64,000 bases of DNA from positions 1-64,000 of IMG/VR virus record IMGVR_UViG_3300022602_002157; one strand, given 5' to 3'. Under the pieces are notes generated by a model. The model was not told the DNA's origin, did no database searches, and worked only from the letters and a program-made list of their open reading frames with translations. Shown here piece by piece: positions 1-64,000 of this stretch. This stretch comes from a virus. Positions within the stretch are counted from its first letter, which is position 1; each line of letters opens with the position of its first letter. The position numbers and the translations under genes are program-made.

Positions 1-522
1 GTATCAGCAGTATTTGGTTGGGAGCGTGAATTGCTTGAAGGATCAACTAAAGCAAGTCGTGAATGGCGAGAACAAGTAGATACATGGTGGGCAGAACGTC
101 TTGGTATGCCACATCTTACCCCAAGATGGATTCTACAGTACTGGGGCACAGAAGTTTGTCGCAATGGGTTTCATAATGATATTTGGGTATCTAGCGTAGA
201 GAACAAACTTAGAAACAGCAAGGAAGATATTGTTATTACTGATTGTCGTTTTGTCAATGAGGTGCTTGCTATTAAAAATGCAGGTGGTATCACTATGCGA
301 GTAGAACGAGGTGAACGACCTGTATGGTATGATGCCGCAGTATCATATAACAAAGGTGAACGTGGTAATACTACTTGGGCATTGAGTAAAAAGAAACTTG
401 ATGATCAAAACGTGCATGCCAGTGAGTATAGTAGTGTTGGATTAAACTACGACTATTATGTTGATAACAATGGCACAATCGATGAATTGCATAAACAGTT
501 AGAATCTATAATCAACTTGTAA
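1..522 (+). CDS. 1: Deoxynucleoside monophosphate kinase (T4 gp1-like), 5' partial
   Basis: The reading frame is open from base 1, so the N-terminus and P-loop lie outside the window. The visible part has the family's substrate-binding region (ILQYWGTEVCR) and the strand-turn motif ITDCRFVNE followed by an AGG turn, as in phage dNMP kinases. Such enzymes phosphorylate dNMPs, including modified phage nucleotides, in the cytoplasm. The 3' end overlaps the convergent HNH gene by 24 bases. Family assignment is from motif memory; a more distant P-loop kinase is possible. Confidence 0.7.
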   Translation, partial: VSAVFGWERELLEGSTKASREWREQVDTWWAERLGMPHLTPRWILQYWGTEVCRNGFHNDIWVSSVENKLRNSKEDIVITDCRFVNEVLAIKNAGGITMRVERGERPVWYDAAVSYNKGERGNTTWALSKKKLDDQNVHASEYSSVGLNYDYYVDNNGTIDELHKQLESIINL

Positions 523-861
523 GTCCCCACGCTTCCAATTAACTTCTTTCTTTTTAACTACTTCAATACAGTTAAGACAAACACTACGTAAGTTCGTAAA
601 GTTAACATTGTTCAAATCACCGTCAATATGAAACACGGTAATTTGAGTGGGGTATAACGCTTTGAAACCACATAAGTCACATGTGGTTTTCTTTTTGTAT
701 CCAGATTTTTCCCAATTGCTGATTCTGGATTTCTTTTTATTTTTTCCTTTTGATTGACCGCATGGGTCACATATACTCCTATAGTGAGTAACACCGTCAC
801 GTTTATAATTGACAGCGCAATAGTTCTTATTGCAAGTTTTACATATAGGTCTATTGATCAT
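499..861 (-). CDS. HNH-type zinc-finger protein, possible homing endonuclease
   Basis: A 120-aa basic protein with four CxxC-type pairs (CKTC, CDPC, CDLCGF, CLNC) and the core HIDGDLNNVNFTNL, which matches the His-Asn-Asn pattern of phage HNH domains. These are usually free-standing nicking or homing endonucleases inserted between phage genes. It is the only minus-strand gene in the first 25 kb and overlaps the end of the dNMP kinase gene, which fits insertion of a mobile gene. An exact TATAAATA sits 4 bases before its ATG. Confidence 0.65.
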   Translation of the reverse strand: MINRPICKTCNKNYCAVNYKRDGVTHYRSICDPCGQSKGKNKKKSRISNWEKSGYKKKTTCDLCGFKALYPTQITVFHIDGDLNNVNFTNLRSVCLNCIEVVKKKEVNWKRGDLQVDYRF

Positions 862-865
862 ATTG

Positions 866-873
866 TATTTATA
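866..873 (-). promoter_or_regulatory. T4-type late promoter candidate TATAAATA
   Basis: Exact T4 late-promoter octamer on the minus strand, ending 4 bases before the HNH start codon, so the mRNA would begin at or next to the ATG. Confidence 0.45.
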
Positions 874-914
874 ACCTTCGAAGGTTCGCTAACAGACGGT
901 TTTTTTGAATTTAT

Positions 915-922
915 ACTAAATA
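915..922 (+). promoter_or_regulatory. Late promoter-like ACTAAATA before tail sheath
   Basis: ACTAAATA variant of the octamer seen upstream of several structural genes. It leaves a leader of about 50 bases containing the AAAGGA ribosome site of the sheath gene. Confidence 0.4.
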
Positions 923-974
923 ATAATACAACTCAGGTGGTAAACCTCATAATTTTACAAAAGGAAATTTTATT

Positions 975-3900
975 ATGGCACTAGTATCCCCAGGCGTAGA
1001 AGTAGATATCATTGATCAAAGTCAATATCTACCAGGCGCAACAAACTCAACCCCTTTCGTGCTTATCGCTACAGCGGCGAATAAAGCAGATCCAACTGGT
1101 ACTGGTGTCGCACCAGGTACTACAGCCGCTAATGCTGGACAACTTTACTTGATTACAAGTCAACGTGATCTTGTTCAAACATACGGTACTCCATTCTTCT
1201 ATACAACATCAAATGGTGTTCCTATCCAAGGATATGAATTAAACGAATATGGTCTATTGACTGCATATTCAGCACTTGGTGTAACAAACAGTTGCTATGT
1301 ATTAAGAGCAGACATTGACTTAGCAAGTTTAGTAGGTCAAACAGGTCGCCCAACTGGTAACCCTGTTGATGGAGCATATTGGTTAAATACAACTACAACA
1401 ACTTGGGGTATTAATGCATTCAATGCGGCAACAGGTTCTTTTGAAGCAATTAGTCCTATCGTTATTGATAATGCTTCACAACTATCAGGTGGTGTTCCGT
1501 TAAACAGCATTGGTTCAATTGGTCAATATGCTGTTAACTCAATTCCAAATTACGAAGATCCTAATCAATCAAGCGCACAAACATATTTCTATAAAGCACC
1601 AAATAATACTTGGGTAGCAGTAGGATCACAAGCATGGTTGAACGCATGGCCAACAATTCAAGGTACAAACTCAGGCCCAACCTTAACAGCAGGTAATACA
1701 TTAACACTTAATATTAGTGGTGGTGGTTCAGTAACGGTTACCGTAGAGGCTTCACCAAATAACGTAGTTTCTGTATTAGCAAGCCAAATCAATGCATTAG
1801 GTTTAGGTTATTTGACAGCAAATGTTGTTGGTGGTAAATTAAACATTTATTCATCACAAATTGGTGGAAGCACTAGCGTAAATCCTAAGTACTTGACAAT
1901 TTCAGGTTCAGGAACTATCCTAAATGATTTAGGTATTGATCCAGGCAATTACTATCAACCACAATTCATTTATGGAACATCTGCTCAACAGCCATTATGG
2001 CAAGCAAGTCAGCAATTCCCTGCTCCATCAGGTTCAGTATGGATTAAGGTAGGTTCTGCTGGTAGTGGTTTCAATCCATCAATTAGTGAATGGAGTTCAG
2101 CAACACTAAGTTGGACATCAAAAACAGCCAACTTAGCAACAAGTGACTGGGCTGTTAATGCATCATTGGATTCAACAGGTGGTTCATTAATTCCAGCAGG
2201 CACTGTTTATTCACAATATAACTTCAATATTGCACCAGCAGCCACTTACCCAGCACTTCAAGGTCCAATCTATTATTGGGAACGTGTTGCAACTGGTCCA
2301 ACTATTGCAACAGGTACTGTAACAGACTTTAACTGGACAAGTGGTACTACATATCTTTATGTACAAGCAAGTATCCCTGGTACAAGTTCATTGAGTTCAT
2401 ACTATACTGTTAATATTCCAAGTACATGTACTGCAACTCAATTTGTAACAGCATGGTCAGCGGCAGGCATTCCTTTCACAAGTGCAAGCGTTGCAACTTC
2501 AGGTGCTATCGTTCTTGAGCATACAGAAGGTGGTGCAATTGTATTGAATGACGTTAACTTGTCAACAGGCGTAAGCAGTGGTGTGTTAGCGGCAGCAGGT
2601 TTCGTAGCAGGAACTACTCCTTTCGTTAAGACAGGTCCGTTCGTAACAACTAACTTGAGTCAATACAATACAGGTATTGCTTTCACACCAACTCAGTTAT
2701 CAACTTCAGGTGTTGGTACTGGATTACAAATCAATGTAATTAACAACAACACAATTTATAATGTTTCACCATCAACTTTTGCATCAGCAGGTTCAGGCTA
2801 TGCAGTAGGTGACACAGTAACATTCAGTGGTGCTGTATTAGGTGGCAATCACCCAGCAAATGACTTAGTTGTTAAAGTAGTATCAGTAAGTGGCGGTGGC
2901 GGTGTAACAGGATTAACATATGTTTCTGGTACAGGCGCTCAAACTTACAATCTACAAATTTCAAACTGGGTAGAGTTTAGCATGACACCAAGTTTTGGTG
3001 CTCCAGTAGCGGCTCCAGCAGATGCTACAAATTGGTTCTTCTCAGTAGTTGACCAAGTTGATATCATGGTTAATACAACAACAGGTTGGAAGGGTTATGG
3101 TAATAGTAACTATGACTTGAATGGTTTCCCAACAACTGGTTCAAATATGACTGATCCAAATGGTCCTATCTGTTCTGCACTTCCACCAACAACACAAAGT
3201 GATGGCGTAACTGCTCTTGCTTATGGTGATCTTTGGGTTAACACATTAGACCTAGTAAATTATCCATTAATCAGTCGTTGGCAATCAGTCAACAGTGTTG
3301 ATCAATGGGTATTAATCGATAATACAGACCATGTAAATTCACACGGTATTGTGTTTGCTGATGCACGTTGGGCAACTAACGGTGATACAAGTCCAGTTGA
3401 TGATCCGATCCCAACAATTGCAAGTTTGTTAATGAGCAACTACTTAGACTTAGATGCTCCAGATGCTAACTTATATCCAGTAGGAACATTGTTGTTCAAC
3501 ACAAGACGTTCAGGTTATAACGTTAAACAGTATCGTTCAAACTATTTCAATAGTGACAGATTCCCTGATCAAGACTTGCCAACATATCATGATACATGGT
3601 TATCAGTATCAGGTGCTGATGCAGGAACAGGCGTACCTTACATGGGTGCAGCCGCACAACGTAACATGGTTGTTACTGCTATGAGAGCAACAATTTCAAC
3701 TAACCAAGCGATCAGAGATGAAGATAACTTCTTCAACTTAATGGCAGCACCAAACTATTGCGAATTGCAACCAGATATGGTAACATTGAATGATGATCGC
3801 GGTGACACAGCATTCATCGTTGGTGATACTCCAATGACATTACCTGCTAATGGTACAGCAATTGCGGCATGGGCAAACAATGCGGCAGGTGCTACATCAA

Positions 3901-4598
3901 CAAGCGTAAAAGGTTGCGTAACACGTAACACATATTTGGGTCTATTCTATCCAAGTGGTATTACTGACGACTTGCAAGGTAACTTAGTAGCAGTTCCCCC
4001 ATCATACATGATGTTGAGAACATTCTTAAGAAATGACCAAATTGCTTATCCTTGGTTAGCGGCAGCAGGTACACGCCGTGGTATCATTGATAACGCAACT
4101 AACATTGGTTATATTGATGCTGTAACAGGTAACTTTGTAACAAGCAAGACAAGTCAAGGTATCAGAGATGTATTGTATACACACAACATCAACCCACTAG
4201 TATTCTTTACTGGTAATGGATTGTTAAGTTTCGGTAACATCTCAAGTTATGCATCACAATCTGCATTAGATAGAATTAACGTTGCAAGACTTATCTGCTA
4301 TCTAAGATACAACTTGGCAGTTGCCGCAAGACCGTTCATCTTTGAACCTAATGATGCATTGACAAGAAGTCAGATTTCAGGCGTTGTTCAAACATTGCTT
4401 GTTGACTTAGTAGCGAAACGTGGTATCTATGACTACTTGGTAGTCTGCGATAACAGTAACAATACTCCTGCAACAATTGATGCTAACGAACTTTGGGTAG
4501 ACGTTGCAATCGAACCTGTGAAGGCAGTCGAGTTCATCTATATCCCAGTACGTATCTTGGCAACAGGTACATTAGGTGGCCAAGGTGGCAGTAAGTAA
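975..4598 (+). CDS. 18: Contractile tail sheath protein (gp18-like), enlarged
   Basis: Forms the contractile sheath around the tail tube. The N-terminus (SPGVEVDIIDQSQYLPG, then TPFVLIATAANK) and roughly residues 890-1207, which include NMVVTAMRATISTNQAIRD and a C-terminus ending in repeated Gly, are typical of phage sheath proteins. At 1207 aa it is nearly twice T4 gp18 (659 aa). The extra length is a Thr/Ser/Asn-rich middle, including a module near residues 603-660 (SAGSGYAVGDTVTFSG) of a type common in phage fibres. ATG chosen for the AAAGGA site 10 bases upstream. Followed by gp19, as in T4. Confidence 0.93.
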   Translation: MALVSPGVEVDIIDQSQYLPGATNSTPFVLIATAANKADPTGTGVAPGTTAANAGQLYLITSQRDLVQTYGTPFFYTTSNGVPIQGYELNEYGLLTAYSALGVTNSCYVLRADIDLASLVGQTGRPTGNPVDGAYWLNTTTTTWGINAFNAATGSFEAISPIVIDNASQLSGGVPLNSIGSIGQYAVNSIPNYEDPNQSSAQTYFYKAPNNTWVAVGSQAWLNAWPTIQGTNSGPTLTAGNTLTLNISGGGSVTVTVEASPNNVVSVLASQINALGLGYLTANVVGGKLNIYSSQIGGSTSVNPKYLTISGSGTILNDLGIDPGNYYQPQFIYGTSAQQPLWQASQQFPAPSGSVWIKVGSAGSGFNPSISEWSSATLSWTSKTANLATSDWAVNASLDSTGGSLIPAGTVYSQYNFNIAPAATYPALQGPIYYWERVATGPTIATGTVTDFNWTSGTTYLYVQASIPGTSSLSSYYTVNIPSTCTATQFVTAWSAAGIPFTSASVATSGAIVLEHTEGGAIVLNDVNLSTGVSSGVLAAAGFVAGTTPFVKTGPFVTTNLSQYNTGIAFTPTQLSTSGVGTGLQINVINNNTIYNVSPSTFASAGSGYAVGDTVTFSGAVLGGNHPANDLVVKVVSVSGGGGVTGLTYVSGTGAQTYNLQISNWVEFSMTPSFGAPVAAPADATNWFFSVVDQVDIMVNTTTGWKGYGNSNYDLNGFPTTGSNMTDPNGPICSALPPTTQSDGVTALAYGDLWVNTLDLVNYPLISRWQSVNSVDQWVLIDNTDHVNSHGIVFADARWATNGDTSPVDDPIPTIASLLMSNYLDLDAPDANLYPVGTLLFNTRRSGYNVKQYRSNYFNSDRFPDQDLPTYHDTWLSVSGADAGTGVPYMGAAAQRNMVVTAMRATISTNQAIRDEDNFFNLMAAPNYCELQPDMVTLNDDRGDTAFIVGDTPMTLPANGTAIAAWANNAAGATSTSVKGCVTRNTYLGLFYPSGITDDLQGNLVAVPPSYMMLRTFLRNDQIAYPWLAAAGTRRGIIDNATNIGYIDAVTGNFVTSKTSQGIRDVLYTHNINPLVFFTGNGLLSFGNISSYASQSALDRINVARLICYLRYNLAVAARPFIFEPNDALTRSQISGVVQTLLVDLVAKRGIYDYLVVCDNSNNTPATIDANELWVDVAIEPVKAVEFIYIPVRILATGTLGGQGGSK

Positions 4599-4602
4599 TA
4601 AT

Positions 4603-4628
4603 AATGATGCCCCGCAAGGGGCATCATT
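4603..4628 (+). terminator. Perfect 11-bp GNRA hairpin between sheath and tube genes
   Basis: AATGATGCCCC and its exact complement flank a GCAA tetraloop. No U-run follows, so it may be an mRNA stabiliser or attenuator rather than a full intrinsic terminator. A late-promoter octamer begins 5 bases after it, so tube mRNA can start afresh. Confidence 0.6.
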
Positions 4629-4632
4629 AAGT

Positions 4633-4640
4633 GATAAATA
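4633..4640 (+). promoter_or_regulatory. Late promoter-like GATAAATA before tail tube
   Basis: Octamer 19 bases before the tube ATG, immediately downstream of the sheath-tube hairpin and upstream of an AGGAG ribosome site. Confidence 0.55.
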
Positions 4641-4659
4641 CATATATAGGAGATAAAAA

Positions 4660-5292
4660 ATGGCAACAGCCTCACAATCATTGTTCAACATGACAGTCGC
4701 AGGAGATACATCAGGCGGCAACCAAGGTCTGTTGATGCCTAAACTACAATTTAGATTCAGAGTTGACTTTCTAAATTTTGGTGCAAGCGCAACACAGGGT
4801 CTAAGTTTGACTAAACAAGTTATCGATTGCGCAAGACCGCAAGTACAATTTGACGATATTACATTAAACGTATATAACTCAACAATGTATCTAGCAGGTA
4901 AACCAAAATGGCAAACTCTTGCAATCAACATTCGTGATGATGCATCTGGTTCAGTTTCACTTGCAGTTGGTTCACAAATTCAGAAGCAATTCGACTTTGT
5001 TGAGCAGGCTTCAGCGGCTACTGGTCAAGACTACAAATTCCAAACTAACATTCAAATTCTTGATGGTGGTAACGGCACTGCTGTTCCTGCTGTGTTAGAA
5101 ACTTGGGAATTGTATGGATGTTATATCCAACAGGTTAACTATCAAACATTGAACTACGGTACAAGTGATGCGGTAACAATCGCATTAACATTACGTTATG
5201 ATAACGCAATTCAAGCACCGCTTGGTTCTGGTGTTGGTACACCTGGTCTACAAAATCAGACAGGTTCATCAGTAACTGGTATCGGTCAGTAA
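4660..5292 (+). CDS. 19: Tail tube protein (gp19-like)
   Basis: Major protein of the inner tail tube. The 210-aa protein has the family pattern: an N-terminal RFRVDFLNFG strand, a middle TLAINIRDD strand, and a C-terminal WELYGCYIQQVNY followed by ALTLRYDNA. It directly follows the sheath gene as in T4. It is somewhat longer than T4 gp19 (163 aa), mainly through a Gly/Thr/Gln-rich tail. Its own octamer promoter and AGGAG site suggest high late expression independent of the sheath. Confidence 0.9.
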   Translation: MATASQSLFNMTVAGDTSGGNQGLLMPKLQFRFRVDFLNFGASATQGLSLTKQVIDCARPQVQFDDITLNVYNSTMYLAGKPKWQTLAINIRDDASGSVSLAVGSQIQKQFDFVEQASAATGQDYKFQTNIQILDGGNGTAVPAVLETWELYGCYIQQVNYQTLNYGTSDAVTIALTLRYDNAIQAPLGSGVGTPGLQNQTGSSVTGIGQ

Positions 5293-5304
5293 TACTGAGT
5301 AAAA

Positions 5305-6657
5305 ATGTCAGGGTTTAATCAGAACCTTTTAGTAAACGCCGCAGTAGGCGCACTTGAATCTTTGGTCGGAGGGTCTGTACTTAATGGTACAGGCTACTCT
5401 GGTCCAAGAACTCAAACTGGTTCTTACTTCGGTGAATACCTACGTGATTATACCCACGCAAGCAAAATCTTTAGGACTAATTCTTATCAGAATACTCCTA
5501 AATTCAAGTATCTATTTCACACATATTTTAAAATTAATACCGAGGCAATGCAATTTTTTAATGGCGGCCGCAGTGGTACAAATGTACTTCCCACAAGTAG
5601 TTATGGACTATTAGTTAAAGATATTAAACTACCAAGTTTTAATATTACTACACATCAACTTAATCAATACAATAGAAAAAGAATCGTACAAACAAAAATT
5701 AAGTACGAACCAGTTGAAGTAAGTTTCCATGATGACAATGGTGATACTATTAATGGTATGTGGCAAGCATATTATCAATATTACTATCAAGACAGTTTAA
5801 ATGTGAATGCACAATTCAATGGTGCAAGAGGTGGTAACGGTGGTGCAATTAATTACAATCAAAGAAACATTTATGATAATAATATAGGTGGAGATAATGG
5901 TTGGGGTTATGATGGTACTTATCCAAATGGCACACAAAAAAAGATTCCGTTTTTTGATAGTATTACTGTATTTGGATTCAACCAACACAATTTTACTGCC
6001 TATACATTTATTAACCCATTAATTACTAATTTTTCACATGATAATTATAGTTATAATGAAACTAATGGTATCATGCAAAATAGAATGACCTTTGACTACG
6101 AAACTGTAACATATGATTACGGTCATTTAGATGGTCAAGATCCAAGCAATATTATTCCTGGTGGTTTTGGTCAAACTGCAAATTACGATACAACTCCAAG
6201 TCCTATTATGGCAGCAGGTGCAAACAAATATGCACTTGGACAAGGTGGTTTAGTACCTTCACTAGGTGGCGCATTAACACAACAACCTGCAGGAAGCACA
6301 TTAGCAGCCGCACAAACTGCAGGTGTTTCGTATGCATCTTTATATTCTCCACCTAATCCAGACCCTTCAGCCGCACTAAATGCAGGTGCAGTTGCCGCTA
6401 CAGCAGGTGTAACATCTGCATCTAGTACTAGAAACGTATCATTTAATATTCCGGCATTGGGGTCTACTGGTAGTACTTATGGTACAGGTACTGCAAACTA
6501 TCCAGTTATCAATGGCGCTACAGCACCAACTCCAATCACTAATGAACCCCTTGCAGGACAACAAAATAACAGCGCAGATTTAACACCTAGTTCTGTTGGT
6601 CAAAATCAAGCAGACTTTTTAGATCCAACGAGTGACGCTGAGTTCTTAGGACCATAA
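5305..6657 (+). CDS. Tail tube-related structural protein (baseplate-tube junction candidate)
   Basis: A 450-aa protein. Residues 60-280 contain LVKDIKLPSFNI, LNQYNRKRIVQTKIKYEPV and VSFHDDNGDTINGMWQAYY, a pattern of tube-like proteins in T4-like phages. The last 150 residues are Ala/Gly/Thr-rich low complexity. By position after gp19 and by the tube-like core it could be a gp48/gp54-type tube initiator or another tube-associated protein. The family is clear to me only as virion structural; the T4 equivalent is uncertain. Confidence 0.6.
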   Translation: MSGFNQNLLVNAAVGALESLVGGSVLNGTGYSGPRTQTGSYFGEYLRDYTHASKIFRTNSYQNTPKFKYLFHTYFKINTEAMQFFNGGRSGTNVLPTSSYGLLVKDIKLPSFNITTHQLNQYNRKRIVQTKIKYEPVEVSFHDDNGDTINGMWQAYYQYYYQDSLNVNAQFNGARGGNGGAINYNQRNIYDNNIGGDNGWGYDGTYPNGTQKKIPFFDSITVFGFNQHNFTAYTFINPLITNFSHDNYSYNETNGIMQNRMTFDYETVTYDYGHLDGQDPSNIIPGGFGQTANYDTTPSPIMAAGANKYALGQGGLVPSLGGALTQQPAGSTLAAAQTAGVSYASLYSPPNPDPSAALNAGAVAATAGVTSASSTRNVSFNIPALGSTGSTYGTGTANYPVINGATAPTPITNEPLAGQQNNSADLTPSSVGQNQADFLDPTSDAEFLGP

Positions 6658-6666
6658 TATTATTTG

Positions 6667-6674
6667 ACTAAATA
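6667..6674 (+). promoter_or_regulatory. Late promoter-like ACTAAATA, leaderless spacing
   Basis: The octamer ends 5 bases before the ATG at 6680, so by T4 geometry transcription would start at the A of that ATG. Confidence 0.35.
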
Positions 6675-6679
6675 ATGTT

Positions 6680-7054
6680 ATGCAACAAGCCTTTTCATCA
6701 ATAACAACCGATAGAGATAGTATATCACAGACTGTAAGAATCTATGATAACTTCTATAGCACCACATTAAATGTTAACGGTGCAGAATATGATTTAGTAT
6801 TTTCTTATTTCAAGGGTACTAGTCAGAACAATACTATTGCGGCAAATTTTACAGCACTTCTTTTTAGTATTTCACAACAAACTAAAATTCCAGTACAGCA
6901 ATTGCTTGAAGCATTGCAAGGCACTAATAATACATTACAAGCAAATAACTTATTGTGTTACTACTTAAACACATTCAGAGCCAAAGCAGCCATGTACGGT
7001 ACTGGTAATATTCCTCAACCCAATCAAGCAGTTCAAAGAAACGTAGTGTTATGA
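6680..7054 (+). CDS. Unrecognised protein between tail and head-completion genes
   Basis: A 124-aa protein, not recognised. It is rich in Asn, Gln and Thr with an amphipathic helical middle (FTALLFSISQQTKIPVQQLL) and ends NQAVQRNVVL. It lies between the tube-like gene and the gp4-like nuclease, 1 base upstream of the latter, so it is likely a small virion or assembly protein. No ribosome site is visible before the ATG, which fits the leaderless promoter spacing. Confidence 0.55.
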   Translation: MQQAFSSITTDRDSISQTVRIYDNFYSTTLNVNGAEYDLVFSYFKGTSQNNTIAANFTALLFSISQQTKIPVQQLLEALQGTNNTLQANNLLCYYLNTFRAKAAMYGTGNIPQPNQAVQRNVVL

Positions 7055-7055
7055 T

Positions 7056-7490
7056 ATGGCTAAATGGGCACAAGGAACTTTTACTCCAACTCAACCTCAA
7101 AAGTATATAGGCAAGCATAAGCCTAGATATCGTTCAGGTTGGGAACTTACGTTCATGACCTTTTGCGACACACACAAGAACGTATTGTATTGGGCTAGTG
7201 AAGCAATGACAATACCTTATATTCATCCTTTTACAGGAAAACGTACTAACTATATCCCAGATTTTTTTGTAGTGTATGAAAACAAATACGGTAAAAAGAT
7301 AGCAGAAGTTGTAGAAATAAAACCAAAAAAACAAAGTTTAATTGAAAGCAAAGTAGCAAATGCTAAAGATAGAATGGTAGTTGCTATCAATCATGCCAAA
7401 TGGAAAGCCGCAATGGCATATTGTCAAAGTCAGGGATTTACTTTTAGAGTTATCACTGAGAACGATTTGTTCAGGAACGGAAAGGCATAA
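7056..7490 (+). CDS. 4: Head completion protein (gp4/gp50-like nuclease fold)
   Basis: A 144-aa protein with YRSGWELTFMTFCD, YWASEAMTIPYIHPFTGK and YIPDFFVVYENKYG, then EVVEIKPKK. This matches T4 gp4 head-completion proteins, which have a PD-(D/E)xK/TnsA-like nuclease fold: the D of PDFF and the E-x-K of EIKPK are the probable active residues. In T4 the protein is needed to finish DNA-filled heads before tail joining. It lies in a structural operon and has the family's usual length. Confidence 0.8.
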   Translation: MAKWAQGTFTPTQPQKYIGKHKPRYRSGWELTFMTFCDTHKNVLYWASEAMTIPYIHPFTGKRTNYIPDFFVVYENKYGKKIAEVVEIKPKKQSLIESKVANAKDRMVVAINHAKWKAAMAYCQSQGFTFRVITENDLFRNGKA

Positions 7491-7491
7491 A

Positions 7492-7653
7492 ATGTTTAGT
7501 ACGTACATAGAAAAGAACAAAGACTTATTTCCAAAAGTGTTTGTACTGCATGATACTGGTATGAATACAAGACAGATATCATTAAAATTGGGAATTTCAT
7601 GGGATAGGGTAAATTACATTTTAACAAATAAAGATAGACTAAATACTCTATGA
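7492..7653 (+). CDS. Small helix-turn-helix-like protein
   Basis: A 53-aa ORF starting one base after the gp4 stop. The stretch MNTRQISLKLGISWDRVNYI looks like a helix-turn-helix (R-Q-I-S-x-x-L-G-I-S), so DNA binding is plausible. It overlaps the next gene by 4 bases (ATGA). Too short for firm assignment; the tight coupling between gp4 and terminase supports it being real. Confidence 0.5.
   Translation: MFSTYIEKNKDLFPKVFVLHDTGMNTRQISLKLGISWDRVNYILTNKDRLNTL
7638..7645 (+). promoter_or_regulatory. Late promoter-like ACTAAATA inside preceding gene end
   Basis: The octamer ends 4 bases before the terminase ATG at 7650. It lies inside codons of the small HTH gene, so chance occurrence is possible. 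Confidence 0.3.
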
Positions 7654-8132
7654 CACGTAAACTTGAAGAATTATTTGACATGACTGAAAGTGAGAAAAAT
7701 GAACTCACTATGCCCATTCCTGAAATTGCACAGGAAGTTACTACAGAAGCACTTAGTAATTTAGAAAAGATTGAAACAGCATTACCGCAAGTCAGAGGAC
7801 TAGAAGCCGCTGATACTGAAATGGATGAGTTGGCAAACCTAGCAACAAGTAGTTATAAAGACTTGATGGATTTGGGAATGCAAGTAGACAGTAGATTTAG
7901 TAGTGAAATCTTTGGTGTTGCTAGTAATTTATTAGGTCATGCAATTACAGCAAAAACTGCTAAACTAAATAAAAAGTTAAAGATGATTGACTTACAGTTG
8001 AAGAAAGCGGCGTTGGATCAACGTCAGGCTGCTAAGTCAGAAGAGATCGAAAACACCCCATTAGGTGAGGGTAAGTCATTAGATCGCAACGAATTGCTCA
8101 GAGTTCTCAGCGCAAAAACTGAGACTAAATGA
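7650..8132 (+). CDS. 16: Probable small terminase subunit (gp16-like)
   Basis: A 160-aa, helix-rich protein. An acidic N-terminal tail precedes a central helical pair (YKDLMDLGMQVDSRF, then EIFGVASNLLGHAITAKTAK) and a long charged helix (LNKKLKMIDLQLKKAALDQ). This layout, with a central coiled coil and length near T4 gp16 (164 aa), fits T4-type small terminases that form the DNA-recognition ring of the packaging motor. The large terminase is not in the window. Assignment rests on layout and context rather than a catalytic motif. Confidence 0.55.
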   Translation: MTRKLEELFDMTESEKNELTMPIPEIAQEVTTEALSNLEKIETALPQVRGLEAADTEMDELANLATSSYKDLMDLGMQVDSRFSSEIFGVASNLLGHAITAKTAKLNKKLKMIDLQLKKAALDQRQAAKSEEIENTPLGEGKSLDRNELLRVLSAKTETK

Positions 8133-8138
8133 TAAATA
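8131..8138 (+). promoter_or_regulatory. Late promoter-like GATAAATA
   Basis: Octamer 20 bases before the ATG at 8159, overlapping the terminase stop codon. Confidence 0.5.
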
Positions 8139-8158
8139 TAGTATACGGGAAATAAATT

Positions 8159-8779
8159 ATGAAGAGCCTCAAACAATACATTGTCGAAAGTGTACATACA
8201 TATGATTACACTATTAAAATTGCCGGTGAGATTGATAAGAACTGGTTAGATATGTTCAAGTATAACTTGAATAAGTTTGACCCTGTTGAAATCTCTGCAC
8301 CAACAAGCACGCCAATTCAAAAAGACCCATATGGGTTCCCTGATATTCATAATGAACCTGTTACTATCATTAAAGCAAAATTCCGTTATCCTGCAACAGA
8401 ACCAATGATTCAACAAATTGCACAATTGCTAGGATACAATGTCAATATGGTTCGCATGGTAAATAGCAAGTACGATGACAGCATCAATAGCGAATCAGAA
8501 CAATACGCCAATCAAATGAAAAACAGCCCTGTGTTAACTCACGAAGAGGAAACAGAAGCAGGTGCTAAGGCAGCAAGTAAAGCATATGCTGGTTCATACT
8601 TAGACAGTATCAAGGATCAAGCAAAAGGATCAAAAATTGATTATCAATATGATGGAAAGAAAACTCCAGATGCATTTGATCCATTCAAGCCATACTTAGA
8701 TGATAAGAAGTTAGGTGACATGAGTCCTATGACTAAAATTAAAATGCCACCTAAACCAAAGACTGGTGCAATGGTTTAA
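8159..8779 (+). CDS. Internal-head-type protein with capsid-targeting-like N-terminus
   Basis: A 206-aa unrecognised protein. Its first residues, MKSLKQYIVES, match the style of T4 capsid-targeting sequences (MKTYQEFIAE in internal proteins), which gp21-type prohead protease removes after Glu. The rest contains an alpha/beta segment (TIIKAKFRYPATEPMIQQIA) and a charged, Pro/Lys-rich tail. It has its own octamer promoter and is followed by a second protein of similar character. I infer it is a prohead-core or internal virion protein. Confidence 0.6.
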   Translation: MKSLKQYIVESVHTYDYTIKIAGEIDKNWLDMFKYNLNKFDPVEISAPTSTPIQKDPYGFPDIHNEPVTIIKAKFRYPATEPMIQQIAQLLGYNVNMVRMVNSKYDDSINSESEQYANQMKNSPVLTHEEETEAGAKAASKAYAGSYLDSIKDQAKGSKIDYQYDGKKTPDAFDPFKPYLDDKKLGDMSPMTKIKMPPKPKTGAMV

Positions 8780-8799
8780 TTAATTAAGGACGACACATT

Positions 8800-11700
8800 A
8801 TGAATTTTAAAGACATGTTAGAAAAAATAAGCCAGTTATCAGAGGCTACTGAAAAAACTAAAACTGGTGTTAAGCACACTGGTAAGTATGGTAAAGAGTA
8901 TGATACTGATGAAGAAGGCGAAGAAAAGAAAGAGCCAGTCGCAAAGCGTGGTCGTGGTCGTCCTGCAAAAGACAGCGAAGAAACAAAATTTGATACCAGT
9001 GCTTTAAGTAAAGCAATGGGTGGCAAAAAGCCAAAGAAAGAAGTAGGTACAGTTTCTAAAAAGCATACATTGAAAGATTGGATTGAAAATGTTGAGAAAA
9101 ATCTTCTTAACGAAGCACCAACTCCAGTTCCTGTAATGCAACAAGGTAGCAATAAACCAGCAGGCGCAGGCATTGTTACTATCAACGATCCTAACTTAAA
9201 AAACACATTAGGCCCTACACTTGATAACTTGGCACAACAGAAAAAGATTAGTGTAGTTACAACAGGTCAAACTACACCTGCTACAACTGGTGGTTCAACT
9301 CCTAGCGTTGCACAATCAAATCAAAATCAACAAGGAACACAAGCAATGGCTGAAGATAATTTAGATGAAAAAATCGAAGGCGGTGTTAAACTAAACCCTG
9401 CAAAGAAGGGTATGTTCAAGGGTAAAACCAAAGCAGAATTAACATCACAGTATAACAAGTTAAAGGCAAGCGGCCCGCACAAGAAGGGTTCACCTGCTTT
9501 TACTAAGATGAAAGAATTAGCATTTGCTATTCGTGCTAAGAGTGGTTGGGGTAAAGTAGATGAAGCAGATATTGCTTCAACTCAAGGTATTGACACAGAA
9601 GGCGCAAACTTAGGCGCCGGCCGTAATCCAAATGCTTTTGAAAGTAAAATGAAAACAACACATAGAACACGTATAGACGAAGGTATGATGGATAAGATCA
9701 AATCAATTTTACCTAAAGCAATGAAATTATTGCCTGTACAAGAAATTGCAACTAAAGTAAAACAAATTACAGGTGGTGATTTTACTCCTAGCAGAGAAAA
9801 TGCATTGAAAGTAGCACAAGCATTTGGCTTTGATAAAATGGGTAAACAAGCGCCAGCACAAGCCGCAGTCAACGAAGGTTTAGCAGGCAACTGGCAAGGT
9901 AAATTGCTTCAACTATTACACGTAGTAGGTATTGGCGCAGGTGCCGCACAAGCAATTGGTGGTTCTGCACTAACTGGTATGGCAGGTTTTGGCGGCGGCG
10001 GTGAACTTTTAATCATGGTTGGAACAATATTGTTAATGTTGACTGACACATTCTGGGGTAATAATCGTGGTCAAATAGGTGCTATGGGTAAACCTACAAA
10101 TGAAGGCAAAAAAGCAAAGCCAGATTATATTGACTTAGACAAAGATGGCGACAAAAAAGAATCAATGAAAAAAGCTGCCGCTGATAAAAAGAAAAAAGCA
10201 GTTAAAGAAAGTGCTAATCACAAAGTCATGGCAGCAAGACTAGAAGGTAAAGCACATGGATTGAAAGGTCATCCACATTGTGGTAAGAACTATGATGACA
10301 TGGATGAGTGCATGGCATATCACACTGGCTACAAAGAAGGTCTAGATGAATGCTATGGCATGAGCAGTGCAGGTATGATGGAAACAGAAGGCACAATGCC
10401 AGCCGCAACAACTCCAGGTATGGCAAGTCAAGCAATGGCAGGTGGTATGACTGAAGACCACGATTCAAGCGAAGCCGCTAAGAGTGCAGTTATCAATCGT
10501 ATCATTAGACAACATCCAAACTTGTTAGCAAAACATGGCCCAGAAAAAGTCATGGCAGCAGTTGAAAATTGCTGTGGTCATTTAAGTAATTTAGAAGAAA
10601 TTGGTTCAAGTGATGTAAGTGCTTGGGTAAACAATGTTATTCGTGAATTAAAGCACCACGATGTCGAAGAAGGCAATGCATTTACAGGTGCGCTTGCTAA
10701 GACACCAAAAGGTGGTAAGTTCACAGTAGGTGGAAAAACATTTACAGATAACTCAAACTATGATAGCAAGATTGACGAATATGCATTTGAATCATGGGAC
10801 AAAGAGTTAAGCAACCTACTAAACGAAAGTACAGAAACAATTAACGAAGGCTTAACAGTTTCAGTAAGTAAAGGTCAACAAGGATCACCTGATTCAGTAA
10901 GCATCAATGCAAGTGACAGCGAAGCAGATCAAGTACTTGCTTTCATCAAGCAAGCAGGTTTAGGTTTGTTTGGCGATGAGCATGGCGAACATTTACCAGC
11001 AACTGTTCCCGGTGAACACGCTGTTGAATTAGAACCAGCAATGCCAAAGATTGACGTAGTTGATGACCATGAAGGTATGATGGCATTAATGAGAAAAATG
11101 TCAGGTGGCGATGATCATGGACATTCACATGCTGGTTCAGAAGACTATGCTGACGAAGAAAGTACTGATGAAGAAGCATGTAACGAATGTGGCATGGCTT
11201 ATGAATCATGCGGTTGCGAAAAAGAAATGGTCGATGAAGTTGAATCAGAAGATCAAATGATGTACAAAGTTGCAGAAGATAATCCACCAGACAATGGTTC
11301 AGCAAACTCAATGAATGCAACTAAGGGTAACAATGCGGCTAATACAGCATTAGCAATTGCTGATAAAGATGGTATGGCTGAAAGTGAAGTTTCAGAAGGT
11401 TGGGATCCAGTAAAAGAAGTAAAACAATCTGCTATAGAATATATGAAAAGTGCTGGAATACGCAACGTACATGATTTAGATGCAGAAGCTATTCAATATA
11501 TTGGTGATGAAAATCAAATCAATTACGAAGAAGTTTGCAAGATTCTTGGTTGTAAATTACCAGAAGAATTAGGTCCAGTTGATGCGGATGATGAAATTGA
11601 AGAAGGTGAAATTTGCCCAACATGTCATAAAGATCCATGCGAGTGTGATCACGAAGAAGAAGCAGTAGAAGAATCTTTTGCTTTTGAAAGTCTTTATAAG

Positions 11701-12111
11701 AAATTAGCAATGATTGAAGCCAAAGAATCTACAAGAAAGAAAGATAATAAGGCTGAAAAGGCAGGCAAAAAAGTTACTAAAGATATCGAATATGACGAAG
11801 GTCATAAAGGTAAAGATGATAAGAAGGCTGAAAAAGCTGGCAAAAAAGTCAAAAAAGATATCGAATATGATGACAAGAAAGACAAGAAGTTAGACGAATG
11901 GGCTAATGATGCAGGTCCTGGTAAGTCAGTATCAGATACTACTTTTGAACAAGATATTGACTTTATGACTAAAGTTATTGCTGGTGGATTGAATAAACAA
12001 AAATCTACTGGTCAAACAACAATTCCAGTTGTTGCAAGTCAATTGAAGCGCCAAGTTAGCGAATCAACTGATTCAATCAGCGATTGGAAGAAATTAGCAG
12101 GTCTTAAATAA
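8800..12111 (+). CDS. Very large Glu/Lys-rich internal-head-type multidomain protein
   Basis: A 1103-aa acidic protein starting MNFKDMLEKISQLSE. It carries many Glu-ended motifs of the gp21 cleavage style (LLNEAPTP, VNEGLAGN, INEGLTV). Visible modules are a hydrophobic segment near residues 402-419, an EF-hand-like loop DLDKDGDKKES near 445, Cys/His clusters near 794 (CNECG, CGCEKE) and 938 (CPTCHKDPCEC), and a tandem Lys-rich repeat before the end. It finishes SDWKKLAGLK. No enzyme is recognised. It probably is a processed core or injected protein of the virion. RBS AAGGA; a strong terminator follows. Confidence 0.65.
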   Translation: MNFKDMLEKISQLSEATEKTKTGVKHTGKYGKEYDTDEEGEEKKEPVAKRGRGRPAKDSEETKFDTSALSKAMGGKKPKKEVGTVSKKHTLKDWIENVEKNLLNEAPTPVPVMQQGSNKPAGAGIVTINDPNLKNTLGPTLDNLAQQKKISVVTTGQTTPATTGGSTPSVAQSNQNQQGTQAMAEDNLDEKIEGGVKLNPAKKGMFKGKTKAELTSQYNKLKASGPHKKGSPAFTKMKELAFAIRAKSGWGKVDEADIASTQGIDTEGANLGAGRNPNAFESKMKTTHRTRIDEGMMDKIKSILPKAMKLLPVQEIATKVKQITGGDFTPSRENALKVAQAFGFDKMGKQAPAQAAVNEGLAGNWQGKLLQLLHVVGIGAGAAQAIGGSALTGMAGFGGGGELLIMVGTILLMLTDTFWGNNRGQIGAMGKPTNEGKKAKPDYIDLDKDGDKKESMKKAAADKKKKAVKESANHKVMAARLEGKAHGLKGHPHCGKNYDDMDECMAYHTGYKEGLDECYGMSSAGMMETEGTMPAATTPGMASQAMAGGMTEDHDSSEAAKSAVINRIIRQHPNLLAKHGPEKVMAAVENCCGHLSNLEEIGSSDVSAWVNNVIRELKHHDVEEGNAFTGALAKTPKGGKFTVGGKTFTDNSNYDSKIDEYAFESWDKELSNLLNESTETINEGLTVSVSKGQQGSPDSVSINASDSEADQVLAFIKQAGLGLFGDEHGEHLPATVPGEHAVELEPAMPKIDVVDDHEGMMALMRKMSGGDDHGHSHAGSEDYADEESTDEEACNECGMAYESCGCEKEMVDEVESEDQMMYKVAEDNPPDNGSANSMNATKGNNAANTALAIADKDGMAESEVSEGWDPVKEVKQSAIEYMKSAGIRNVHDLDAEAIQYIGDENQINYEEVCKILGCKLPEELGPVDADDEIEEGEICPTCHKDPCECDHEEEAVEESFAFESLYKKLAMIEAKESTRKKDNKAEKAGKKVTKDIEYDEGHKGKDDKKAEKAGKKVKKDIEYDDKKDKKLDEWANDAGPGKSVSDTTFEQDIDFMTKVIAGGLNKQKSTGQTTIPVVASQLKRQVSESTDSISDWKKLAGLK
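11748..11870 (+). repeat. Two-copy tandem coding repeat (AEKAGKKVxKDIEYD)
   Basis: Two near-identical units about 70 bases apart encode AEKAGKKVTKDIEYD and AEKAGKKVKKDIEYD, separated by a Lys/Asp/Gly linker, near the C-terminus of the 1103-aa protein. Confidence 0.8.
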
Positions 12112-12128
12112 GACTGTTAAAATAAATT

Positions 12129-12158
12129 AAAATACCCGTCTAGTACGGGTATTTTTTT
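12129..12158 (+). terminator. Intrinsic terminator
   Basis: Stem ATACCCGT/ACGGGTAT (extendable by A-T pairs) with a CTAGT loop and a run of seven T. It closes the 8159-12111 unit ahead of the fibre promoter. Confidence 0.9.
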
Positions 12159-12182
12159 GGTTGGGATGTTTATATCGAAAAC

Positions 12183-12190
12183 GATAAATA
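12183..12190 (+). promoter_or_regulatory. Late promoter-like GATAAATA before long fibre
   Basis: Octamer 19 bases before the ATG at 12210 and just after the terminator, in a short gap where a new late transcript is expected. Confidence 0.6.
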
Positions 12191-12209
12191 CAACATAAGG
12201 TAATTAGAT

Positions 12210-15200
12210 ATGGCACAACAGAATATTGATTTTGGTACATTCCCAAACGACCCAAGCGCAGATGCTATTAGAACCGCATTCCAAAAGGTACAGGATAATT
12301 TCACACAACTTTTTACTGGTCTTGAGCAACAAGCAGTATTAAGTGTTAATCAGACCCCGGGTGCAGGTATCAGCGTTAACGCACCAACAGGCAACGTAGT
12401 TGTTTCTGCGAACATTTCCTGCGTTCAAATTTCAACAACTACACTTAGCGTAGGAACAGGTTCAAACAATTCATCAAATGCAGGTGGTACTGCTGTAATT
12501 ACAACTTCAAGTCAAATTGCTATTGTCGATTTACCATCAAATATCGCTGGTGTAAACAATATTAGTATTTCAGGTACATTAACTGCTAATACTGTAACGG
12601 CAAATAGTTCTGTAAGTTTCCCTAGTTTATCATTATCAGGTGCATTAGTTGCTAATACTGTTACTTCAAATACAACTTTGGCTGTAACAGGCAATGCCAA
12701 TGTAGGGAATATTGGCGCAAGCACAGGTATATTCTCAAGTAACGTACAAGTAACAACCAACGTAACCGCTGGTAATGTGTATGCAAATTCAGGCACTGTA
12801 AAAGCAACAACATTAATAGGTGAAGGTGGAAACATCACCAACATTCAAGGTGTTAATGTTTCAGGTGCAGTTCTTCTTGCTACATATGCAGGAACAGCAA
12901 ACGCAGTAGCAGGGGCCAATGTAAGTGGTACCGTAGCCAATGCAACATATGCGGTTACCGCAGGAACAGCAAACGCAGTAGCTGGAGCCAATGTTTCAGG
13001 TGCTGTAGCATATGCGACTACTGCTAATGCAGTAGCCGGCGCAAATGTAAGTGGTGCTGTTGCTTATGCAACTACAGCCAATGCTGTTGCAGGTGGTAAT
13101 GTAAGTGGTCAAGTAGGTAATGCATTAATTGCTGGTACTATTTATACAAATGCACAACCTAATATTACTTCAGTGGGCACATTAACAAGTCTTGCAGTTA
13201 CGGGTAATGTTTCAGCCGCAAATATAACTGGTAATCATTATGGTGCAGGTAACAATTTAAGCAATATTCAAGGTGCCAATGTAAGCGGTGCAGTTGCATA
13301 TGCAACTACTGCAAATGCTGTAGCAGGTGCTAACGTTTCAGGTGTAGTTGCTAACGCAACATATGCAGTTACAGCAGGTACTGCTAACTCAGTAGCAGGG
13401 GCTAATGTTACTGGTACAGTAGCCAATGCAACATATGCCACAAGTGCAGGTTCAATTGGTGGAACTGTTCCGGGTGCAAATGTAACAGGTCAAGTAGGTA
13501 ATGCATTAATTGCTGGTACTGTTTATACAAATGCACAACCTAATATTACAAGCGTTGGTACATTGACATCACTAGCAGTTACCGGTAATGTTTTAGCCGC
13601 AAATTTAACAGGTAACCATTATGGTGCTGGTAATAACTTAAGCAACATTCAAGGTAGTAATGTTTCAGGTGCAGTTGCTTACGCAACTACTGCAAACGCA
13701 GTAGCAGGGGCCAATGTTTCAGGTGCAGTTGCTTACGCAACTACTGCAAACGCAGTAGCAGGGGCCAATGTATCAGGTGCAGTAGCATACGCAACAACAG
13801 CTAACTCAGTAGCTGGTGCTAACGTAACAGGTCAAGTAAGTTTTGCAGGTACTGCCAATGCAGTTGCTGGTGCCAATGTATCAGGTATCGTAGCCAATGC
13901 AAATTATGCCGCATATTCAGGTGTAGCAGGATCAGCAAATAGTGTTACTGGTTCTAACGTAAGTGGACAAGTAGGTAATGCATTGATTGCAGGTACGGTG
14001 TATACAAACGCACAACCAAATATCACAAGTGTTGGTACACTATCAAATCTAGTTGTATCAAGTAGTGGTAACATTAGCGCAGGTAACATTATAGCCAACA
14101 CAGTGTTCATTGGTAATGGTGCAGGATTAACAAACTTAGCAGGTGCTAACGTTACTGGTGCAGTTGCATATGCAAGTACAGCAAATAGTGTTGCTGGTGC
14201 AAATGTCTCAGGTGCAGTATCATATGCAACTACTGCTAACTCAGTTGCTGGTGCTAACGTAAGTGGAGCAGTCGCATACGCAACCACTGCAAACAGTGTT
14301 GCTGGCGCCAATGTAACAGGTACAGTAGCAAACGCCACATATGCATTAAATGCAGGTAATGCCACAGTAGCAAGTTCAGCCAATAGTGTTACTGGTGCAA
14401 ATGTCAGTGGTGCAGTCGCATATGCAACCACTGCGAACTCAGTTGCTGGCGCCAACGTCTCAGGTGCAGTATCATATGCTACTACTGCTAACTCAGTAGC
14501 AGGTGCAAATGTTACAGGTACAGTAGCAAATGCCACATATGCAACTACAGCAGGCAGCGCAACTACATCAGGAACAGTAACGGCTAACGCACAAGGTAAT
14601 ATTACCAGTGTTGGTACATTAACTAATTTGTCAGTAACTGGCAACACAACTTCTGGAAACGTATATGCTAATAGTGGTATTGTAAAAGGTGAATATTTAT
14701 ATGGTGATGGTAGTAACATTACTAACATCTCAGTTGCAGCCGGCTCATATATTTTAAATGGCACAAGTGAAGCATCATTAGATACTAATGGCAACTTTAA
14801 TGTAACAATAGCAGGAAACGCCAATGTATTACAAGTTACAGGTAGCAATGTTATTGCAAGTACATTTGTTGGTAATTTAATAGGTACAATAAACACGGGA
14901 AGTCAGCCTAACATTACAAGTCTTGGTACATTAACTAGTTTGAATGTAACGGGTGTAAGTAATTTAGGAAACGTAGGTAACGTAAAAATCACAGGTGGTG
15001 TTAATAACCAATACTTAATTACAGATGGTACTGGCAATCTATTTTGGACTACATCTACTGCAAGCCCAGCCGTTGGTAGCAACACACAAATCATCTTTAA
15101 TGACGGTGGAACAACTTATAACGGCAGTGCTAACTTAACATTTAACAAAACAACTAACACATTAAGTACAGGCAATGTTACAGCATCTTATTTCACTGGA

Positions 15201-17372
15201 ACATTAACTACAAATGCACAACCAAACATTACAAGTGTTGGTAGATTAACAAGTTTAATTGTTGATGGTAATATTAACGCAGGTAATATTGCAGGTGGTA
15301 ACTTAGTAAGTGCAAATTATTTTGCAGGTAGTGGTGCAAACTTAACAGCAATACCGGGTGCAAATGTAACAGGTACCGTAGCAAATGCGGCTTTTGCTAC
15401 TAATGCAATTGGTATTCAAACTAATACGTCAAGTGCAACATCTGCGTACCCAACATTTGTTACCTCATCATCAAATGGTAACTCACAGAATTATATTAAT
15501 TCAAGCATTAGTGCTAACTTAGCAAATGCTAGTATTACAGCAACAACATTTGTTGGTGCACTAAGTGGCGCCGCAACTACTGCTGGTACTGTAACAACTA
15601 ATGCACAGCCTAACATCACTAGTGTAGGTACATTAACAAGTTTAATTGTACAAGGTAATATTAATGCTGCCAACGTAGCAGGTGGTAATTTAGTAAGTGC
15701 AAATTATTTTGCAGGTAACGGATCGTTGTTGACTGCCATTACCGGTGCAAATATAACAGGTACTGTAGCAAATGCAAATTATTCTGTATACTCAGGTACT
15801 GCAAGTACAGCAAATGCGGTTGCAGGTGCAAACGTAACTGGCGCAGTAGCGTTTGCAACGACTGCTAACGCAGTCGCGGGAGCTAATGTATCAGGTGCTG
15901 TGGCATATGCAACTACAGCAAATGCGGTAGCAGGTGCTAACGTATCCGGTGTTGTTGCTAATGCCACTTATGCAGTTACAGCAGGTACAGCAAATAGTGT
16001 TGCCGGCGCTAACGTTACTGGAACTGTAGCAAATGCCACTTATGCAGTTACAGCAGGCAGCGCCACAACAGCAACTTCAGCAACGACTGCTGGTACAGTA
16101 ACAACTAATGCTCAACCAAATATTACAAGTACAGGTACATTAACATCATTAACTGTAACTGGTAACACAACATCAGGTAACTTTATTACAAGCGGCCAAT
16201 TTGTATCACAATTGGCAACGGGTACTGCACCTTTAGTTATTGTTTCTACAACAAGAGTTCCAAACTTAAACGCAGACTTAGTAGATGGATATCAAACAGC
16301 AACAGTCGCTACAGCAAATACCCTTGCAACACGTGATACAAATGGTAGTATTACTGCTAATATTTTCATTGGTAACATAGCAGGAGCCAACGTAACTGGC
16401 ACGGTAGCAAATGCAACGTATGCCGTAACGGCAGGTACTGCAAACTCGGTAACTGGTGCTAACGTAAGTGGTGCGGTAGCGTATGCAACAACTGCAAATT
16501 CAGTAGCTGGCGCTAATGTAACAGGTGCAGTAGCATACGCAACAACTGCTAACTCAGTTGCTGGTGCTAATGTATCAGGTACTGTAGCAAGTGCAAATAA
16601 CTCAAGTTATTTAGGCGGAACGGCAGCCGCAAGTTACCTATTAACAAATGGTACTGGTAGTGGTTTAACAGCAATCACAGGTGCTAACGTAACAGGTGCA
16701 GTTGCTTACGCAACCACTGCTAACTCAGTAGCCGGAGGCAATGTAAGTGGTGCGGTTGGTCTTGCAACATATGCTACAACTGCTAATGCTGTGGCAGGTG
16801 CTAACGTGTCAGGTGCAGTTGCTTATGCGACTACAGCAAATGCGATAGCAGGTGCTAACGTATCAGGAGCCGTGGCATACGCAACCACTGCTAACTCAGT
16901 AGCCGGCGGCAATGTAAGTGGACAAGTTGGTAACGCACTAGTTGCAGGTACAGTATATACGAATGCGCAACCTAACATTACAAGTACAGGTACATTAACA
17001 TCTATCAATTCAAGTGGTAATATTACTGGAGCAAACGTAATTGCAAATTCATATCATATTCGTTCAATTGGTACAGCAATATCAGCCGCAGGTTCAACAC
17101 AAGGTACCGCAACAGCATTAACTAAAGAAATTAACGTTGTCAGTACAGTAACATCAGGCGCTAATGGTGTACAATTACCAAACGTAGCAGGTGCTGTGAT
17201 TTATATTACAAACACAACAGGAAACACATTGAACGTTTACCCACAAACTGGTGCGGCAATCAATAATCAAACAGCAAATGCCGCATTTACAATGCCGGGT
17301 AATGGAGCAACACTACAGTTTATTGCACCTACTACAAGTCAGTGGTACACAGTAAGTGCAACATACTCATAA
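12210..17372 (+). CDS. Very long repetitive tail fibre / adhesin
   Basis: A 1720-aa protein. The N-terminal 45 residues (DFGTFPNDPSADAIRTAF, then VQDNFTQLF) resemble the virion-attachment region of the fibre-like gene at 20654. Most of the rest is degenerate repeats around TANAVAGANVSGAVAYATT (more than twenty), punctuated by longer units such as NALIAGTVYTNAQPNITSVG. These beta-rich low-complexity repeats are typical of trimeric fibre shafts. The final 110 residues are non-repetitive (GVQLPNVAGAVIYITNTTG) and likely form the host-binding tip. No chaperone domain was recognised. Confidence 0.8.
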   Translation: MAQQNIDFGTFPNDPSADAIRTAFQKVQDNFTQLFTGLEQQAVLSVNQTPGAGISVNAPTGNVVVSANISCVQISTTTLSVGTGSNNSSNAGGTAVITTSSQIAIVDLPSNIAGVNNISISGTLTANTVTANSSVSFPSLSLSGALVANTVTSNTTLAVTGNANVGNIGASTGIFSSNVQVTTNVTAGNVYANSGTVKATTLIGEGGNITNIQGVNVSGAVLLATYAGTANAVAGANVSGTVANATYAVTAGTANAVAGANVSGAVAYATTANAVAGANVSGAVAYATTANAVAGGNVSGQVGNALIAGTIYTNAQPNITSVGTLTSLAVTGNVSAANITGNHYGAGNNLSNIQGANVSGAVAYATTANAVAGANVSGVVANATYAVTAGTANSVAGANVTGTVANATYATSAGSIGGTVPGANVTGQVGNALIAGTVYTNAQPNITSVGTLTSLAVTGNVLAANLTGNHYGAGNNLSNIQGSNVSGAVAYATTANAVAGANVSGAVAYATTANAVAGANVSGAVAYATTANSVAGANVTGQVSFAGTANAVAGANVSGIVANANYAAYSGVAGSANSVTGSNVSGQVGNALIAGTVYTNAQPNITSVGTLSNLVVSSSGNISAGNIIANTVFIGNGAGLTNLAGANVTGAVAYASTANSVAGANVSGAVSYATTANSVAGANVSGAVAYATTANSVAGANVTGTVANATYALNAGNATVASSANSVTGANVSGAVAYATTANSVAGANVSGAVSYATTANSVAGANVTGTVANATYATTAGSATTSGTVTANAQGNITSVGTLTNLSVTGNTTSGNVYANSGIVKGEYLYGDGSNITNISVAAGSYILNGTSEASLDTNGNFNVTIAGNANVLQVTGSNVIASTFVGNLIGTINTGSQPNITSLGTLTSLNVTGVSNLGNVGNVKITGGVNNQYLITDGTGNLFWTTSTASPAVGSNTQIIFNDGGTTYNGSANLTFNKTTNTLSTGNVTASYFTGTLTTNAQPNITSVGRLTSLIVDGNINAGNIAGGNLVSANYFAGSGANLTAIPGANVTGTVANAAFATNAIGIQTNTSSATSAYPTFVTSSSNGNSQNYINSSISANLANASITATTFVGALSGAATTAGTVTTNAQPNITSVGTLTSLIVQGNINAANVAGGNLVSANYFAGNGSLLTAITGANITGTVANANYSVYSGTASTANAVAGANVTGAVAFATTANAVAGANVSGAVAYATTANAVAGANVSGVVANATYAVTAGTANSVAGANVTGTVANATYAVTAGSATTATSATTAGTVTTNAQPNITSTGTLTSLTVTGNTTSGNFITSGQFVSQLATGTAPLVIVSTTRVPNLNADLVDGYQTATVATANTLATRDTNGSITANIFIGNIAGANVTGTVANATYAVTAGTANSVTGANVSGAVAYATTANSVAGANVTGAVAYATTANSVAGANVSGTVASANNSSYLGGTAAASYLLTNGTGSGLTAITGANVTGAVAYATTANSVAGGNVSGAVGLATYATTANAVAGANVSGAVAYATTANAIAGANVSGAVAYATTANSVAGGNVSGQVGNALVAGTVYTNAQPNITSTGTLTSINSSGNITGANVIANSYHIRSIGTAISAAGSTQGTATALTKEINVVSTVTSGANGVQLPNVAGAVIYITNTTGNTLNVYPQTGAAINNQTANAAFTMPGNGATLQFIAPTTSQWYTVSATYS
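12895..16960 (+). repeat. Degenerate coding repeats of the fibre shaft
   Basis: Tandem and interspersed 50-60-base units encode variants of TANAVAGANVSGAVAYAT, with synonymous drift between copies. Some copies are near-identical over tens of bases (for example around 13680-13790), which would allow copy-number change by recombination. Confidence 0.85.
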
Positions 17373-17389
17373 TAGGAAAGAACAATACA

Positions 17390-18007
17390 ATGATTACACT
17401 TGATTTATTATCACACGTTTTCCCTAAAACACATCATGATGTGTTGGAAAGATATGTAGAACCATTATCAACAGTTGCACAATACTATGACATGTATGAC
17501 AATATACATAGAGTTGCATGTTTTGTAGCACAGACAGGCCATGAAAGTGGTGGTTTTAATTTTATCAAAGAAAATTTAAACTACAGTGAAAAGGGTTTGT
17601 TAACAACGTTCCATAAATATTTTGACGCAGAAACAGCAAGTCAATATGCAAGACAACCTGAAAGAATCGCTAATCGTGTTTATGCAAATCGCATGGGCAA
17701 CGGTGACGAATCTAGTGGTGACGGTTACATGTTTTGCGGCAGAGGCTTAATTCAGTTAACAGGTCGCATTAATTATACAAAATTTGCTCAAGCATTGGGA
17801 ATGGGTCTAGAAGACACAGTTGCATATATGGAAACTAGTGAAGGCGCAACTGCAAGTGCAGGTTGGTTTTGGGACAGTAACAATTTAAATCAATACTGTG
17901 ACAGTGGTGATTTTGTAATGTTAACCAAACGTATCAATGGTGGTACAATTGGTATTGAAGAAAGACATCGCAATTATCAATTAGTATTACAAGCATTACA
18001 GGGATAA
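17390..18007 (+). CDS. Endolysin, glycoside hydrolase family 19 (chitinase-like)
   Basis: A 205-aa muramidase-type lysin that would degrade peptidoglycan. It has the GH19 pattern: FVAQTGHESGGF with the probable catalytic Glu, then YSEKGLLTTF, ANRVYANRMGNG, and GYMFCGRGLIQLTGRINY followed by a Trp-rich ASAGWFWD region. The ATG at 17390 is preceded by AATAGGAAAG; an in-frame upstream extension overlaps the fibre gene and has no ribosome site. It has no signal peptide, so release would need a holin (see 27434). It sits between fibre genes rather than beside the holin. Confidence 0.88.
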   Translation: MITLDLLSHVFPKTHHDVLERYVEPLSTVAQYYDMYDNIHRVACFVAQTGHESGGFNFIKENLNYSEKGLLTTFHKYFDAETASQYARQPERIANRVYANRMGNGDESSGDGYMFCGRGLIQLTGRINYTKFAQALGMGLEDTVAYMETSEGATASAGWFWDSNNLNQYCDSGDFVMLTKRINGGTIGIEERHRNYQLVLQALQG

Positions 18008-18008
18008 T

Positions 18009-20630
18009 ATGGCACAACCAAATTGGATAACACCAGCCGGCGCAATAGCAACAATACCCAGTCAAATATTTTATAGTACAACAGTTGTTGCTAATCCAGT
18101 TCTTCCAGCAACTGCTGTTAACTATACGCTATTAAGTGGAAGTTTACCTTTGGGTATGACTTTAACTTCAAACAATAATATAGGTGTAATATCAGGCACA
18201 CCTGCATTAGTAATTAATTCTACTACATATACGTTTGCTATTAGAGCCACTGACAATTTGGGTAATATCAGAGACAGAACTTTTAGTTTAACAACCAATG
18301 GAGCGTCACTACCACAGTTTACTACTCCAACAGGAACTATATTAAGCACATATGATAGTACATGGGTAGATTTACCAATTCAGTATACTAATCCAGTTTC
18401 AAGTAATGCAGTTATTATTAGAGTTATTCAAGGACAACTTCCACCTGGTTTAGAAATTAATGACATAGGACGTATTCGTGGATATGCACAACCTCCTATT
18501 GCTCAAGTTAATTTACCGTTGGTGGTAACATCTGCTGTTGCTACAACAACATCAAATACTATATCTTGTTTAAGTACAACAGGATTTAGTGTTGGTAGAC
18601 CTATTGTTTTTACTGGAACAGTATTTGGTGGAATTACTGCAAGTCAAACATATTACATCAATTCAATTATTGATGCAAGTACATTTACAATTTCTACTAC
18701 TGTTGGTGGACCTATCTTTACATTAAGTAATGCGGCAGGATACATGACCGCAACCTTACCTAACGTATCAGTTGGTCAACCTACAATTGAAACATATACA
18801 TTTACACTTAAATTAAGTAGTAGTCTTGGCAATGATTTACAATCATACAGCATTACTATCATCAATCAAAACGCACCACAAAGTCAAGGTGGTCCAGGAC
18901 TACCTGCAAATACTAGAATACCTACAATCTATAATACTAGACCAGCAACTTATAATATAACACCTGACACAGTTGATTATGGATATTTTGTATTGCCACC
19001 TGGTTCATTAGTAACAGGTGCAACATATAGTCCAACAGTTAATGCTAATATTGGAACTATTAATAGTGATGTGTTTTTTGCTTTTAAAGTAATAGGTCAC
19101 GATTTTGATGGTACTGGATTAACTTATGTTTATGCTAATTTACCAATTGGATTAACAGGCGATCCTAATACAGGTTGGATTACAGGTACTCCTGTTATCA
19201 ATCCAGATAGTATTTCACAATTTAGTTTTAGTGTACAAGTTTATAAATCAAACAATCCCACAATCTTTACACCATTCTTTAATTTTTCATATATCATTGA
19301 AAATCAAATCAATGGTATTGTAACATGGGTAAGTCCAACAGATTTAGGACAGATTTATAATGGTAGTACAAGTATTTTATATGTAGAAGCAGAATCAGAC
19401 GTTGTGTTACAATATAGATTAACTGGTGGAACACTACCTCCTAACTTAGTATTATTACCTAGTGGAGAAATCTCAGGAGTTGTTGCATTTCAACCAACTG
19501 ATAATATTTTAACAGCAGGTACAACTACACAATTTACTTTTACAATAGAAGCATACAGTCCATTGTATCCAGTGGTACAAAGTTCACAAACATTTACAAT
19601 AGAAGTATATCAAGAATATCAACAACCAACTGATACACTTTATATTTCATGTAATCCAAGTTTAAGTGATAGAAATTTAATCAATTCATTATTAACAAAT
19701 ACATCATTGATTCCACCTGAATATTTATATAGATCAGATGATCCTTATTTTGGAGTGGCAACAAGCGTTGTTTATGAACATGCTTATGGTATTAATGCCA
19801 GTGACTTTGAACAATATGTAGCCGCTGTAACACAGAATCATTATTGGAGAGACATTACGTTAGGTGAAATTAAAGTCGCACAGGCTATTAATGAAACAAC
19901 AGGCGAAGTCATATATGAAGTTGTGTATAGCGAAGTAATAGATAATTTAGTTAATTTGGGTGAACAGTATCCTAATAATGCTAATATCTATGGTGCAAGT
20001 GTGCCGCAGTCAATTTATTGGCCAACATTTATTCCATTAGATTTAGGACCTTGGTATACTAGCGTAACTGAAATATACACAAGTTATGAAGTTAGCCCTT
20101 CAGGTCAACAGTTCTATACTAGTTTGACACCCGGAGAAGCAAGAACATTGTATCCAAACAGTTTACCAAATATGCGCAACAGAGTTGGTCAAGTGTTAGG
20201 TCAAGTATATGACAGCAATCTATTACCATTATGGATGACAAGTCAACAAGTCAATGGTAGTACATTGGGTTATACTCCTGCTTGGGTAATCTGTTATACA
20301 CAACCTGGCACAGTTACATTGCCCGAAGCAATTACATTACCTGACGGGTCTACAACAAATGTTGTGACATATGCACAGTATATACAATATCAGATTAATA
20401 ATAACTGGGTAAATACTGTAGGAGAAAAACAATCACTTAACTCTGTTAATTTCACAATTGATAGATTCACAGTCAACAAGAGTATTACGTACAATTATGA
20501 CAATAATTCTAGCCCACCCGCATGGACTGGATTGCCTAGCGCAACCCCTGTACCAAATCCATTAGACAGTAAAGATTTCTATGTGTTGTTCCCTAGAAAA
20601 ACTATTTTGCCAGATCAAACGCAATACTAA
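18009..20630 (+). CDS. Virion protein with putative Ig-like (He-PIG) repeats
   Basis: An 873-aa protein beginning 1 base after the lysin stop. It has several copies of the putative Ig-fold signature: GSLPLGMTLTSNNNIGVISGTP, LPPGLEINDIGRIRGYAQPP, LPIGLTGDPNTGWITGTP and LPPNLVLLPSGEISGV. Between the second and third is a beta module (PIVFTGTVFG, YYINSI, TFTISTTVGG) shared with the next gene. The C-terminal third is a different, Tyr-rich domain. Probably a tail or fibre-associated adhesin with exposed Ig domains. Confidence 0.7.
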   Translation: MAQPNWITPAGAIATIPSQIFYSTTVVANPVLPATAVNYTLLSGSLPLGMTLTSNNNIGVISGTPALVINSTTYTFAIRATDNLGNIRDRTFSLTTNGASLPQFTTPTGTILSTYDSTWVDLPIQYTNPVSSNAVIIRVIQGQLPPGLEINDIGRIRGYAQPPIAQVNLPLVVTSAVATTTSNTISCLSTTGFSVGRPIVFTGTVFGGITASQTYYINSIIDASTFTISTTVGGPIFTLSNAAGYMTATLPNVSVGQPTIETYTFTLKLSSSLGNDLQSYSITIINQNAPQSQGGPGLPANTRIPTIYNTRPATYNITPDTVDYGYFVLPPGSLVTGATYSPTVNANIGTINSDVFFAFKVIGHDFDGTGLTYVYANLPIGLTGDPNTGWITGTPVINPDSISQFSFSVQVYKSNNPTIFTPFFNFSYIIENQINGIVTWVSPTDLGQIYNGSTSILYVEAESDVVLQYRLTGGTLPPNLVLLPSGEISGVVAFQPTDNILTAGTTTQFTFTIEAYSPLYPVVQSSQTFTIEVYQEYQQPTDTLYISCNPSLSDRNLINSLLTNTSLIPPEYLYRSDDPYFGVATSVVYEHAYGINASDFEQYVAAVTQNHYWRDITLGEIKVAQAINETTGEVIYEVVYSEVIDNLVNLGEQYPNNANIYGASVPQSIYWPTFIPLDLGPWYTSVTEIYTSYEVSPSGQQFYTSLTPGEARTLYPNSLPNMRNRVGQVLGQVYDSNLLPLWMTSQQVNGSTLGYTPAWVICYTQPGTVTLPEAITLPDGSTTNVVTYAQYIQYQINNNWVNTVGEKQSLNSVNFTIDRFTVNKSITYNYDNNSSPPAWTGLPSATPVPNPLDSKDFYVLFPRKTILPDQTQY

Positions 20631-20633
20631 ATA
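20626..20633 (+). promoter_or_regulatory. Late promoter-like ACTAAATA
   Basis: Octamer 20 bases before the ATG at 20654; it includes the stop codon of the preceding gene. Confidence 0.4.
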
Positions 20634-20653
20634 CAATACGGAATAGATAAATT

Positions 20654-21973
20654 ATGACAAGCCAAATCAACACAAACGGAATCAATGTAAATTACCCAGT
20701 CCCGGGAAAAAACAATAGTTCTCAGGGATTCAGAGATAACTTTGCTCAAATTGCCAACGACTTAAACATTGCGGCAAACGAGATTACTGATTTACAAAAC
20801 AATGCAGTTCTTAAAGCCGCATTGGCCAATTCTGTATTGAATAATGACATGGCTAACACACTAATCAGTAATGCTAGCACTAGAGGATTTAGAGCCACAA
20901 CTTACAATTTGGGTAACAGTCTTGCAGGAACCGTATTAGTTAATGTTGCTAGTGGAGATGTTCAATATGGCGCAGTTACTGGTAATGTAACATTACAGTT
21001 TGGTGGCTGGGCCCCTACAAATACAGTTAGCAACATTCAAATCAGATTGACATTTGCCAATGCTAACTCAACAGTTGCGTTACCAAACGCATGTATTTCA
21101 AGCAATAACAACTTTGGCGTAACATTGTTAGAAAATGTAGAAATCATTAACAATGTTGCATATATCTCACCTCCTGCTAACACACAAGTTTTAACATATA
21201 ATATTTCATCGGCTGATTGTGGTAACTCAATCACTATGACTCCGTTGAATAGACCATTTGAATCTACCCAAATTCAATCACGCACAGTTATCCCAACTGG
21301 CGTACAAGGTGATATGAATGGCGCTGTTGCCGTAGGTCCAGGGTACAGTCAATTAAATATCATTTCTACTAGTTCAACTGGTAATATCTTTACTACAAGT
21401 TCACAAGACAACACTTCACAATTGTTTACTGATTTGCCTGTATGCTTTACAGGTGTATCAATTGATAGTAACGTAACAATTGGCACACAATACTATATTA
21501 GAAATGTAGTAAGTAGCAATACATTTACAGTATCATCAACTGTCGGTGGTGCTAATTTAGCATTAGCCGGTGGCAGTGGTAATATGTATGCTAATCCTGT
21601 AAATTATCTATATGTTGCAACAGATTCATATGATGCAACAGAAACAGTAGTTTACACTCCTAGCGTTAGTGCTATGTACACAACAGGTAATATCACTATT
21701 ACTCCAACTAATAATTTAGTTGTAAATGCTCCAATCATCTTTACTGGTAATGTTGACACAGCAAACACTGGTATTGTATCAGGCAACGCATACTACATTA
21801 AATCTATCAGTGCGTCAACTGGTACAGCAAATATCACAATAAGCCAATCACGTACAAATGGTGTTGCTGGTACACAAACTGTTGTTAAAGGAAATAGCAC
21901 TTCATTGACTGCAAACGCACAAGTGTATGTCGGGGATGACATTTGGCGTAGAGTCCCATTAACTGCATGGTAA
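20654..21973 (+). CDS. Fibre- or baseplate-associated structural protein
   Basis: A 439-aa protein. The N-terminus (NTNGINVNYPVPGKNNSSQG, then FRDNFAQIANDL) is a virion-attachment-like region related in style to the start of the long fibre. Two later beta modules (CFTGVSIDSNVTIGTQYYIR and PIIFTGNVDTANTG, then YYIKSIS) match a module in the gene at 18009. The C-terminus ends YVGDDIWRRVPLTAW. Probably a second fibre or a fibre-baseplate connector. Confidence 0.6.
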   Translation: MTSQINTNGINVNYPVPGKNNSSQGFRDNFAQIANDLNIAANEITDLQNNAVLKAALANSVLNNDMANTLISNASTRGFRATTYNLGNSLAGTVLVNVASGDVQYGAVTGNVTLQFGGWAPTNTVSNIQIRLTFANANSTVALPNACISSNNNFGVTLLENVEIINNVAYISPPANTQVLTYNISSADCGNSITMTPLNRPFESTQIQSRTVIPTGVQGDMNGAVAVGPGYSQLNIISTSSTGNIFTTSSQDNTSQLFTDLPVCFTGVSIDSNVTIGTQYYIRNVVSSNTFTVSSTVGGANLALAGGSGNMYANPVNYLYVATDSYDATETVVYTPSVSAMYTTGNITITPTNNLVVNAPIIFTGNVDTANTGIVSGNAYYIKSISASTGTANITISQSRTNGVAGTQTVVKGNSTSLTANAQVYVGDDIWRRVPLTAW

Positions 21974-21977
21974 TATA

Positions 21978-22214
21978 ATGGAACATCCTTTTATCAGCGA
22001 CCTTTCAGAAAAAACTATGGAAGAGTTGCAGGATACAATAACTGATCTAAATAAAAAATTAAATTTTGCATATAGAACAGGAAATAGCGCATTATTGAAT
22101 CAATTACAGATGGTTATTGAAAGTTACAAGAATCAACATAGAAAAAAGATGGATGAATTGTTTGATAAGCAAAAATTAAACGCACAAATTAATATTCAGT
22201 CTGACAAAAAATGA
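21978..22214 (+). CDS. Small helical phage protein, function unknown
   Basis: A 78-aa, charged, helical protein (MEELQDTITDLNKKLNFAYR, then LLNQLQMVIESYKNQHRKKM) that looks like a short coiled coil. It starts 4 bases after the fibre-like gene and overlaps the next gene by ATGA, so it is translationally coupled. I recall similar small proteins in T4-like phages without a known role. Confidence 0.6.
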   Translation: MEHPFISDLSEKTMEELQDTITDLNKKLNFAYRTGNSALLNQLQMVIESYKNQHRKKMDELFDKQKLNAQINIQSDKK

Positions 22215-22774
22215 GTACTAGAATCGAAAAAGATTTTTATTTTCAAACTGCCGTACATTTTGAAAATAAATTTTATGTAAATTCCTATGAATTAACTATA
22301 TCCGTATTGGTAGAAACTGATTCACCAAGAGAACAAAATGTTGCTATGGATAGGGCAAGTTATTTCTTAATGTCAGAATTACAAAACTCTGTATTGATTC
22401 ATAAAAAAGAAATTGAAGCAATAGAAAAATACAAAAACGCAGGTATTAAAATCTGTGAAATTCCAGAAGAACCCTTTGATCAAATTATTGGAATGATATT
22501 GCTAATGAAATTAAATGCAATAATGGAAAACAGATTAAAAATTACTGATTTAGTTCTTGGCTCTAGTATGAGCGAAGGCGTAAGATTTAATATCGTATCC
22601 GAAGTTGCAGAAAGTTTATTTTCAGAAATGAATTGGTGGAATAAGCCCACAATTTGTATGACCGAAGAAGAATGCAAAGTATCACCAGACAATGTAGTTA
22701 AACTGTTTGACGACAAAGATTGGAAAGAACTTGGACTATCTTGGAAAGAAAAACCCAAAAAGGGTAAAAAGTAA
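22211..22774 (+). CDS. Unrecognised protein, coupled to the small helical gene
   Basis: A 187-aa protein, not recognised. An N-terminal beta segment (FYFQTAVHFENKFYVNSYEL, then TISVLVET) is followed by helices and a Trp/Lys-rich tail (WKELGLSWKEKPKKGKK). It may form a pair with the 78-aa upstream protein. It closes the structural block before an early-type promoter. Confidence 0.5.
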   Translation: MSTRIEKDFYFQTAVHFENKFYVNSYELTISVLVETDSPREQNVAMDRASYFLMSELQNSVLIHKKEIEAIEKYKNAGIKICEIPEEPFDQIIGMILLMKLNAIMENRLKITDLVLGSSMSEGVRFNIVSEVAESLFSEMNWWNKPTICMTEEECKVSPDNVVKLFDDKDWKELGLSWKEKPKKGKK

Positions 22775-22775
22775 T

Positions 22776-22804
22776 TTGACTTTATCAAATGTCTGTGTTA
22801 TCAT
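22776..22804 (+). promoter_or_regulatory. Sigma70-like promoter, leaderless spacing
   Basis: TTGACT, 17-bp spacer, TATCAT. The -10 box ends 6 bases before the ATG at 22811, so the start codon would be at about +1. It opens the early replication/chaperone cluster. Confidence 0.7.
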
Positions 22805-22810
22805 ACGTCA

Positions 22811-23317
22811 ATGATTGCAGATAAATTTAATCAACAAATATATACAGAACAAGACCTCTGCGACCTTTATCTAACAAATACTGAAACACAACTTAAAAAC
22901 GTATTAGTTGAAAATGCAATCAAGTTCGACCCAGAACTAAATCTAAACAATATACCCGAAATTATTGAATATACACTATCTGACGAATCCATTGAGGAAT
23001 TTGACGAACGTTGTAGAAATAATTGGTTCATTCCCGAAAGTTACAAAAACTTTGACATTGCAAAATTTGTTTTGGAACAATGCAATGGTGAGGCCGAACT
23101 ACAACGGGCAGGTGAAGAGTTGTTAATGTACCAAGAACGTGATATGTTTATACTACTCAAGTATCTCAAGTACCTTGTAGACACCATGCGTGAACATAAC
23201 ATTGTTTGGGGTGTGGGTCGTGGTAGTAGTGTAAGCAGTTTTGTATTATTTTTGATAGGAATTCACCGTATAAATAGTTTACACTATGATTTATCTATCA
23301 CAGAGTTCTTGAAATAG
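22811..23317 (+). CDS. Short protein with a DNA polymerase III alpha-like motif
   Basis: A 168-aa protein ending in WGVGRGSSVSSFVLFLIGIH then INSLHYDL. This resembles the GPGRGSAAGSLVAYLLGI/PLxYDL stretch that opens the palm region of bacterial replicative Pol III alpha subunits. The downstream catalytic Asp residues of that enzyme are absent, so it cannot be a full polymerase. It could bind host replisome parts or nucleotides, or be a relic. It begins the early cluster leading to the co-chaperonin and clamp loader. No ribosome site precedes the ATG. Confidence 0.55.
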   Translation: MIADKFNQQIYTEQDLCDLYLTNTETQLKNVLVENAIKFDPELNLNNIPEIIEYTLSDESIEEFDERCRNNWFIPESYKNFDIAKFVLEQCNGEAELQRAGEELLMYQERDMFILLKYLKYLVDTMREHNIVWGVGRGSSVSSFVLFLIGIHRINSLHYDLSITEFLK

Positions 23318-23328
23318 GAGAGAAACAA

Positions 23329-23706
23329 ATGGCAAAATATAGATCAGCAAAAGGTAAAACAGTCGATATGGGTGCGCTTGCAACTAAAAACGAGCGTGTC
23401 AAGGCTGTAGGCAACATGAAGGTTAACGCTAGGGGTGATATCATTGACGCTAGCGGCAACATTGTTGTGCCTGTAAACAAGAAAGTTAGCGACAGATACG
23501 CTAAGACAGTTACAAATCGTGCGGCTAACATTGTTAAAAAGACACCGCAGCCAATTAAAACTGCACCTAAGCCAGAAATTGCAAAAGTACAGTTGACTAA
23601 AGAAGAAATTGAATTCATCATGGAAGATGAAGAAAATGAAGAAGTAGAAGCCATCAAGGCAGAAGAAGTAGCAAAAGAAGTATCAACTAAAGAGACCAAA
23701 AAGTAA
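23329..23706 (+). CDS. Conserved-type phage protein with acidic tail
   Basis: A 125-aa protein, not assigned. The N-terminal half (MAKYRSAKGKTVDMGALATK, then VKAVGNMKVNARGDIIDASG) resembles a protein I recall from T4-like marine phages next to replication genes. The C-terminal half is strongly acidic (EEIEFIMEDEENEEVEAIKA). A good AGGAG ribosome site precedes the ATG. It could be a DNA-mimic or partner-binding protein; that is only suggested by charge. Confidence 0.55.
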   Translation: MAKYRSAKGKTVDMGALATKNERVKAVGNMKVNARGDIIDASGNIVVPVNKKVSDRYAKTVTNRAANIVKKTPQPIKTAPKPEIAKVQLTKEEIEFIMEDEENEEVEAIKAEEVAKEVSTKETKK

Positions 23707-23708
23707 TT

Positions 23709-24068
23709 ATGAGTTTAAGTTACACTAAAGCAAAAGTTAATAAATTAAAACCATTGCATGACACCATTATCGTAAGTGATATGGAGTTCGGTGAGCGAAT
23801 TACACAATCTGGATTGATCATGCCAAATGATGACATGAAGAGTTCAGGTATTCGTCCACGTTGGGCTAAAGTATATGCAATTGGGCCAAAGCAAAAAGAT
23901 GTAAAAGTAGGACAATATATTTATATAGCACACGGTCGCTGGACTAGAGGTATCACTATTGAGACTCCTGAAGGCGAGAAAGTTATCCGTAAAGTAGACA
24001 ACAATGATGTTTTATTAGTAAGTGATGAATATATTAGCGATTACAATATTAGTGACAAGGCAATCTAA
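23709..24068 (+). CDS. GroES-like co-chaperonin (gp31-type)
   Basis: A 119-aa Cpn10-fold protein: KPLHDTIIVSDMEFGERITQ then SGLIMPND is the GroES start plus mobile loop, followed by RPRWAKVYAIGP, VGQYIYIAHG and DVLLVSDEY, matching the beta-barrel strands. Phage co-chaperonins such as T4 gp31 replace host GroES on GroEL to fold the major capsid protein. It lies immediately before the clamp loader and near DnaJ and ClpA-like genes. The mobile-loop sequence would determine GroEL binding. Confidence 0.85.
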   Translation: MSLSYTKAKVNKLKPLHDTIIVSDMEFGERITQSGLIMPNDDMKSSGIRPRWAKVYAIGPKQKDVKVGQYIYIAHGRWTRGITIETPEGEKVIRKVDNNDVLLVSDEYISDYNISDKAI

Positions 24069-24077
24069 GGAAGACGA

Positions 24078-25001
24078 ATGAAGAACCAACTTTGGGTAGA
24101 AAAATACAGACCAAAAACTGTAAGTGATTATGTTTTTGTTGACGAGAATCAAAAGCAACAAGTAGAGAATTGGATCAATGCAGGTTCAATCCCTCACTTG
24201 TTGCTTAGTGGTGATCCTGGCACAGGCAAAACTACACTAGCCAAAGTTCTCATTCACGAACTTGGTATTGAAGAATATGATGTAATGGAAATCAACGCTA
24301 GTCGTGAGCGTGGTATTGATATTGTTAAAAACAAAATCAATTCATTCTCACAGACTATTCCGTTTGGTAAAATGAAGATCATTCTGCTTGATGAGGCTGA
24401 CTACACAACTCCTGACTTTCAGGCTGCATTGCGTAGCGATATGGAAGCATATGCCGAAACTGTGCGTTTTATTTTAACGTGTAACTATCAGCATAAGATT
24501 ATCCCTGCGCTTAAGTCACGTTGCCATTCATTTCATATCGCAAAAACTGATATGACTGAATTTACTGCACGTGCCGCAACTGTATTAGTAACTGAAAACA
24601 TTGACTTTGATTTAGATGTGTTGGACACATATGTTCGTGCAACATATCCTGATCTTAGAAAGTGTTTGAATCAGTTACAAGTTAACTCTGGAACTGGTAA
24701 GTTAGTTCCTCCTCATAAGGCAGGTCAAAGCGAAGACGAACTTCTTGTTACTGCAACTGACTTGTTCAAGTCAGGAAAGATTCTTGAAGGTCGTCAACAA
24801 TTGATGCAGTACATTAGTCTATATCCAACACGTATTGAAGATACGTACAAGTGGATGTATGACAACTTAGATTTGTGGGGCAACAGTAATGAAAAGCGTG
24901 ATATGAGTATTGTGATTATTCGCAATGGTCTAGCACAACTTCCATTAGTGGGGATTCCAGAAATTAGTTTGGCTGCAACGTTAGTAGAGTTAACCTCATG
25001 A
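24078..25001 (+). CDS. 44: Clamp loader large-ring subunit (gp44-like AAA+ ATPase)
   Basis: A 307-aa RFC-type AAA+ ATPase that loads the sliding clamp (58689) on primed DNA. Visible motifs are Walker A GDPGTGKT (45-52), Walker B LLDEADY (103-109), sensor 1 LTCNY near 133 and the SRC arginine-finger motif (147-149). The length matches T4 gp44 (319 aa). A gp62-like partner is not obvious; the next small gene is too short and different. The ATG follows an AAGGAAGACGA site. Confidence 0.93.
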   Translation: MKNQLWVEKYRPKTVSDYVFVDENQKQQVENWINAGSIPHLLLSGDPGTGKTTLAKVLIHELGIEEYDVMEINASRERGIDIVKNKINSFSQTIPFGKMKIILLDEADYTTPDFQAALRSDMEAYAETVRFILTCNYQHKIIPALKSRCHSFHIAKTDMTEFTARAATVLVTENIDFDLDVLDTYVRATYPDLRKCLNQLQVNSGTGKLVPPHKAGQSEDELLVTATDLFKSGKILEGRQQLMQYISLYPTRIEDTYKWMYDNLDLWGNSNEKRDMSIVIIRNGLAQLPLVGIPEISLAATLVELTS

Positions 25002-25273
25002 GATACATGTTTTTGACGTTTTACCGCAAACCAGGCGGACAGATTGATGAACAGGTTACAGTATCTAAGCGAGTAAGACCTGCTGACCTTACAAACTGCA
25101 ATGTAATCATTGATTATGCAGAAAAGAAAATTTTAAAATGTGTGATTGAAGGTAAGGTACATGACACTACCTTTGATTTAATGAATGAATATTATAAAAA
25201 GATTTATCCTACAATGATTGCGCAACTTGAAAAAGAAGCGCCAATTGAGGCAAAGTCTAAAGACAAGAAATAA
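24998..25273 (+). CDS. Small protein coupled to the clamp loader
   Basis: A 91-aa protein overlapping gp44 by 4 bases (ATGA). It has a beta-rich N-terminus (RYMFLTFYRKPGGQIDEQVT), NVIIDYAEKKILKCVIEG, and a Lys-rich tail. I recall similar short proteins after gp44 in aquatic T4-like phages but no function. In T4 the position is held by gp62 (187 aa); this protein is half that length, so equivalence is not claimed. Confidence 0.55.
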   Translation: MRYMFLTFYRKPGGQIDEQVTVSKRVRPADLTNCNVIIDYAEKKILKCVIEGKVHDTTFDLMNEYYKKIYPTMIAQLEKEAPIEAKSKDKK

Positions 25274-25297
25274 TAAACGGGGCTTTCGCCCCGTTTA
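25274..25297. terminator. Bidirectional terminator between clamp-loader operon and phoH
   Basis: A perfect 10-bp stem TAAACGGGGC/GCCCCGTTTA with loop TTTC lies exactly between the two convergent stop codons. T-rich sequence follows on both strands. Confidence 0.85.
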
Positions 25298-25299
25298 CT

Positions 25300-26085
25300 T
25301 TAAGCATACATGGTTAATACGTGTTCAATGATCTTATGTCTCCTAATATCACGTGTATCAAACTCACATGCTTTCATCCCAGGAACTTGATATTGCTCAA
25401 TTCTACGCTTTAAATCAAGTAGTCCATTGTCAGGTGTTCTGCGGTCTGTTTGTTCCACATCACCAGTAATAACAATTTTACTACCTTCGCTAATTCTAGT
25501 CATTAGCATTTTGATTTGACTAGGCGTTGCATTTTGAGCCTCATCTAAGATGATCCAACTATTTTTAAAGTTACGACCTCGACAGAATGCCAATGGGGTA
25601 ATTTCAATAATCTGTTCATCTAACATATAACTAATTTCTTTTACGCTATAATACTCCTTTAAAACGTCAAATAATGGTCTGACCCAAGGTTCCATTTTTG
25701 AATTCAAGTCGCCGGGCAAGAACCCGTGCTTTTCATCATCAACTGCAACAGCAGGTCTTGTCAAAATAATTCTACTACACTCACCACTTCTCATTGCTTG
25801 TATTGCTGCCAACATAGCAAGATAAGTTTTACCAGTACCCGCAGGTCCAGAAACCATGACAATATCTGTTTCAGGGTCGGTTAGTGCGATTATATATTTT
25901 TCCTGATTTATGCTCTTAGGCACTAGATTGATGGGTTTTCTGGCTTTCTTTTGAGGCTGAGTTTGTGTAAAGTCAATTGTTTTAGATTCGTTCATATAAA
26001 ATACTTGACTTTCATTATTTTGATACTTTCTTTGTGAATATCGTGTGTCTTTCTGTCTGAGTTCGCTGGTTTTTCGTTTACTCAA
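25300..26085 (-). CDS. phoH: PhoH-like ATPase
   Basis: A 261-aa PhoH-family P-loop ATPase, common in aquatic phages, of debated role (possibly RNA metabolism under phosphate stress). It has Walker A GPAGTGKT (80-87), ILTRPAV, and Walker B ILDEAQN (181-184), then ITGDVEQTDR. The start is set at a TTG because TAGGAG lies 7 bases before it; an upstream in-frame ATG gives an implausible Cys/Phe-rich extension without a ribosome site. It is one of only three minus-strand genes and has a shared terminator with gp44's operon. Confidence 0.9.
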   Translation of the reverse strand: MSKRKTSELRQKDTRYSQRKYQNNESQVFYMNESKTIDFTQTQPQKKARKPINLVPKSINQEKYIIALTDPETDIVMVSGPAGTGKTYLAMLAAIQAMRSGECSRIILTRPAVAVDDEKHGFLPGDLNSKMEPWVRPLFDVLKEYYSVKEISYMLDEQIIEITPLAFCRGRNFKNSWIILDEAQNATPSQIKMLMTRISEGSKIVITGDVEQTDRRTPDNGLLDLKRRIEQYQVPGMKACEFDTRDIRRHKIIEHVLTMYA

Positions 26086-26193
26086 TGTGTTTCTCCTAGT
26101 TGATACACTTGTTGTGAGAGATAACCTTCTCTCAAAGATATTTAAAGGCATACAGTAAGTAAACAATGCAGAACATACGGCCATCAAACCTAT

Positions 26194-26201
26194 GATAAAT
26201 A
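26194..26201 (+). promoter_or_regulatory. Late promoter-like GATAAATA (distal)
   Basis: First of two octamers in the gap between the divergent phoH and the gene at 26272; would give a leader of about 65 bases. Confidence 0.4.
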
Positions 26202-26258
26202 TTATGCTAACCCCAGAAATAATCCATTCGAAAGGTTTGTAAACAAAAACAAACTAGT

Positions 26259-26266
26259 GATAAATA
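26259..26266 (+). promoter_or_regulatory. Late promoter-like GATAAATA, leaderless spacing
   Basis: The octamer ends 5 bases before the ATG at 26272; by T4 spacing the A of ATG would be +1. No ribosome site is present. Confidence 0.5.
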
Positions 26267-26271
26267 CATAT

Positions 26272-26880
26272 ATGAGTACTCTTCCAGCAGACAAATTTTT
26301 TAATGACGTTGACTTTGTAAGCATTGTAGACACCATTCGCGGTGTTTATATGAGCGACGGATCAATGTCTACCCTATTGGACTTTGAACGAGTCCTAGAT
26401 GAAGCAGATGTATATGCTTTTAAAAACTGGTTAATTGGTGAATTAGTAGACGGTCCAAAGATTGGTAGATACAATGCAAAATGTGTATTCATGTGGCCTT
26501 ATAAATTAATGCCCGATCCAAGAGCCGCATTAAGACTACTTAACGTTGGATGCAAAGTAAAGTTTGCTAAAACACGTATTGAAGTTCCTGTAGAAATTAA
26601 AGATTACGAAGATTTTGTGCAGGGTACACGTTATCCAAAGATGACAAAAAAGCGTGTTTGGATGGTAGAAATCACAATCCCATTTGAATTGATGGATGAT
26701 ATCAAAGAAGGTAGTATTGATCTTGCTGACCAAACTATTGACTTGAGTGAGATTCAGGACGCATATGACGAAGACTTAGATGCGCCAACAAAAGATGAAA
26801 ACGAATTAGAAACACAGCAAGATGAAAATCAAATGGCTGATCAAAATTCATCAAGTCCCAATCAACTAGCACAAATGTAA
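26272..26880 (+). CDS. Unrecognised late protein with acidic tail
   Basis: A 202-aa protein, not recognised. It has a helical start (FFNDVDFVSIVDTIRGVYMS), a basic middle (KMTKKRVWMVEITIPFELM), and an Asp/Glu/Gln-rich tail. The ATG at 26272 is preferred to a GTG 15 bases upstream, which falls inside the promoter octamer. It forms an operon with the two following genes, so a virion or assembly role is possible. Confidence 0.55.
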   Translation: MSTLPADKFFNDVDFVSIVDTIRGVYMSDGSMSTLLDFERVLDEADVYAFKNWLIGELVDGPKIGRYNAKCVFMWPYKLMPDPRAALRLLNVGCKVKFAKTRIEVPVEIKDYEDFVQGTRYPKMTKKRVWMVEITIPFELMDDIKEGSIDLADQTIDLSEIQDAYDEDLDAPTKDENELETQQDENQMADQNSSSPNQLAQM

Positions 26881-26890
26881 GAGATAAAAT

Positions 26891-27430
26891 ATGACTATAC
26901 TAAATGAAAGCCTTGACTATATGGACTTAGAAGGACAGATGTCTGACAGAGTTACCGTTGATGAGTATGCGGCTAAAATGGGTAAGGATAGTGATATTGT
27001 TACATTGGCATTTAAAGTATATTCAGAACTAGCCGCAGAAGATTTGGTTACATGGTTCGAGCGCGGATATGAATGGGTATTAGATTCAAGTGTAAGCGAT
27101 GGTGAATTGCGCCCAGGAGTATATCTAGTATTCGTTGAAATGGACCGTCGTAGCAGAGTTCCTGAAAGAATCATTACATTATTACAAGACTTAGAAACTC
27201 TTACAGGTCTTAAATTAAAAGACTGGACTGTAGAAATTGAAGGTGAAGACTATGAAGCAGACGAAGAAACAATTCGCAATCATATGGTCTTGAACCCAAA
27301 TGAATACAAGATGGAAAAAGAAAAAGACGAAAAGATAAATGAGTTCCGTACTATTGCAGGTTTAAAAACTAAGCCTTTGTATGAGAACGATACATATATC
27401 AAAAACTTAAAGGCAATTGCAGGATTATAA
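26891..27430 (+). CDS. Unrecognised protein with NES/AGL terminal motifs
   Basis: A 179-aa acidic protein starting MTILNESLDYMDLEGQ. It carries the motif FRTIAGLK internally and ends NLKAIAGL, recalling the WKKLAGLK end of the 1103-aa protein at 8800. The core (DLVTWFERGYEWVLD, PGVYLVFVEMDRRSRVP) is alpha/beta. GAGAT precedes the ATG. The repeated AGL ending suggests a shared docking or targeting signal. Confidence 0.55.
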   Translation: MTILNESLDYMDLEGQMSDRVTVDEYAAKMGKDSDIVTLAFKVYSELAAEDLVTWFERGYEWVLDSSVSDGELRPGVYLVFVEMDRRSRVPERIITLLQDLETLTGLKLKDWTVEIEGEDYEADEETIRNHMVLNPNEYKMEKEKDEKINEFRTIAGLKTKPLYENDTYIKNLKAIAGL

Positions 27431-27433
27431 TAT

Positions 27434-28186
27434 ATGGCGACTATTTTACCTACTACCAAAGCAACTACAGAAACTCCAATTGCAAAGAGTGACGATCATC
27501 ACGATGCATTGGCTGCGGATCCAACAGTTCCGCAATTTCCTCAAGGGAGTACATTTGGAAATGCAACAGCATCAACAACCAATACATCAACAAGTAGCCC
27601 AACAGCATTTGGCTCTACGCCATCAACTGGATTCGGTTCAACCAGTAGTTTTGGTTCACCAACAACAAGTAGTTTTGGCGGAGGCGGCTTTGGAGGCTCA
27701 TCTTCAACAGGGTTCGGTGGATCGTCAGGTGGATTCGGCGGCGGCTCTACAGGTTTCGGCGGTGGCTCTACAGGTTTCGGCGGTGGAATGGGAAGTGGAC
27801 AAATGGGGACTCCCGGCACAGCGAACATGAATGTAAGCATGAGCAATGGTCCAGTGTTAACTGGTGCTGGTGCCAATGCTGCCGAACAAGCAGACGTATT
27901 AGTTGCAAACACAAACGAAGATTGGCTAAACAAAAAGTGGCGTCCAATGATGGGTTGGATGTACATGGCTGTTTGTACAATGGACTTTATCGTGTTCCCA
28001 ATCTTGTGGAGTTTATTACAAGCACATGATCATGGACAAGTTACAAGTCAATGGCAACCAGTTACACTACAAGGTGCTGGCTTGTTCCATATGGCAATGG
28101 GTGCTGTTCTAGGTATTGCGGCTTATGGTCGTACACAAGAAAAGATGGCAGGCGCAAACCAAACATCAACTTCATTTGGTAAATAA
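27434..28186 (+). CDS. Holin-like membrane protein with FG-rich N-terminal domain
   Basis: A 250-aa protein. Residues about 40-135 are low complexity (Gly/Ser/Thr/Phe) with repeated GFG and SFG units. Residues about 155-240 match holins of the gene-transfer-agent 3TM type: WLNKKWRPMMGWMYMAVCTM, then FIVFPILWSLL, and LFHMAMGAVLGIAAYGRTQE. A holin would form the inner-membrane lesion that lets the GH19 endolysin out. The long FG-rich head is unusual for holins, which are normally small. It is the last gene before an early-type promoter. Confidence 0.7.
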   Translation: MATILPTTKATTETPIAKSDDHHDALAADPTVPQFPQGSTFGNATASTTNTSTSSPTAFGSTPSTGFGSTSSFGSPTTSSFGGGGFGGSSSTGFGGSSGGFGGGSTGFGGGSTGFGGGMGSGQMGTPGTANMNVSMSNGPVLTGAGANAAEQADVLVANTNEDWLNKKWRPMMGWMYMAVCTMDFIVFPILWSLLQAHDHGQVTSQWQPVTLQGAGLFHMAMGAVLGIAAYGRTQEKMAGANQTSTSFGK

Positions 28187-28191
28187 ATCGC

Positions 28192-28220
28192 TTGACTTTA
28201 GCAATCCGTTCTGTTAATAT
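28192..28220 (+). promoter_or_regulatory. Sigma70-like promoter, leaderless spacing, before dnaJ
   Basis: TTGACT, 17-bp spacer, TAATAT. The -10 box ends 6 bases before the dnaJ ATG, so +1 falls on the start codon. Confidence 0.75.
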
Positions 28221-28226
28221 ATAACA

Positions 28227-29027
28227 ATGGATCATTATAGTACACTAGGTGTGTCAAAAACTGCCTCGCAAGAGGAAATAAAAAAGGCATATCGCAAACA
28301 AGCGATGCAACACCATCCTGATCGCACAGGTGGTGATGATACCAAATTCAAAGAAATCCAAACAGCATACGATACATTAAGTGACCCGCAAAAGCGTCAA
28401 CAGTATGACAATCCTAGACCACAAATGCAGGGATTTCCTGGTGGGTTTGGTTTTAATGTAAATGGATTTGATTTAAACGATTTATTTGGTCAAGCGTTTG
28501 GGCATCAACATCCATTCAATCAGCAACGAAATCAAACACCAACTTATCGTACTAGACTAAACGTATCATTGATGGATGTTTATAAAGAAAATGAACATGT
28601 ACTACAATTAAACACACCAACTGGTTCTAACGTAGTAAACGTTAAAATACCACGTGGAACACAATCTGGCGACCATGTACGTTATGACAAAATTATTCCT
28701 GGCGCACAATTAATTGTAGAATTCATAGTACTAAGTGATTTAAAGTATGATCGTAAAGGTGATGACCTTTATGCAAACATGCCCGTTTCAGTACTTGATT
28801 TGATTGTGGGTAACAAAATTCAATTTGACACGATTAGTGGTAAAACATTAGATGTTACTATTAGACCCAAAACTCAACCATATATGCAATTACGCATACC
28901 AGGTGAAGGTATGCCCTCACGAAATGGTGGGTATGGAGACCAAATACTATTGCTAAAACCCTATATACCTGATATAATAGACAATGAAATAGTAGAAATT
29001 ATTACTCGCCATCAGCAAACTAAATAA
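28227..29027 (+). CDS. dnaJ: DnaJ-family co-chaperone (CbpA-like)
   Basis: A 266-aa Hsp40. The J domain (1-65) has the HPD motif in [15 protein letters not shown]; a Gly/Phe region follows ([14 protein letters not shown]) and then the C-terminal substrate-binding domain ([32 protein letters not shown]). The Cys-rich zinc domain of DnaJ is absent, as in CbpA. It would recruit host DnaK. It lies in one operon with a ClpA-like unfoldase, 18 bases upstream, under an early promoter. Confidence 0.92.
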
Positions 29028-29045
29028 ACTAAAAGGACTATTAAA

Positions 29046-31328
29046 TTGCAACAATCTCCTGAAATTCAGAACATCATTGAACGTGCTATCGAAGCCGCTA
29101 AGGATAGAAAACACGCATATTGTACGATTGAGCATTTGTTACTTTCATTAGTAACACACCCTCCCTTTAAGAAATGCTTAAGTACATTTGGTGTTGATAT
29201 GGATTTGATGATTTCAGAAATCGAGTCATATCTTAATGGACTCCACGCTATTGAATTAAAGCAGTCTGGTACTGCACCAAAGAAAACCAATTCAATTGAA
29301 CGTGTGATCAATCGTAGTGTGACACAGGTATTGTTTACTGGTCGTCAAAAGGTTACCACTATCGACCTTTACATGAGCATTGCCGCTGAAAACAATAGCC
29401 ATGCACATTACTTTTTACTAAAGTACGGTGTTACACGCAACGAATTTTTGCAACATTGGCAAAAGACTTATAAGGGCGGTGACTATACAGGTTCATTGAC
29501 TGATAATCAAGCAGACGAAATCCTTGACGAATACACAATCAATCTTACACAACTTGCACGTGAAGACAAACTAGAACCTGTTATTGGTCGTAGCAAGGAA
29601 ATTGATGATATCATTAACGTACTTGCAAAACGATTTAAGAGCAATGTATTAATGGTAGGCGACCCCGGTGTAGGTAAGACTGCTATTACTGAGGGTATTG
29701 CACGTGCAATCGTCAACGGTGAAGTTCCTGAATTCTTAAATGGTCATGAACTATACTCATTAGAGATTGGTAGTTTGCTTGCTGGTAGTCGCTATCGTGG
29801 TGACTTTGAAGAAAAGGTCAAGCATGTACTTGAGGCACTGAACCACAAAAAGAAAGCAATTCTATTCATTGACGAAGCCCACACTATGCAAGGTGCAGGT
29901 GGAACAAATAACGGTAGCGTTGACTTTAGTAATATGATTAAGCCAGCCATTACAAAGGGCACACTTAAGATTATTGCGTCAACGACATGGGAAGAATTCT
30001 ACGAGAGTTTTGAAAAGGATCGTGCTTTAATGCGTAGATTCTATAAAATTAGTGTTGATGAACCTTCTCAAGAATCCACAGTTCGTATTCTAAGTGGATT
30101 GGCTGCACGATTGAACGACTTCCATAGTGTTAATATCACTGATGAAGCCATTAACGCCGCAGTTGAAAGTGCAACACGATATATTCATGACCGTAAGAAT
30201 CCTGACAAATCAATCGACCTATTGGATGCGGCATGTGCAAAGCAACGTGTACTTGAAAACAAAGATGCAATTATCACTAAGGAATTAATCCATGAGCAAG
30301 TGGAAAAGTATACAGGCGTACCTGCTGATAAATTGTCAGGAGATAATTTTGATCGCATTAACAATCTTGAACTAAACGTCAAGAACAAGTTATATGGTCA
30401 GGATGAAACTGTAGAGAAAGTACTTGAACGTGTTTATGTTAGTTTCGCTGGTATTGGCAACGAAACTAAACCAACCGCAAGTTTCTTGTTCTTGGGCCCA
30501 ACAGGCACGGGTAAAACAGAATTGGCAAAACTACTGTCTAAGAATTTAGATATGCCTCTTCTCAAGTACGATATGAGTGAGTACGGAGAGAAGCACAGCG
30601 TAAGTAGTTTGATCGGACCTCCCCCTGGCTATGTAGGCTTTGGTGATTCACAAGTGCAAGGTGGACGCCTAATTAGTGACTTGAGCAAGAATCCACACAG
30701 TATTCTACTGTTTGACGAAGTTGAAAAGGCACACCCAGATATCTTTAACATCTTTTTGCAGATGTTAGATGAAGGTCGTGTTACTGGTAGTAATGGTAAA
30801 GAAGTATCAATGAAAAATACTATCATTATCTTGACTAGTAATTTGGGTAGTGCTGACAGCGAACGCAATAACATTGGTTTCGGTGCGCAAGAAAAGACAG
30901 GTGAAGATGATCGTGCATTAAAGCAATTCTTTAAGCCTGAATTTAGAAATCGTCTTGACATGGTATGCAAGTTCAACAAACTTGACTTGCTATCAATCAA
31001 AAAGATTGTTATTAAGTTCACTGATGATTTGAAGAAGTCATTGCTTGAAAAGCATAACATTACTCTTAACTTGAGTGAACCTGCTGTAGAGTATTTGGCT
31101 GACAAGGGTTATGATAGCAAGATGGGTGCTAGACCTTTAGCACGTAAAATTGATGAACTCATTCGTGTTCCTCTTTCAAAGAAGATTTTGTTTGAGAAAA
31201 TTAAGGATACGAATATCATGGCAAATGTTGAAAACGATGAGATTGTTTTCAACATTACAACCAAGCAATCAGTAAGGGTTGGAGAAGATGGAATCATTGA
31301 AGTTATCGCCGAAGCAGGTAGACCGTAA
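29046..31328 (+). CDS. clpA: ClpA-like AAA+ unfoldase
   Basis: A 760-aa double-ring AAA+ unfoldase. It has an N-domain (1-150), first Walker A GDPGVGKT (205-212), LFIDEAHTMQGAG, second Walker A GPTGTGKT (484-491), GPPPGYVGF pore loop and FKPEFRNRLD. The length equals E. coli ClpA (758) and no ClpB middle domain is seen. Residues 610-612 are IGF in the loop where ClpA/ClpX bind ClpP, so docking to host ClpP is plausible. The start is TTG with AAAAGGA 11 bases upstream; an ACTAAATA octamer at 29019 may give late expression. Confidence 0.9.
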   Translation: MQQSPEIQNIIERAIEAAKDRKHAYCTIEHLLLSLVTHPPFKKCLSTFGVDMDLMISEIESYLNGLHAIELKQSGTAPKKTNSIERVINRSVTQVLFTGRQKVTTIDLYMSIAAENNSHAHYFLLKYGVTRNEFLQHWQKTYKGGDYTGSLTDNQADEILDEYTINLTQLAREDKLEPVIGRSKEIDDIINVLAKRFKSNVLMVGDPGVGKTAITEGIARAIVNGEVPEFLNGHELYSLEIGSLLAGSRYRGDFEEKVKHVLEALNHKKKAILFIDEAHTMQGAGGTNNGSVDFSNMIKPAITKGTLKIIASTTWEEFYESFEKDRALMRRFYKISVDEPSQESTVRILSGLAARLNDFHSVNITDEAINAAVESATRYIHDRKNPDKSIDLLDAACAKQRVLENKDAIITKELIHEQVEKYTGVPADKLSGDNFDRINNLELNVKNKLYGQDETVEKVLERVYVSFAGIGNETKPTASFLFLGPTGTGKTELAKLLSKNLDMPLLKYDMSEYGEKHSVSSLIGPPPGYVGFGDSQVQGGRLISDLSKNPHSILLFDEVEKAHPDIFNIFLQMLDEGRVTGSNGKEVSMKNTIIILTSNLGSADSERNNIGFGAQEKTGEDDRALKQFFKPEFRNRLDMVCKFNKLDLLSIKKIVIKFTDDLKKSLLEKHNITLNLSEPAVEYLADKGYDSKMGARPLARKIDELIRVPLSKKILFEKIKDTNIMANVENDEIVFNITTKQSVRVGEDGIIEVIAEAGRP

Positions 31329-31974
31329 TAACTTATACTTTAACAAGTATCTGTATAAAGCCAGCCTAAAAACCGATTATTTAAATTTTATATACTATGC
31401 AAATAGTATTGAAGATTTTAATGAGAAAATCATAAAAGCCAGTAAAGAACGCAATTCTTGGAGCAGACATATTGATTTGAATAAAGTTGATAGTGACTTA
31501 ATAGAAAAGTTGATCAACTTTAGAAATCAAAATAGGTCTAACCAAAACGTAATTATTAGGCTTGAGTATAACTCAATGAGTATCTATACCAATGAGATAG
31601 ATTTGCTTAACTATTATTATGATTTGGCTCCAAAAAAGGTTAAATTTTACAGAGTGGGTTCATTTACCCCCGGGGTAATGCTTTTTGCTAAAGAACCAAA
31701 ATTTAAGTATCGTGTATACTTGCGTAGCAAAAAAATGCCGGACAATTTTAGGGATGAATTCTATAAATTTATCACTACACATCCTTCAGTTACACCATGT
31801 GATGCTCTAGTAGAAAATCTCAAAAAGTATTCGGGAACAATCAGTTGGCGCTATCCTATACCCCATCGTGGAATGTACTTAGAATACAACGAAGAAAGCA
31901 CAGTTTTGCTAGTACATTTGATGTTTCCGGGCCTAGCAGGTAAGACCTTCAAATTAGAAAAGCGTCAAGGATAA
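31288..31974 (+). CDS. Unrecognised protein overlapping clpA
   Basis: A 228-aa protein, not recognised. It begins inside the last 41 bases of clpA; the ATG at 31288 follows GGAGAAG. It is basic and Tyr/Asn-rich (RNNLYFNKYLYKASLKTDYL, KVKFYRVGSFTPGVMLF, WRYPIPHRGMYLEY). The overlap with clpA suggests coupled translation and possibly a functional link such as an adaptor, but nothing in the sequence proves it. Confidence 0.55.
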   Translation: MESLKLSPKQVDRNNLYFNKYLYKASLKTDYLNFIYYANSIEDFNEKIIKASKERNSWSRHIDLNKVDSDLIEKLINFRNQNRSNQNVIIRLEYNSMSIYTNEIDLLNYYYDLAPKKVKFYRVGSFTPGVMLFAKEPKFKYRVYLRSKKMPDNFRDEFYKFITTHPSVTPCDALVENLKKYSGTISWRYPIPHRGMYLEYNEESTVLLVHLMFPGLAGKTFKLEKRQG

Positions 31975-31982
31975 GATAAATA
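31975..31982 (+). promoter_or_regulatory. Late promoter-like GATAAATA
   Basis: Octamer touching the preceding stop codon and 21 bases before the ATG at 32004, with GGAG between. Confidence 0.55.
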
Positions 31983-32003
31983 CTCTAATAAAATGGAGTA
32001 TTT

Positions 32004-32171
32004 ATGGCCAAGATCGTAGAAGAAGTTGTAGTTGTTAAATTTAGCAGAATTGTTAAAGATAACGAAGACAATACCAATAGTATAGCGACCCCTGACATCC
32101 AAACCGCACTAGAACAAGTCGCACAAGAACTTGCAGGTGACGGTGTTGTAGTTGAAGTGGAGAAGGCATAA
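32004..32171 (+). CDS. Small acidic protein
   Basis: A 55-aa ORF (starts MAKIVEEVVVVKFSRIV, ends GDGVVVEVEKA) with GGAG 7 bases before the ATG. It overlaps the next gene by one base (TAATG). Val/Glu-rich, predicted beta-helix-beta. The ribosome site, promoter and exact coupling to the next gene argue that it is real; function unknown. Confidence 0.6.
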   Translation: MAKIVEEVVVVKFSRIVKDNEDNTNSIATPDIQTALEQVAQELAGDGVVVEVEKA

Positions 32172-32560
32172 TGGCACAAGGTGTAACACTTATCCTTCTC
32201 CCCGAGACTGCATATAATAATATGTACGGTAATGGTGCACCTTACAACGTTGTGGGTGATGAGCAACCAGCGGCTGCATTCTATTTAGGCAATCAAGACT
32301 TGCAAACAGTTAACTATAAAAATGCAGAAGTTACTGGCAATATCATTATTCAAGCCACACTAGCAACTACGCCAGCAGATGGCGATTGGTTTAATGTCTT
32401 TGAAGTTGATGCTAATGCAAATGCCCCATCTGGCTCTAATAGTTATATCGCAAGTAATGCAAGCGCCTTCACTAACGTTGACGGTACCTTTGTATACATG
32501 CGAGCATTGATTGAAGACTTCCAAGGTGGAGTTGTAAATTACGTTAAATTAAGTTACTAA
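32171..32560 (+). CDS. Unrecognised beta-rich protein, probable virion component
   Basis: A 129-aa, Asn/Ala-rich protein (AQGVTLILLPETAYNNMYGN, GNIIIQATLATTP, YMRALIEDFQGGVVNYVKLS). The pattern suggests a beta-sandwich such as a decoration or tail-surface protein. It is coupled to a small gene behind a late-type promoter. No family is recognised. Confidence 0.5.
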   Translation: MAQGVTLILLPETAYNNMYGNGAPYNVVGDEQPAAAFYLGNQDLQTVNYKNAEVTGNIIIQATLATTPADGDWFNVFEVDANANAPSGSNSYIASNASAFTNVDGTFVYMRALIEDFQGGVVNYVKLSY

Positions 32561-32561
32561 T

Positions 32562-34739
32562 ATGAAACAAATAGTTGTAATGCCCGGTGGCTTTCACCCC
32601 TTTCATGCAGGGCATGCCAGCCTATATCAATCAGCATTAGAAGCATTTCCCGATGCTGATGTATACGTAGCCGCAACTAATGATCAAAAGAAAAGACCTT
32701 TCCCCTTTGCAATTAAAGAAAAACTAGCAAAGGTAGCAGGCGTTGCTCCTGGCCATTTTGTTCAAGTTAAAAGTCCATTCAAAGCAGAAGAGATAACAAA
32801 AAACTACGATCCTAATGAAGATGTATTAATCTTTGTGCGTAGCGAAAAAGATAAAACAGAACAACCTAAACCAGGTGGTACAAAGAAAGATGGCAGTCCA
32901 GCTTACTTCCAACCATATACCGGCAAGGACCTACAACCATTCAGCAAACATGCATACATTGCATATTTACCAACTATAGAATTTGGCCCCGGCATTACAA
33001 GTGCTAGTGAGATTCGTGAATTATGGCCTAGACTAAATGACAAACGCAAAACAGCAATGGTAATGAGTTTGTATCCGGCTGCTCAGAAGAATCCTAAACT
33101 TGCGGCTAACATTGTTGGTATGCTAGATCAGGTCATGGGTGGACAAGTTAATGAAGTATTAAATACTAAACCTAATAAAACCAACAAAGCTACATGGTCA
33201 GAACAAACTGAAGACTTGGTTCAATTAAACTTTGTGGCAAGTAATGGTCTTCCGTATAATCTATCTATCACTGCTCTTTATATGTCACCAGATGAAATAC
33301 AAGATTCTGTACCTGAAGAAATACCAAATGAAGTGGCAGAACGTGGTAGATTTGTAGAATTTTTCCAAGAATCTAAACCAGGCGCTGGATACGGTAAACA
33401 AGGAATTGAGGGTACTGGTGCAGCCGCTGAAGTACTTGCTATAGTATACAATGGTCTTAACCAGTACGTTAAAAAATATAAACCAACTTTCTTAATGTTT
33501 CAAGCAGCAGAGCCTAGTCGTAGACGTTTGTACAGTGCATTAGTTAAAAAAATTCTACAAACTATGCCTAACTGGAAATACACTGAAAATGATGGTATAT
33601 TCTTTGTATATGATACTAGATATATTAAACAAGGTATGAAAGAAGGATTTGGTATCCCAATGCCAGGTACATACGAACAAGAACAATTATCAGAATACAA
33701 AACTAAAGTACTAGATAAGCCTAAAACAACTAATGTTTATTACAAGCCTAGACATGGTAACAAAACATATTTGATTGGTAAAGATGTTCCCGGAGAACAT
33801 ATTGACAAATTTATTAATTTAGTAAAACACAAATATGCTGACTTACGTAATGCAGGTAAAGATGAAATCTTTTGGAACGTAGAAGTAAAAGAAGAAGTTT
33901 CATTAGATGCTATTACTGATGCCGCAGCCTATATTCCAAATGCTATCAATGATTATCTACAAAAGGCAATAGCAGTTTATGGTCAGGAAGCAAAAGAAAG
34001 TGCGCAAATGGTTAAATTATTACCATTGATGTACGCAGGCAAAGCAACTCCTGATCAATTAAAATTCATTAAAGATCAATTTGCAGACATTGGCAACATA
34101 TTAGGAAAACAATTAAAAACATTAGGTACTGGTAGTGTAACTGGTCCTATTGCCGATGCTATATCAGATTCTCCAGTTGCACAAAAAATAATTGACAAAA
34201 CATTAGATAGTTTAGCAGATATTCCAGAAGAAAAAGGTCTATCAAAAGCAGAAAATTATTTTAAAAATAAATTTGGATTTAGTTTAGTTGGTAAAGTTGC
34301 CAATCTTTTAAAATTTGAAACTAGTAGTGATGTACAATACAAACAACAACAAAAAGCAGATCAGGCAGAAATTAATAAACAACAAGCAACACCTCAATCT
34401 CAAGCAGTGAATAAGCAAGTCAATACTATGCGTAGACAACAACATTATGCTTATGAAGATGTGGCTAAGGGTAAGATGAAACCCATGCATGTTACAGGCA
34501 AAGAAAAGCCCGGTGCCGTCGAGACACTAGAAAAGGCATTAGTAAAAGCCAAAGATCGTGGTATCAAATTAGACTATGACAAAATAGATAAAATGATGCA
34601 ATTGATTTGTAAAGAACACAACTTAACAGGTGACAAACTACACAATGATTTTGTAAAGAAACATCATATGATCCCAGATAATTGGATCAAAAAGCATTCT
34701 GATGTTACCGAATCAGTGGATTATTTAGAAGAAAAATAA
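32562..34739 (+). CDS. Nucleotidyltransferase fused to a virion-type C-terminal region
   Basis: A 725-aa protein. Residues 1-190 are a cytidylyltransferase/NMN adenylyltransferase-like fold: VMPGGFHPFHAGHASLY holds the HxGH motif and GITSASEIRELW the second nucleotide motif. Residues about 220-350 look like an acyltransferase-type fold (FVEFFQESKPGAGYG, LMFQAAEPSRRRLYSALVKK). The last 54 residues (YDKIDKMMQLICKEHN, then IPDNWIKKH, DVTES) match the N-terminal module of the metalloprotease at 54379. Glu-ended motifs (VNEVLN, VTESV) resemble prohead protease sites. I infer a packaged, processed enzyme. Confidence 0.7.
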   Translation: MKQIVVMPGGFHPFHAGHASLYQSALEAFPDADVYVAATNDQKKRPFPFAIKEKLAKVAGVAPGHFVQVKSPFKAEEITKNYDPNEDVLIFVRSEKDKTEQPKPGGTKKDGSPAYFQPYTGKDLQPFSKHAYIAYLPTIEFGPGITSASEIRELWPRLNDKRKTAMVMSLYPAAQKNPKLAANIVGMLDQVMGGQVNEVLNTKPNKTNKATWSEQTEDLVQLNFVASNGLPYNLSITALYMSPDEIQDSVPEEIPNEVAERGRFVEFFQESKPGAGYGKQGIEGTGAAAEVLAIVYNGLNQYVKKYKPTFLMFQAAEPSRRRLYSALVKKILQTMPNWKYTENDGIFFVYDTRYIKQGMKEGFGIPMPGTYEQEQLSEYKTKVLDKPKTTNVYYKPRHGNKTYLIGKDVPGEHIDKFINLVKHKYADLRNAGKDEIFWNVEVKEEVSLDAITDAAAYIPNAINDYLQKAIAVYGQEAKESAQMVKLLPLMYAGKATPDQLKFIKDQFADIGNILGKQLKTLGTGSVTGPIADAISDSPVAQKIIDKTLDSLADIPEEKGLSKAENYFKNKFGFSLVGKVANLLKFETSSDVQYKQQQKADQAEINKQQATPQSQAVNKQVNTMRRQQHYAYEDVAKGKMKPMHVTGKEKPGAVETLEKALVKAKDRGIKLDYDKIDKMMQLICKEHNLTGDKLHNDFVKKHHMIPDNWIKKHSDVTESVDYLEEK

Positions 34740-34748
34740 TTTCACACC

Positions 34749-34789
34749 CCTCTCACCAAGTAAATAATAGTACTTGTACAACAGAGAGG
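34749..34789 (+). promoter_or_regulatory. Possible RBS-sequestering stem-loop before glycosyltransferase
   Basis: CCTCTC (34749-34754) can pair with GAGAGG (34784-34789), which is the ribosome site of the gene at 34795; inside it CAAGTA pairs with TACTTG around an 8-base loop. Confidence 0.35.
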
Positions 34790-34794
34790 ACTAC

Positions 34795-35727
34795 ATGGCT
34801 ACAAAGAAAACTAAGGCAACTGGCGCAACTAAGGAAGCAAAGACTGTTCCCGTAGAAAAGGTTCAGGAGATTGCAGAACAGGCAGCGCAGAAGCCTGCAA
34901 CAACTGAGGCAACGCCTCAACAAGGACAAATTCAAGTTAACGTAGATTTCTTACGTACTACTAAGGTGCATATTGCTATGCCCTGCTATGGTGGTATGTT
35001 AACTGAATCAACATTCATGAGTTTCATTAAGTGGGCTAACACAGCCCGTCAATTGGGTATTGACTGGACATTAGAAACAATGGTTAATGAATCACTTATT
35101 AGCCGCGCACGTAACACACTTACTGCTAAGTTCTTAGACATGCCCGATGCTACTCACTTGTTTTTCGTAGACGCTGACATTGGTTGGGAGCCATGGCACT
35201 TATTAGTTCTATTGAACCGTGACGTAGACGTTATCGCTGGATTGTATCCAATGAAGACTATGCCTATCAAATGGGTCGTTAACGGCTTTGATGGCGCGGA
35301 AGAAGGTCCAGATGGATTGCAAGAAGTAAGCAAAGCAGGTACTGGTTTCTTGTTAATGAAGAAGCACGTATTTGGTAAGTTAAATAGTCACCCAGCAGTT
35401 AAGCAGTATAAGAACGACATTGGACTTGATCCAAAGTACGATCAATACTTGAAGACATACTTTGACACAGCAGTTCGTCAGAATCGTTACTACAGTGAAG
35501 ACTGGACATTCTGTGAAAACTGGCGTGATCTAGGCGGTCGTATTTGGGTTGACAAGCGTGTATTATTGCGTCACAGTGGTTCATATGTATTCTGTCAAGA
35601 AAATCAACAACACTTGATGGACAACATTGGCCCAATGTATGTTGAGGCAAAGAAGGCCCAAGAAGCACAGGCCGCTCAGACTCTTCAACCAGATAGTAAC
35701 GGAAACGTTACATTACCAACTACTTGA
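34795..35727 (+). CDS. Glycosyltransferase, GT-A fold
   Basis: A 310-aa protein. After a Lys/Ala/Thr-rich, Gln-rich tail of about 50 residues comes a GT-A core: VHIAMPCYGGMLTE, ESLISRARNTLTAKF, and HLFFVDADIGWEPW with the D-x-D metal/nucleotide-sugar motif. Later AGTGFLLMKKHVF and YYSEDWTFCENW fit the acceptor side. It could glycosylate virion protein, DNA or host envelope; the sequence does not say which. ATG at 34795 follows AGAGAGGA; a terminator follows the gene. Confidence 0.75.
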   Translation: MATKKTKATGATKEAKTVPVEKVQEIAEQAAQKPATTEATPQQGQIQVNVDFLRTTKVHIAMPCYGGMLTESTFMSFIKWANTARQLGIDWTLETMVNESLISRARNTLTAKFLDMPDATHLFFVDADIGWEPWHLLVLLNRDVDVIAGLYPMKTMPIKWVVNGFDGAEEGPDGLQEVSKAGTGFLLMKKHVFGKLNSHPAVKQYKNDIGLDPKYDQYLKTYFDTAVRQNRYYSEDWTFCENWRDLGGRIWVDKRVLLRHSGSYVFCQENQQHLMDNIGPMYVEAKKAQEAQAAQTLQPDSNGNVTLPTT

Positions 35728-35748
35728 TACTCTAGTAGTCATGCATGG

Positions 35749-35775
35749 AAAAGCCCCGTAACTGGGGCTTTTTTA
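35749..35775 (+). terminator. Intrinsic terminator
   Basis: AAAAGCCCC/GGGGCTTTT stem, 6-base loop, followed by T-rich sequence, after the glycosyltransferase gene. Confidence 0.92.
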
Positions 35776-35798
35776 TTATGTTCCAAATTAATTTTATT

Positions 35799-35806
35799 GA
35801 TAAATA
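35799..35806 (+). promoter_or_regulatory. Late promoter-like GATAAATA
   Basis: Octamer right after a terminator and 24 bases before the ATG at 35831. Confidence 0.6.
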
Positions 35807-35830
35807 TAGTATATTATTGGAATTCTCACT

Positions 35831-36589
35831 ATGAAAATCAACGACATCTTTGAATCAACAACAGCAGGATCAATTAGCACCGTGGCAATGCCAATTGGTG
35901 AAGTAAAAAAGCGTGAATCAACTAAAGTTGATGGGCTTGAACCTGTAGCAAAAGCAATCAAGGCCAAGAAAAAAGGCCCTTACATGAATAGTCTTATCGA
36001 AGGTAAGATGAAAGAATTAGATTACGATCTAAAGAACATGAAGGATGCTGAATTTAAAAAGAAATATAAAATGTCTAAGGCTGAAATGAATAAAAGCCTA
36101 ACTGAAGAAGAAGTTATTGAAAGTGATATCATTCTTGTTCCAGGCCAAGGTCGTTCACAAAAAACAGGATTTATTAAACATGATCCTGATCGTGCAGAAC
36201 ACGAAGGTGAAACATTAAAGAATAGTCTACACACTATTGCACGTTCGGCAATGAAATTAGATAAACACTTACAGACTAAGGATGAATTCCCTGAATGGGT
36301 AAGTGAAAAAATTGGCGCTGTTAAAGCCATGATGACTAGTGTAATGCAATATTTAGTGAGCAAGGGTGAAATGCAAGGTGATGGTGACCTAGAAGAAGTA
36401 CGAGCACCAAGCACAGGTGGTACAATTGCAGGTGGCGTTGCTTTTGAAGGTAAAAAAGTTGACCGTTTTGTTAAACATGTTGAAAAGTCAGAAGAAAAAG
36501 CTGGCAAGTCAAAGAAAGATGCTGAGAGCATTGCATGGGCTACTGCTAACAAACGTGGCATGTTAGATAACAAGAATAAGAAGAAATAA
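35831..36589 (+). CDS. Internal-head-type protein with MKINDIFES N-terminus
   Basis: A 252-aa Lys/Glu-rich protein whose start MKINDIFESTT is nearly identical to that of the gene at 41303 and fits the capsid-targeting/prohead-protease pattern (cut after Glu). It contains DEFPEWVSEKIGAVKAMMTS, a helical segment common in such proteins, and ends with KAGKSKKDAESIAWATANKR. No enzyme is recognised. It is transcribed just ahead of the mosaic polyprotein, 2 bases apart, so the two are probably made and packaged together. Confidence 0.6.
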   Translation: MKINDIFESTTAGSISTVAMPIGEVKKRESTKVDGLEPVAKAIKAKKKGPYMNSLIEGKMKELDYDLKNMKDAEFKKKYKMSKAEMNKSLTEEEVIESDIILVPGQGRSQKTGFIKHDPDRAEHEGETLKNSLHTIARSAMKLDKHLQTKDEFPEWVSEKIGAVKAMMTSVMQYLVSKGEMQGDGDLEEVRAPSTGGTIAGGVAFEGKKVDRFVKHVEKSEEKAGKSKKDAESIAWATANKRGMLDNKNKKK

Positions 36590-36591
36590 TC

Positions 36592-39500
36592 ATGAGTTCA
36601 ATATTAAAAGGTATAACCATTAATGAAAGTCTGCAAGATGACTTTATTGAGTTAATGAAGTCTAAAGGTTACAATGTTAAGCCGCGTGGCAGTATTGAAC
36701 AACAAAAAGCAGAGCGTGACGCAATGTTGGCACAACGTGCTAAGGATCAGGCCAATGCGCCGGCGCCGGCTGCTCCAAGTCCAGAAGAAATTGCCAATGC
36801 TAAAGAAAAACTAGCACAACTAGAACGTGTGTTTGATAAGAATTATCAATACAGTGATGATCATAGTGTGTGGAGTAAAAACCACGATATCGCACAACAA
36901 ATCGGTAGTCTTAAAAAATTAATTGCACGTGGTGAGCAAGGTGTGGCGGAAGGCTCCGAGAACTTCAACGGCATAGACATTGACATGGACCTAGAAGGTG
37001 ACGAAATCATGGTGCGAGCCATGGCAAATGGTCGTGAACTGGGCCATGTGATTTTTGTGGAAGACGGAGAATATTTACTACCGCAGGATTTAGAAGTAGA
37101 CGAACGCTATCAAGGTCAAGGCATTGCCGCTACCATGTACGACTATGTAAAAAGCAAAGGTTATAAAATACGCCGCAGTTGCCGACAAACAGATGCAGGT
37201 GCTGGATTTTGGGCAAAACACCGTCCTAAACAAAATGTCTGGGAACAAGGTGTGGCGGAAGGCTCGGGCATGAATGTAGTCAAATCAGTCAAGGTAGGAA
37301 ACTTCAGACACGATTTGGTCAATACTGGAATGGGTTGGCAGGTTCGTATCTATAACGGTGATGAACTTTATGATACTGGGTTGAGCAAGAACTCTGAAGA
37401 AAAAGGTTTAGCCGCATTGGATAACTCAGTGGCATACACTAAAAAGCAACTAAACATTAAAGAGCAAGGTGTAGCGGAAAGTGAAAATAATAGTATTCCA
37501 CCCATTGGGATTAATGTGCGAAGCGACGGTGATATTGACTATGCTGATCTAATTGTTGATGGTAAAAAGAAATATGAATCCAGAAACACTGATAGCCTCA
37601 ACCCATATGTTGGGAAAACAGTTGGCATTATTAGAACCGGTAGTGGACCCGCAGTTGCAATTGGTCAAGCAACAATAGGCGAACCCATAGTAGCAGATGA
37701 AGAAAAGTTTAACAAACTTAGAAAAAAGCATCTAGTTCCAAAAGGTAGTAGGTTTGATATAGATAGCAATGGTACAAAATACTTGTATCCAATCATTGAT
37801 CCTGTACGCTGGGACGATGAAAAGTTGGTAAAGCAAAGGGGCATAGTTGCTAGAAAGATCGAAGAGCAAGGAGTGGCGGAAGGCGTTCCTCAACCTGGTA
37901 AATCATCTGGCAAACCTATATCTTGGATTGATCCTACCAAAGTTGTAACAAAATATCTAACGCTAGACGAGATATTCGATTCAGTATCAGGCATACCATA
38001 CTATAACAATGTTGTTGATGATCGTGACAAAAAAGACTTTACTTGGGGAGTAACTAAAAGAGTAATTCAATATGCAAAAGAATTAGTCACACGACCTGAT
38101 TCCTACAAAAACTGGCCTCCTATAATAGTCTTAGATGGCAAACTACAGGACGGGGCACATCGTATATCCACTATATACTTGATGCAACAAAGAGTTCAGC
38201 CAAACGACCCAATTTGGAAAAATGCTAAACTAAAAGTAGAATTTGGATCAAAAAATAATGTAAAGCAAGATATGGCGGAAGGCTCTTTGAATGAGTTCTC
38301 GATGGGCGATGACGGAGAAGATCCAACCGATAACTATCCTTGTTACGATTGCGGTAGCACTATATTCTTGCATCATACTAAACTATGTGATTTAGCAGAA
38401 GATAATGCCATACGAGATTTGCCAGCAAAACCAGGATCACAACATTGGACTGGTCAAATTCCAAAAGGATTACATCCTATTCCGGGATTACAGGAAGGAC
38501 AAGGTGTGGCGGAAGAAAAATGCCCACATTGCGGTGGTGAGTTAGTCAGTGAAGATATGATTAACGAAAAGAAAGATGCCTGCTACTACAAAGTCAAGAG
38601 CCGTTATAAAGTATGGCCCAGTGCATATGCAAGTGGTGCATTAGTTAAGTGCCGCAAAGCTGGTGCTAGTAACTGGGGCAATGGTGGAAAGAAAAATGAA
38701 AGTTCTATACTAGAAGGTATCGAGCAAGTTGATGAAAACTTACACCAATGGTTCAAAGAAAAGTGGGTACGATTTGGCCCCGATGGAAAGATTCGCGGTG
38801 ACTGTGCTAGAGGTAGTGATAGTGAAGGTAAGCCAAAATGTTTGCCACAAAGTAAAGCACATGCATTAGGTAAAAAAGGTCGTGCAAGTGCCGCTGCCAG
38901 AAAACGCAGAGAGGATCCTAATCCAGAACGTCATGGCCCAGCACACAATGTTGCCACTAAAAAGAAATCAAATGAAGCCGCTAATCCAGCACAACAGGCT
39001 GCTATTGCTATCAATATGAAAAAGCATCATCAAAAGCCAAAGAATGAGGCTGTTGGTGATGTCGATTTAGAATCAGCATATAGACGAGCCTTAGAAATTA
39101 CAAAACAAATTAAGTATGATGACACTGCAACACAAATCATTGTAGAAATTCAAATGCTTGCAGAAAAAACAGGCATCGATATGAAACAACTTAATTGGGC
39201 TATTGATGATGTGCGTGAAGCAAAAAATCAATTAGAAAGCGCCGTATATGGTCTTGATGAAGTATTCAAAGAGGCTATGGAACAACAGCAATATCGTGAT
39301 GAAGAAGGTATTGACGAAGATACAGCATATGGCGGTGGTATGGGTCAAGGTCACACAGGACAATCATATCGTAAGTTTACTCCAAAGAGTGCAGGTACAT
39401 TTAATGAAATGGATAGTTTCGATAACGGAACACACTATACACCTAAAATGGCAGGCACGTTTAAAGAAAGCAAATTAAAAGAAGAGCCAGATACATCAGG

Positions 39501-39750
39501 CCCAATTGGAACACAACCGGGTGGTTGGAGAACATATAGAGCAAAAAGTGCCGGCACAAAAATGAAAAAAGAAAGTTCTATTATGAAAGGTCTTAAAGAG
39601 ACTGATAGTACAGGAACTAGTGTAGGTTCAGCAGGTGCAGGTGGTGGTGCAATGGTAGGTGGCCCAACAACATACGAACAAGAGTTTGATCCTTTCAAGC
39701 GTAAGGGCGCAAGACGTATTACAGCAATGACATATGAAGGCAAAAAATAA
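36592..39750 (+). CDS. Mosaic polyprotein with QGVAEG seams
   Basis: A 1052-aa protein built of unrelated small domains separated by six QGVAEG-like seams at residues about 115, 218, 291, 425, 558 and 636. Between them I see a GNAT acetyltransferase (VDERYQGQGIAATMYDYVKS), a short beta unit, an ASCH-like domain (KKYESRNTDSLNPYVGK, GQATIGEP), a ParB-like domain (PPIIVLDGKLQDGAHRISTI), and zinc-binding units (CYDCGS, CPHCGGEL). The C-terminus has three TPKSAGTF-like repeats. V-A-E/G resembles the T4 gp21 site (I/L-x-E). I infer a packaged polyprotein cut into effectors during head maturation. Confidence 0.7.
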   Translation: MSSILKGITINESLQDDFIELMKSKGYNVKPRGSIEQQKAERDAMLAQRAKDQANAPAPAAPSPEEIANAKEKLAQLERVFDKNYQYSDDHSVWSKNHDIAQQIGSLKKLIARGEQGVAEGSENFNGIDIDMDLEGDEIMVRAMANGRELGHVIFVEDGEYLLPQDLEVDERYQGQGIAATMYDYVKSKGYKIRRSCRQTDAGAGFWAKHRPKQNVWEQGVAEGSGMNVVKSVKVGNFRHDLVNTGMGWQVRIYNGDELYDTGLSKNSEEKGLAALDNSVAYTKKQLNIKEQGVAESENNSIPPIGINVRSDGDIDYADLIVDGKKKYESRNTDSLNPYVGKTVGIIRTGSGPAVAIGQATIGEPIVADEEKFNKLRKKHLVPKGSRFDIDSNGTKYLYPIIDPVRWDDEKLVKQRGIVARKIEEQGVAEGVPQPGKSSGKPISWIDPTKVVTKYLTLDEIFDSVSGIPYYNNVVDDRDKKDFTWGVTKRVIQYAKELVTRPDSYKNWPPIIVLDGKLQDGAHRISTIYLMQQRVQPNDPIWKNAKLKVEFGSKNNVKQDMAEGSLNEFSMGDDGEDPTDNYPCYDCGSTIFLHHTKLCDLAEDNAIRDLPAKPGSQHWTGQIPKGLHPIPGLQEGQGVAEEKCPHCGGELVSEDMINEKKDACYYKVKSRYKVWPSAYASGALVKCRKAGASNWGNGGKKNESSILEGIEQVDENLHQWFKEKWVRFGPDGKIRGDCARGSDSEGKPKCLPQSKAHALGKKGRASAAARKRREDPNPERHGPAHNVATKKKSNEAANPAQQAAIAINMKKHHQKPKNEAVGDVDLESAYRRALEITKQIKYDDTATQIIVEIQMLAEKTGIDMKQLNWAIDDVREAKNQLESAVYGLDEVFKEAMEQQQYRDEEGIDEDTAYGGGMGQGHTGQSYRKFTPKSAGTFNEMDSFDNGTHYTPKMAGTFKESKLKEEPDTSGPIGTQPGGWRTYRAKSAGTKMKKESSIMKGLKETDSTGTSVGSAGAGGGAMVGGPTTYEQEFDPFKRKGARRITAMTYEGKK
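36934..38519 (+). repeat. Six interspersed copies of a 23-bp seam repeat
   Basis: Copies start at 36934, 37243, 37462, 37864, 38263 and 38497, with consensus core CAAGGTGTGGCGGAAGG. All are in the same reading frame and are GC-richer than the surrounding gene. The intervals (about 200-400 bases) each hold one domain. The fifth copy is the most diverged (CAAGATATGGCGGAAGG). Confidence 0.9.
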
Positions 39751-40190
39751 TGTTAGCAGATCAATTAAAAGTTTTATTAGGTAGTACATTTGTAGTTTAT
39801 ACAAAAACACATGGATTTCACTGGAATATTGAAGGCCCTGATTTCCCACAGTATCATAAGTTTTTGAAAAAAATGTATGAAGAAACTTATGAAACAATAG
39901 ATGTTATTGCTGAATACATTAGAACATTAGATAGTTATAGCCCAGGTAGTTTAGGTCGTATGCTTGAACTAACTATCATTGAAGAACAATATAAAATTCC
40001 ACGTGCTGAGTTAATGTTAGCAGAACTATTAGCAGACTGTGAAAAAATGATTGCGTTAGTTGTAGAAATTTTTAATGTTGCTACGCAAGAAAATCAACAA
40101 GGCATTGCAAATTACATGGCAGAGTTACAAGACCTTTATTCACAGAAGGCTTGGATGTTAAAAGCAACACTTAAGAAACAACGTGCATAA
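39750..40190 (+). CDS. dps: Dps-like ferritin (DNA protection during starvation)
   Basis: A 146-aa ferritin-like protein with the Dps ferroxidase pattern: HGFHWNIEGPDF, QYHKF and TIDVIAEYIRTLD give His24, His36, Asp51 and Glu55 at the intersubunit iron site. Dps oxidises Fe(II) with peroxide and can bind DNA. Slightly shorter than E. coli Dps (167 aa), lacking its Lys-rich N-terminal tail. It starts within the stop codon of the polyprotein gene (TAATG), so it is co-translated with it, and might protect or be packaged with phage DNA. Confidence 0.85.
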   Translation: MLADQLKVLLGSTFVVYTKTHGFHWNIEGPDFPQYHKFLKKMYEETYETIDVIAEYIRTLDSYSPGSLGRMLELTIIEEQYKIPRAELMLAELLADCEKMIALVVEIFNVATQENQQGIANYMAELQDLYSQKAWMLKATLKKQRA

Positions 40191-40660
40191 TGAAACCCAG
40201 TGAAATTGTTGACGAGTACAAAGTAGACAATAAAGAAGGTTGGGGTGCAGTACCTTATAATCAAGACGTTGATTACTTTGGCTTACGTGTATTAATGAAA
40301 CCTAGCACATTTTTAAAACTAGCATTACCATTAAATGCTCCTGTTAGTGTGAACAAAATTATCAAACATTTAGAAGGTGGTGGTTCATTAGGGGCGCCCT
40401 TTTTAGATATATCTATTCCAATGAATTGGGACAATGGAGATTTCAGCGAACCTGCTAAAGTCAAAGGACATGAAGGTAGAAATCGTATGATGGCTATTCA
40501 ACATGTCGATGGTGATAAACCTGTTGAAGTTCATATCTTCCCTAAGGGAGGATATCGTAACAGAGATATGACACCTGATTTTGTAAAAAACTTAAATAAA
40601 CACTTGACAAATCAAGCCGGCACTGATATAATCAAGGGACCGTTGTTTACTGTAGAGTAA
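40190..40660 (+). CDS. Unrecognised protein, weakly ParB-like
   Basis: A 156-aa protein, coupled to dps by a one-base overlap. VDYFGLRVLMKPSTFLKLAL, FLDISIPMNWDNGDF and KVKGHEGRNRMMAI, then VEVHIF, recall the layout of ParB/sulfiredoxin-like domains, where a G-x-H-R turn sits in the active site, and the ParB-like domain of the polyprotein upstream. The similarity is weak and by eye. Its 3' end contains a consensus promoter for the next gene. Confidence 0.45.
   Translation: MKPSEIVDEYKVDNKEGWGAVPYNQDVDYFGLRVLMKPSTFLKLALPLNAPVSVNKIIKHLEGGGSLGAPFLDISIPMNWDNGDFSEPAKVKGHEGRNRMMAIQHVDGDKPVEVHIFPKGGYRNRDMTPDFVKNLNKHLTNQAGTDIIKGPLFTVE
40604..40632 (+). promoter_or_regulatory. Consensus sigma70 promoter
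   Basis: TTGACA, 17-bp spacer, TATAAT, a perfect match to the bacterial consensus, inside the 3' end of the preceding coding sequence and 30 bases before the ATG at 40663. Confidence 0.75.
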
Positions 40661-40662
40661 TC

Positions 40663-41259
40663 ATGAACCGAAAAGATTATACAAATTTTTTACAAAAGAA
40701 TTTTCTACCACAAGATTTGTTTGATTCTTTGTTACAAACTAAAGAATCATATGTGACTAGAAAAAATATTTTTGTAAATGCTGATGAAACTATAGAATAT
40801 GTTGATGAAGGCTCAGAAGGTTGGGTTCGTAATCGCGCCACTGATTTAGATGCATTATCTCCCATCTTTAATGAATATTTTATTCAATTATTTAAAACAA
40901 CTAAACAACGTCTAATACAAGAGGGAGCAGTAAACCCTAGATTACACGGAGTACGTTTTTATCGTAACAATGAATCTATGCCCTGGCATAAAGATTATAA
41001 CGTAGAAGAAATCCCCGAACTTAAAAGATTACTTACAGTTTATATGATAAATCCTGTTCTTCCTCAAGAACAATATGATAAATTTATAGTAAGTGTTTAT
41101 CCAAACAGTCCCGGACATTGGGGATTGGGATTTAAAACTGATTTAGAACCAAACTTAATTTTAGGACACAATCAATTATTTGGTCATGAATTTATTAATT
41201 CTGGAGCACCATATGACGTAAATCGTGATGTTTTAACTATGCTTTGGTGGGACGAATAA
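40663..41259 (+). CDS. Possible 2-oxoglutarate/Fe(II) oxygenase-like protein
   Basis: A 198-aa protein. MPWHKDYNVEE could be the H-x-D metal pair, LLTVYMINPVLP a core strand, and GHNQLFGHEFINSG with a later Arg (NRDVLTMLWW) the distal His and 2OG-binding Arg. This order fits a double-stranded beta-helix oxygenase, although spacing is approximate. It would be expressed early from the consensus promoter. Substrate unknown. Confidence 0.45.
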   Translation: MNRKDYTNFLQKNFLPQDLFDSLLQTKESYVTRKNIFVNADETIEYVDEGSEGWVRNRATDLDALSPIFNEYFIQLFKTTKQRLIQEGAVNPRLHGVRFYRNNESMPWHKDYNVEEIPELKRLLTVYMINPVLPQEQYDKFIVSVYPNSPGHWGLGFKTDLEPNLILGHNQLFGHEFINSGAPYDVNRDVLTMLWWDE

Positions 41260-41271
41260 AATAAATAATAT

Positions 41272-41279
41272 GATAAATA
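41272..41279 (+). promoter_or_regulatory. Late promoter-like GATAAATA
   Basis: Octamer 23 bases before the ATG at 41303, preceded by T/A-rich sequence. Confidence 0.55.
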
Positions 41280-41302
41280 CTATTTGAATCAGGGAAACTA
41301 TT

Positions 41303-41641
41303 ATGAAAATTAATGAACTTTTTGAAAGCAAGCACGATGAATGGGATGAGGACGATGTTCCTAGTGTTCCTAGTGATCCTGATTCAGACAAAATTCCTCA
41401 TATTCTAATGCAAATGAAAAAAGCAATAGATGTACAGGGCAATTATCCTATCACATTTAAAGATGGCACTAAGACAAAAATTCCTCTTAGTGATATCGTT
41501 AAGTTTGTAGAAAAATACGTAACCCTTAAACCCATGGACCGCGAAAAAATGCAAGACGTAGCAGGTCAAAGCAAAGAAAACTTTGACATGATTCTAAAAC
41601 ATTTCCGCGGCGAAACAGCACCAAAGAGTATTTACCAATGA
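41303..41641 (+). CDS. Small internal-head-type protein with MKINELFES N-terminus
   Basis: A 112-aa protein starting MKINELFESKHDEWDEDD. The first nine residues repeat the start of the gene at 35831 with small changes, the style of a removable capsid-targeting peptide. The rest (PHILMQMKKAIDVQGNYPIT, LSDIVKFVEKYVTLKPMDRE) is a compact alpha/beta domain that I do not recognise. It overlaps the secreted nuclease gene by 4 bases. Confidence 0.55.
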   Translation: MKINELFESKHDEWDEDDVPSVPSDPDSDKIPHILMQMKKAIDVQGNYPITFKDGTKTKIPLSDIVKFVEKYVTLKPMDREKMQDVAGQSKENFDMILKHFRGETAPKSIYQ

Positions 41642-42471
41642 AAAAAATTATTTTAATGTTATCATTAGTCCTATCAGGACTAATCTATAGTACACCTAGT
41701 TTTGCTTGGAATCAGCGTCAGCCATTCCCAGTACAGCAATGTCAAGCACATGCCCCATATGGCTTTCCTAATGCACAAGGTGTACAACCATTGTGTCAGC
41801 AAGCGTATCTAGTTGGTTACGATGCGGCTGCAAAACTTCCTAAATTTGTAACTTATGAACTACTTCCACAAAACGCTATTGGCTGTGTTGCTCGCACAAA
41901 TGCTTTTGCTACTAATCAATTTGTACCAAATGGAGCCACTCCCGGCGATTACGCTGGTACAGGATACGACAAAGGGCACATGGCTCCAGATGGAGACTTA
42001 TCATGGGACACTCAAGTTGAATTTGAATCCTTTTTAATGACTAACATGAGTCCACAAGCAGGCTCATTAAATCGCGGTATTTGGAAGTTGTTAGAAACTA
42101 GTGTACGTGGTTGGGCAGTACAGCGCAATCAAAGTTACACAGTTTATGTTGGTGGTATCTATGGCCCCGGCGACAAGACAATTGGTAAGGGCGTAGTTGT
42201 TCCTCATGCTTTCTATAAGATTGTTATCAACAATCAAACTAAAGAGATTGCAGGTTGGGCATTCCCACACGTTGCACCATATCCTAACTTAGGTAATGAT
42301 TTAACTAAGTTCCGTGTTCCAGTACAACAGATTGAACAGCAAGCAGGTGTTCAATATGCATTCCCACAAGGTGCAATTGAATTGCAACCTGGCAAAGAAT
42401 GGCCTGTTGACTTCGGTGCTCTTACAAATGCAAAACGTGCCAAATGCGGCGCAAATGCAAGTAACGATTGA
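41638..42471 (+). CDS. Secreted DNA/RNA non-specific endonuclease
   Basis: A 277-aa NUC1-family nuclease. A Sec signal peptide (MKKIILMLSLVLSGLIYS, cleaved near FAWNQ) precedes the catalytic motif YDKGHMAP, the D-R/K-G-H site of NucA/EndoG enzymes with general-base His, and TNMSPQ followed by NRGIWKLLE, which supplies the metal-binding Asn. It should act in the periplasm or outside the cell on DNA and RNA. Six Cys may form disulfides. It is the first of a run of exported proteins; it may block incoming phage DNA or release nucleotides. Confidence 0.88.
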   Translation: MKKIILMLSLVLSGLIYSTPSFAWNQRQPFPVQQCQAHAPYGFPNAQGVQPLCQQAYLVGYDAAAKLPKFVTYELLPQNAIGCVARTNAFATNQFVPNGATPGDYAGTGYDKGHMAPDGDLSWDTQVEFESFLMTNMSPQAGSLNRGIWKLLETSVRGWAVQRNQSYTVYVGGIYGPGDKTIGKGVVVPHAFYKIVINNQTKEIAGWAFPHVAPYPNLGNDLTKFRVPVQQIEQQAGVQYAFPQGAIELQPGKEWPVDFGALTNAKRAKCGANASND

Positions 42472-42549
42472 TAATCAATATCCGGTGTATCCTGAGGACG
42501 ATGGCACAGATCGTCCCAGGAACCCATACAGCCCAGTATAGGAGTCTCA

Positions 42550-42942
42550 ATGAAAAAACTTACTGCATTACTAGTTTTAATATCACTAACAGGCTGCGCA
42601 CAAGTAGGTAAACTCACAGATATGATTCCAAGTCGTTGGGATCCTAATCAAAGCAAAATTGTTACAGACCTTCGTCAAAGCACACAAAATTTTGATTGTT
42701 CACAAGATGTTTCTAGTCAGTTAAAAAACATCTATGCTGAAGTTCAATGGTTTGAATTATACAGCGAAAGCAAGAACACAAAAGACGTACTACACCTTGT
42801 AGAAACACTAAAAGACACAACAACTGAATTCAATGATAGATTGAAACAGGGACCAGTAAGTCCATTGTATTGTGATCTAAAGAAAAAAATCTTAATACAA
42901 GAAGCCGATACAATTGCACATACTGTGCAAGGGAGATGGTAA
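42550..42942 (+). CDS. Predicted lipoprotein
   Basis: A 130-aa protein with a lipoprotein signal: MKKLTALLVLISLTGC ends in the lipobox LTGC, so Cys16 would be lipidated. The mature part is charged and helical with two further Cys (FDCSQD, LYCDLKKK). AGGAG lies upstream of the ATG. Function unknown; it could be an outer-membrane spanin-like partner or part of the exported cassette. Confidence 0.7.
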   Translation: MKKLTALLVLISLTGCAQVGKLTDMIPSRWDPNQSKIVTDLRQSTQNFDCSQDVSSQLKNIYAEVQWFELYSESKNTKDVLHLVETLKDTTTEFNDRLKQGPVSPLYCDLKKKILIQEADTIAHTVQGRW

Positions 42943-42943
42943 C

Positions 42944-43180
42944 ATGCAACAACAATTAGAACAACTAGCAACAGTTAACGCACCATGGGCACAACAACGT
43001 GCCCAATATGCATTGCAAGTAGGACAGGCTGTTCAACAAGGACAGTTAAGTCCAAGTGAGGCTAAAGAAATATTAGCCGATTTAATCAACGTAGATAAAC
43101 TAAACCAAGAAGCCTCAGACGATGAAATGAGAGCGGCATTAGTGTTTGGTGTTACACAACTAGCAATGATGCTAGGTTAA
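42944..43180 (+). CDS. Small helical Gln-rich protein
   Basis: A 78-aa protein, all-helical in appearance (QQQLEQLATVNAPWAQQRAQ, SPSEAKEILADLINVDKL). It starts 1 base after the lipoprotein gene with GGGAGATGG as ribosome site. It has no signal peptide, so it is probably a cytoplasmic partner in the exported-protein operon. Function unknown. Confidence 0.55.
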   Translation: MQQQLEQLATVNAPWAQQRAQYALQVGQAVQQGQLSPSEAKEILADLINVDKLNQEASDDEMRAALVFGVTQLAMMLG

Positions 43181-43184
43181 AAGA

Positions 43185-43248
43185 ACTCAGCCTTAGGACC
43201 GAGTACGCGGCTACTGCGTGAACAAATAGAATTCGCTACTCTATTTGT
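43185..43248 (+). ncRNA. Three consecutive hairpins, possible structured RNA
   Basis: ACTC/GAGT (43185-43204), ACGC/GCGT (43205-43219) and ACAAATAGA/TCTATTTGT (43222-43248) follow one another with almost no spacing in a 173-base non-coding gap. The third stem is a perfect 9 bp. No U-run follows. It does not fold as a tRNA. It could be a 3' UTR element or small RNA. Confidence 0.4.
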
Positions 43249-43301
43249 CAAAGTGAGCACCTACCAACTTATTGTATACATATATTTCGCTTGCCGGTTG
43301 T

Positions 43302-43309
43302 ATTAAATA
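43302..43309 (+). promoter_or_regulatory. Late promoter-like ATTAAATA
   Basis: Weaker octamer variant (TAAATA core) 44 bases before the ATG at 43354, in the only large gap of the exported-protein cassette. Confidence 0.3.
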
Positions 43310-43353
43310 CATACTCATATTGTACTTACAACAATAATAATAAAGGTGAAAAT

Positions 43354-44868
43354 ATGAAAAGAATACTAAAAGCAATTGGTACATCAGTCCTTATGGCCGC
43401 ATTGTCAGTCAATGCCCTAGCACAATCTACCAGTACTACGGGAACATCTTCTGCAAACAGCAGTGGAACCATTACAAATAATAATACATTAATCAATCAA
43501 GGTGGATATAGTTCAAGTTCACTGGTTGATACTAATAGCACAAGCAACAGTACTAGTGCTGTTTTTACAAATAGCAATACAAACAGCAACAGTAATAGCA
43601 CAAGTACTTCAACTGTTAATAGTAACAGTAACTCAACTGCTACGGCTACAAATAACAATAATAACGTTAGCACCAGTACTAGCACTTCAGTTAATACAAA
43701 CAACAATATTCAAAGTGGTACTGTAACTAACATCAATCAGAATACCAACAATGGTACTATGACGTATAACAATAACAACGTCAATAGTGGTACAATGACC
43801 TATAATAACAACAACGTTAATACAGGTACAATGACCAACAACAATAATAACGTTAATACATCAACTTCATCAAGCACTAGTGTTAATACAAACAACAATG
43901 TTAATACTGGTACTATGACATATAATAACAACAACGTTAATGCGTCAACTTCAACTAGTACAAACGTTAATACAAATAATAATATTAACAGTGGTACTAT
44001 GACATATAACAATAATAATGCAAGTACTTCATCAAGCACTAACGTTAATACAAATAACAATATTAACAGTGGTACAATGACTTACAATAATAACAATGTA
44101 AGCACAAGTAACAATGTTAATACAAACAACAATATTAACAGCGGTACAATGACATATAATAACAATAATGTCACAACTAGCAACAACGTTAATCAAAATA
44201 ATAACGTCAATACTAGTACGAGTACAGCAACCAACACCAATAACAATAATAATGTAAGCACCAGTAACAATGTTAACCAAAATATTAACACTGGTACAAT
44301 GACTAACATTAACCAAAATACATCTGCGGTAACAAGTCAAAACACTAATACTAACAATAACAACAATAATAGTACTAGCAACAACGTCAACCAAAACATT
44401 CAAAGTGGTAGTATGACAAATAACAATAACAATAACAGTAACATTACTGAAAAAGTTATTCAGCCTCCACCAACAGCAGTTGCTCCTGCAATGTTAAGTG
44501 GTGGTAACCCTGATCTATGTACAACAGGTACTAGTGGTTCAGTACAAACACAAATCTTTGGCGTTGCTAGTGGTGGTACTAACCGTGACATGAATTGCGA
44601 AAGATTAAAAATCTCTAAAACACTTTATGACATGGGCATGAAAGTAGCCGCTGTTGCTACAATGTGTCAAGACCGTCGTGTATTTGACGCTATGATGGCA
44701 GCAGGCACCCCTTGCCCATACGAAGGTAAAATTGGTGATCAAGCCAAAGACGAGTGGGAAACACATCCAGAAAAACTACCAAAAGTAGAAAAGGAAAAGA
44801 GAGATGACACATATGAAAAAGTGGGCATTGGCGCTTTGCTTGGTGCTCTTGTCTTCAAACTTTTCTAA
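43354..44868 (+). CDS. Exported Asn/Thr/Ser-rich repeat protein
   Basis: A 504-aa protein. A signal peptide (MKRILKAIGTSVLMAALSV, cleaved near ALAQ) is followed by about 350 residues of Asn/Thr/Ser repeats such as NNNINSGTMTYNNNNV, resembling prion-like or amyloid-forming sequence. Then comes a Cys-containing domain (GNPDLCTTGTSGSVQTQIFG, NCERLKISKTLY, MCQDRRVFDAMMAAGTPCPY) and a hydrophobic C-terminus (KVGIGALLGALVFKLF). RBS AAAGG. It probably goes to the periplasm or cell surface. Its end overlaps the next gene in another frame. Confidence 0.7.
   Translation: MKRILKAIGTSVLMAALSVNALAQSTSTTGTSSANSSGTITNNNTLINQGGYSSSSLVDTNSTSNSTSAVFTNSNTNSNSNSTSTSTVNSNSNSTATATNNNNNVSTSTSTSVNTNNNIQSGTVTNINQNTNNGTMTYNNNNVNSGTMTYNNNNVNTGTMTNNNNNVNTSTSSSTSVNTNNNVNTGTMTYNNNNVNASTSTSTNVNTNNNINSGTMTYNNNNASTSSSTNVNTNNNINSGTMTYNNNNVSTSNNVNTNNNINSGTMTYNNNNVTTSNNVNQNNNVNTSTSTATNTNNNNNVSTSNNVNQNINTGTMTNINQNTSAVTSQNTNTNNNNNNSTSNNVNQNIQSGSMTNNNNNNSNITEKVIQPPPTAVAPAMLSGGNPDLCTTGTSGSVQTQIFGVASGGTNRDMNCERLKISKTLYDMGMKVAAVATMCQDRRVFDAMMAAGTPCPYEGKIGDQAKDEWETHPEKLPKVEKEKRDDTYEKVGIGALLGALVFKLF
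43660..44440 (+). repeat. AT-rich coding repeats for NNNVNxGTMTYNNNN units
   Basis: Degenerate 40-60-base units rich in AAT/AAC codons, encoding NNNVNTGTMTYNNNN and variants; copy number could change by recombination or slippage. Confidence 0.8.
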
Positions 44869-47512
44869 CGCACAAACTGTTAGTGTAAATAGTACCAGTG
44901 GTCAAGTAGATACTGCTGGTACTGTAGCAAGTTCAGGTAATGTGCTAAACCTAGGTGGTGGATTACCATGGGATAATACTGTAACAGGACAAGCAGGTGG
45001 TCTTAGCGGTGGTTGGACTCCTGCGTATAATCCCAATACTGGCAATATCATTTTTGGTTATAACAATCAAACAGTAAGTCAAACAGTTGCAATCAATCAA
45101 GCACTATCTAAAGCAGGTACAGGTATACAACTATCAGGATATAGTTATTCATGGGGTATCAACAACGACTTGAACAATGGTAGTGGTAACAGAGGCACAC
45201 TAACCGGCAATGTTAGTTTAAATAATCCAAATGGGTATTCATTAGAAAGTTACAACTATGATTATAGTGGTGTAAACACAGGTGGAAACTTTCAAACATT
45301 TAACGGTACGCAAATGTTTTCTAATCAATATCAACTATCTCAAGTGTCTTCAATTACAGTAAGTTTTACAGGTCATGATCAAAACTGGTGGGCTGGTTAT
45401 TGGGGCCCTAGAGTTCACGTTAATGATTTTAGTTTATTGTATAGTGTAAACCCTTGTACTACTAATCCTGCATATAGTCCTAGTTGTTCAGGTTTTAGTA
45501 AGATTGTTACCAGTGATAACTTATTACCAAATCCAAATCTAGTAGTTAGCGGTGATGCTGTAGGATACAATAGTTTTGCAGTTAATACTGCACTTAAAAA
45601 TAGTGGTTCAGGTGTTGAAGTTTACGGATTTAATTATGGTTACAATTATAGTTTAGGCAACGGCACATATGGATGTACTGCTACTAACCAAGATGGTTCT
45701 TGCAGTTGGTATATGACAACTAATCCATCTGCACAGGTAAAAGTACGATTAACAGATAGTTCTAATAATCAAATTTATCTAGCAGGACAAAATTGGTCAA
45801 CACCGAATACTGCGGCAAATGTGTCATATCAATTTTTACTTCCCAGCACAACAAATTCAACATCATTAGGTACATTTACTATGGGCGCATTGACCTCAGG
45901 TAATGCGGCAGTTCAAAATATGTTTGCTACTGCATTATATAAACCTGATCCATGTGTATCAAATCCATTATCTAGTACAAGTTGTCCTGGTTATGCAGCC
46001 GCGTATGCTCAACAATTAGCATTAAATTCTATTTCATCATCATCTACATCATCAGGTAATAGTAATGCTAACACAGCACAGACTGTGGCAAATCAAGCAC
46101 AGCAGGCTGCACAGCCTGCTCCCGCACCGGCAAATCCTGCACCACAACCTGCTCCTCAACCACAACAGCAACAAAGTGATCCAACTCAACAGGCAGCGGC
46201 ACCTGCAACACAATCACAACCTGCTCCTCAACAACAACAGCAACAAGCACAGAACTCTGGGCAACAACAAGCACAACCTGCAGGTCAAGTTCAAGTTGTG
46301 CAAACAAGTGATCCCAAAGCAAATTTACCAGCCGCACCACAACAGGCTGCAAATCAACCAGGAGCACCTAGTGCTGGCACACAACCAGTTGCGCAAGCAG
46401 GACAGCCTCAACAATCTGCACCAAAAGCAGGTGGTCCAAGTAATTTGTCTACAGCATTAAGTACAATTGCTAAAAACCAAGAACAACAAAAACAAATTGA
46501 AACTACCACTGTACAAGCGTCAATTGCGCAAGCAAATCAAGCAAGTGCAACTGCACAACAAACTGCACTAAATGTTGTAAGTGCTGTTAATAATTCAGTT
46601 GCCGCAAGTTCTGCCCAATCAGTATCAACTGCAAACGCTGTTGCTACCACTTCAGTTGCTAGTGGTTCTTCAAGTACTTCAAGTTATAATAGTAACTCAC
46701 AAATGAGTATTCAAACAGGTGTTACTAGTTCAACTCAATCAGTATTAAGCGCATCACAAGCATTAGCAAGTTCAAGTAGCACTAGAACTTCTACAACTAA
46801 TCAAAATAACATAGTAAGTACAAATGTTACTCAAACTACACAAACTACTAGTGTGTTTGCTCCTACAACTACACAAGTTACATCTACAAGTAATGCAACA
46901 AATACCAATACAAACATTCAAGCAAGTAATCCAGTTGCTAATGTTCAACAAACTCAAACTGTAGCAACTAGTACTTCAACGTTACCAACTAATAATACAC
47001 CTACTGTGCAAAATAGTTTACAGCAAAATCAAAATGCAGGTGCTGTTGCGATTCAAACACCTCAACAGCAATCTACAATGGTAGCAAGTGTTCAACAATC
47101 TTCATTATATTCACTAACACCAAACACTACTTTTGGTACAACAGTAGAAACAATCAATAATAACAATGTTAATCTATTGAGTAGAACAAGTCCTATTGCT
47201 GAGGCAATAAATAAAGCACCAACAATAGATACAAATACCAAAACTGAAACAGCAAATAATCAACCTGCTGTTAATCAGAAAGTAGAACAGAATGAATTAG
47301 CAGGTAAAGTAGAACTTGCTAAAATGGCAATTGCCCCTACTAACTATGGAAGTTACTTAAACTTCACATTAAAGGATGCGGCATTCTATGCGCCAAAAGA
47401 AATTTATAGAAATCAATCTACGGTTGATAATAGCAGAGCGTTAAGGAAGTTAAGTTCAGACAGTTTATTTGAAAAAATGGTCGAACTACAATACAAGGAG
47501 AGTAAACAATGA
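44804..47512 (+). CDS. Exported Gln/Ala/Ser-rich surface-type protein
   Basis: A 902-aa protein with a signal peptide starting at its second Met (MKKWALALCLVLLSSNFSNA). Residues about 40-370 form a beta-rich region with two similar units (AVNTALKNSGSGVEVYGFNY versus AINQALSKAGTGIQLSGYSY). The next 500 residues are Gln/Ala/Pro/Ser/Thr-rich low complexity, followed by a short helical end. ATG at 44804 has GGAAAAGAGAG upstream; 44813 is an alternative. It overlaps the preceding gene by 65 bases in a different frame. Confidence 0.7.
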   Translation: MTHMKKWALALCLVLLSSNFSNAQTVSVNSTSGQVDTAGTVASSGNVLNLGGGLPWDNTVTGQAGGLSGGWTPAYNPNTGNIIFGYNNQTVSQTVAINQALSKAGTGIQLSGYSYSWGINNDLNNGSGNRGTLTGNVSLNNPNGYSLESYNYDYSGVNTGGNFQTFNGTQMFSNQYQLSQVSSITVSFTGHDQNWWAGYWGPRVHVNDFSLLYSVNPCTTNPAYSPSCSGFSKIVTSDNLLPNPNLVVSGDAVGYNSFAVNTALKNSGSGVEVYGFNYGYNYSLGNGTYGCTATNQDGSCSWYMTTNPSAQVKVRLTDSSNNQIYLAGQNWSTPNTAANVSYQFLLPSTTNSTSLGTFTMGALTSGNAAVQNMFATALYKPDPCVSNPLSSTSCPGYAAAYAQQLALNSISSSSTSSGNSNANTAQTVANQAQQAAQPAPAPANPAPQPAPQPQQQQSDPTQQAAAPATQSQPAPQQQQQQAQNSGQQQAQPAGQVQVVQTSDPKANLPAAPQQAANQPGAPSAGTQPVAQAGQPQQSAPKAGGPSNLSTALSTIAKNQEQQKQIETTTVQASIAQANQASATAQQTALNVVSAVNNSVAASSAQSVSTANAVATTSVASGSSSTSSYNSNSQMSIQTGVTSSTQSVLSASQALASSSSTRTSTTNQNNIVSTNVTQTTQTTSVFAPTTTQVTSTSNATNTNTNIQASNPVANVQQTQTVATSTSTLPTNNTPTVQNSLQQNQNAGAVAIQTPQQQSTMVASVQQSSLYSLTPNTTFGTTVETINNNNVNLLSRTSPIAEAINKAPTIDTNTKTETANNQPAVNQKVEQNELAGKVELAKMAIAPTNYGSYLNFTLKDAAFYAPKEIYRNQSTVDNSRALRKLSSDSLFEKMVELQYKESKQ

Positions 47513-48075
47513 CAGAAGAAATTAAAAGTGTTGATGAAAAAATCGACCAAGTAGAAGACGCAGTAAAGAAGTATGCGAGTAAAGATACAGTTATTAGCAT
47601 TGGTGGGTATGAATTTACACCAGCAAAACTAATGGTTGCATTCACAATTGCATCTTCAATACTAGGTGGACTTTATGGTTGCTTTGAAGTGTATAAAGAC
47701 TATCAAAGTATGAGATACAAAATTGACCATTACGTTGCACCAGACTTGTCAGAATTTGACAAGCGTTTAGCAGTACTAGAAAAGAATAGCCAACAGGCTA
47801 CTGACTATACTTCAGAAATCAAGACAGATTTGAAAAACGATATCCGTCGTTTGGATACTGTTGTTGATGATGTTGAACGTAATGCTAAACAAAGCCAACG
47901 TGAAACTGATGCCCAAGTAAGAGATATGCGTACCGAAATGCGTAGTATCCATACTGATGTTGATGCTACACTAAAAGCCAATACTAAAGAAACTCAAGCC
48001 CAAATGAAAGAGTTGAAAGCAGAATTGGATAGTAAAATCAAAAAGGCATTGGATAACCCATTAGCAAACAAGTAA
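47509..48075 (+). CDS. Single-pass membrane protein with long coiled coil
   Basis: A 188-aa protein. One membrane segment (LMVAFTIASSILGGLYGCF, about residues 39-58) is followed by about 120 residues of charged coiled coil (DFDKRLAVLEKNSQQATDYT, TEMRSIHTDVDATLKANTKE). It has no cleavable signal. Overlap by ATGA with the preceding exported protein shows co-translation. This layout could suit an inner-membrane spanin subunit (Rz-like) or an anchor for the exported proteins; the lipoprotein at 42550 could be its partner. Speculative. Confidence 0.6.
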   Translation: MTEEIKSVDEKIDQVEDAVKKYASKDTVISIGGYEFTPAKLMVAFTIASSILGGLYGCFEVYKDYQSMRYKIDHYVAPDLSEFDKRLAVLEKNSQQATDYTSEIKTDLKNDIRRLDTVVDDVERNAKQSQRETDAQVRDMRTEMRSIHTDVDATLKANTKETQAQMKELKAELDSKIKKALDNPLANK

Positions 48076-48111
48076 TGCAATAACTATTAATTTTATTGTC
48101 ATGTTTGACAT

Positions 48112-48119
48112 GCTAAATA
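48112..48119 (+). promoter_or_regulatory. Late promoter-like GCTAAATA
   Basis: TAAATA-core octamer 48 bases before the outer-membrane protein ATG at 48168. Confidence 0.3.
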
Positions 48120-48167
48120 TTATTAGTGTTGTCTCAAAAACAACACGTTAACTTAAAAAGGAAAATT

Positions 48168-48722
48168 ATGAAAAACTTAGTAACAGCGTTAGTATTGGCA
48201 GTAGCGATTCCTACAATGGCACTCGCAGGTGAAGTATCTGGTGAGTATCGTGCAGGAACAAATTCAGGCCCAACTGGATACGACTTTCAGGCAGCAGGTT
48301 CTATAGGCAAGATCAATTTGGGTGCAGAAGTTGAATCAATTCAACCTAAGCATGAAGGTGCAGTTGCCGATTTGTTCGCAGTTAAAGCCGGTCCTCAATT
48401 ACCAGAAGTCGCTGGATTCAAGCCAGTCGCTAATTTGCAATTGGGTCGTAGCGAAACAACAGGTAAGGACTTTGATTTCTACGGTGTAGATTTAGGAGTT
48501 TCACACTCTGTATTTGGTCCAGTATCAGCATCAGTTGAATATCGCCGTCGTCAAGGCTTTAAGGCTGAAAACTTAAAGCAAGACCGTTTAAGCGCAGGCT
48601 TAGAAATGGCTTTCAACAAGAAGACTGCTTTAACAGCAACTTACTACCGTGATCGTAACGATCTAGTTGCTACAAATAAAGATAGCAACGTAATCGGTGT
48701 TGGTTTAAAGCATAGTTTCTAA
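48168..48722 (+). CDS. Outer-membrane beta-barrel protein
   Basis: A 184-aa protein. A signal peptide (MKNLVTALVLAVAIPTMALA) is followed by alternating polar/apolar strands (VSGEYRAG, FQAAGSIGKINLGAEVESIQ, PVSASVEYRRRQGF, KTALTATYYRDRND) and a last strand ending in KHSF. C-terminal Phe after alternating residues is the BAM recognition signature. The size fits an 8-stranded barrel. ATG at 48168 follows AAAAAGGAAAA. A phage-made barrel in the host outer membrane may alter receptors or exclude other phages. Confidence 0.8.
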   Translation: MKNLVTALVLAVAIPTMALAGEVSGEYRAGTNSGPTGYDFQAAGSIGKINLGAEVESIQPKHEGAVADLFAVKAGPQLPEVAGFKPVANLQLGRSETTGKDFDFYGVDLGVSHSVFGPVSASVEYRRRQGFKAENLKQDRLSAGLEMAFNKKTALTATYYRDRNDLVATNKDSNVIGVGLKHSF

Positions 48723-48724
48723 TA

Positions 48725-49462
48725 TTAGAGTTTCGTATATACGAAATATAGTCTATTATTAGCATCTTTCTTGAATTCGTCAAGCGATAAATTAAATTTC
48801 TTGGCGAATTCATGTGCTACTTCAAAAGACCAAGCAAAAACGTCAACCCAGGGACCTTTCACATGTTGAATCCCTGGGTTTACTCTAAAGAACATCTTTC
48901 CATTAGCCGCTAACATTTTCACACAGTTAGCAATTCTTGCTTCAATATCTTGTTTGCTATTAAAATTAATTGACCCAAGGGCAATAATAGCATCATAACT
49001 TTCATCTACTGCTGAAAATTCCAAAATATCAACCATATAATCTGCGCAGTTATTGTATGGATCAATACCAATAAGATTATTGATTCTGCCCTTAAATTGA
49101 TTATATCCACATCCAACATCTAGTACAGCCCTAGGATTAAGTCTATTGACTTCTTCAACTAGTTGCCATCCTGTATAACCATATATTTCAGTTTGCGGTT
49201 TCCAAATTTCTCCAAAGAACATTCCTGAATACTTGATATCTAAGTCATTAACGATTTGTTCTACAGTACCAGCATCAATATTAAAAGGTACACTAAGTGT
49301 GTTTTCTAATTTATTTTTTAATTTTGTAAGTCTAGCAGGTGTCAATGGTAACGCATTAACTACTGTGTTTTTACACAATTGGTTACGAATTTCGTCATAC
49401 TTAGGTAAATTCAACGCCTCTGTCAAATTTTCCATTACAAGTTTATAAATTTTGTTGTTCAT
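48725..49462 (-). CDS. SAM-dependent methyltransferase, class I
   Basis: A 245-aa protein. ALNP-type N-terminal helices precede the SAM-binding motif I RAVLDVGCGYNQF (near residue 117), motif II LIGIDPYNN and motif III-like SYDAIIALGSINF. The C-terminus carries the usual beta-hairpin end (NRLYFVYTK). No target-recognition motif for DNA is seen; small molecule, tRNA or protein are possible. ATG preceded by AGAGGAAA. Its stop lies 2 bases from that of the convergent barrel gene. Confidence 0.8.
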   Translation of the reverse strand: MNNKIYKLVMENLTEALNLPKYDEIRNQLCKNTVVNALPLTPARLTKLKNKLENTLSVPFNIDAGTVEQIVNDLDIKYSGMFFGEIWKPQTEIYGYTGWQLVEEVNRLNPRAVLDVGCGYNQFKGRINNLIGIDPYNNCADYMVDILEFSAVDESYDAIIALGSINFNSKQDIEARIANCVKMLAANGKMFFRVNPGIQHVKGPWVDVFAWSFEVAHEFAKKFNLSLDEFKKDANNRLYFVYTKL

Positions 49463-49482
49463 TGGAATTTCCTCTATTTAAT

Positions 49483-49490
49483 GATAAATA
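49483..49490 (+). promoter_or_regulatory. Late promoter-like GATAAATA (distal)
   Basis: First of two TAAATA octamers in the divergent gap upstream of the gene at 49562. Confidence 0.45.
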
Positions 49491-49494
49491 TTTC

Positions 49495-49529
49495 ATGTGA
49501 TATGAATTTTCATTAAATACTTATCACAT
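49495..49529. repeat. Inverted repeat flanking a promoter octamer
   Basis: ATGTGATA (49495-49502) and its exact complement TATCACAT (49522-49529) flank 19 bases that include ATTAAATA. The placement in a divergent promoter region suggests an operator or an mRNA hairpin. Confidence 0.45.
49512..49519 (+). promoter_or_regulatory. Late promoter-like ATTAAATA (proximal)
   Basis: TAAATA-core octamer 42 bases before the ATG at 49562, lying between the arms of an 8-bp inverted repeat. Confidence 0.35.
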
Positions 49530-49561
49530 ACATGCATGATTCAATAAAAAGGAGAATACTC

Positions 49562-50260
49562 ATGAGTTCAGCAAAAGAATTTGTTGCGAAAATCGTAGCA
49601 GACAACCAAGCACTTTTCGAAGCATCAAAGATTAATGTCAAGGCTTACTTTGACAGCAATCCTAGCCAAGAAGCGTTAGTTGAGCATTTCGTTGGCCGTA
49701 TGGTTAACGAGCGTATGAACATGGTAGAAATCAGCAAAGCAATTGCTGATATGCCTGCAAACGCAGACCCAGTAGAGTTACAATTGTTAACTCAACAAGC
49801 ACATGATGAAGCAGTACACTTCCGTTTAGTTAAGGAAGTTATTGAACACATCACTGGTTCAGAATTAGACGTTGAAGCCGCAATCGCTGCCGAGGCTGCA
49901 AAGCCAACAGCAAAAGGTGCTGGTCTTCTTGCTAAGTATGAAGCAGAAACAGATGCAGCCGCATTAGCAGCCTATCAATTAGTTGCTGAAGGTCGTGCTG
50001 AAGCCGTTTGGAATCAAATGGCAGAATGCATTTCTGATGAATTCATCAGTGGCGCATATGCTAAGATTGCTAAGGACGAAGGTTTCCACAGCAAGATTGG
50101 CGCACGTAAATTAGAAACTTTAGTATCAGACGAAGCAACACAAGTTCGTATTGAGAAGTTAGTTGCTAATATGCGTAAAGACTTATTCGAAATTAGTTGC
50201 AAGAACACAATGGAAGTTCCAGCTGCTAAAGAATTAGTTTCAGCCGCTTACGGATGGTAA
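49562..50260 (+). CDS. Ferritin-like di-iron protein
   Basis: A 232-aa helical protein. Two helix pairs carry metal-ligand-like residues: EHFVGRMVNERMNMVEIS, QQAHDEAVHFRLVKEVIE, AEAVWNQMAECISDEF and IAKDEGFHSKIGAR. The E-x-x-H spacing in AHDEAVHF and DEGFH is the ferritin-like di-iron pattern. It is not a Dps or bacterioferritin by sequence; an oxygenase or oxidase is likely. ATG at 49562 follows AAAAAGGAG. It opens an operon of amidotransferase-like, cupin, sulfotransferase-like and 2OG oxygenase genes. Confidence 0.65.
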   Translation: MSSAKEFVAKIVADNQALFEASKINVKAYFDSNPSQEALVEHFVGRMVNERMNMVEISKAIADMPANADPVELQLLTQQAHDEAVHFRLVKEVIEHITGSELDVEAAIAAEAAKPTAKGAGLLAKYEAETDAAALAAYQLVAEGRAEAVWNQMAECISDEFISGAYAKIAKDEGFHSKIGARKLETLVSDEATQVRIEKLVANMRKDLFEISCKNTMEVPAAKELVSAAYGW

Positions 50261-50261
50261 T

Positions 50262-50813
50262 TTGAAAATAGGATTAAGTCAACGAATCCTATTTCATAAA
50301 GGGAGGGCGTATGATTGTATAGAACATGGTTGGTACAACCTGTTAAGCGATCATACGCTTTTCTATTTGCCTAATAGATTAGATCAGGATTTTGATAGTA
50401 TAGCAGACAACTTGGATGCGTTCATTATCACAGGTGGTGATGACAGCACACTAAGACGTACAGTTGAGATTAAGTTAGCAACTAAAGTTATGCAACGTAA
50501 TAAACCAGTGATTGGAGTATGCCATGGTGCATTTTTAATTACTGATTTATTAGGTGGTGTAGTAGAAGAAGTTGAACATCACATGGATACTACTCATTTT
50601 GTAATGTACAATGGTGATGTAGTAGATGTGAATAGTTATCACAACTTAGCAATTAAAAAATTACATAATAGCGGTACAGCATTATGTATAGATGAATCGG
50701 GAAACATAGAATCATTTATCGATGGCAAATTAGCAGGTATAGTATGGCACCCAGAAAGAATGAAGACACCGTGGATGCCTAATGAAATTAAACAATTGAT
50801 TGGAGTAAAATAA
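50262..50813 (+). CDS. Class I glutamine amidotransferase-like / gamma-glutamyl hydrolase-like protein
   Basis: A 183-aa GATase1-fold protein: DAFIITGGDD, catalytic Cys in VIGVCHGAFLI, and the His/Glu pair in GIVWHPERM complete the Cys-His-Glu triad. Being free-standing and short, it resembles peptidase C26/PuuD-type hydrolases. The start is TTG, 1 base after the stop of the di-iron gene, with GGATGG as a weak ribosome site. It could handle a gamma-glutamylated intermediate or supply ammonia to a partner. Confidence 0.75.
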   Translation: MKIGLSQRILFHKGRAYDCIEHGWYNLLSDHTLFYLPNRLDQDFDSIADNLDAFIITGGDDSTLRRTVEIKLATKVMQRNKPVIGVCHGAFLITDLLGGVVEEVEHHMDTTHFVMYNGDVVDVNSYHNLAIKKLHNSGTALCIDESGNIESFIDGKLAGIVWHPERMKTPWMPNEIKQLIGVK

Positions 50814-50814
50814 A

Positions 50815-51480
50815 ATGATGCGAAATGTTAAAGGTGTTTTTAACACAAGCGATAGATGGCCATTAAAACTCACCAAAGTTGAAAGTAATGAATCTAAAAA
50901 GATGGATAAAACGCCCGGTACATATTATGTACTTACACGTAATGCTGACTTGATCGGAGACAATGTAAAGTTTGAAAAAGTTAACGGGGCATTTTGTTTT
51001 AATCATCATTTTACTGTTAGATGCGGGCCGCAATCATCTGCTGTCATCATTGAATATTTAGGATTACATTTAGAAGAAAGCAGATATTATGTACAGCAAG
51101 ATTTGGGTATAGGAAACTTAAGTTATATGGATGGTGGTACAAACACAACTGCTGTTAATCCAGGTCGTTTAGGAGATCCAGTAGTTAACTATGTACACTT
51201 TCCTGCAAACATGTACCAAACATTGCATACACATCCAAGCCATAGAATTGGGATGATATTAAAAGGCAATGGTAAAATCGAATTAGATAACGAAGAATAC
51301 TTTGACGTAAATGAGGGTGAAGTATTTTTTATGCAAAGAAACGTATTACACAATTTTATCACAGAAGACGAACCTGTAGTATTATATGTGTTTGCTCCTG
51401 ACAGTGGTACAGGTCCTACCGATGAAGTCAATCCATTAAAGATCAGAACTTACGTTGGACAACAACGATATACAAGATGA
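50815..51480 (+). CDS. Cupin-domain protein
   Basis: A 221-aa protein. The C-terminal half is a cupin: QTLHTHPSHRIGMILKGNGK gives the HxH metal pair and first motif, and NEGEVFFMQRNVLHNF the second motif with a further His. The N-terminal half may be a second, degenerate barrel (FNHHFTVRCG, SAVIIEYLGLH). Cupins include sugar isomerases and dioxygenases. The start may be either of two adjacent ATGs. It overlaps the next gene by 4 bases. Confidence 0.75.
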   Translation: MMRNVKGVFNTSDRWPLKLTKVESNESKKMDKTPGTYYVLTRNADLIGDNVKFEKVNGAFCFNHHFTVRCGPQSSAVIIEYLGLHLEESRYYVQQDLGIGNLSYMDGGTNTTAVNPGRLGDPVVNYVHFPANMYQTLHTHPSHRIGMILKGNGKIELDNEEYFDVNEGEVFFMQRNVLHNFITEDEPVVLYVFAPDSGTGPTDEVNPLKIRTYVGQQRYTR

Positions 51481-52181
51481 ACTTTGATGCAGACAACTTT
51501 GTTATAGTTGCATTTCCTAGATACGCAGGTGGAAAATTTTTAATCAACTGTTTAGGTCTTAGTGATGATGCAGTATTACAAGATAAATCATTGGCAGAAA
51601 AACAATTAAATGGTAATTTTTCACATGATGATAAAATCAATTATATACTCATCAAATTATCTAATGAAGCAGATTATAAAAATCAAAAAAACTGGATGGA
51701 TTTAGATTTAGGATGTGATCTTTTGCTAGGGCATCATGAAACTTGGTATGAAAAAAAAGAACCTATACAATATTTTGATATAGTTAATACATTATCAAAT
51801 AGAAGTGAAAAATTTTTTATTGTTGCACATAAGTCATACAATGTTGCAAACATAATTAAAATTTGGAAAAATGCCAAAATAATATTTTTTACCAATACAT
51901 TACATTTTAGACATTTACGAATAGGTATGGATAACCATTCAGTTCTTGACCCTAAATGGGAAACTAAATGCAAACAATTAATTAAAGAAGAAAATTTTAA
52001 AAACCTGTATTACTTTGACACTAATAATTATTTTAGTGAAGAGAAAACAGTTAATGGTGTAAAAGAATTATACCAACAATTAAATTTAAAAGGGTTTAAT
52101 GAAACATCGATTTCACTATATTATAAAGAATGGATTAAAAAATGTCTGCCATTGGAACTAGTAAAACTAAAAAACTCTTGA
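51477..52181 (+). CDS. Sulfotransferase-like P-loop protein (first)
   Basis: A 234-aa protein. FVIVAFPRYAGGKFLINCLG near the N-terminus is in the place of the PAPS-binding loop of sulfotransferases, and SEKFFIVAHKSYNVANIIKI and AKIIFFTNTLHFRHLR resemble the later core. Strict P-loop residues are changed, so activity is uncertain. It overlaps the next, related gene by 40 bases. Confidence 0.5.
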   Translation: MNFDADNFVIVAFPRYAGGKFLINCLGLSDDAVLQDKSLAEKQLNGNFSHDDKINYILIKLSNEADYKNQKNWMDLDLGCDLLLGHHETWYEKKEPIQYFDIVNTLSNRSEKFFIVAHKSYNVANIIKIWKNAKIIFFTNTLHFRHLRIGMDNHSVLDPKWETKCKQLIKEENFKNLYYFDTNNYFSEEKTVNGVKELYQQLNLKGFNETSISLYYKEWIKKCLPLELVKLKNS

Positions 52182-52816
52182 TTATTACAGGTCCCCAAGG
52201 ATCAGGTAATCATTTATTCAGTAGACTATTAAGTTTACACCCGGATGTAAGTGGATGGGAAGAATTGCTTGACAAATATTGGGTACCGAGTGATCAAGAA
52301 CCCTTCGCTGAATATTGGGTAAATTCAGATAAGTTAACTATTGATCAATTTAAAGACAAAGACTTTCATTTAGCAAACGTAAGTTGTCCATTCTTTTTCG
52401 ATGGCGTAAGATATGTACCTGATATCATTGGAGTTGCCAATAAAGCAAAAAGTTTGGGCATTGATGTCACTATTGCTATTATTGTTAGAGACAAGAATAT
52501 TAATAGCGAACAACAACTGCGTGTTAGAAAACAAGTAACATTACCTATCGCACAAGACTATTATTACAACACCTTATTAACTAGTGATTTTAATGTTCAC
52601 TTTTTAGACCATGAGGCATTCTTTTTGCATAAACAACATTACTTGAAATATGTTGCACGTATTTTAGATTTCCCTGTTGCGTGGGATGATCCAAACATTA
52701 TGAAATTTATAGACCAAGATGCAAACAGTAAATACGTAAAATACGTGGAAGAATATTGGCTCGATGAACAAGTGTTAAAAGGTTGTGAGCCTAAAGCGTT
52801 TAGGGAGCAAAAATGA
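52142..52816 (+). CDS. Sulfotransferase-like P-loop protein (second)
   Basis: A 224-aa protein. LLIITGPQGSGNHLFSRLLS is a good P-loop of the sulfotransferase type, and VTIAIIVRDKNINSEQQLRV fits the 3'-phosphate-binding region (R-D-x). Pfam-level family not certain; a kinase is the alternative. It overlaps the first sulfotransferase-like gene by 40 bases and the DUF2061 gene by 4. Confidence 0.6.
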   Translation: MSAIGTSKTKKLLIITGPQGSGNHLFSRLLSLHPDVSGWEELLDKYWVPSDQEPFAEYWVNSDKLTIDQFKDKDFHLANVSCPFFFDGVRYVPDIIGVANKAKSLGIDVTIAIIVRDKNINSEQQLRVRKQVTLPIAQDYYYNTLLTSDFNVHFLDHEAFFLHKQHYLKYVARILDFPVAWDDPNIMKFIDQDANSKYVKYVEEYWLDEQVLKGCEPKAFREQK

Positions 52817-53046
52817 AATTCTATGAAACTAAAAAACGAAGTTTTGTTAAGGGTGTTAGTTGGAAAATCATAGGTGGTTTAATCACTGCTTTTATCGTTT
52901 ATCAATTAGCAAAACTAGGATATGATGCAGCCAAGACAGCAACAATAGTTTTAATCTGTCAGTTTAGTGTCAATGTTGTAGCATTCTTTATACATGACCG
53001 CGTATGGAATAAATTTATGTGGGGTAGAGAGGTAATAGAAGAATGA
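52813..53046 (+). CDS. DUF2061 small membrane protein
   Basis: A 77-aa protein with the DUF2061 pattern: KRSFVKGVSWKIIGGLITAF, then IVYQLAKLGYDAAKTATIV, and a final HDRVWNKFMWG. Two membrane segments. In bacteria this family is often found next to sulfate-assimilation genes such as APS kinase, which fits its place between three sulfotransferase-like genes. It might support sulfate or PAPS supply. Confidence 0.8.
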   Translation: MKFYETKKRSFVKGVSWKIIGGLITAFIVYQLAKLGYDAAKTATIVLICQFSVNVVAFFIHDRVWNKFMWGREVIEE

Positions 53047-53669
53047 AATATATTTTTGTAGCAGGTGCTCCTGGCAGTAAATGGAGCAGTGTTTGTAAAA
53101 ACATTTATTATAGTGATAGCATTGATAGATCAGATTACAGTAATGAAAGAACTTACTACCATGACGCATCAGGCGTAAGAGACTTAATGCACATGGGTGC
53201 ATACTTTGATCCGGGTATGGAGTTCGGAGACTTCTTCGGGGAACTCAATAAATATAGCAAAGAGGATTGTGAAGCAGAATTTGACAGGCCCTTTACAGGG
53301 GAAGGAGTTAGAATTGTCAAGAGCCACGTATTTGCACATCATATTGGATATCTTAAAAAAAATTGGCCTGATTGCCCTATTGTCCTTGTGCATCGCCCTA
53401 ATGATGCTTGCTTGGGTTGGTGGGTACGTTGTGGACAGTTTACTATAACATATCCTAGTTACAACAGTTATTATAAAGATTTGAGGCATATGGCCAAACA
53501 AATCGATTTACAAAACAAAGATATTAGTGATGCTCTGTATACTCATAGATACAGAGGAGTAAAACTAGTTAACACAAATTTACAATTATGCGATGCATTA
53601 GGAATTAAAAGAACTAAAAAGTATCGCCAAGACTATAGAAAAAACGACATAACAGTGGGTGTATTATGA
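53043..53669 (+). CDS. Sulfotransferase-like P-loop protein (third)
   Basis: A 208-aa protein with YIFVAGAPGSKWSSVCKNI as a P-loop-like start, RIVKSHVFAHHIGYLKKNWP, and PIVLVHRPNDACLGWWVR, which matches the RxP-type strand of sulfotransferases. Overlaps both neighbours by 4 bases, so it is part of a tightly coupled operon. Substrate unknown. Confidence 0.6.
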   Translation: MKYIFVAGAPGSKWSSVCKNIYYSDSIDRSDYSNERTYYHDASGVRDLMHMGAYFDPGMEFGDFFGELNKYSKEDCEAEFDRPFTGEGVRIVKSHVFAHHIGYLKKNWPDCPIVLVHRPNDACLGWWVRCGQFTITYPSYNSYYKDLRHMAKQIDLQNKDISDALYTHRYRGVKLVNTNLQLCDALGIKRTKKYRQDYRKNDITVGVL

Positions 53670-54358
53670 AAAGTAGTTGGGACGAGACAAAAGCAAAAAG
53701 TAAGTATCACTTTGATTCTAAAAAGATAGATCCAAAGTATGACACAGTAACTAAGTTAGGTAACCTAGTAGGTGATTGGTCTAATGAATTAACAGACATT
53801 ATTGCCAATGCTAAGCCTGCAACTTGGGAAACACGTGGCTATAAGGGAAAAGGAAATGACATTCCTTCACAAGATTTAGCCGCAGAAGAATATGATCTAG
53901 AACGCTATGGCATGGATCCTAAAATGACAATAACTCATATGAATTGGGAATTACCTCCTGTGTTACAAAAGATGAGTGATTTGTTTGGATTAGATGATTG
54001 TATGAATCGTATCCATGTGCAGATGCCAGGTGAAGTATGGAATCTACACATTGACAAATTACAGAAGTGGAATCCTGAACATCCCTACTTAGTACATCGT
54101 ATTATGATTCACTTAAATGATTGGGAAATGGGTCATTTTTGGGGATATGGGAATTATATTCATAGTCATTGGAAAGCAGGTGATGTGACTACATTTGATT
54201 GGCAGAACGTTCCACATTGCACAGCAAACGCAGGACATACTCCACGTGTAACACTACAGATTACGGGTGTAGAAACTGAAAAAACTAGAGAGTTTATGAA
54301 TAGATTGCGTAGATATGACAAGTATACTCTTAACCTAAACGACGGTGGTTGGTTCTAA
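53666..54358 (+). CDS. 2-oxoglutarate/Fe(II) oxygenase, aspartyl/asparaginyl hydroxylase-like
   Basis: A 230-aa protein. MPGEVWNLHIDKLQKWN holds the HxD metal pair, VHRIMIHLNDWEMGHFWGYG the core strands, and NVPHCTANAGHTPRVTLQIT the distal His and the 2OG-binding Arg. The order and spacing fit Asp/Asn beta-hydroxylase-type oxygenases. It ends the modification operon; hydroxylation of a protein, small molecule or nucleotide are all open. Confidence 0.75.
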   Translation: MKSSWDETKAKSKYHFDSKKIDPKYDTVTKLGNLVGDWSNELTDIIANAKPATWETRGYKGKGNDIPSQDLAAEEYDLERYGMDPKMTITHMNWELPPVLQKMSDLFGLDDCMNRIHVQMPGEVWNLHIDKLQKWNPEHPYLVHRIMIHLNDWEMGHFWGYGNYIHSHWKAGDVTTFDWQNVPHCTANAGHTPRVTLQITGVETEKTREFMNRLRRYDKYTLNLNDGGWF

Positions 54359-54365
54359 AAGTTAA

Positions 54366-54373
54366 GATAAATA
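54366..54373 (+). promoter_or_regulatory. Late promoter-like GATAAATA, leaderless spacing
   Basis: Octamer ends 5 bases before the metalloprotease ATG; by T4 geometry the A of ATG is +1, and no ribosome site is present. Confidence 0.5.
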
Positions 54374-54378
54374 TATTA

Positions 54379-54966
54379 ATGCAAGCAAAAGAATTTATAA
54401 CCGAGTCAGCAGCCAGTGAACTAGCGCAACGTTTGCCTGGTTTGCGTAAGCATAACTATGATACCATTGATGCATTAATGCGTCAAGTATCACAGAAGCA
54501 TAAAATGACTACCAAAGCCTTGCATGATTTATTTGTTAGAAAATACAAGAAAACTCCTGATCTTTGGATCAAGCATAAACTAGATGAAAAGAATATTACT
54601 GAAAGCAAAGATTTAGATATTGAGCAGGAAGTAAAAAGATTTGTTGCTTGGGCCGCTGATAGATTGCATTTAAAACGTGTTCCAAAAATTGAATTAAGTC
54701 ACGATACCAAAGACGCACAGGATAACCATCACACTGGAGCACATGTGCAAGGTGAAGACACAATTTGGGTATACGCCAAAAATCGCAACTTAGTTGACAT
54801 ATTAAGAACTGTATTCCACGAATTGGTTCATGTTAGACAAGACGAAATTGGTATGCTAAAGCCAGGTGATAGTTACCCGGGTAGCCCAGTTGAAGCCATG
54901 GCAGATATGATTGCGGGCAAATTCATTAAGATTTATGGTGAAAAGCACCATCACATTTTCCAATAA
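54379..54966 (+). CDS. Zinc metalloprotease with capsid-targeting-like N-terminus
   Basis: A 195-aa protein. The start MQAKEFITES resembles a T4 capsid-targeting peptide. Residues 27-67 (YDTIDALMRQVSQKHKMT, then TPDLWIKHKL) are a module also present at the C-terminus of the protein at 32562. After a second Glu-ended linker (NITES) comes a minimal metalloprotease with FHELVHVRQDEIG (HExxH, His147 and His151) and a downstream EAMAD that can give the third ligand. I infer a protease packaged in the head. The ATG is chosen from the promoter position and the MQAKEF start. Confidence 0.7.
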   Translation: MQAKEFITESAASELAQRLPGLRKHNYDTIDALMRQVSQKHKMTTKALHDLFVRKYKKTPDLWIKHKLDEKNITESKDLDIEQEVKRFVAWAADRLHLKRVPKIELSHDTKDAQDNHHTGAHVQGEDTIWVYAKNRNLVDILRTVFHELVHVRQDEIGMLKPGDSYPGSPVEAMADMIAGKFIKIYGEKHHHIFQ

Positions 54967-54982
54967 ACGGTACACAAAGTAG

Positions 54983-55010
54983 TTGACTTATCTACGCATT
55001 CTGTTATAAT
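54983..55010 (+). promoter_or_regulatory. Sigma70-like promoter before dsbA-like/polymerase genes
   Basis: TTGACT, 16-bp spacer, TATAAT, 22 bases before the ATG at 55033, which has its own AAGGAG site. Confidence 0.75.
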
Positions 55011-55032
55011 AACTATATTATAAGGAGTAACA

Positions 55033-55293
55033 ATGTCGGATAGAACTTTTAACGCAGAAGCAAAAATTAAACTTACCCAACTTATCAACGAAGGTATGCA
55101 AGTTATGCATGAAGTTGAAACACTAAACGAGGGTTTGGCTGATACAGTCAAGGCAATTGCAGAAGAATTGGAAATCAAGCCCAGTATTCTTAAGAAAGCA
55201 ATTCGTGTTGCACACAAGGCCCGTCTCGGTGAGACAAACAAAGAGAATGAAGAACTTAATACTATTCTCGAAACCGTAGGTAAAACACTTTAA
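55033..55293 (+). CDS. dsbA: DsbA-like double-stranded DNA-binding late transcription protein
   Basis: An 86-aa helical protein (QLINEGMQVMHEVETLNEGL, then EELEIKPSILKKAIRVAHKA) whose length and layout match T4 DsbA (89 aa), including the pattern of a D/E-L-x-x-K-x-x-x-K-A-x-R-x-x-H helix. In T4 DsbA binds DNA at late promoters. It lies near the sliding clamp gene, another late-transcription component, and behind an early promoter. Not the oxidoreductase of the same name. Confidence 0.6.
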   Translation: MSDRTFNAEAKIKLTQLINEGMQVMHEVETLNEGLADTVKAIAEELEIKPSILKKAIRVAHKARLGETNKENEELNTILETVGKTL

Positions 55294-55296
55294 TAC

Positions 55297-55908
55297 ATGC
55301 CAAGATTGGTAACATTTGGCTGTAGTTTTACCAGAGGTTGGGATTTACACGATACTCATCCTAGCAATCATACTCCTAGTAAGTTTGCATGGCCCAATGT
55401 GTTGGCTAAAAAATTAGGCTATAGTGTAGACAATCAAGCAGAGGGTGGCGCCGGTAACAGAGAAATCTTTAATAATATATTAAACTATGATTTTAAATCA
55501 GACGATTTATGTATCATAGGCTGGTCACTATTTGTAAGACTAGATGGGTTTAAATATATATCACCTACCGAGACTAAAAGAATTTCAGTAAAAGAATTTG
55601 ATAAAAACTTGGCTTTTCAAAATGCTGATTATGATTATGATCTTAGTATGAAAAACTATTTGGTTATGCAACATACTAATTTTTTACTGGATCGTAGAAA
55701 CATCAAGTCTTTTAGCATTCTTTGGTCACATGATTTACATTTAAATCCAAAGCCTGATCATATTGAAATTCCCAATTTCATTGATACTGTTAGGCCTTTT
55801 AATTGTGTTTTGGATAAAGCAATTGACAATCAACACCCAGGTATACGCAGTCACAACTTGCTTGCCGACAAAATTTATGATAAAATAAAAGAATATGTCT
55901 TACATTGA
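55297..55908 (+). CDS. SGNH/GDSL-type hydrolase-like protein
   Basis: A 203-aa protein with VTFGCSFTRGWDL (block I, nucleophile Ser), NQAEGGAGNREIFNN (block II/III Gly and Asn), and HPGIRSHNLLADKI (block V, His). This is the SGNH hydrolase order; typical substrates are acyl or acetyl esters of polysaccharides or lipids. It is co-transcribed with dsbA-like and overlaps the polymerase gene by 14 bases. Confidence 0.75.
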   Translation: MPRLVTFGCSFTRGWDLHDTHPSNHTPSKFAWPNVLAKKLGYSVDNQAEGGAGNREIFNNILNYDFKSDDLCIIGWSLFVRLDGFKYISPTETKRISVKEFDKNLAFQNADYDYDLSMKNYLVMQHTNFLLDRRNIKSFSILWSHDLHLNPKPDHIEIPNFIDTVRPFNCVLDKAIDNQHPGIRSHNLLADKIYDKIKEYVLH

Positions 55909-58609
55909 TGCTATCCACGACAATAACGCTGACCGCATTTATGTGGTAGAGCGTAACCCACAGGGTAAACGTGAATATAAAGAATATTCTACTAACTATG
56001 TTCTTTATTATACTGACCCTAAGGGCAAGTATCGTTCACTCTATGGAGACCCTGTAAGCAGATTTAGTACACGTAAGCGTAGTGAATTTGAAAAAGAAAA
56101 GCGTATCCATAGCAGTAAAAAACTATTTGAAAGCGATATCAACGTAGTGTTTCGTTGCCTAAGCGAGAACTATCTTAAAGTTGATGCACCTAAACTACAC
56201 ACATGTTTCTTTGACATTGAAGTAGACTTTGATCCTGAACGTGGTTTTAGTCCCACTAGTGATCCATTCAATCCTGTTACTGCAATCAGTATGTATTTGG
56301 ATTGGTTAGATCAACTAGTAACACTAGTAATTGCTCCGCGACACATGAGCAATGAAACTGCCGCACAGATTACCAGTGAGTTTGAAAACTGTATTCTGTT
56401 TACTAGTGAAGTAGAAATGTTTGAAATATTCTTTCAACTAATTGAAGATGCAGATGTATTAACTGGTTGGAACTCTGAAGGGTACGATATTCCCTACATG
56501 GTAAATCGTGTTACACGTGTGATGAGCAAGGACGACACACGTAAGTTTTGTTTAATGGGGCAATTGCCTAAAGCAAGAACATATGAACGTTTTGGTAAAG
56601 AAGAAACAACTTACGACTTAGTTGGTCGTATTCATATGGACTATTTGCAGTTGTACAAGAAGTATAACTATGAAAGTCGCCACAGTTATAAACTAGACTT
56701 CATTGGTGAAATGGAAGTTGGTGAAAACAAAACTCAGTATGAAGGTACACTTGATCAATTGTATAACAAAGACTTTAAAAAGTTTATTGAATACAATCGT
56801 CAGGATACTATGTTGTTGGTGAAGATTCACAACAAACTTAAGTTTTTAGAATTGGCAAATCAACTAGCACATGAAAATACTGTGCTGTTGCCAACAGTCA
56901 TGGGTAGTGTTGCAATGATTGAAATGGCAATCATGAACGAAGCCCATGAAAGGGGATTGGTTGTCCCAGATAAAAAACGAAAGGATATTCATGCAGAAGA
57001 AAGTCAGCAGGCAGCAGGTGCCTTTGTTGCTACTCCCAAAAGGGGAATCCACGAATGGGTGGGCGCAGTGGATATTAACTCACTCTATCCCTCGGCAATT
57101 AGATCACTCAACATGGCGCCAGAAACCATCGTTGCTCAGGTCAGACAAACCCTCACAGAACAGTACATGAAAGAAAAAGGCTTACGCCTTGCAATGGAAA
57201 AGAAACGTCACAAAGATGGCGATGACGCAGTTACTGGAAGTATTCTCTGGGAAGGTTTGTTTGGTTGTTTAGAGTATACTGCCATTATGGCACAAGAGCG
57301 TGGTACAATTCTTACACTAGATTATGAAGATGGTCGTAGTGTTGAGATGAGTGCCGCAGAGATATGGAAATTGGTTTTTGATAGTCATAATCCATATATC
57401 ATCAGCGCAAACGGTACTATCTATACGTATGAGAAAGAGGGTGTGATTCCTGGTCTGCTTACACGTTGGTATAATGATCGTAAGGTAATGCAGAAGAAAC
57501 TTAAAGAGGCAACCACTACTGAAGAACGTGAGTATTGGGATAAGCGACAACTGGTTCGCAAAATTTTGCTTAACTCTGCATATGGCGCATTGTTGAATGA
57601 ACATTGCCGTTTCTATGACAAGCGTATTGGTCAAAGCGTAACACTTAGTGGTCGTCAGATTGTTAAACATATGATGAGCCAAATCAATGAGATTGTCACT
57701 GGTCAATATACACACGAAGGTGATGCTATTGTGTATGGTGATACTGATAGTTGTTATTTCAGTGCCTATGAATCGTTGAAAGATCAAATTGAAAAAGGTG
57801 AGTTAAGTTGGAATAAAGAGTTGTGCATTAGTTTATATGACAATATTGCTGATGAAACCAATTCAACTTTCCCAGCATTCATGGAACGTGCATTTCATGC
57901 GCCACGTAAGAACGGTGAGATCATCAAAGCAGGTCGTGAATTGATTGGTGATCGTAGTCTGTTCATCACTAAGAAACGCTATGCTATTAATATCTTTGAT
58001 AAAGAAGGCGAGCGTAAAGATGTCAATGGTAAGTTGGGTGATATCAAGGCTATGGGTCTTGACTTGAAACGTGCTGATACGCCCAAGTATGTTCAAACGT
58101 TTTTAATGGAAGTACTTGAAATGGTGCTTGGTGGTAAGGGTCGTGAAGACGTTATTGAACATATCAAAAACTTTAAGGTAGAATTGAGTAAGCAAGACAG
58201 TTGGACTAAAGGCTCGCCCAAATCAGTGAATAAACTCACTATGTATGGAGAACTAGAAGCCAACAGTAAAACTGGTCGTGCAAATATGCCAGGTCACGTT
58301 CGTGGTGCATTGAATTACAACTATCTACGTAAAGTTAACAACGACAACTACAGCATGAAGATTGTTGATGGTATGAAGGTTATTGTGTGTAAACTCAAAA
58401 CTAATCCATTGAACTTCACAAGTATTGCGTATCCAACTGACGAACTAAGACTACCTCAATGGTTCTGTGAATTGCCATTTGATGACAAGGCTATGGAACA
58501 AACATTGGTAGACGAAAAGATTGACAACTTGTTAAGCGTATTAGGTTGGGACTTGCGTAGCAATACTGACACTAACAGTACGTTTGACAGTTTGTTTAGT
58601 TTCGGTTAA
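55895..58609 (+). CDS. 43: Family B DNA polymerase (gp43-like)
   Basis: Replicative polymerase, 904 aa (T4 gp43 898). The exonuclease site is FFDIEVDF (DIE at 107-109). Polymerase motif A is DINSLYPSAIR from residue 393, motif B KILLNSAYGALL from 556, motif C YGDTDS at 614-619. The C-terminus ends FDSLFSFG, a clamp-binding-like peptide as in T4. It follows an early promoter via dsbA-like and the SGNH gene, and precedes the clamp gene. Confidence 0.97.
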   Translation: MSYIDAIHDNNADRIYVVERNPQGKREYKEYSTNYVLYYTDPKGKYRSLYGDPVSRFSTRKRSEFEKEKRIHSSKKLFESDINVVFRCLSENYLKVDAPKLHTCFFDIEVDFDPERGFSPTSDPFNPVTAISMYLDWLDQLVTLVIAPRHMSNETAAQITSEFENCILFTSEVEMFEIFFQLIEDADVLTGWNSEGYDIPYMVNRVTRVMSKDDTRKFCLMGQLPKARTYERFGKEETTYDLVGRIHMDYLQLYKKYNYESRHSYKLDFIGEMEVGENKTQYEGTLDQLYNKDFKKFIEYNRQDTMLLVKIHNKLKFLELANQLAHENTVLLPTVMGSVAMIEMAIMNEAHERGLVVPDKKRKDIHAEESQQAAGAFVATPKRGIHEWVGAVDINSLYPSAIRSLNMAPETIVAQVRQTLTEQYMKEKGLRLAMEKKRHKDGDDAVTGSILWEGLFGCLEYTAIMAQERGTILTLDYEDGRSVEMSAAEIWKLVFDSHNPYIISANGTIYTYEKEGVIPGLLTRWYNDRKVMQKKLKEATTTEEREYWDKRQLVRKILLNSAYGALLNEHCRFYDKRIGQSVTLSGRQIVKHMMSQINEIVTGQYTHEGDAIVYGDTDSCYFSAYESLKDQIEKGELSWNKELCISLYDNIADETNSTFPAFMERAFHAPRKNGEIIKAGRELIGDRSLFITKKRYAINIFDKEGERKDVNGKLGDIKAMGLDLKRADTPKYVQTFLMEVLEMVLGGKGREDVIEHIKNFKVELSKQDSWTKGSPKSVNKLTMYGELEANSKTGRANMPGHVRGALNYNYLRKVNNDNYSMKIVDGMKVIVCKLKTNPLNFTSIAYPTDELRLPQWFCELPFDDKAMEQTLVDEKIDNLLSVLGWDLRSNTDTNSTFDSLFSFG

Positions 58610-58617
58610 ACTCGCTA

Positions 58618-58646
58618 TTGACATTCGCAATAAAATCCACTATTAT
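58618..58646 (+). promoter_or_regulatory. Sigma70-like promoter before sliding clamp
   Basis: TTGACA, 17-bp spacer, TATTAT, 42 bases before the clamp ATG. Confidence 0.75.
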
Positions 58647-58660
58647 ACATGATAGAACTG

Positions 58661-58668
58661 CCTAAATA
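58661..58668 (+). promoter_or_regulatory. Late promoter-like CCTAAATA
   Basis: TAAATA-core octamer 20 bases before the clamp ATG; could let the clamp be made late as well, as clamp is needed for T4-type late transcription. Confidence 0.3.
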
Positions 58669-58688
58669 TTACTTACAAAGGAAAAAAT

Positions 58689-59420
58689 ATGAAAGACAAT
58701 TTACTTGATTTAATTCAACATACACATGGTCTAGGTGTTATCGATCTTATTAAGGTCGTTGGTACTGATACCGAAACTAATATCTCTGCTGTTGCAGAAG
58801 ATAAGTCAGTTGTTGTAAACGCTAAGTTTAAAAATCCAATCGCTGATTTCATTGGCACGTTTGGTATGCCGCAACTATCAAAGTTAAAGACTATTGTTAG
58901 TTTTGATGACTATGATGATACTTCAATCATCAATGTCACACGTGTTAACAAAGACGGAGCAGACGTTCCCAGCGCAATTCACTTTGAAACTAAGACTGGA
59001 GACTTTGTTAACGATTATCGACTAATGGCTAAGGGCATGGTCGAAGATAAGGTTAAGGCAGTTACATTCCGTGGTGCTACATGGAACGTTGAGTTTGAAC
59101 CAACTGTTGCTGGTATCATGCGTTTGAAGAAACAGGCTAGTGCTAACAGCGATGAGCCTAATTTTACAACTAAGACTGAAAATGGCGATCTAAAGATTTA
59201 TTTTGGTGATCCTTCAACTCACAGTGGTAACTTTGTATTTCAGCCAGATGTTACTGGCACATTAAGCCGTCAATGGCAGTGGCCCGTAAAGGTCTTCTTG
59301 GCAATCATGGACTTGCCTGGTGACAAGACTGTACGTATTGCTGATGCAGGTGCCGCAGAAATCACAGTTGACAGTGGCATTGCAGTTTATCAATACCTAT
59401 TACCTGCACAAAGTAAATGA
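58689..59420 (+). CDS. 45: Sliding clamp (gp45-like)
   Basis: A 243-aa clamp subunit (T4 gp45 228 aa). The N-terminal strands (SAVAEDKSVVVNAKFKNPIA, then FIGTFGMPQLSKLKTIVSF) and the C-terminal half (FVFQPDVTGTLSRQWQWPVK) show the gp45 pattern. It gives processivity to the polymerase and, in T4, activates late transcription. It has its own early promoter and AAAGGA site. The next gene overlaps it by 4 bases. Confidence 0.92.
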   Translation: MKDNLLDLIQHTHGLGVIDLIKVVGTDTETNISAVAEDKSVVVNAKFKNPIADFIGTFGMPQLSKLKTIVSFDDYDDTSIINVTRVNKDGADVPSAIHFETKTGDFVNDYRLMAKGMVEDKVKAVTFRGATWNVEFEPTVAGIMRLKKQASANSDEPNFTTKTENGDLKIYFGDPSTHSGNFVFQPDVTGTLSRQWQWPVKVFLAIMDLPGDKTVRIADAGAAEITVDSGIAVYQYLLPAQSK

Positions 59421-60082
59421 TAATAACTTATCCTACCCAATATGGTGGTTTTGAATCTGACGACCACAATCTAGTTTATTTCCCAATAAACAAAAATGCA
59501 CATACTTGGGCAGAGAAATTCTTTGAAAAGAATTTCAATATGGATAAGAAAATTATAAAAACAACCGAGAACTCTGAGAGTATACTAAAAGATAAAATTT
59601 CTATAGTAATTCTCAGAGACCCTCTGTTACGTTGGTTATCTGGTATTACTCAATATCTTATTGATAGCCCTACACTTGAACTATTAGACAATAGTTTGTT
59701 TCAACAAGCAATAAAAGATGCATTGTGTTTTGACAATCACACTGGATTACAAATAGTTAATTTATTGGGCATTGATACTGACAAAACAATATTTTTTAAT
59801 TGTGATAAACACTTAGAAGATAATATGTATGAGTTTAGCAGATTATGGTTTGGAAAAATATCTGTTAGTGTAGGTCAACATCAAGTATTGACACAGAACC
59901 CTGTTAAAGTTATAATCTACAATAAGATCAAAGACATTGTTAAGAACGATAGTTTGTTAATTAAAAGAATTAGAGATTTCTATGCCCCTGATTATAAAAT
60001 CTTTTCAGAGGTTAAATTTTTTAATCAACAGAATATTTCATTCTATAAAAATTTAAAGGAAGTTTATGCTAAGGGGAATTAA
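59417..60082 (+). CDS. Sulfotransferase family protein (fourth)
   Basis: A 221-aa protein. LVYFPINKNAHTWAEKFF is the PKNAxT-type PAPS loop of Golgi-like sulfotransferases, and ISIVILRDPLLRWLSGITQY the 3'-phosphate motif (RDPxxRxxS). This is the clearest sulfotransferase of the window. It overlaps both the clamp gene and the next gene, an odd place for such an enzyme. Substrate unknown. Confidence 0.7.
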   Translation: MIITYPTQYGGFESDDHNLVYFPINKNAHTWAEKFFEKNFNMDKKIIKTTENSESILKDKISIVILRDPLLRWLSGITQYLIDSPTLELLDNSLFQQAIKDALCFDNHTGLQIVNLLGIDTDKTIFFNCDKHLEDNMYEFSRLWFGKISVSVGQHQVLTQNPVKVIIYNKIKDIVKNDSLLIKRIRDFYAPDYKIFSEVKFFNQQNISFYKNLKEVYAKGN

Positions 60083-60434
60083 TAGTCGTAGTAAGTATTT
60101 ACAAGTTAACAGCGGTACGTCTAGTACCTATGTCAATAATTATGGCGGCAGTGTTGGAGTAGGCAATATGCGCTATAATACAAGTACACAAACTATGGAA
60201 GTGTATGATGGTACAACTTGGATTATGTTGAATATGAGTTATGCAGATGTTAACTTATCCGGTGAAGCAGAAAGTTTGCTTGACTGGGTGCAGAAAAAGC
60301 GTGATGAAGAGTTTAGGCGTCAAGCACTAGCAGAAAGTAATCCTGCTATCAAAGACTTAGTAGAACAGATTAAAGAAAAAGAAGATCAAATCAAAATGAT
60401 ACAAACATTAATTAAAAAAGAGGTAACTGCTTGA
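60066..60434 (+). CDS. Virion-type protein with fibre-like motif and coiled coil
   Basis: A 122-aa protein. GNMRYNTSTQTMEVYDGTTW is a motif I recall from tail and fibre proteins of aquatic phages; the C-terminal half is a charged coiled coil (AESNPAIKDLVEQIKEKEDQ). It sits between the fourth sulfotransferase and the TGT-like gene and overlaps both. Probably structural. Confidence 0.5.
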   Translation: MLRGINSRSKYLQVNSGTSSTYVNNYGGSVGVGNMRYNTSTQTMEVYDGTTWIMLNMSYADVNLSGEAESLLDWVQKKRDEEFRRQALAESNPAIKDLVEQIKEKEDQIKMIQTLIKKEVTA

Positions 60435-61978
60435 ATCAAATAGACTTATCAGCACAGCACAAACCGGACTGGGCATTATTCTTACCCGCAGTCAGTAGTT
60501 TCTTTATTACTGGCTTGGGTAAACAACGTGAAGGTGAAAATTATTTTGACCAAACACGTATTCCTGCAGGCTTCAATGGTGATGTTGAATGCTTGAACTT
60601 TTTGAATAGCAAGCAAGGTCTATACACTTATAAGTGGGGTTTGTATAGTGCAGGTCATGCCAACTTAGATACAACTGTTGATGACCATGCTGAAAGTATT
60701 ATTCGTAAACGTGAAAGTGGTACTTTCATGTTGGGTGATAGTGGTGGTTTTCAGATTCTTAAGTGTCAATGGCCTGCTGATTGGAAGGATCCCAACTGCC
60801 CACGTGCTATGAAAAAGCGTCAGCAAGTATTGAAGTGGATGGACACATACATGGACTATGGTATGTGTTTAGATATCCCTTCACAATCATTAAGCACGTT
60901 TCATATCAAGGATCCAAAGACTGGTAAAAGTGCGCATGGTATCAGTACAATTGAGGAAGCGATTACTGCTACACATATTAACAACGAATACTTTATTAAG
61001 AATCGTACAGGTGAATGTAAGTTCTTAAATGTTCTTCAAGGTCGCAATCACAGTCAAAGTGATAGTTGGTATGAAGAAATGAAAAAGTATTGTGACCCAA
61101 ACATCTATCCCGACAATCATTTCAATGGTTGGGCATTTGGGGGTCAGAACAAGATTGACGTTGAATTGATGTTGAATCGACTTGTTGGCATTATCCACGA
61201 TGGTTTGTTACAAGAAGGTAAGCATGACTTGATTCACTGTTTGGGTGTAAGCATTATGGAATATGCTGTATTGTTTACAGATATTCAACGTGCTATTCGA
61301 AAGTATCACAATCCAAAACTACAAATTACTTTTGACTGCGCAAGCCCATTCTTTAGTGCGGCTAAAGGTCTTGCATACTTTAACAACAGTATTGAGCATG
61401 GCAAGAAATGGTCATACAGTATGGAAAAGACTGCTGAAAACAAAAACTATGCTAATGACAATCGCAAGTTTAGTGATGCAGTATTGGCTGATGGTATTCA
61501 CGATGTGTTTACTGATAGCCCAATTACTGACCGTATGATGGTTAAGGACCTTTGCTATCGTGGTCATGGCTTTATCAACCAGCAAGGTAAAGAAACCAAA
61601 ACTAGTTGGGATACATTAAGTTATACACTATTGCAAGCACATAATGTTTATCAACACATTACTGCTGTGCAGGAAGCCAATCGTAAATATGAAACGGGTA
61701 TTATGCCCAAGATGGTTATGAGCAAGTTTGATGATAATCATTTTGGTAGTATCATTGAAGAAATCTTTAGCCTAAACGATAGAAAAAAGAGTTTGGATTT
61801 GATTAAGCAACACTCAAGTCTTTGGACACAAATGCAAAGTGGTAGTCAAGGATTTAGTGGTAAGCGTACTGTTAATGCAATGACCATGTTTGATCAACTG
61901 TTTGCCGTTGAACAAGAACCTGAACAGGATGAAGTCATTGAAGATGCAGACGATGAAATGGCTAATCTCATTGAATAA
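60431..61978 (+). CDS. dpdA: tRNA-guanine transglycosylase-like enzyme, DpdA candidate
   Basis: A 515-aa TGT-superfamily protein. FMLGDSGGFQILK places the substrate-binding Asp103; FLNVLQGRNHSQS replaces the VQGG loop; GWAFGGQNK matches the GGL turn; and TFDCASPFF gives the nucleophile Asp302. The Cys/His zinc cluster of bacterial TGT was not seen. Phage DpdA proteins of this type insert 7-deazaguanine bases into DNA and protect it from restriction. The start is TTG with GAGGTAA upstream, overlapping the previous stop. No preQ0 synthesis gene is in the window. Confidence 0.75.
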   Translation: MNQIDLSAQHKPDWALFLPAVSSFFITGLGKQREGENYFDQTRIPAGFNGDVECLNFLNSKQGLYTYKWGLYSAGHANLDTTVDDHAESIIRKRESGTFMLGDSGGFQILKCQWPADWKDPNCPRAMKKRQQVLKWMDTYMDYGMCLDIPSQSLSTFHIKDPKTGKSAHGISTIEEAITATHINNEYFIKNRTGECKFLNVLQGRNHSQSDSWYEEMKKYCDPNIYPDNHFNGWAFGGQNKIDVELMLNRLVGIIHDGLLQEGKHDLIHCLGVSIMEYAVLFTDIQRAIRKYHNPKLQITFDCASPFFSAAKGLAYFNNSIEHGKKWSYSMEKTAENKNYANDNRKFSDAVLADGIHDVFTDSPITDRMMVKDLCYRGHGFINQQGKETKTSWDTLSYTLLQAHNVYQHITAVQEANRKYETGIMPKMVMSKFDDNHFGSIIEEIFSLNDRKKSLDLIKQHSSLWTQMQSGSQGFSGKRTVNAMTMFDQLFAVEQEPEQDEVIEDADDEMANLIE

Positions 61979-61993
61979 TGTTAGCCATAACTG

Positions 61994-62021
61994 TTGCATT
62001 ATACACAAAACAATGTATAAT
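61994..62021 (+). promoter_or_regulatory. Sigma70-like promoter with internal inverted repeat
   Basis: TTGCAT, 16-bp spacer, TATAAT. ATTATACA (61998-62005) and TGTATAAT (62014-62021) are exact inverted repeats that overlap both boxes, so a dimeric regulator could bind there. Confidence 0.6.
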
Positions 62022-62044
62022 AGTTAAAGACTCTGGAGACAGAT

Positions 62045-62227
62045 ATGTACAAAGAACGAATCAGTAAATTACAAGATATGTTTGAAGATTTAACCAAACG
62101 TTCGAACGAAGGTAGCGACTTAGCCAATGCTGAACGTGCAAAGGTCTATGAGGAATTAGTTAGACTTAGACGTTTGCAATGGGAACACGATCATGACACG
62201 GTGAATTTTGATGAACACGATTACTAA
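62045..62227 (+). CDS. Small charged helical protein
   Basis: A 60-aa protein (YKERISKLQDMFEDLTKRSN, LVRLRRLQWEHDHD), helical and charged, with GGAGAC before the ATG. First gene after an early-type promoter. Function unknown; it overlaps the next gene. Confidence 0.55.
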   Translation: MYKERISKLQDMFEDLTKRSNEGSDLANAERAKVYEELVRLRRLQWEHDHDTVNFDEHDY

Positions 62228-62669
62228 TAGAAAACAAACACTTATGGAAACACGTAATAGAATTAAAGAACAGGCTAAACGCATGATCTTTGTTACCTTT
62301 CAGAAAGAAGGTATTCATTGTTATCCGGCAGCCGCATCAGACTCTAATCTGTCAACAGGTGATGAATATGATGTTAGTTTCTTAGCAACTCCACATCGTC
62401 ACATTTTTCACTTTAACGTGGCGATTGAAGTATTTCACAACGATAGGGATATTGAGTTTATTCAATTTAAGAGATGGCTTGAGAATCAATACTCTCAGGG
62501 CATTCTTGAATTGAATTTCAAAAGTTGTGAAATGATTAGTGATGACCTCTATGAAGTTATTGCTAGTCGATATCCCGAACGTAACATTGAAATCACTGTA
62601 AGCGAAGACGGTGAGAACGGTGCTACGATTTATTATTATACTCACAAACCTCAACTTATTAGCATTTAA
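62211..62669 (+). CDS. Unrecognised early protein
   Basis: A 152-aa protein, not recognised. KRMIFVTFQKEGIHCYPAAA, SFLATPHRHIFHFNVAIEVF and RDIEFIQFKRWLENQYSQGI suggest an alpha/beta fold with many His. I recall related small proteins in T4-like phages. The start is uncertain: ATG 62211 (overlapping the previous gene) or ATG 62244 (METRNRIKEQ). Confidence 0.55.
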   Translation: MNTITNRKQTLMETRNRIKEQAKRMIFVTFQKEGIHCYPAAASDSNLSTGDEYDVSFLATPHRHIFHFNVAIEVFHNDRDIEFIQFKRWLENQYSQGILELNFKSCEMISDDLYEVIASRYPERNIEITVSEDGENGATIYYYTHKPQLISI

Positions 62670-62680
62670 AGGAAAAATCA

Positions 62681-62893
62681 ATGGCTAAGTATGAACACAA
62701 GTCTAACCCTAAGGTCAATCAAATCTTTAAGGACCTAGAAGCATATCTAGGATTCTGTAAGGATTATGGCTATAGGTTCGATGAAGGTGATCTATATAGC
62801 ACACGTAGTTACGTGTGGCGTCAGTATCAAAAGTTTCTCACAGGAAAGCCCTTTAAGGACATGTGGGAATTAGATATGAAACCACGTGTCTAA
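62681..62893 (+). CDS. Small basic protein
   Basis: A 70-aa protein (AKYEHKSNPKVNQIFKDLEA, YLGFCKDYGYRFDEGDLY) with AAAGGA before the ATG. Helical, function unknown. It is the last gene of the short early operon and is followed by a strong hairpin. Confidence 0.55.
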   Translation: MAKYEHKSNPKVNQIFKDLEAYLGFCKDYGYRFDEGDLYSTRSYVWRQYQKFLTGKPFKDMWELDMKPRV

Positions 62894-62898
62894 ATATT

Positions 62899-62922
62899 AT
62901 ATGGGTTAGTGCTAACCCATAT
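62899..62922 (+). terminator. Hairpin after small operon
   Basis: A perfect 10-bp stem ATATGGGTTA/TAACCCATAT with a GTGC loop, 5 bases after the stop codon. No clear U-run follows, so efficiency as terminator is uncertain. Confidence 0.6.
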
Positions 62923-62935
62923 ATAATCATGACGA

Positions 62936-63685
62936 ATGAAACATAGTATATCAGCACCTGCAGGAGCATTTAAAAACCATCTTAGATGGTTGATGCTCCT
63001 GTCTGATTATTACAATAGTGAACTAAAAAATACATGCTTACCTACAAATTTAAATGATAAAATTTCTTTTATCAAAGAAAAAATATACCCTGATACTAGG
63101 GACTGTATTTCTTGGTTAGATTATGAGTGGACATATAAATTAGACTTAGATAAAGTAATGTATATTGACTTTTCTCCTAGAGTGGTTTCAGCACAGGGAA
63201 AAGACGAACCACAACATAAGATTATAACAATGTGGGCCACTCCTTTAGAATGTCTTCTTGGATATGCAAAATTTGAGCCAGGTATATTACAGTTTAAATC
63301 CAAAGAAGAGTTTTTTGTACAAATTACAAAAGAAAACATTTATACAAAAAACTATTTTAAGAATAAATTACCGAACGAAGAAATTTTATTACTACATTCT
63401 TATACCTTATTTAATCCTATATTAAGTAGAGCGTTTTACAATCAAGTTGTAGATTTTTTTGGAGTTGATGATCAATACGAATCTGCCTGCGAAATACATA
63501 ACATATGGTACAATAAACAAATCGATGCAAGAAAACAAGCGTATTATTTAATGAAAGATGCTGTATGGCCCAATTTTGCTTGGCGATTTGATCCAAAAAA
63601 TCTTTTATCTTCACATCCAAGAACTGAAGACGAATTTAATAGAATGAAGAAAATGATTTTAGAAATATATGCAGGAGATATTTAA
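62936..63685 (+). CDS. Possible sulfotransferase-related protein with degenerate P-loop
   Basis: A 249-aa protein. ISAPAGAFKNHLRWLMLLSD resembles the GPQGSGNH loop of the protein at 52142, but the Gly-Lys core is altered. The C-terminal half is Tyr/Trp-rich (IWYNKQIDARKQAYYLMKDA). It is probably a diverged member of the same group, but this rests on one motif. Next to it is a nucleotidyltransferase. Confidence 0.4.
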   Translation: MKHSISAPAGAFKNHLRWLMLLSDYYNSELKNTCLPTNLNDKISFIKEKIYPDTRDCISWLDYEWTYKLDLDKVMYIDFSPRVVSAQGKDEPQHKIITMWATPLECLLGYAKFEPGILQFKSKEEFFVQITKENIYTKNYFKNKLPNEEILLLHSYTLFNPILSRAFYNQVVDFFGVDDQYESACEIHNIWYNKQIDARKQAYYLMKDAVWPNFAWRFDPKNLLSSHPRTEDEFNRMKKMILEIYAGDI

Positions 63686-63690
63686 TTTTA

Positions 63691-64000
63691 ATGCGTAAAA
63701 TAGTTTTGATTACTGGGGGATTCGATCCAATTCACAGTGGGCATTTAAATTACATTAAGTCTGCTAGTGAATTGGGCGATACCCTTGTCGTAGGAGTCAA
63801 TAGCGATGAATGGTTGACCCGTAAAAAAGGTCGACCATTTATGCCATTAGATGAACGAATGGCAATTGTTGAATCATTAAGACATGTAGATGCGGCAATA
63901 CGTTTTAATGATAGTGATGGCAGCAGTAAAAATGCTATAAAAATTGTACGTGAAATGTGGCCCAAAGCAAAAATTGTTTTTGCCAATGGAGGAGATCGTA
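63691..64000 (+). CDS. Cytidylyltransferase-like protein, 3' partial
   Basis: Start of a nucleotidyltransferase, 103 codons before the window ends. KIVLITGGFDPIHSGHLNYI holds the HxGH motif, and VVGVNSDEWLTRKKGRPFMP with the KGRPxxP turn is typical of HldE/RfaE-type ADP-heptose or glycerol-phosphate cytidylyltransferases. It would activate a sugar or alcohol phosphate. GCAGGAGAT precedes the ATG. Confidence 0.85.
   Translation, partial: MRKIVLITGGFDPIHSGHLNYIKSASELGDTLVVGVNSDEWLTRKKGRPFMPLDERMAIVESLRHVDAAIRFNDSDGSSKNAIKIVREMWPKAKIVFANGGDR

Follow-up and report, generated by a model that had tools for sequence, protein, structure and literature searches.

Does a run of seven genes for exported and envelope proteins in a freshwater giant phage form one inherited unit, and what might it do to the host envelope? 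The genes lie in a 64,000-nt window, the whole stretch of DNA analysed here, which comes from a virus record of 77,382 bp. The tail sheath of this phage relates to giant T4-superfamily myophages, e.g. PA5oct and Phosso, and a lytic lifestyle is plausible. An earlier note on this DNA had read the seven genes as a single cassette that remodels the host envelope during infection, for example to stop other phages or to make a surface matrix.

Genes of the exported-protein run

All seven genes are present in the order given in that note and on the plus strand. Likelier starts were assigned to three of them, namely 42944 for the small protein, 43354 (ATG, MKRILKAIGTSVLMAALSVNALAQ) for the Asn-rich protein and 48168 for the barrel. 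The three inner genes are called A, B and C in the following.

17342..18007, plus strand: GH19-type endolysin candidate of this phage, some 24 kb away from the cassette (Pfam PF00182)
41638..42471, plus strand: secreted DNA/RNA non-specific endonuclease with signal peptide and DKGH active-site motif (Pfam PF01223)
42550..42942, plus strand: lipoprotein of 130 aa with lipobox LTGC (sequence and lipobox scan)
42944..43180, plus strand: small cytoplasmic protein whose gene is the partner of the lipoprotein gene; 78 aa when started at ATG 42944
43354..44868, plus strand: protein A, with signal peptide, Asn/Thr/Ser array, four-Cys domain (approximately 44512-44775) and hydrophobic C-terminal tail
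44804..47512, plus strand: protein B, with signal peptide, two beta-sandwiches, Gln/Pro/Thr/Ser-rich stretch, helix and conserved C-terminal tail
47509..48075, plus strand: protein C, with predicted membrane segment near the N-terminus, coiled coil and C-terminal NPL tail (DNPLANK)
48168..48722, plus strand: porin-like outer-membrane barrel with signal peptide (Pfam PF13609)

The nuclease belongs to the Endonuclease_NS family (Pfam PF01223, E 3e-42, residues 39-241), carries the DxGH motif within YDKGHMAP, and matches the solved Anabaena-type nuclease (aligned to 2o3b) and EXOG/EndoG. The barrel matches Porin_4 (Pfam PF13609, E 5e-7); no solved relative of it was found, and its only match among viral contigs is one near-identical contig. 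The other five cassette genes matched no curated Pfam family, and the small protein had no family match in Pfam or PHROGs. The endolysin candidate scores just under the curated cut-off (PF00182, E 2e-5) and shares its family with the endolysin of freshwater locus L019 (PHROG 181).

A signal-peptide and lipobox scan, which is a simple heuristic and not SignalP, gave exactly five positives in the entire 64-kb window: the nuclease, the lipoprotein, A, B and the barrel. All five lie inside the cassette, and the run of exported and envelope proteins is thus a real, non-random cluster.

A search of viral contigs with the coiled-coil protein C gave more than 560 relatives, of which 80 were kept. Using tblastn with the cassette proteins on 82 loci, we found B in 78 and A in 64, always upstream and in the same order; the nuclease, the lipoprotein, the small protein and the barrel were each found in just two or three of these loci. 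The lipoprotein and the small protein are paired in all 31 other loci where they occur, with the nuclease upstream in 15, and neither A nor C is found in any of these 31 stretches (4 kb each side). In L231 the pair comes after an Rz/Rz1-like pair. Since the nuclease-lipoprotein-small protein group is separate from A-B-C and the barrel is private, the window joins two recurrent groups and a private barrel. We therefore reject the seven-gene cassette as an inherited unit: only the inner three genes stay together across relatives, and the outer four are rare beside A-B-C or grouped elsewhere.

These data also bear on whether separately useful exported genes piled up by chance and have no joint function. 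Such a pile-up describes four of the seven genes well, namely the separate group of three and the private barrel, but it is contradicted for A-B-C by an order kept across unrelated phages, and as an account of the locus we consider it improbable.

Conservation and spread of the A-B-C module

In Pelagibacter phage HTVC115P the trio is present with the Asn-rich repeat nearly gone. A tblastn search with the C-terminal Cys domain of A gave matches in Pelagibacter phages, Roseobacter phages and spring-water contigs, and the gene maps again read A-B-C. A profile-guided scan added 80 marine loci. The A-domain HMM matched in 177 of 189 loci. Of the 132 loci with enough sequence, 131 have, no more than 5 kb downstream of A, an ORF whose product ends in NPL followed by 0-5 residues; 15 of 10,092 other ORFs share this ending. 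B is located between A and C in 143/148 loci. The conserved order that the earlier note proposed to check is thus borne out for A-B-C, which keeps order and strand in nearly every locus, and fails for the other four genes, which scatter. The note had regarded scattering in relatives as fatal to its reading; the core escapes this, and the nuclease-lipoprotein-small protein group recurs without it. In short, its observation is confirmed and its interpretation partly supported: the envelope theme was right, and the object of interest is the A-B-C module.

The module is carried by unrelated phage types: giant myoviruses, Kyanoviridae (Mosig), Autographiviridae (AP013540), HMO-2011-type podoviruses, a siphovirus-like pelagiphage and Roseobacter phages. 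Among the carriers, HTVC033P is an HMO-2011-type phage (PMC9038755). HTVC202P encodes a tape measure and a minor tail protein. Protein A of HTVC023P is 56% identical to that of Mosig, which suggests exchange between phage types. A scan of species genomes of bacteria and archaea, 84,980 in total, yielded just 16 loci. Each of these is on a MAG or single-cell (SAG) contig, and none is in a sequenced bacterial isolate; A-B-C is thus a phage family. PHROG 20531 matches A (E 7e-8) and PHROG 18138 matches C (E 5e-5). These are the same families as A and C, both of unknown function, and PHROGs does not connect them as members of a single three-gene module. In the open-access literature searched, no paper that we found reports the module.

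Predicted architecture of the three proteins

Protein A has a domain that spans about 90 residues and in which the alignment shows four cysteines to be near-invariant. The AF2 model of this domain, a beta hairpin with helices, is of moderate quality (pLDDT 70, pTM 0.48); neither this model nor the sequence gave a PDB match, and we regard the domain as new. The signal is followed in the window protein by an Asn-rich array some 360 residues long, of which 126 are Asn, 73 Thr and 59 Ser. In 42 distinct sequences, which are related so that the counts are not independent, spacings between GTMT-like motifs were even in 247 cases and odd in none. Thr falls in one register by 2,051 to 146 (93%), and this holds for all four codons; Val and Ile share the Thr register, and Gly, Ser and Asn favour the other one. 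The Gln-rich stretch of B, used as control, gave 6,417 even and 6,254 odd spacings and hence no register effect. Slippage of DNA hexamers is an unlikely cause of the two-residue register, as all four Thr codons are in register and the stretch in B is free of the effect. The Asn-rich stretch is not random low complexity, and insertions and deletions are clearly tolerated only in even numbers. This strict alternation, the residue register of beta-solenoids and beta-fibres, is read from the sequence and not from a predicted fold. A beta-solenoid or an array of beta strands needs such a register, and a beta array is therefore implied.

In marine A proteins the spacer is short and the register bias weaker. 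Around ten freshwater A proteins have no array, and long arrays are confined to freshwater phages, many of which carry one. The array is therefore an elaboration and not the core of A. A has no curlin repeat match in Pfam of the kind expected for a curli-type functional amyloid. The A protein of CRP-810 is annotated as 'OmpA family', and we found no OmpA-like C-terminus in it.

In the window the first 65 nt of B are also the last 65 nt of A, and an overlap of 64 or 67 nt is present in 45 of 69 freshwater loci, so that one stretch of DNA encodes both the A tail and the B signal peptide. From the alignment and an AF2 model, B has beta-sandwiches at approximately residues 70-395 (pLDDT mostly above 85) and a helix at residues 548-605. 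The sandwiches have the fold of carbohydrate-binding modules: the best Foldseek match was a CBM22 tandem (E 1e-7, probability 1.00), followed by other glycan-binding domains, with low whole-chain TM-scores because of disordered regions. B thus resembles CBM22-type and other carbohydrate-binding sandwiches in fold and tandem arrangement; it differs in having no sequence family match and in belonging to a module of phage lysis regions, not to a glycanase. Two marine records annotate a 'putative carbohydrate binding domain', in agreement with the fold of B.

Protein C has one predicted membrane segment and a coiled coil. The charges flanking the segment do not fix its direction, and no solved relatives were found beyond chance coiled coils.

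The glycan-binding-like sandwiches of B, and the location of the module beside tail-fibre or terminase genes in some phages, would also suit virion-associated fibre or decoration proteins, with N-termini of A and B that merely resemble signal peptides. We consider this very improbable, as the heuristic scan called signal sequences in 65/69 freshwater A and 69/76 B family members, the conserved cysteines suit the periplasm, and C has a membrane segment.

A fibre or coat at the surface or in the periplasm deserves more weight, although we hold it to be doubtful. Here the array of A would form a fibre or beta-solenoid, B would show glycan sites and C would be the anchor, and the structure would shield receptors, block superinfection or glue infected cells together. 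The strict two-residue register at the amino-acid level and the fold of B are consistent with it, and the former lends some weight to the surface matrix of the earlier note. Exported proteins are enriched near freshwater A-B-C (12% vs 5.8% of families, p 0.014), and the lipoproteins weakly resemble the Cor exclusion family in the signal region. However, every marine member and several freshwater ones have a short array or none, and a fibre can thus not be the conserved function. The Cor matches span the signal sequence only, as do all PHROG matches of the window lipoprotein, and the barrel is private to the window phage; the two resemble porin-type and Cor-type superinfection exclusion proteins in broad type only. 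Lysis genes are also commoner as neighbours than exclusion genes. For the stopping of other phages no test spoke in favour.

Lysis-gene neighbours and a possible role in opening the envelope

Among 25 marine loci with full context and A proteins less than 85% identical, 14 have an endolysin and/or holin-like gene at most five genes away, a count that uses lysis families chosen from the neighbourhood itself and confirmed in part. Mosig has GTA_holin_3TM over cut-off just upstream of A, and in HTVC023P an M15 endolysin is located directly 3' of C. In AP013540, a T7 relative of the Autographiviridae, A-B-C has small-membrane/holin-like genes on one side and the terminase pair on the other, which is close to the T7 position of holin, Rz and Rz1; HTVC200P, of the same genus, has other small membrane genes in that position. 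Two other phages carry A-B-C directly before the large terminase. Freshwater locus L019 has the order B, C, a 46-aa product, the lipoprotein-small protein pair, GH19 endolysin and 3TM holin, and L039 has C, two small genes and GH19. An unbiased endolysin distance test on 44 whole records with four endolysin families was only marginal for marine records, of which 7 of 15 had an endolysin no more than 4 kb away where 2.9 were expected (p 0.014), weakening to p 0.04-0.13 at other limits and 0.05-0.21 with relatives collapsed. For the freshwater giants it gave no endolysin excess near A-B-C.

Other freshwater neighbours encode a D-Ala-D-Ala carboxypeptidase, a metallophosphoesterase, an SDF symporter, an SBP and an Asp/Glu racemase. 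Such genes would fit a reinforcing or remodelling scaffold that prevents a thin-walled aquatic host from falling apart, or adjusts its envelope, while a large phage goes through a long infection. They vary by lineage and switch sides of A-B-C, though, and the module is also found in small (32-60 kb) phages, and we find this scaffold unlikely.

Two-component spanins (lambda Rz/Rz1, T7 18.5/18.7) resemble A-B-C in combining a coiled-coil protein, for C a predicted inner-membrane one, with exported partners and in their location near holin, endolysin or terminase genes, in AP013540 close to the T7 spanin place. An i-spanin has an N-in membrane segment at its N-terminus and a periplasmic domain, often a coiled coil; C has one segment and a coiled coil, with flanking charges that do not fix which way it points. 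Spanins differ in having two genes and not three. Most A and B proteins carry ordinary signal peptides for secretion and are not lipoproteins, B has a glycan-binding-like fold, and the module may coexist with a spanin-like lipoprotein. An o-spanin is an outer-membrane lipoprotein, and A and B of the window have signal-peptidase-I type signals; a few marine A or B proteins have ambiguous lipobox-like signals. The Rz family PF03245 was over cut-off in 0/16 A-B-C records, and by such family tests A-B-C is not a set of spanins. The lipobox scan, which recovered T7 18.7 and lambda Rz1 as positive controls, gave no sense-strand lipobox ORF in four A-B-C phage genomes (one scanned to 50 kb). HTVC010P is without both A-B-C and lipobox proteins, so that missing spanins are not special to A-B-C phages. 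In the T4-like marine loci L093 and L103 an Rz-like spanin lipoprotein is encoded upstream of A, and A-B-C is thus not a simple spanin replacement, a role weakened by HTVC010P as well.

The releasin of phage Mu, gp25, is a DUF2730 protein (PMC9239132). It resembles C in its small N-terminal membrane segment and acidic helix, and C of AP013540 is annotated as DUF2730. However, C always travels with A and B, which releasins do not, and PF10805 (DUF2730) was over cut-off in 0/16 records. We therefore reject A-B-C as a Mu releasin.

Based on these observations, we suggest that A-B-C probably bridges the host envelope late in infection, most likely helping to open the cell. The likeliest single reading, to which we give rather less than an even chance, is a late, spanin-like envelope-opening complex. 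In brief, A, B and C would assemble into a single complex, made by the phage, that spans the Gram-negative envelope and acts as infection nears its end. C would sit in the inner membrane, with its coiled coil ending in the conserved NPL tail, and A and B would be exported via Sec. The four-Cys domain of A may fold in the oxidising periplasm and serve as adaptor, with the beta-alternating Asn/Thr array as a length-variable spacer or fibre. The sandwiches of B may bind glycan, either peptidoglycan or an outer-membrane or surface sugar, and its conserved tail may join A or C. Acting alongside holin and endolysin, the assembled complex would help to rupture the outer envelope or strip it off and so allow release, in the manner of spanins but unrelated to them.

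In favour of this reading we count the order kept across unrelated phages, the NPL-ended gene downstream of A, the frequent marine lysis neighbours, the freshwater locus L019 and locus L039, the T7-like position in AP013540, the absence from isolates, the CBM-like fold of B and the lack of the Rz family in the 16 A-B-C records. Against it we count the marginal or negative distance test, the 24 kb between cassette and endolysin candidate in the window, loci L093 and L103, HTVC010P and the flanking charges of C, which do not fix its direction. The T4-type late promoter TATAAATA also counts against it, being absent upstream of A; across the window it occurs no more often than expected by chance.

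It is also possible, though doubtful, that A-B-C is a new three-part, phage-only, envelope-spanning machine, common to aquatic phages of unrelated types, that opens or otherwise controls the Gram-negative envelope of their abundant bacterial hosts by a non-spanin mechanism. Its parts would be a domain of a new disulfide type, an exported protein that binds glycans, a protein of the inner membrane that docks through its NPL tail, and a beta array of tunable length.

In the literature searched, outer-membrane opening by phages of abundant aquatic bacteria, e.g. Pelagibacter, is largely undescribed, and in five Pelagibacter-type phage genomes scanned we found no lipoprotein spanin on the sense strand. 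The A-B-C module, moving between phage types and often among lysis genes, is a concrete and testable candidate for this step. An apparent low-complexity protein is found to follow a strict beta register, and many 'hypothetical proteins' gain a shared context. Lysozyme misannotations are also corrected: the 'lysozyme' beside A in CRP-810 and CRP-207 is by sequence a C protein.

The A/B overlap and the flanks of the cassette

In the window, the 3' end of A (Asn-rich exported protein) shares 65 nt, positions 44804-44868, with the start of B (Gln-rich exported protein), which encodes the signal peptide. Of the 69 freshwater loci, 45 conserve the length of this overlap, at either 64 or 67 nt.

The seven-gene cassette containing A, B and C (membrane coiled-coil protein) is flanked by the following:

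36592-39750, gene for a 1,052-aa protein with 'EQGVAEGS'-like linkers recurring between unrelated-looking segments
39750-40190, Ferritin-like/Dps-type gene, upstream
49532-52181, metabolic-looking gene run, downstream, encoding an iron-oxygenase-like protein, a peptidase C26/GATase and a cupin

In many relatives, the nuclease gene is preceded by genes similar in length to the Ferritin-like/Dps-type gene.

Probable A and C proteins in CRP-810 and CRP-207

In phages CRP-810 and CRP-207, three products look like C (gp51 and gp73, respectively) and A (CRP-810 gp53) under misannotated names (L, viral locus):

L088:7162-7584, CRP-810 gp51, 'Lysozyme', apparently C
L090:3292-3873, CRP-207 gp73, 'Lysozyme', apparently C
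L088:5776-6531, CRP-810 gp53, 'OmpA family protein', apparently A

Neighbours of the A-B-C module

A four-gene cassette encoding an SBP_bac_3 binding protein, an SDF dicarboxylate symporter, a small membrane protein and an Asp/Glu racemase directly adjoins A-B-C in approximately 15 loci of freshwater phages; both its side and its strand vary. Examples include:

L026:9000-12760
L050:1-6600
L056:10600-15000

Near A-B-C, freshwater giants (giant myophages) also encode a D-alanyl-D-alanine carboxypeptidase (Peptidase_S11) with a signal peptide, as at L047:5337-6071; the gene occurs at 14 other loci too.

Among the Autographiviridae pelagiphages, those that lack A-B-C have two small genes in the pre-terminase place (L189:5141-5715; L191:5474-6048), encoding a membrane and coiled coil protein and a two-Cys protein; in others, this pair is interleaved with A-B-C.
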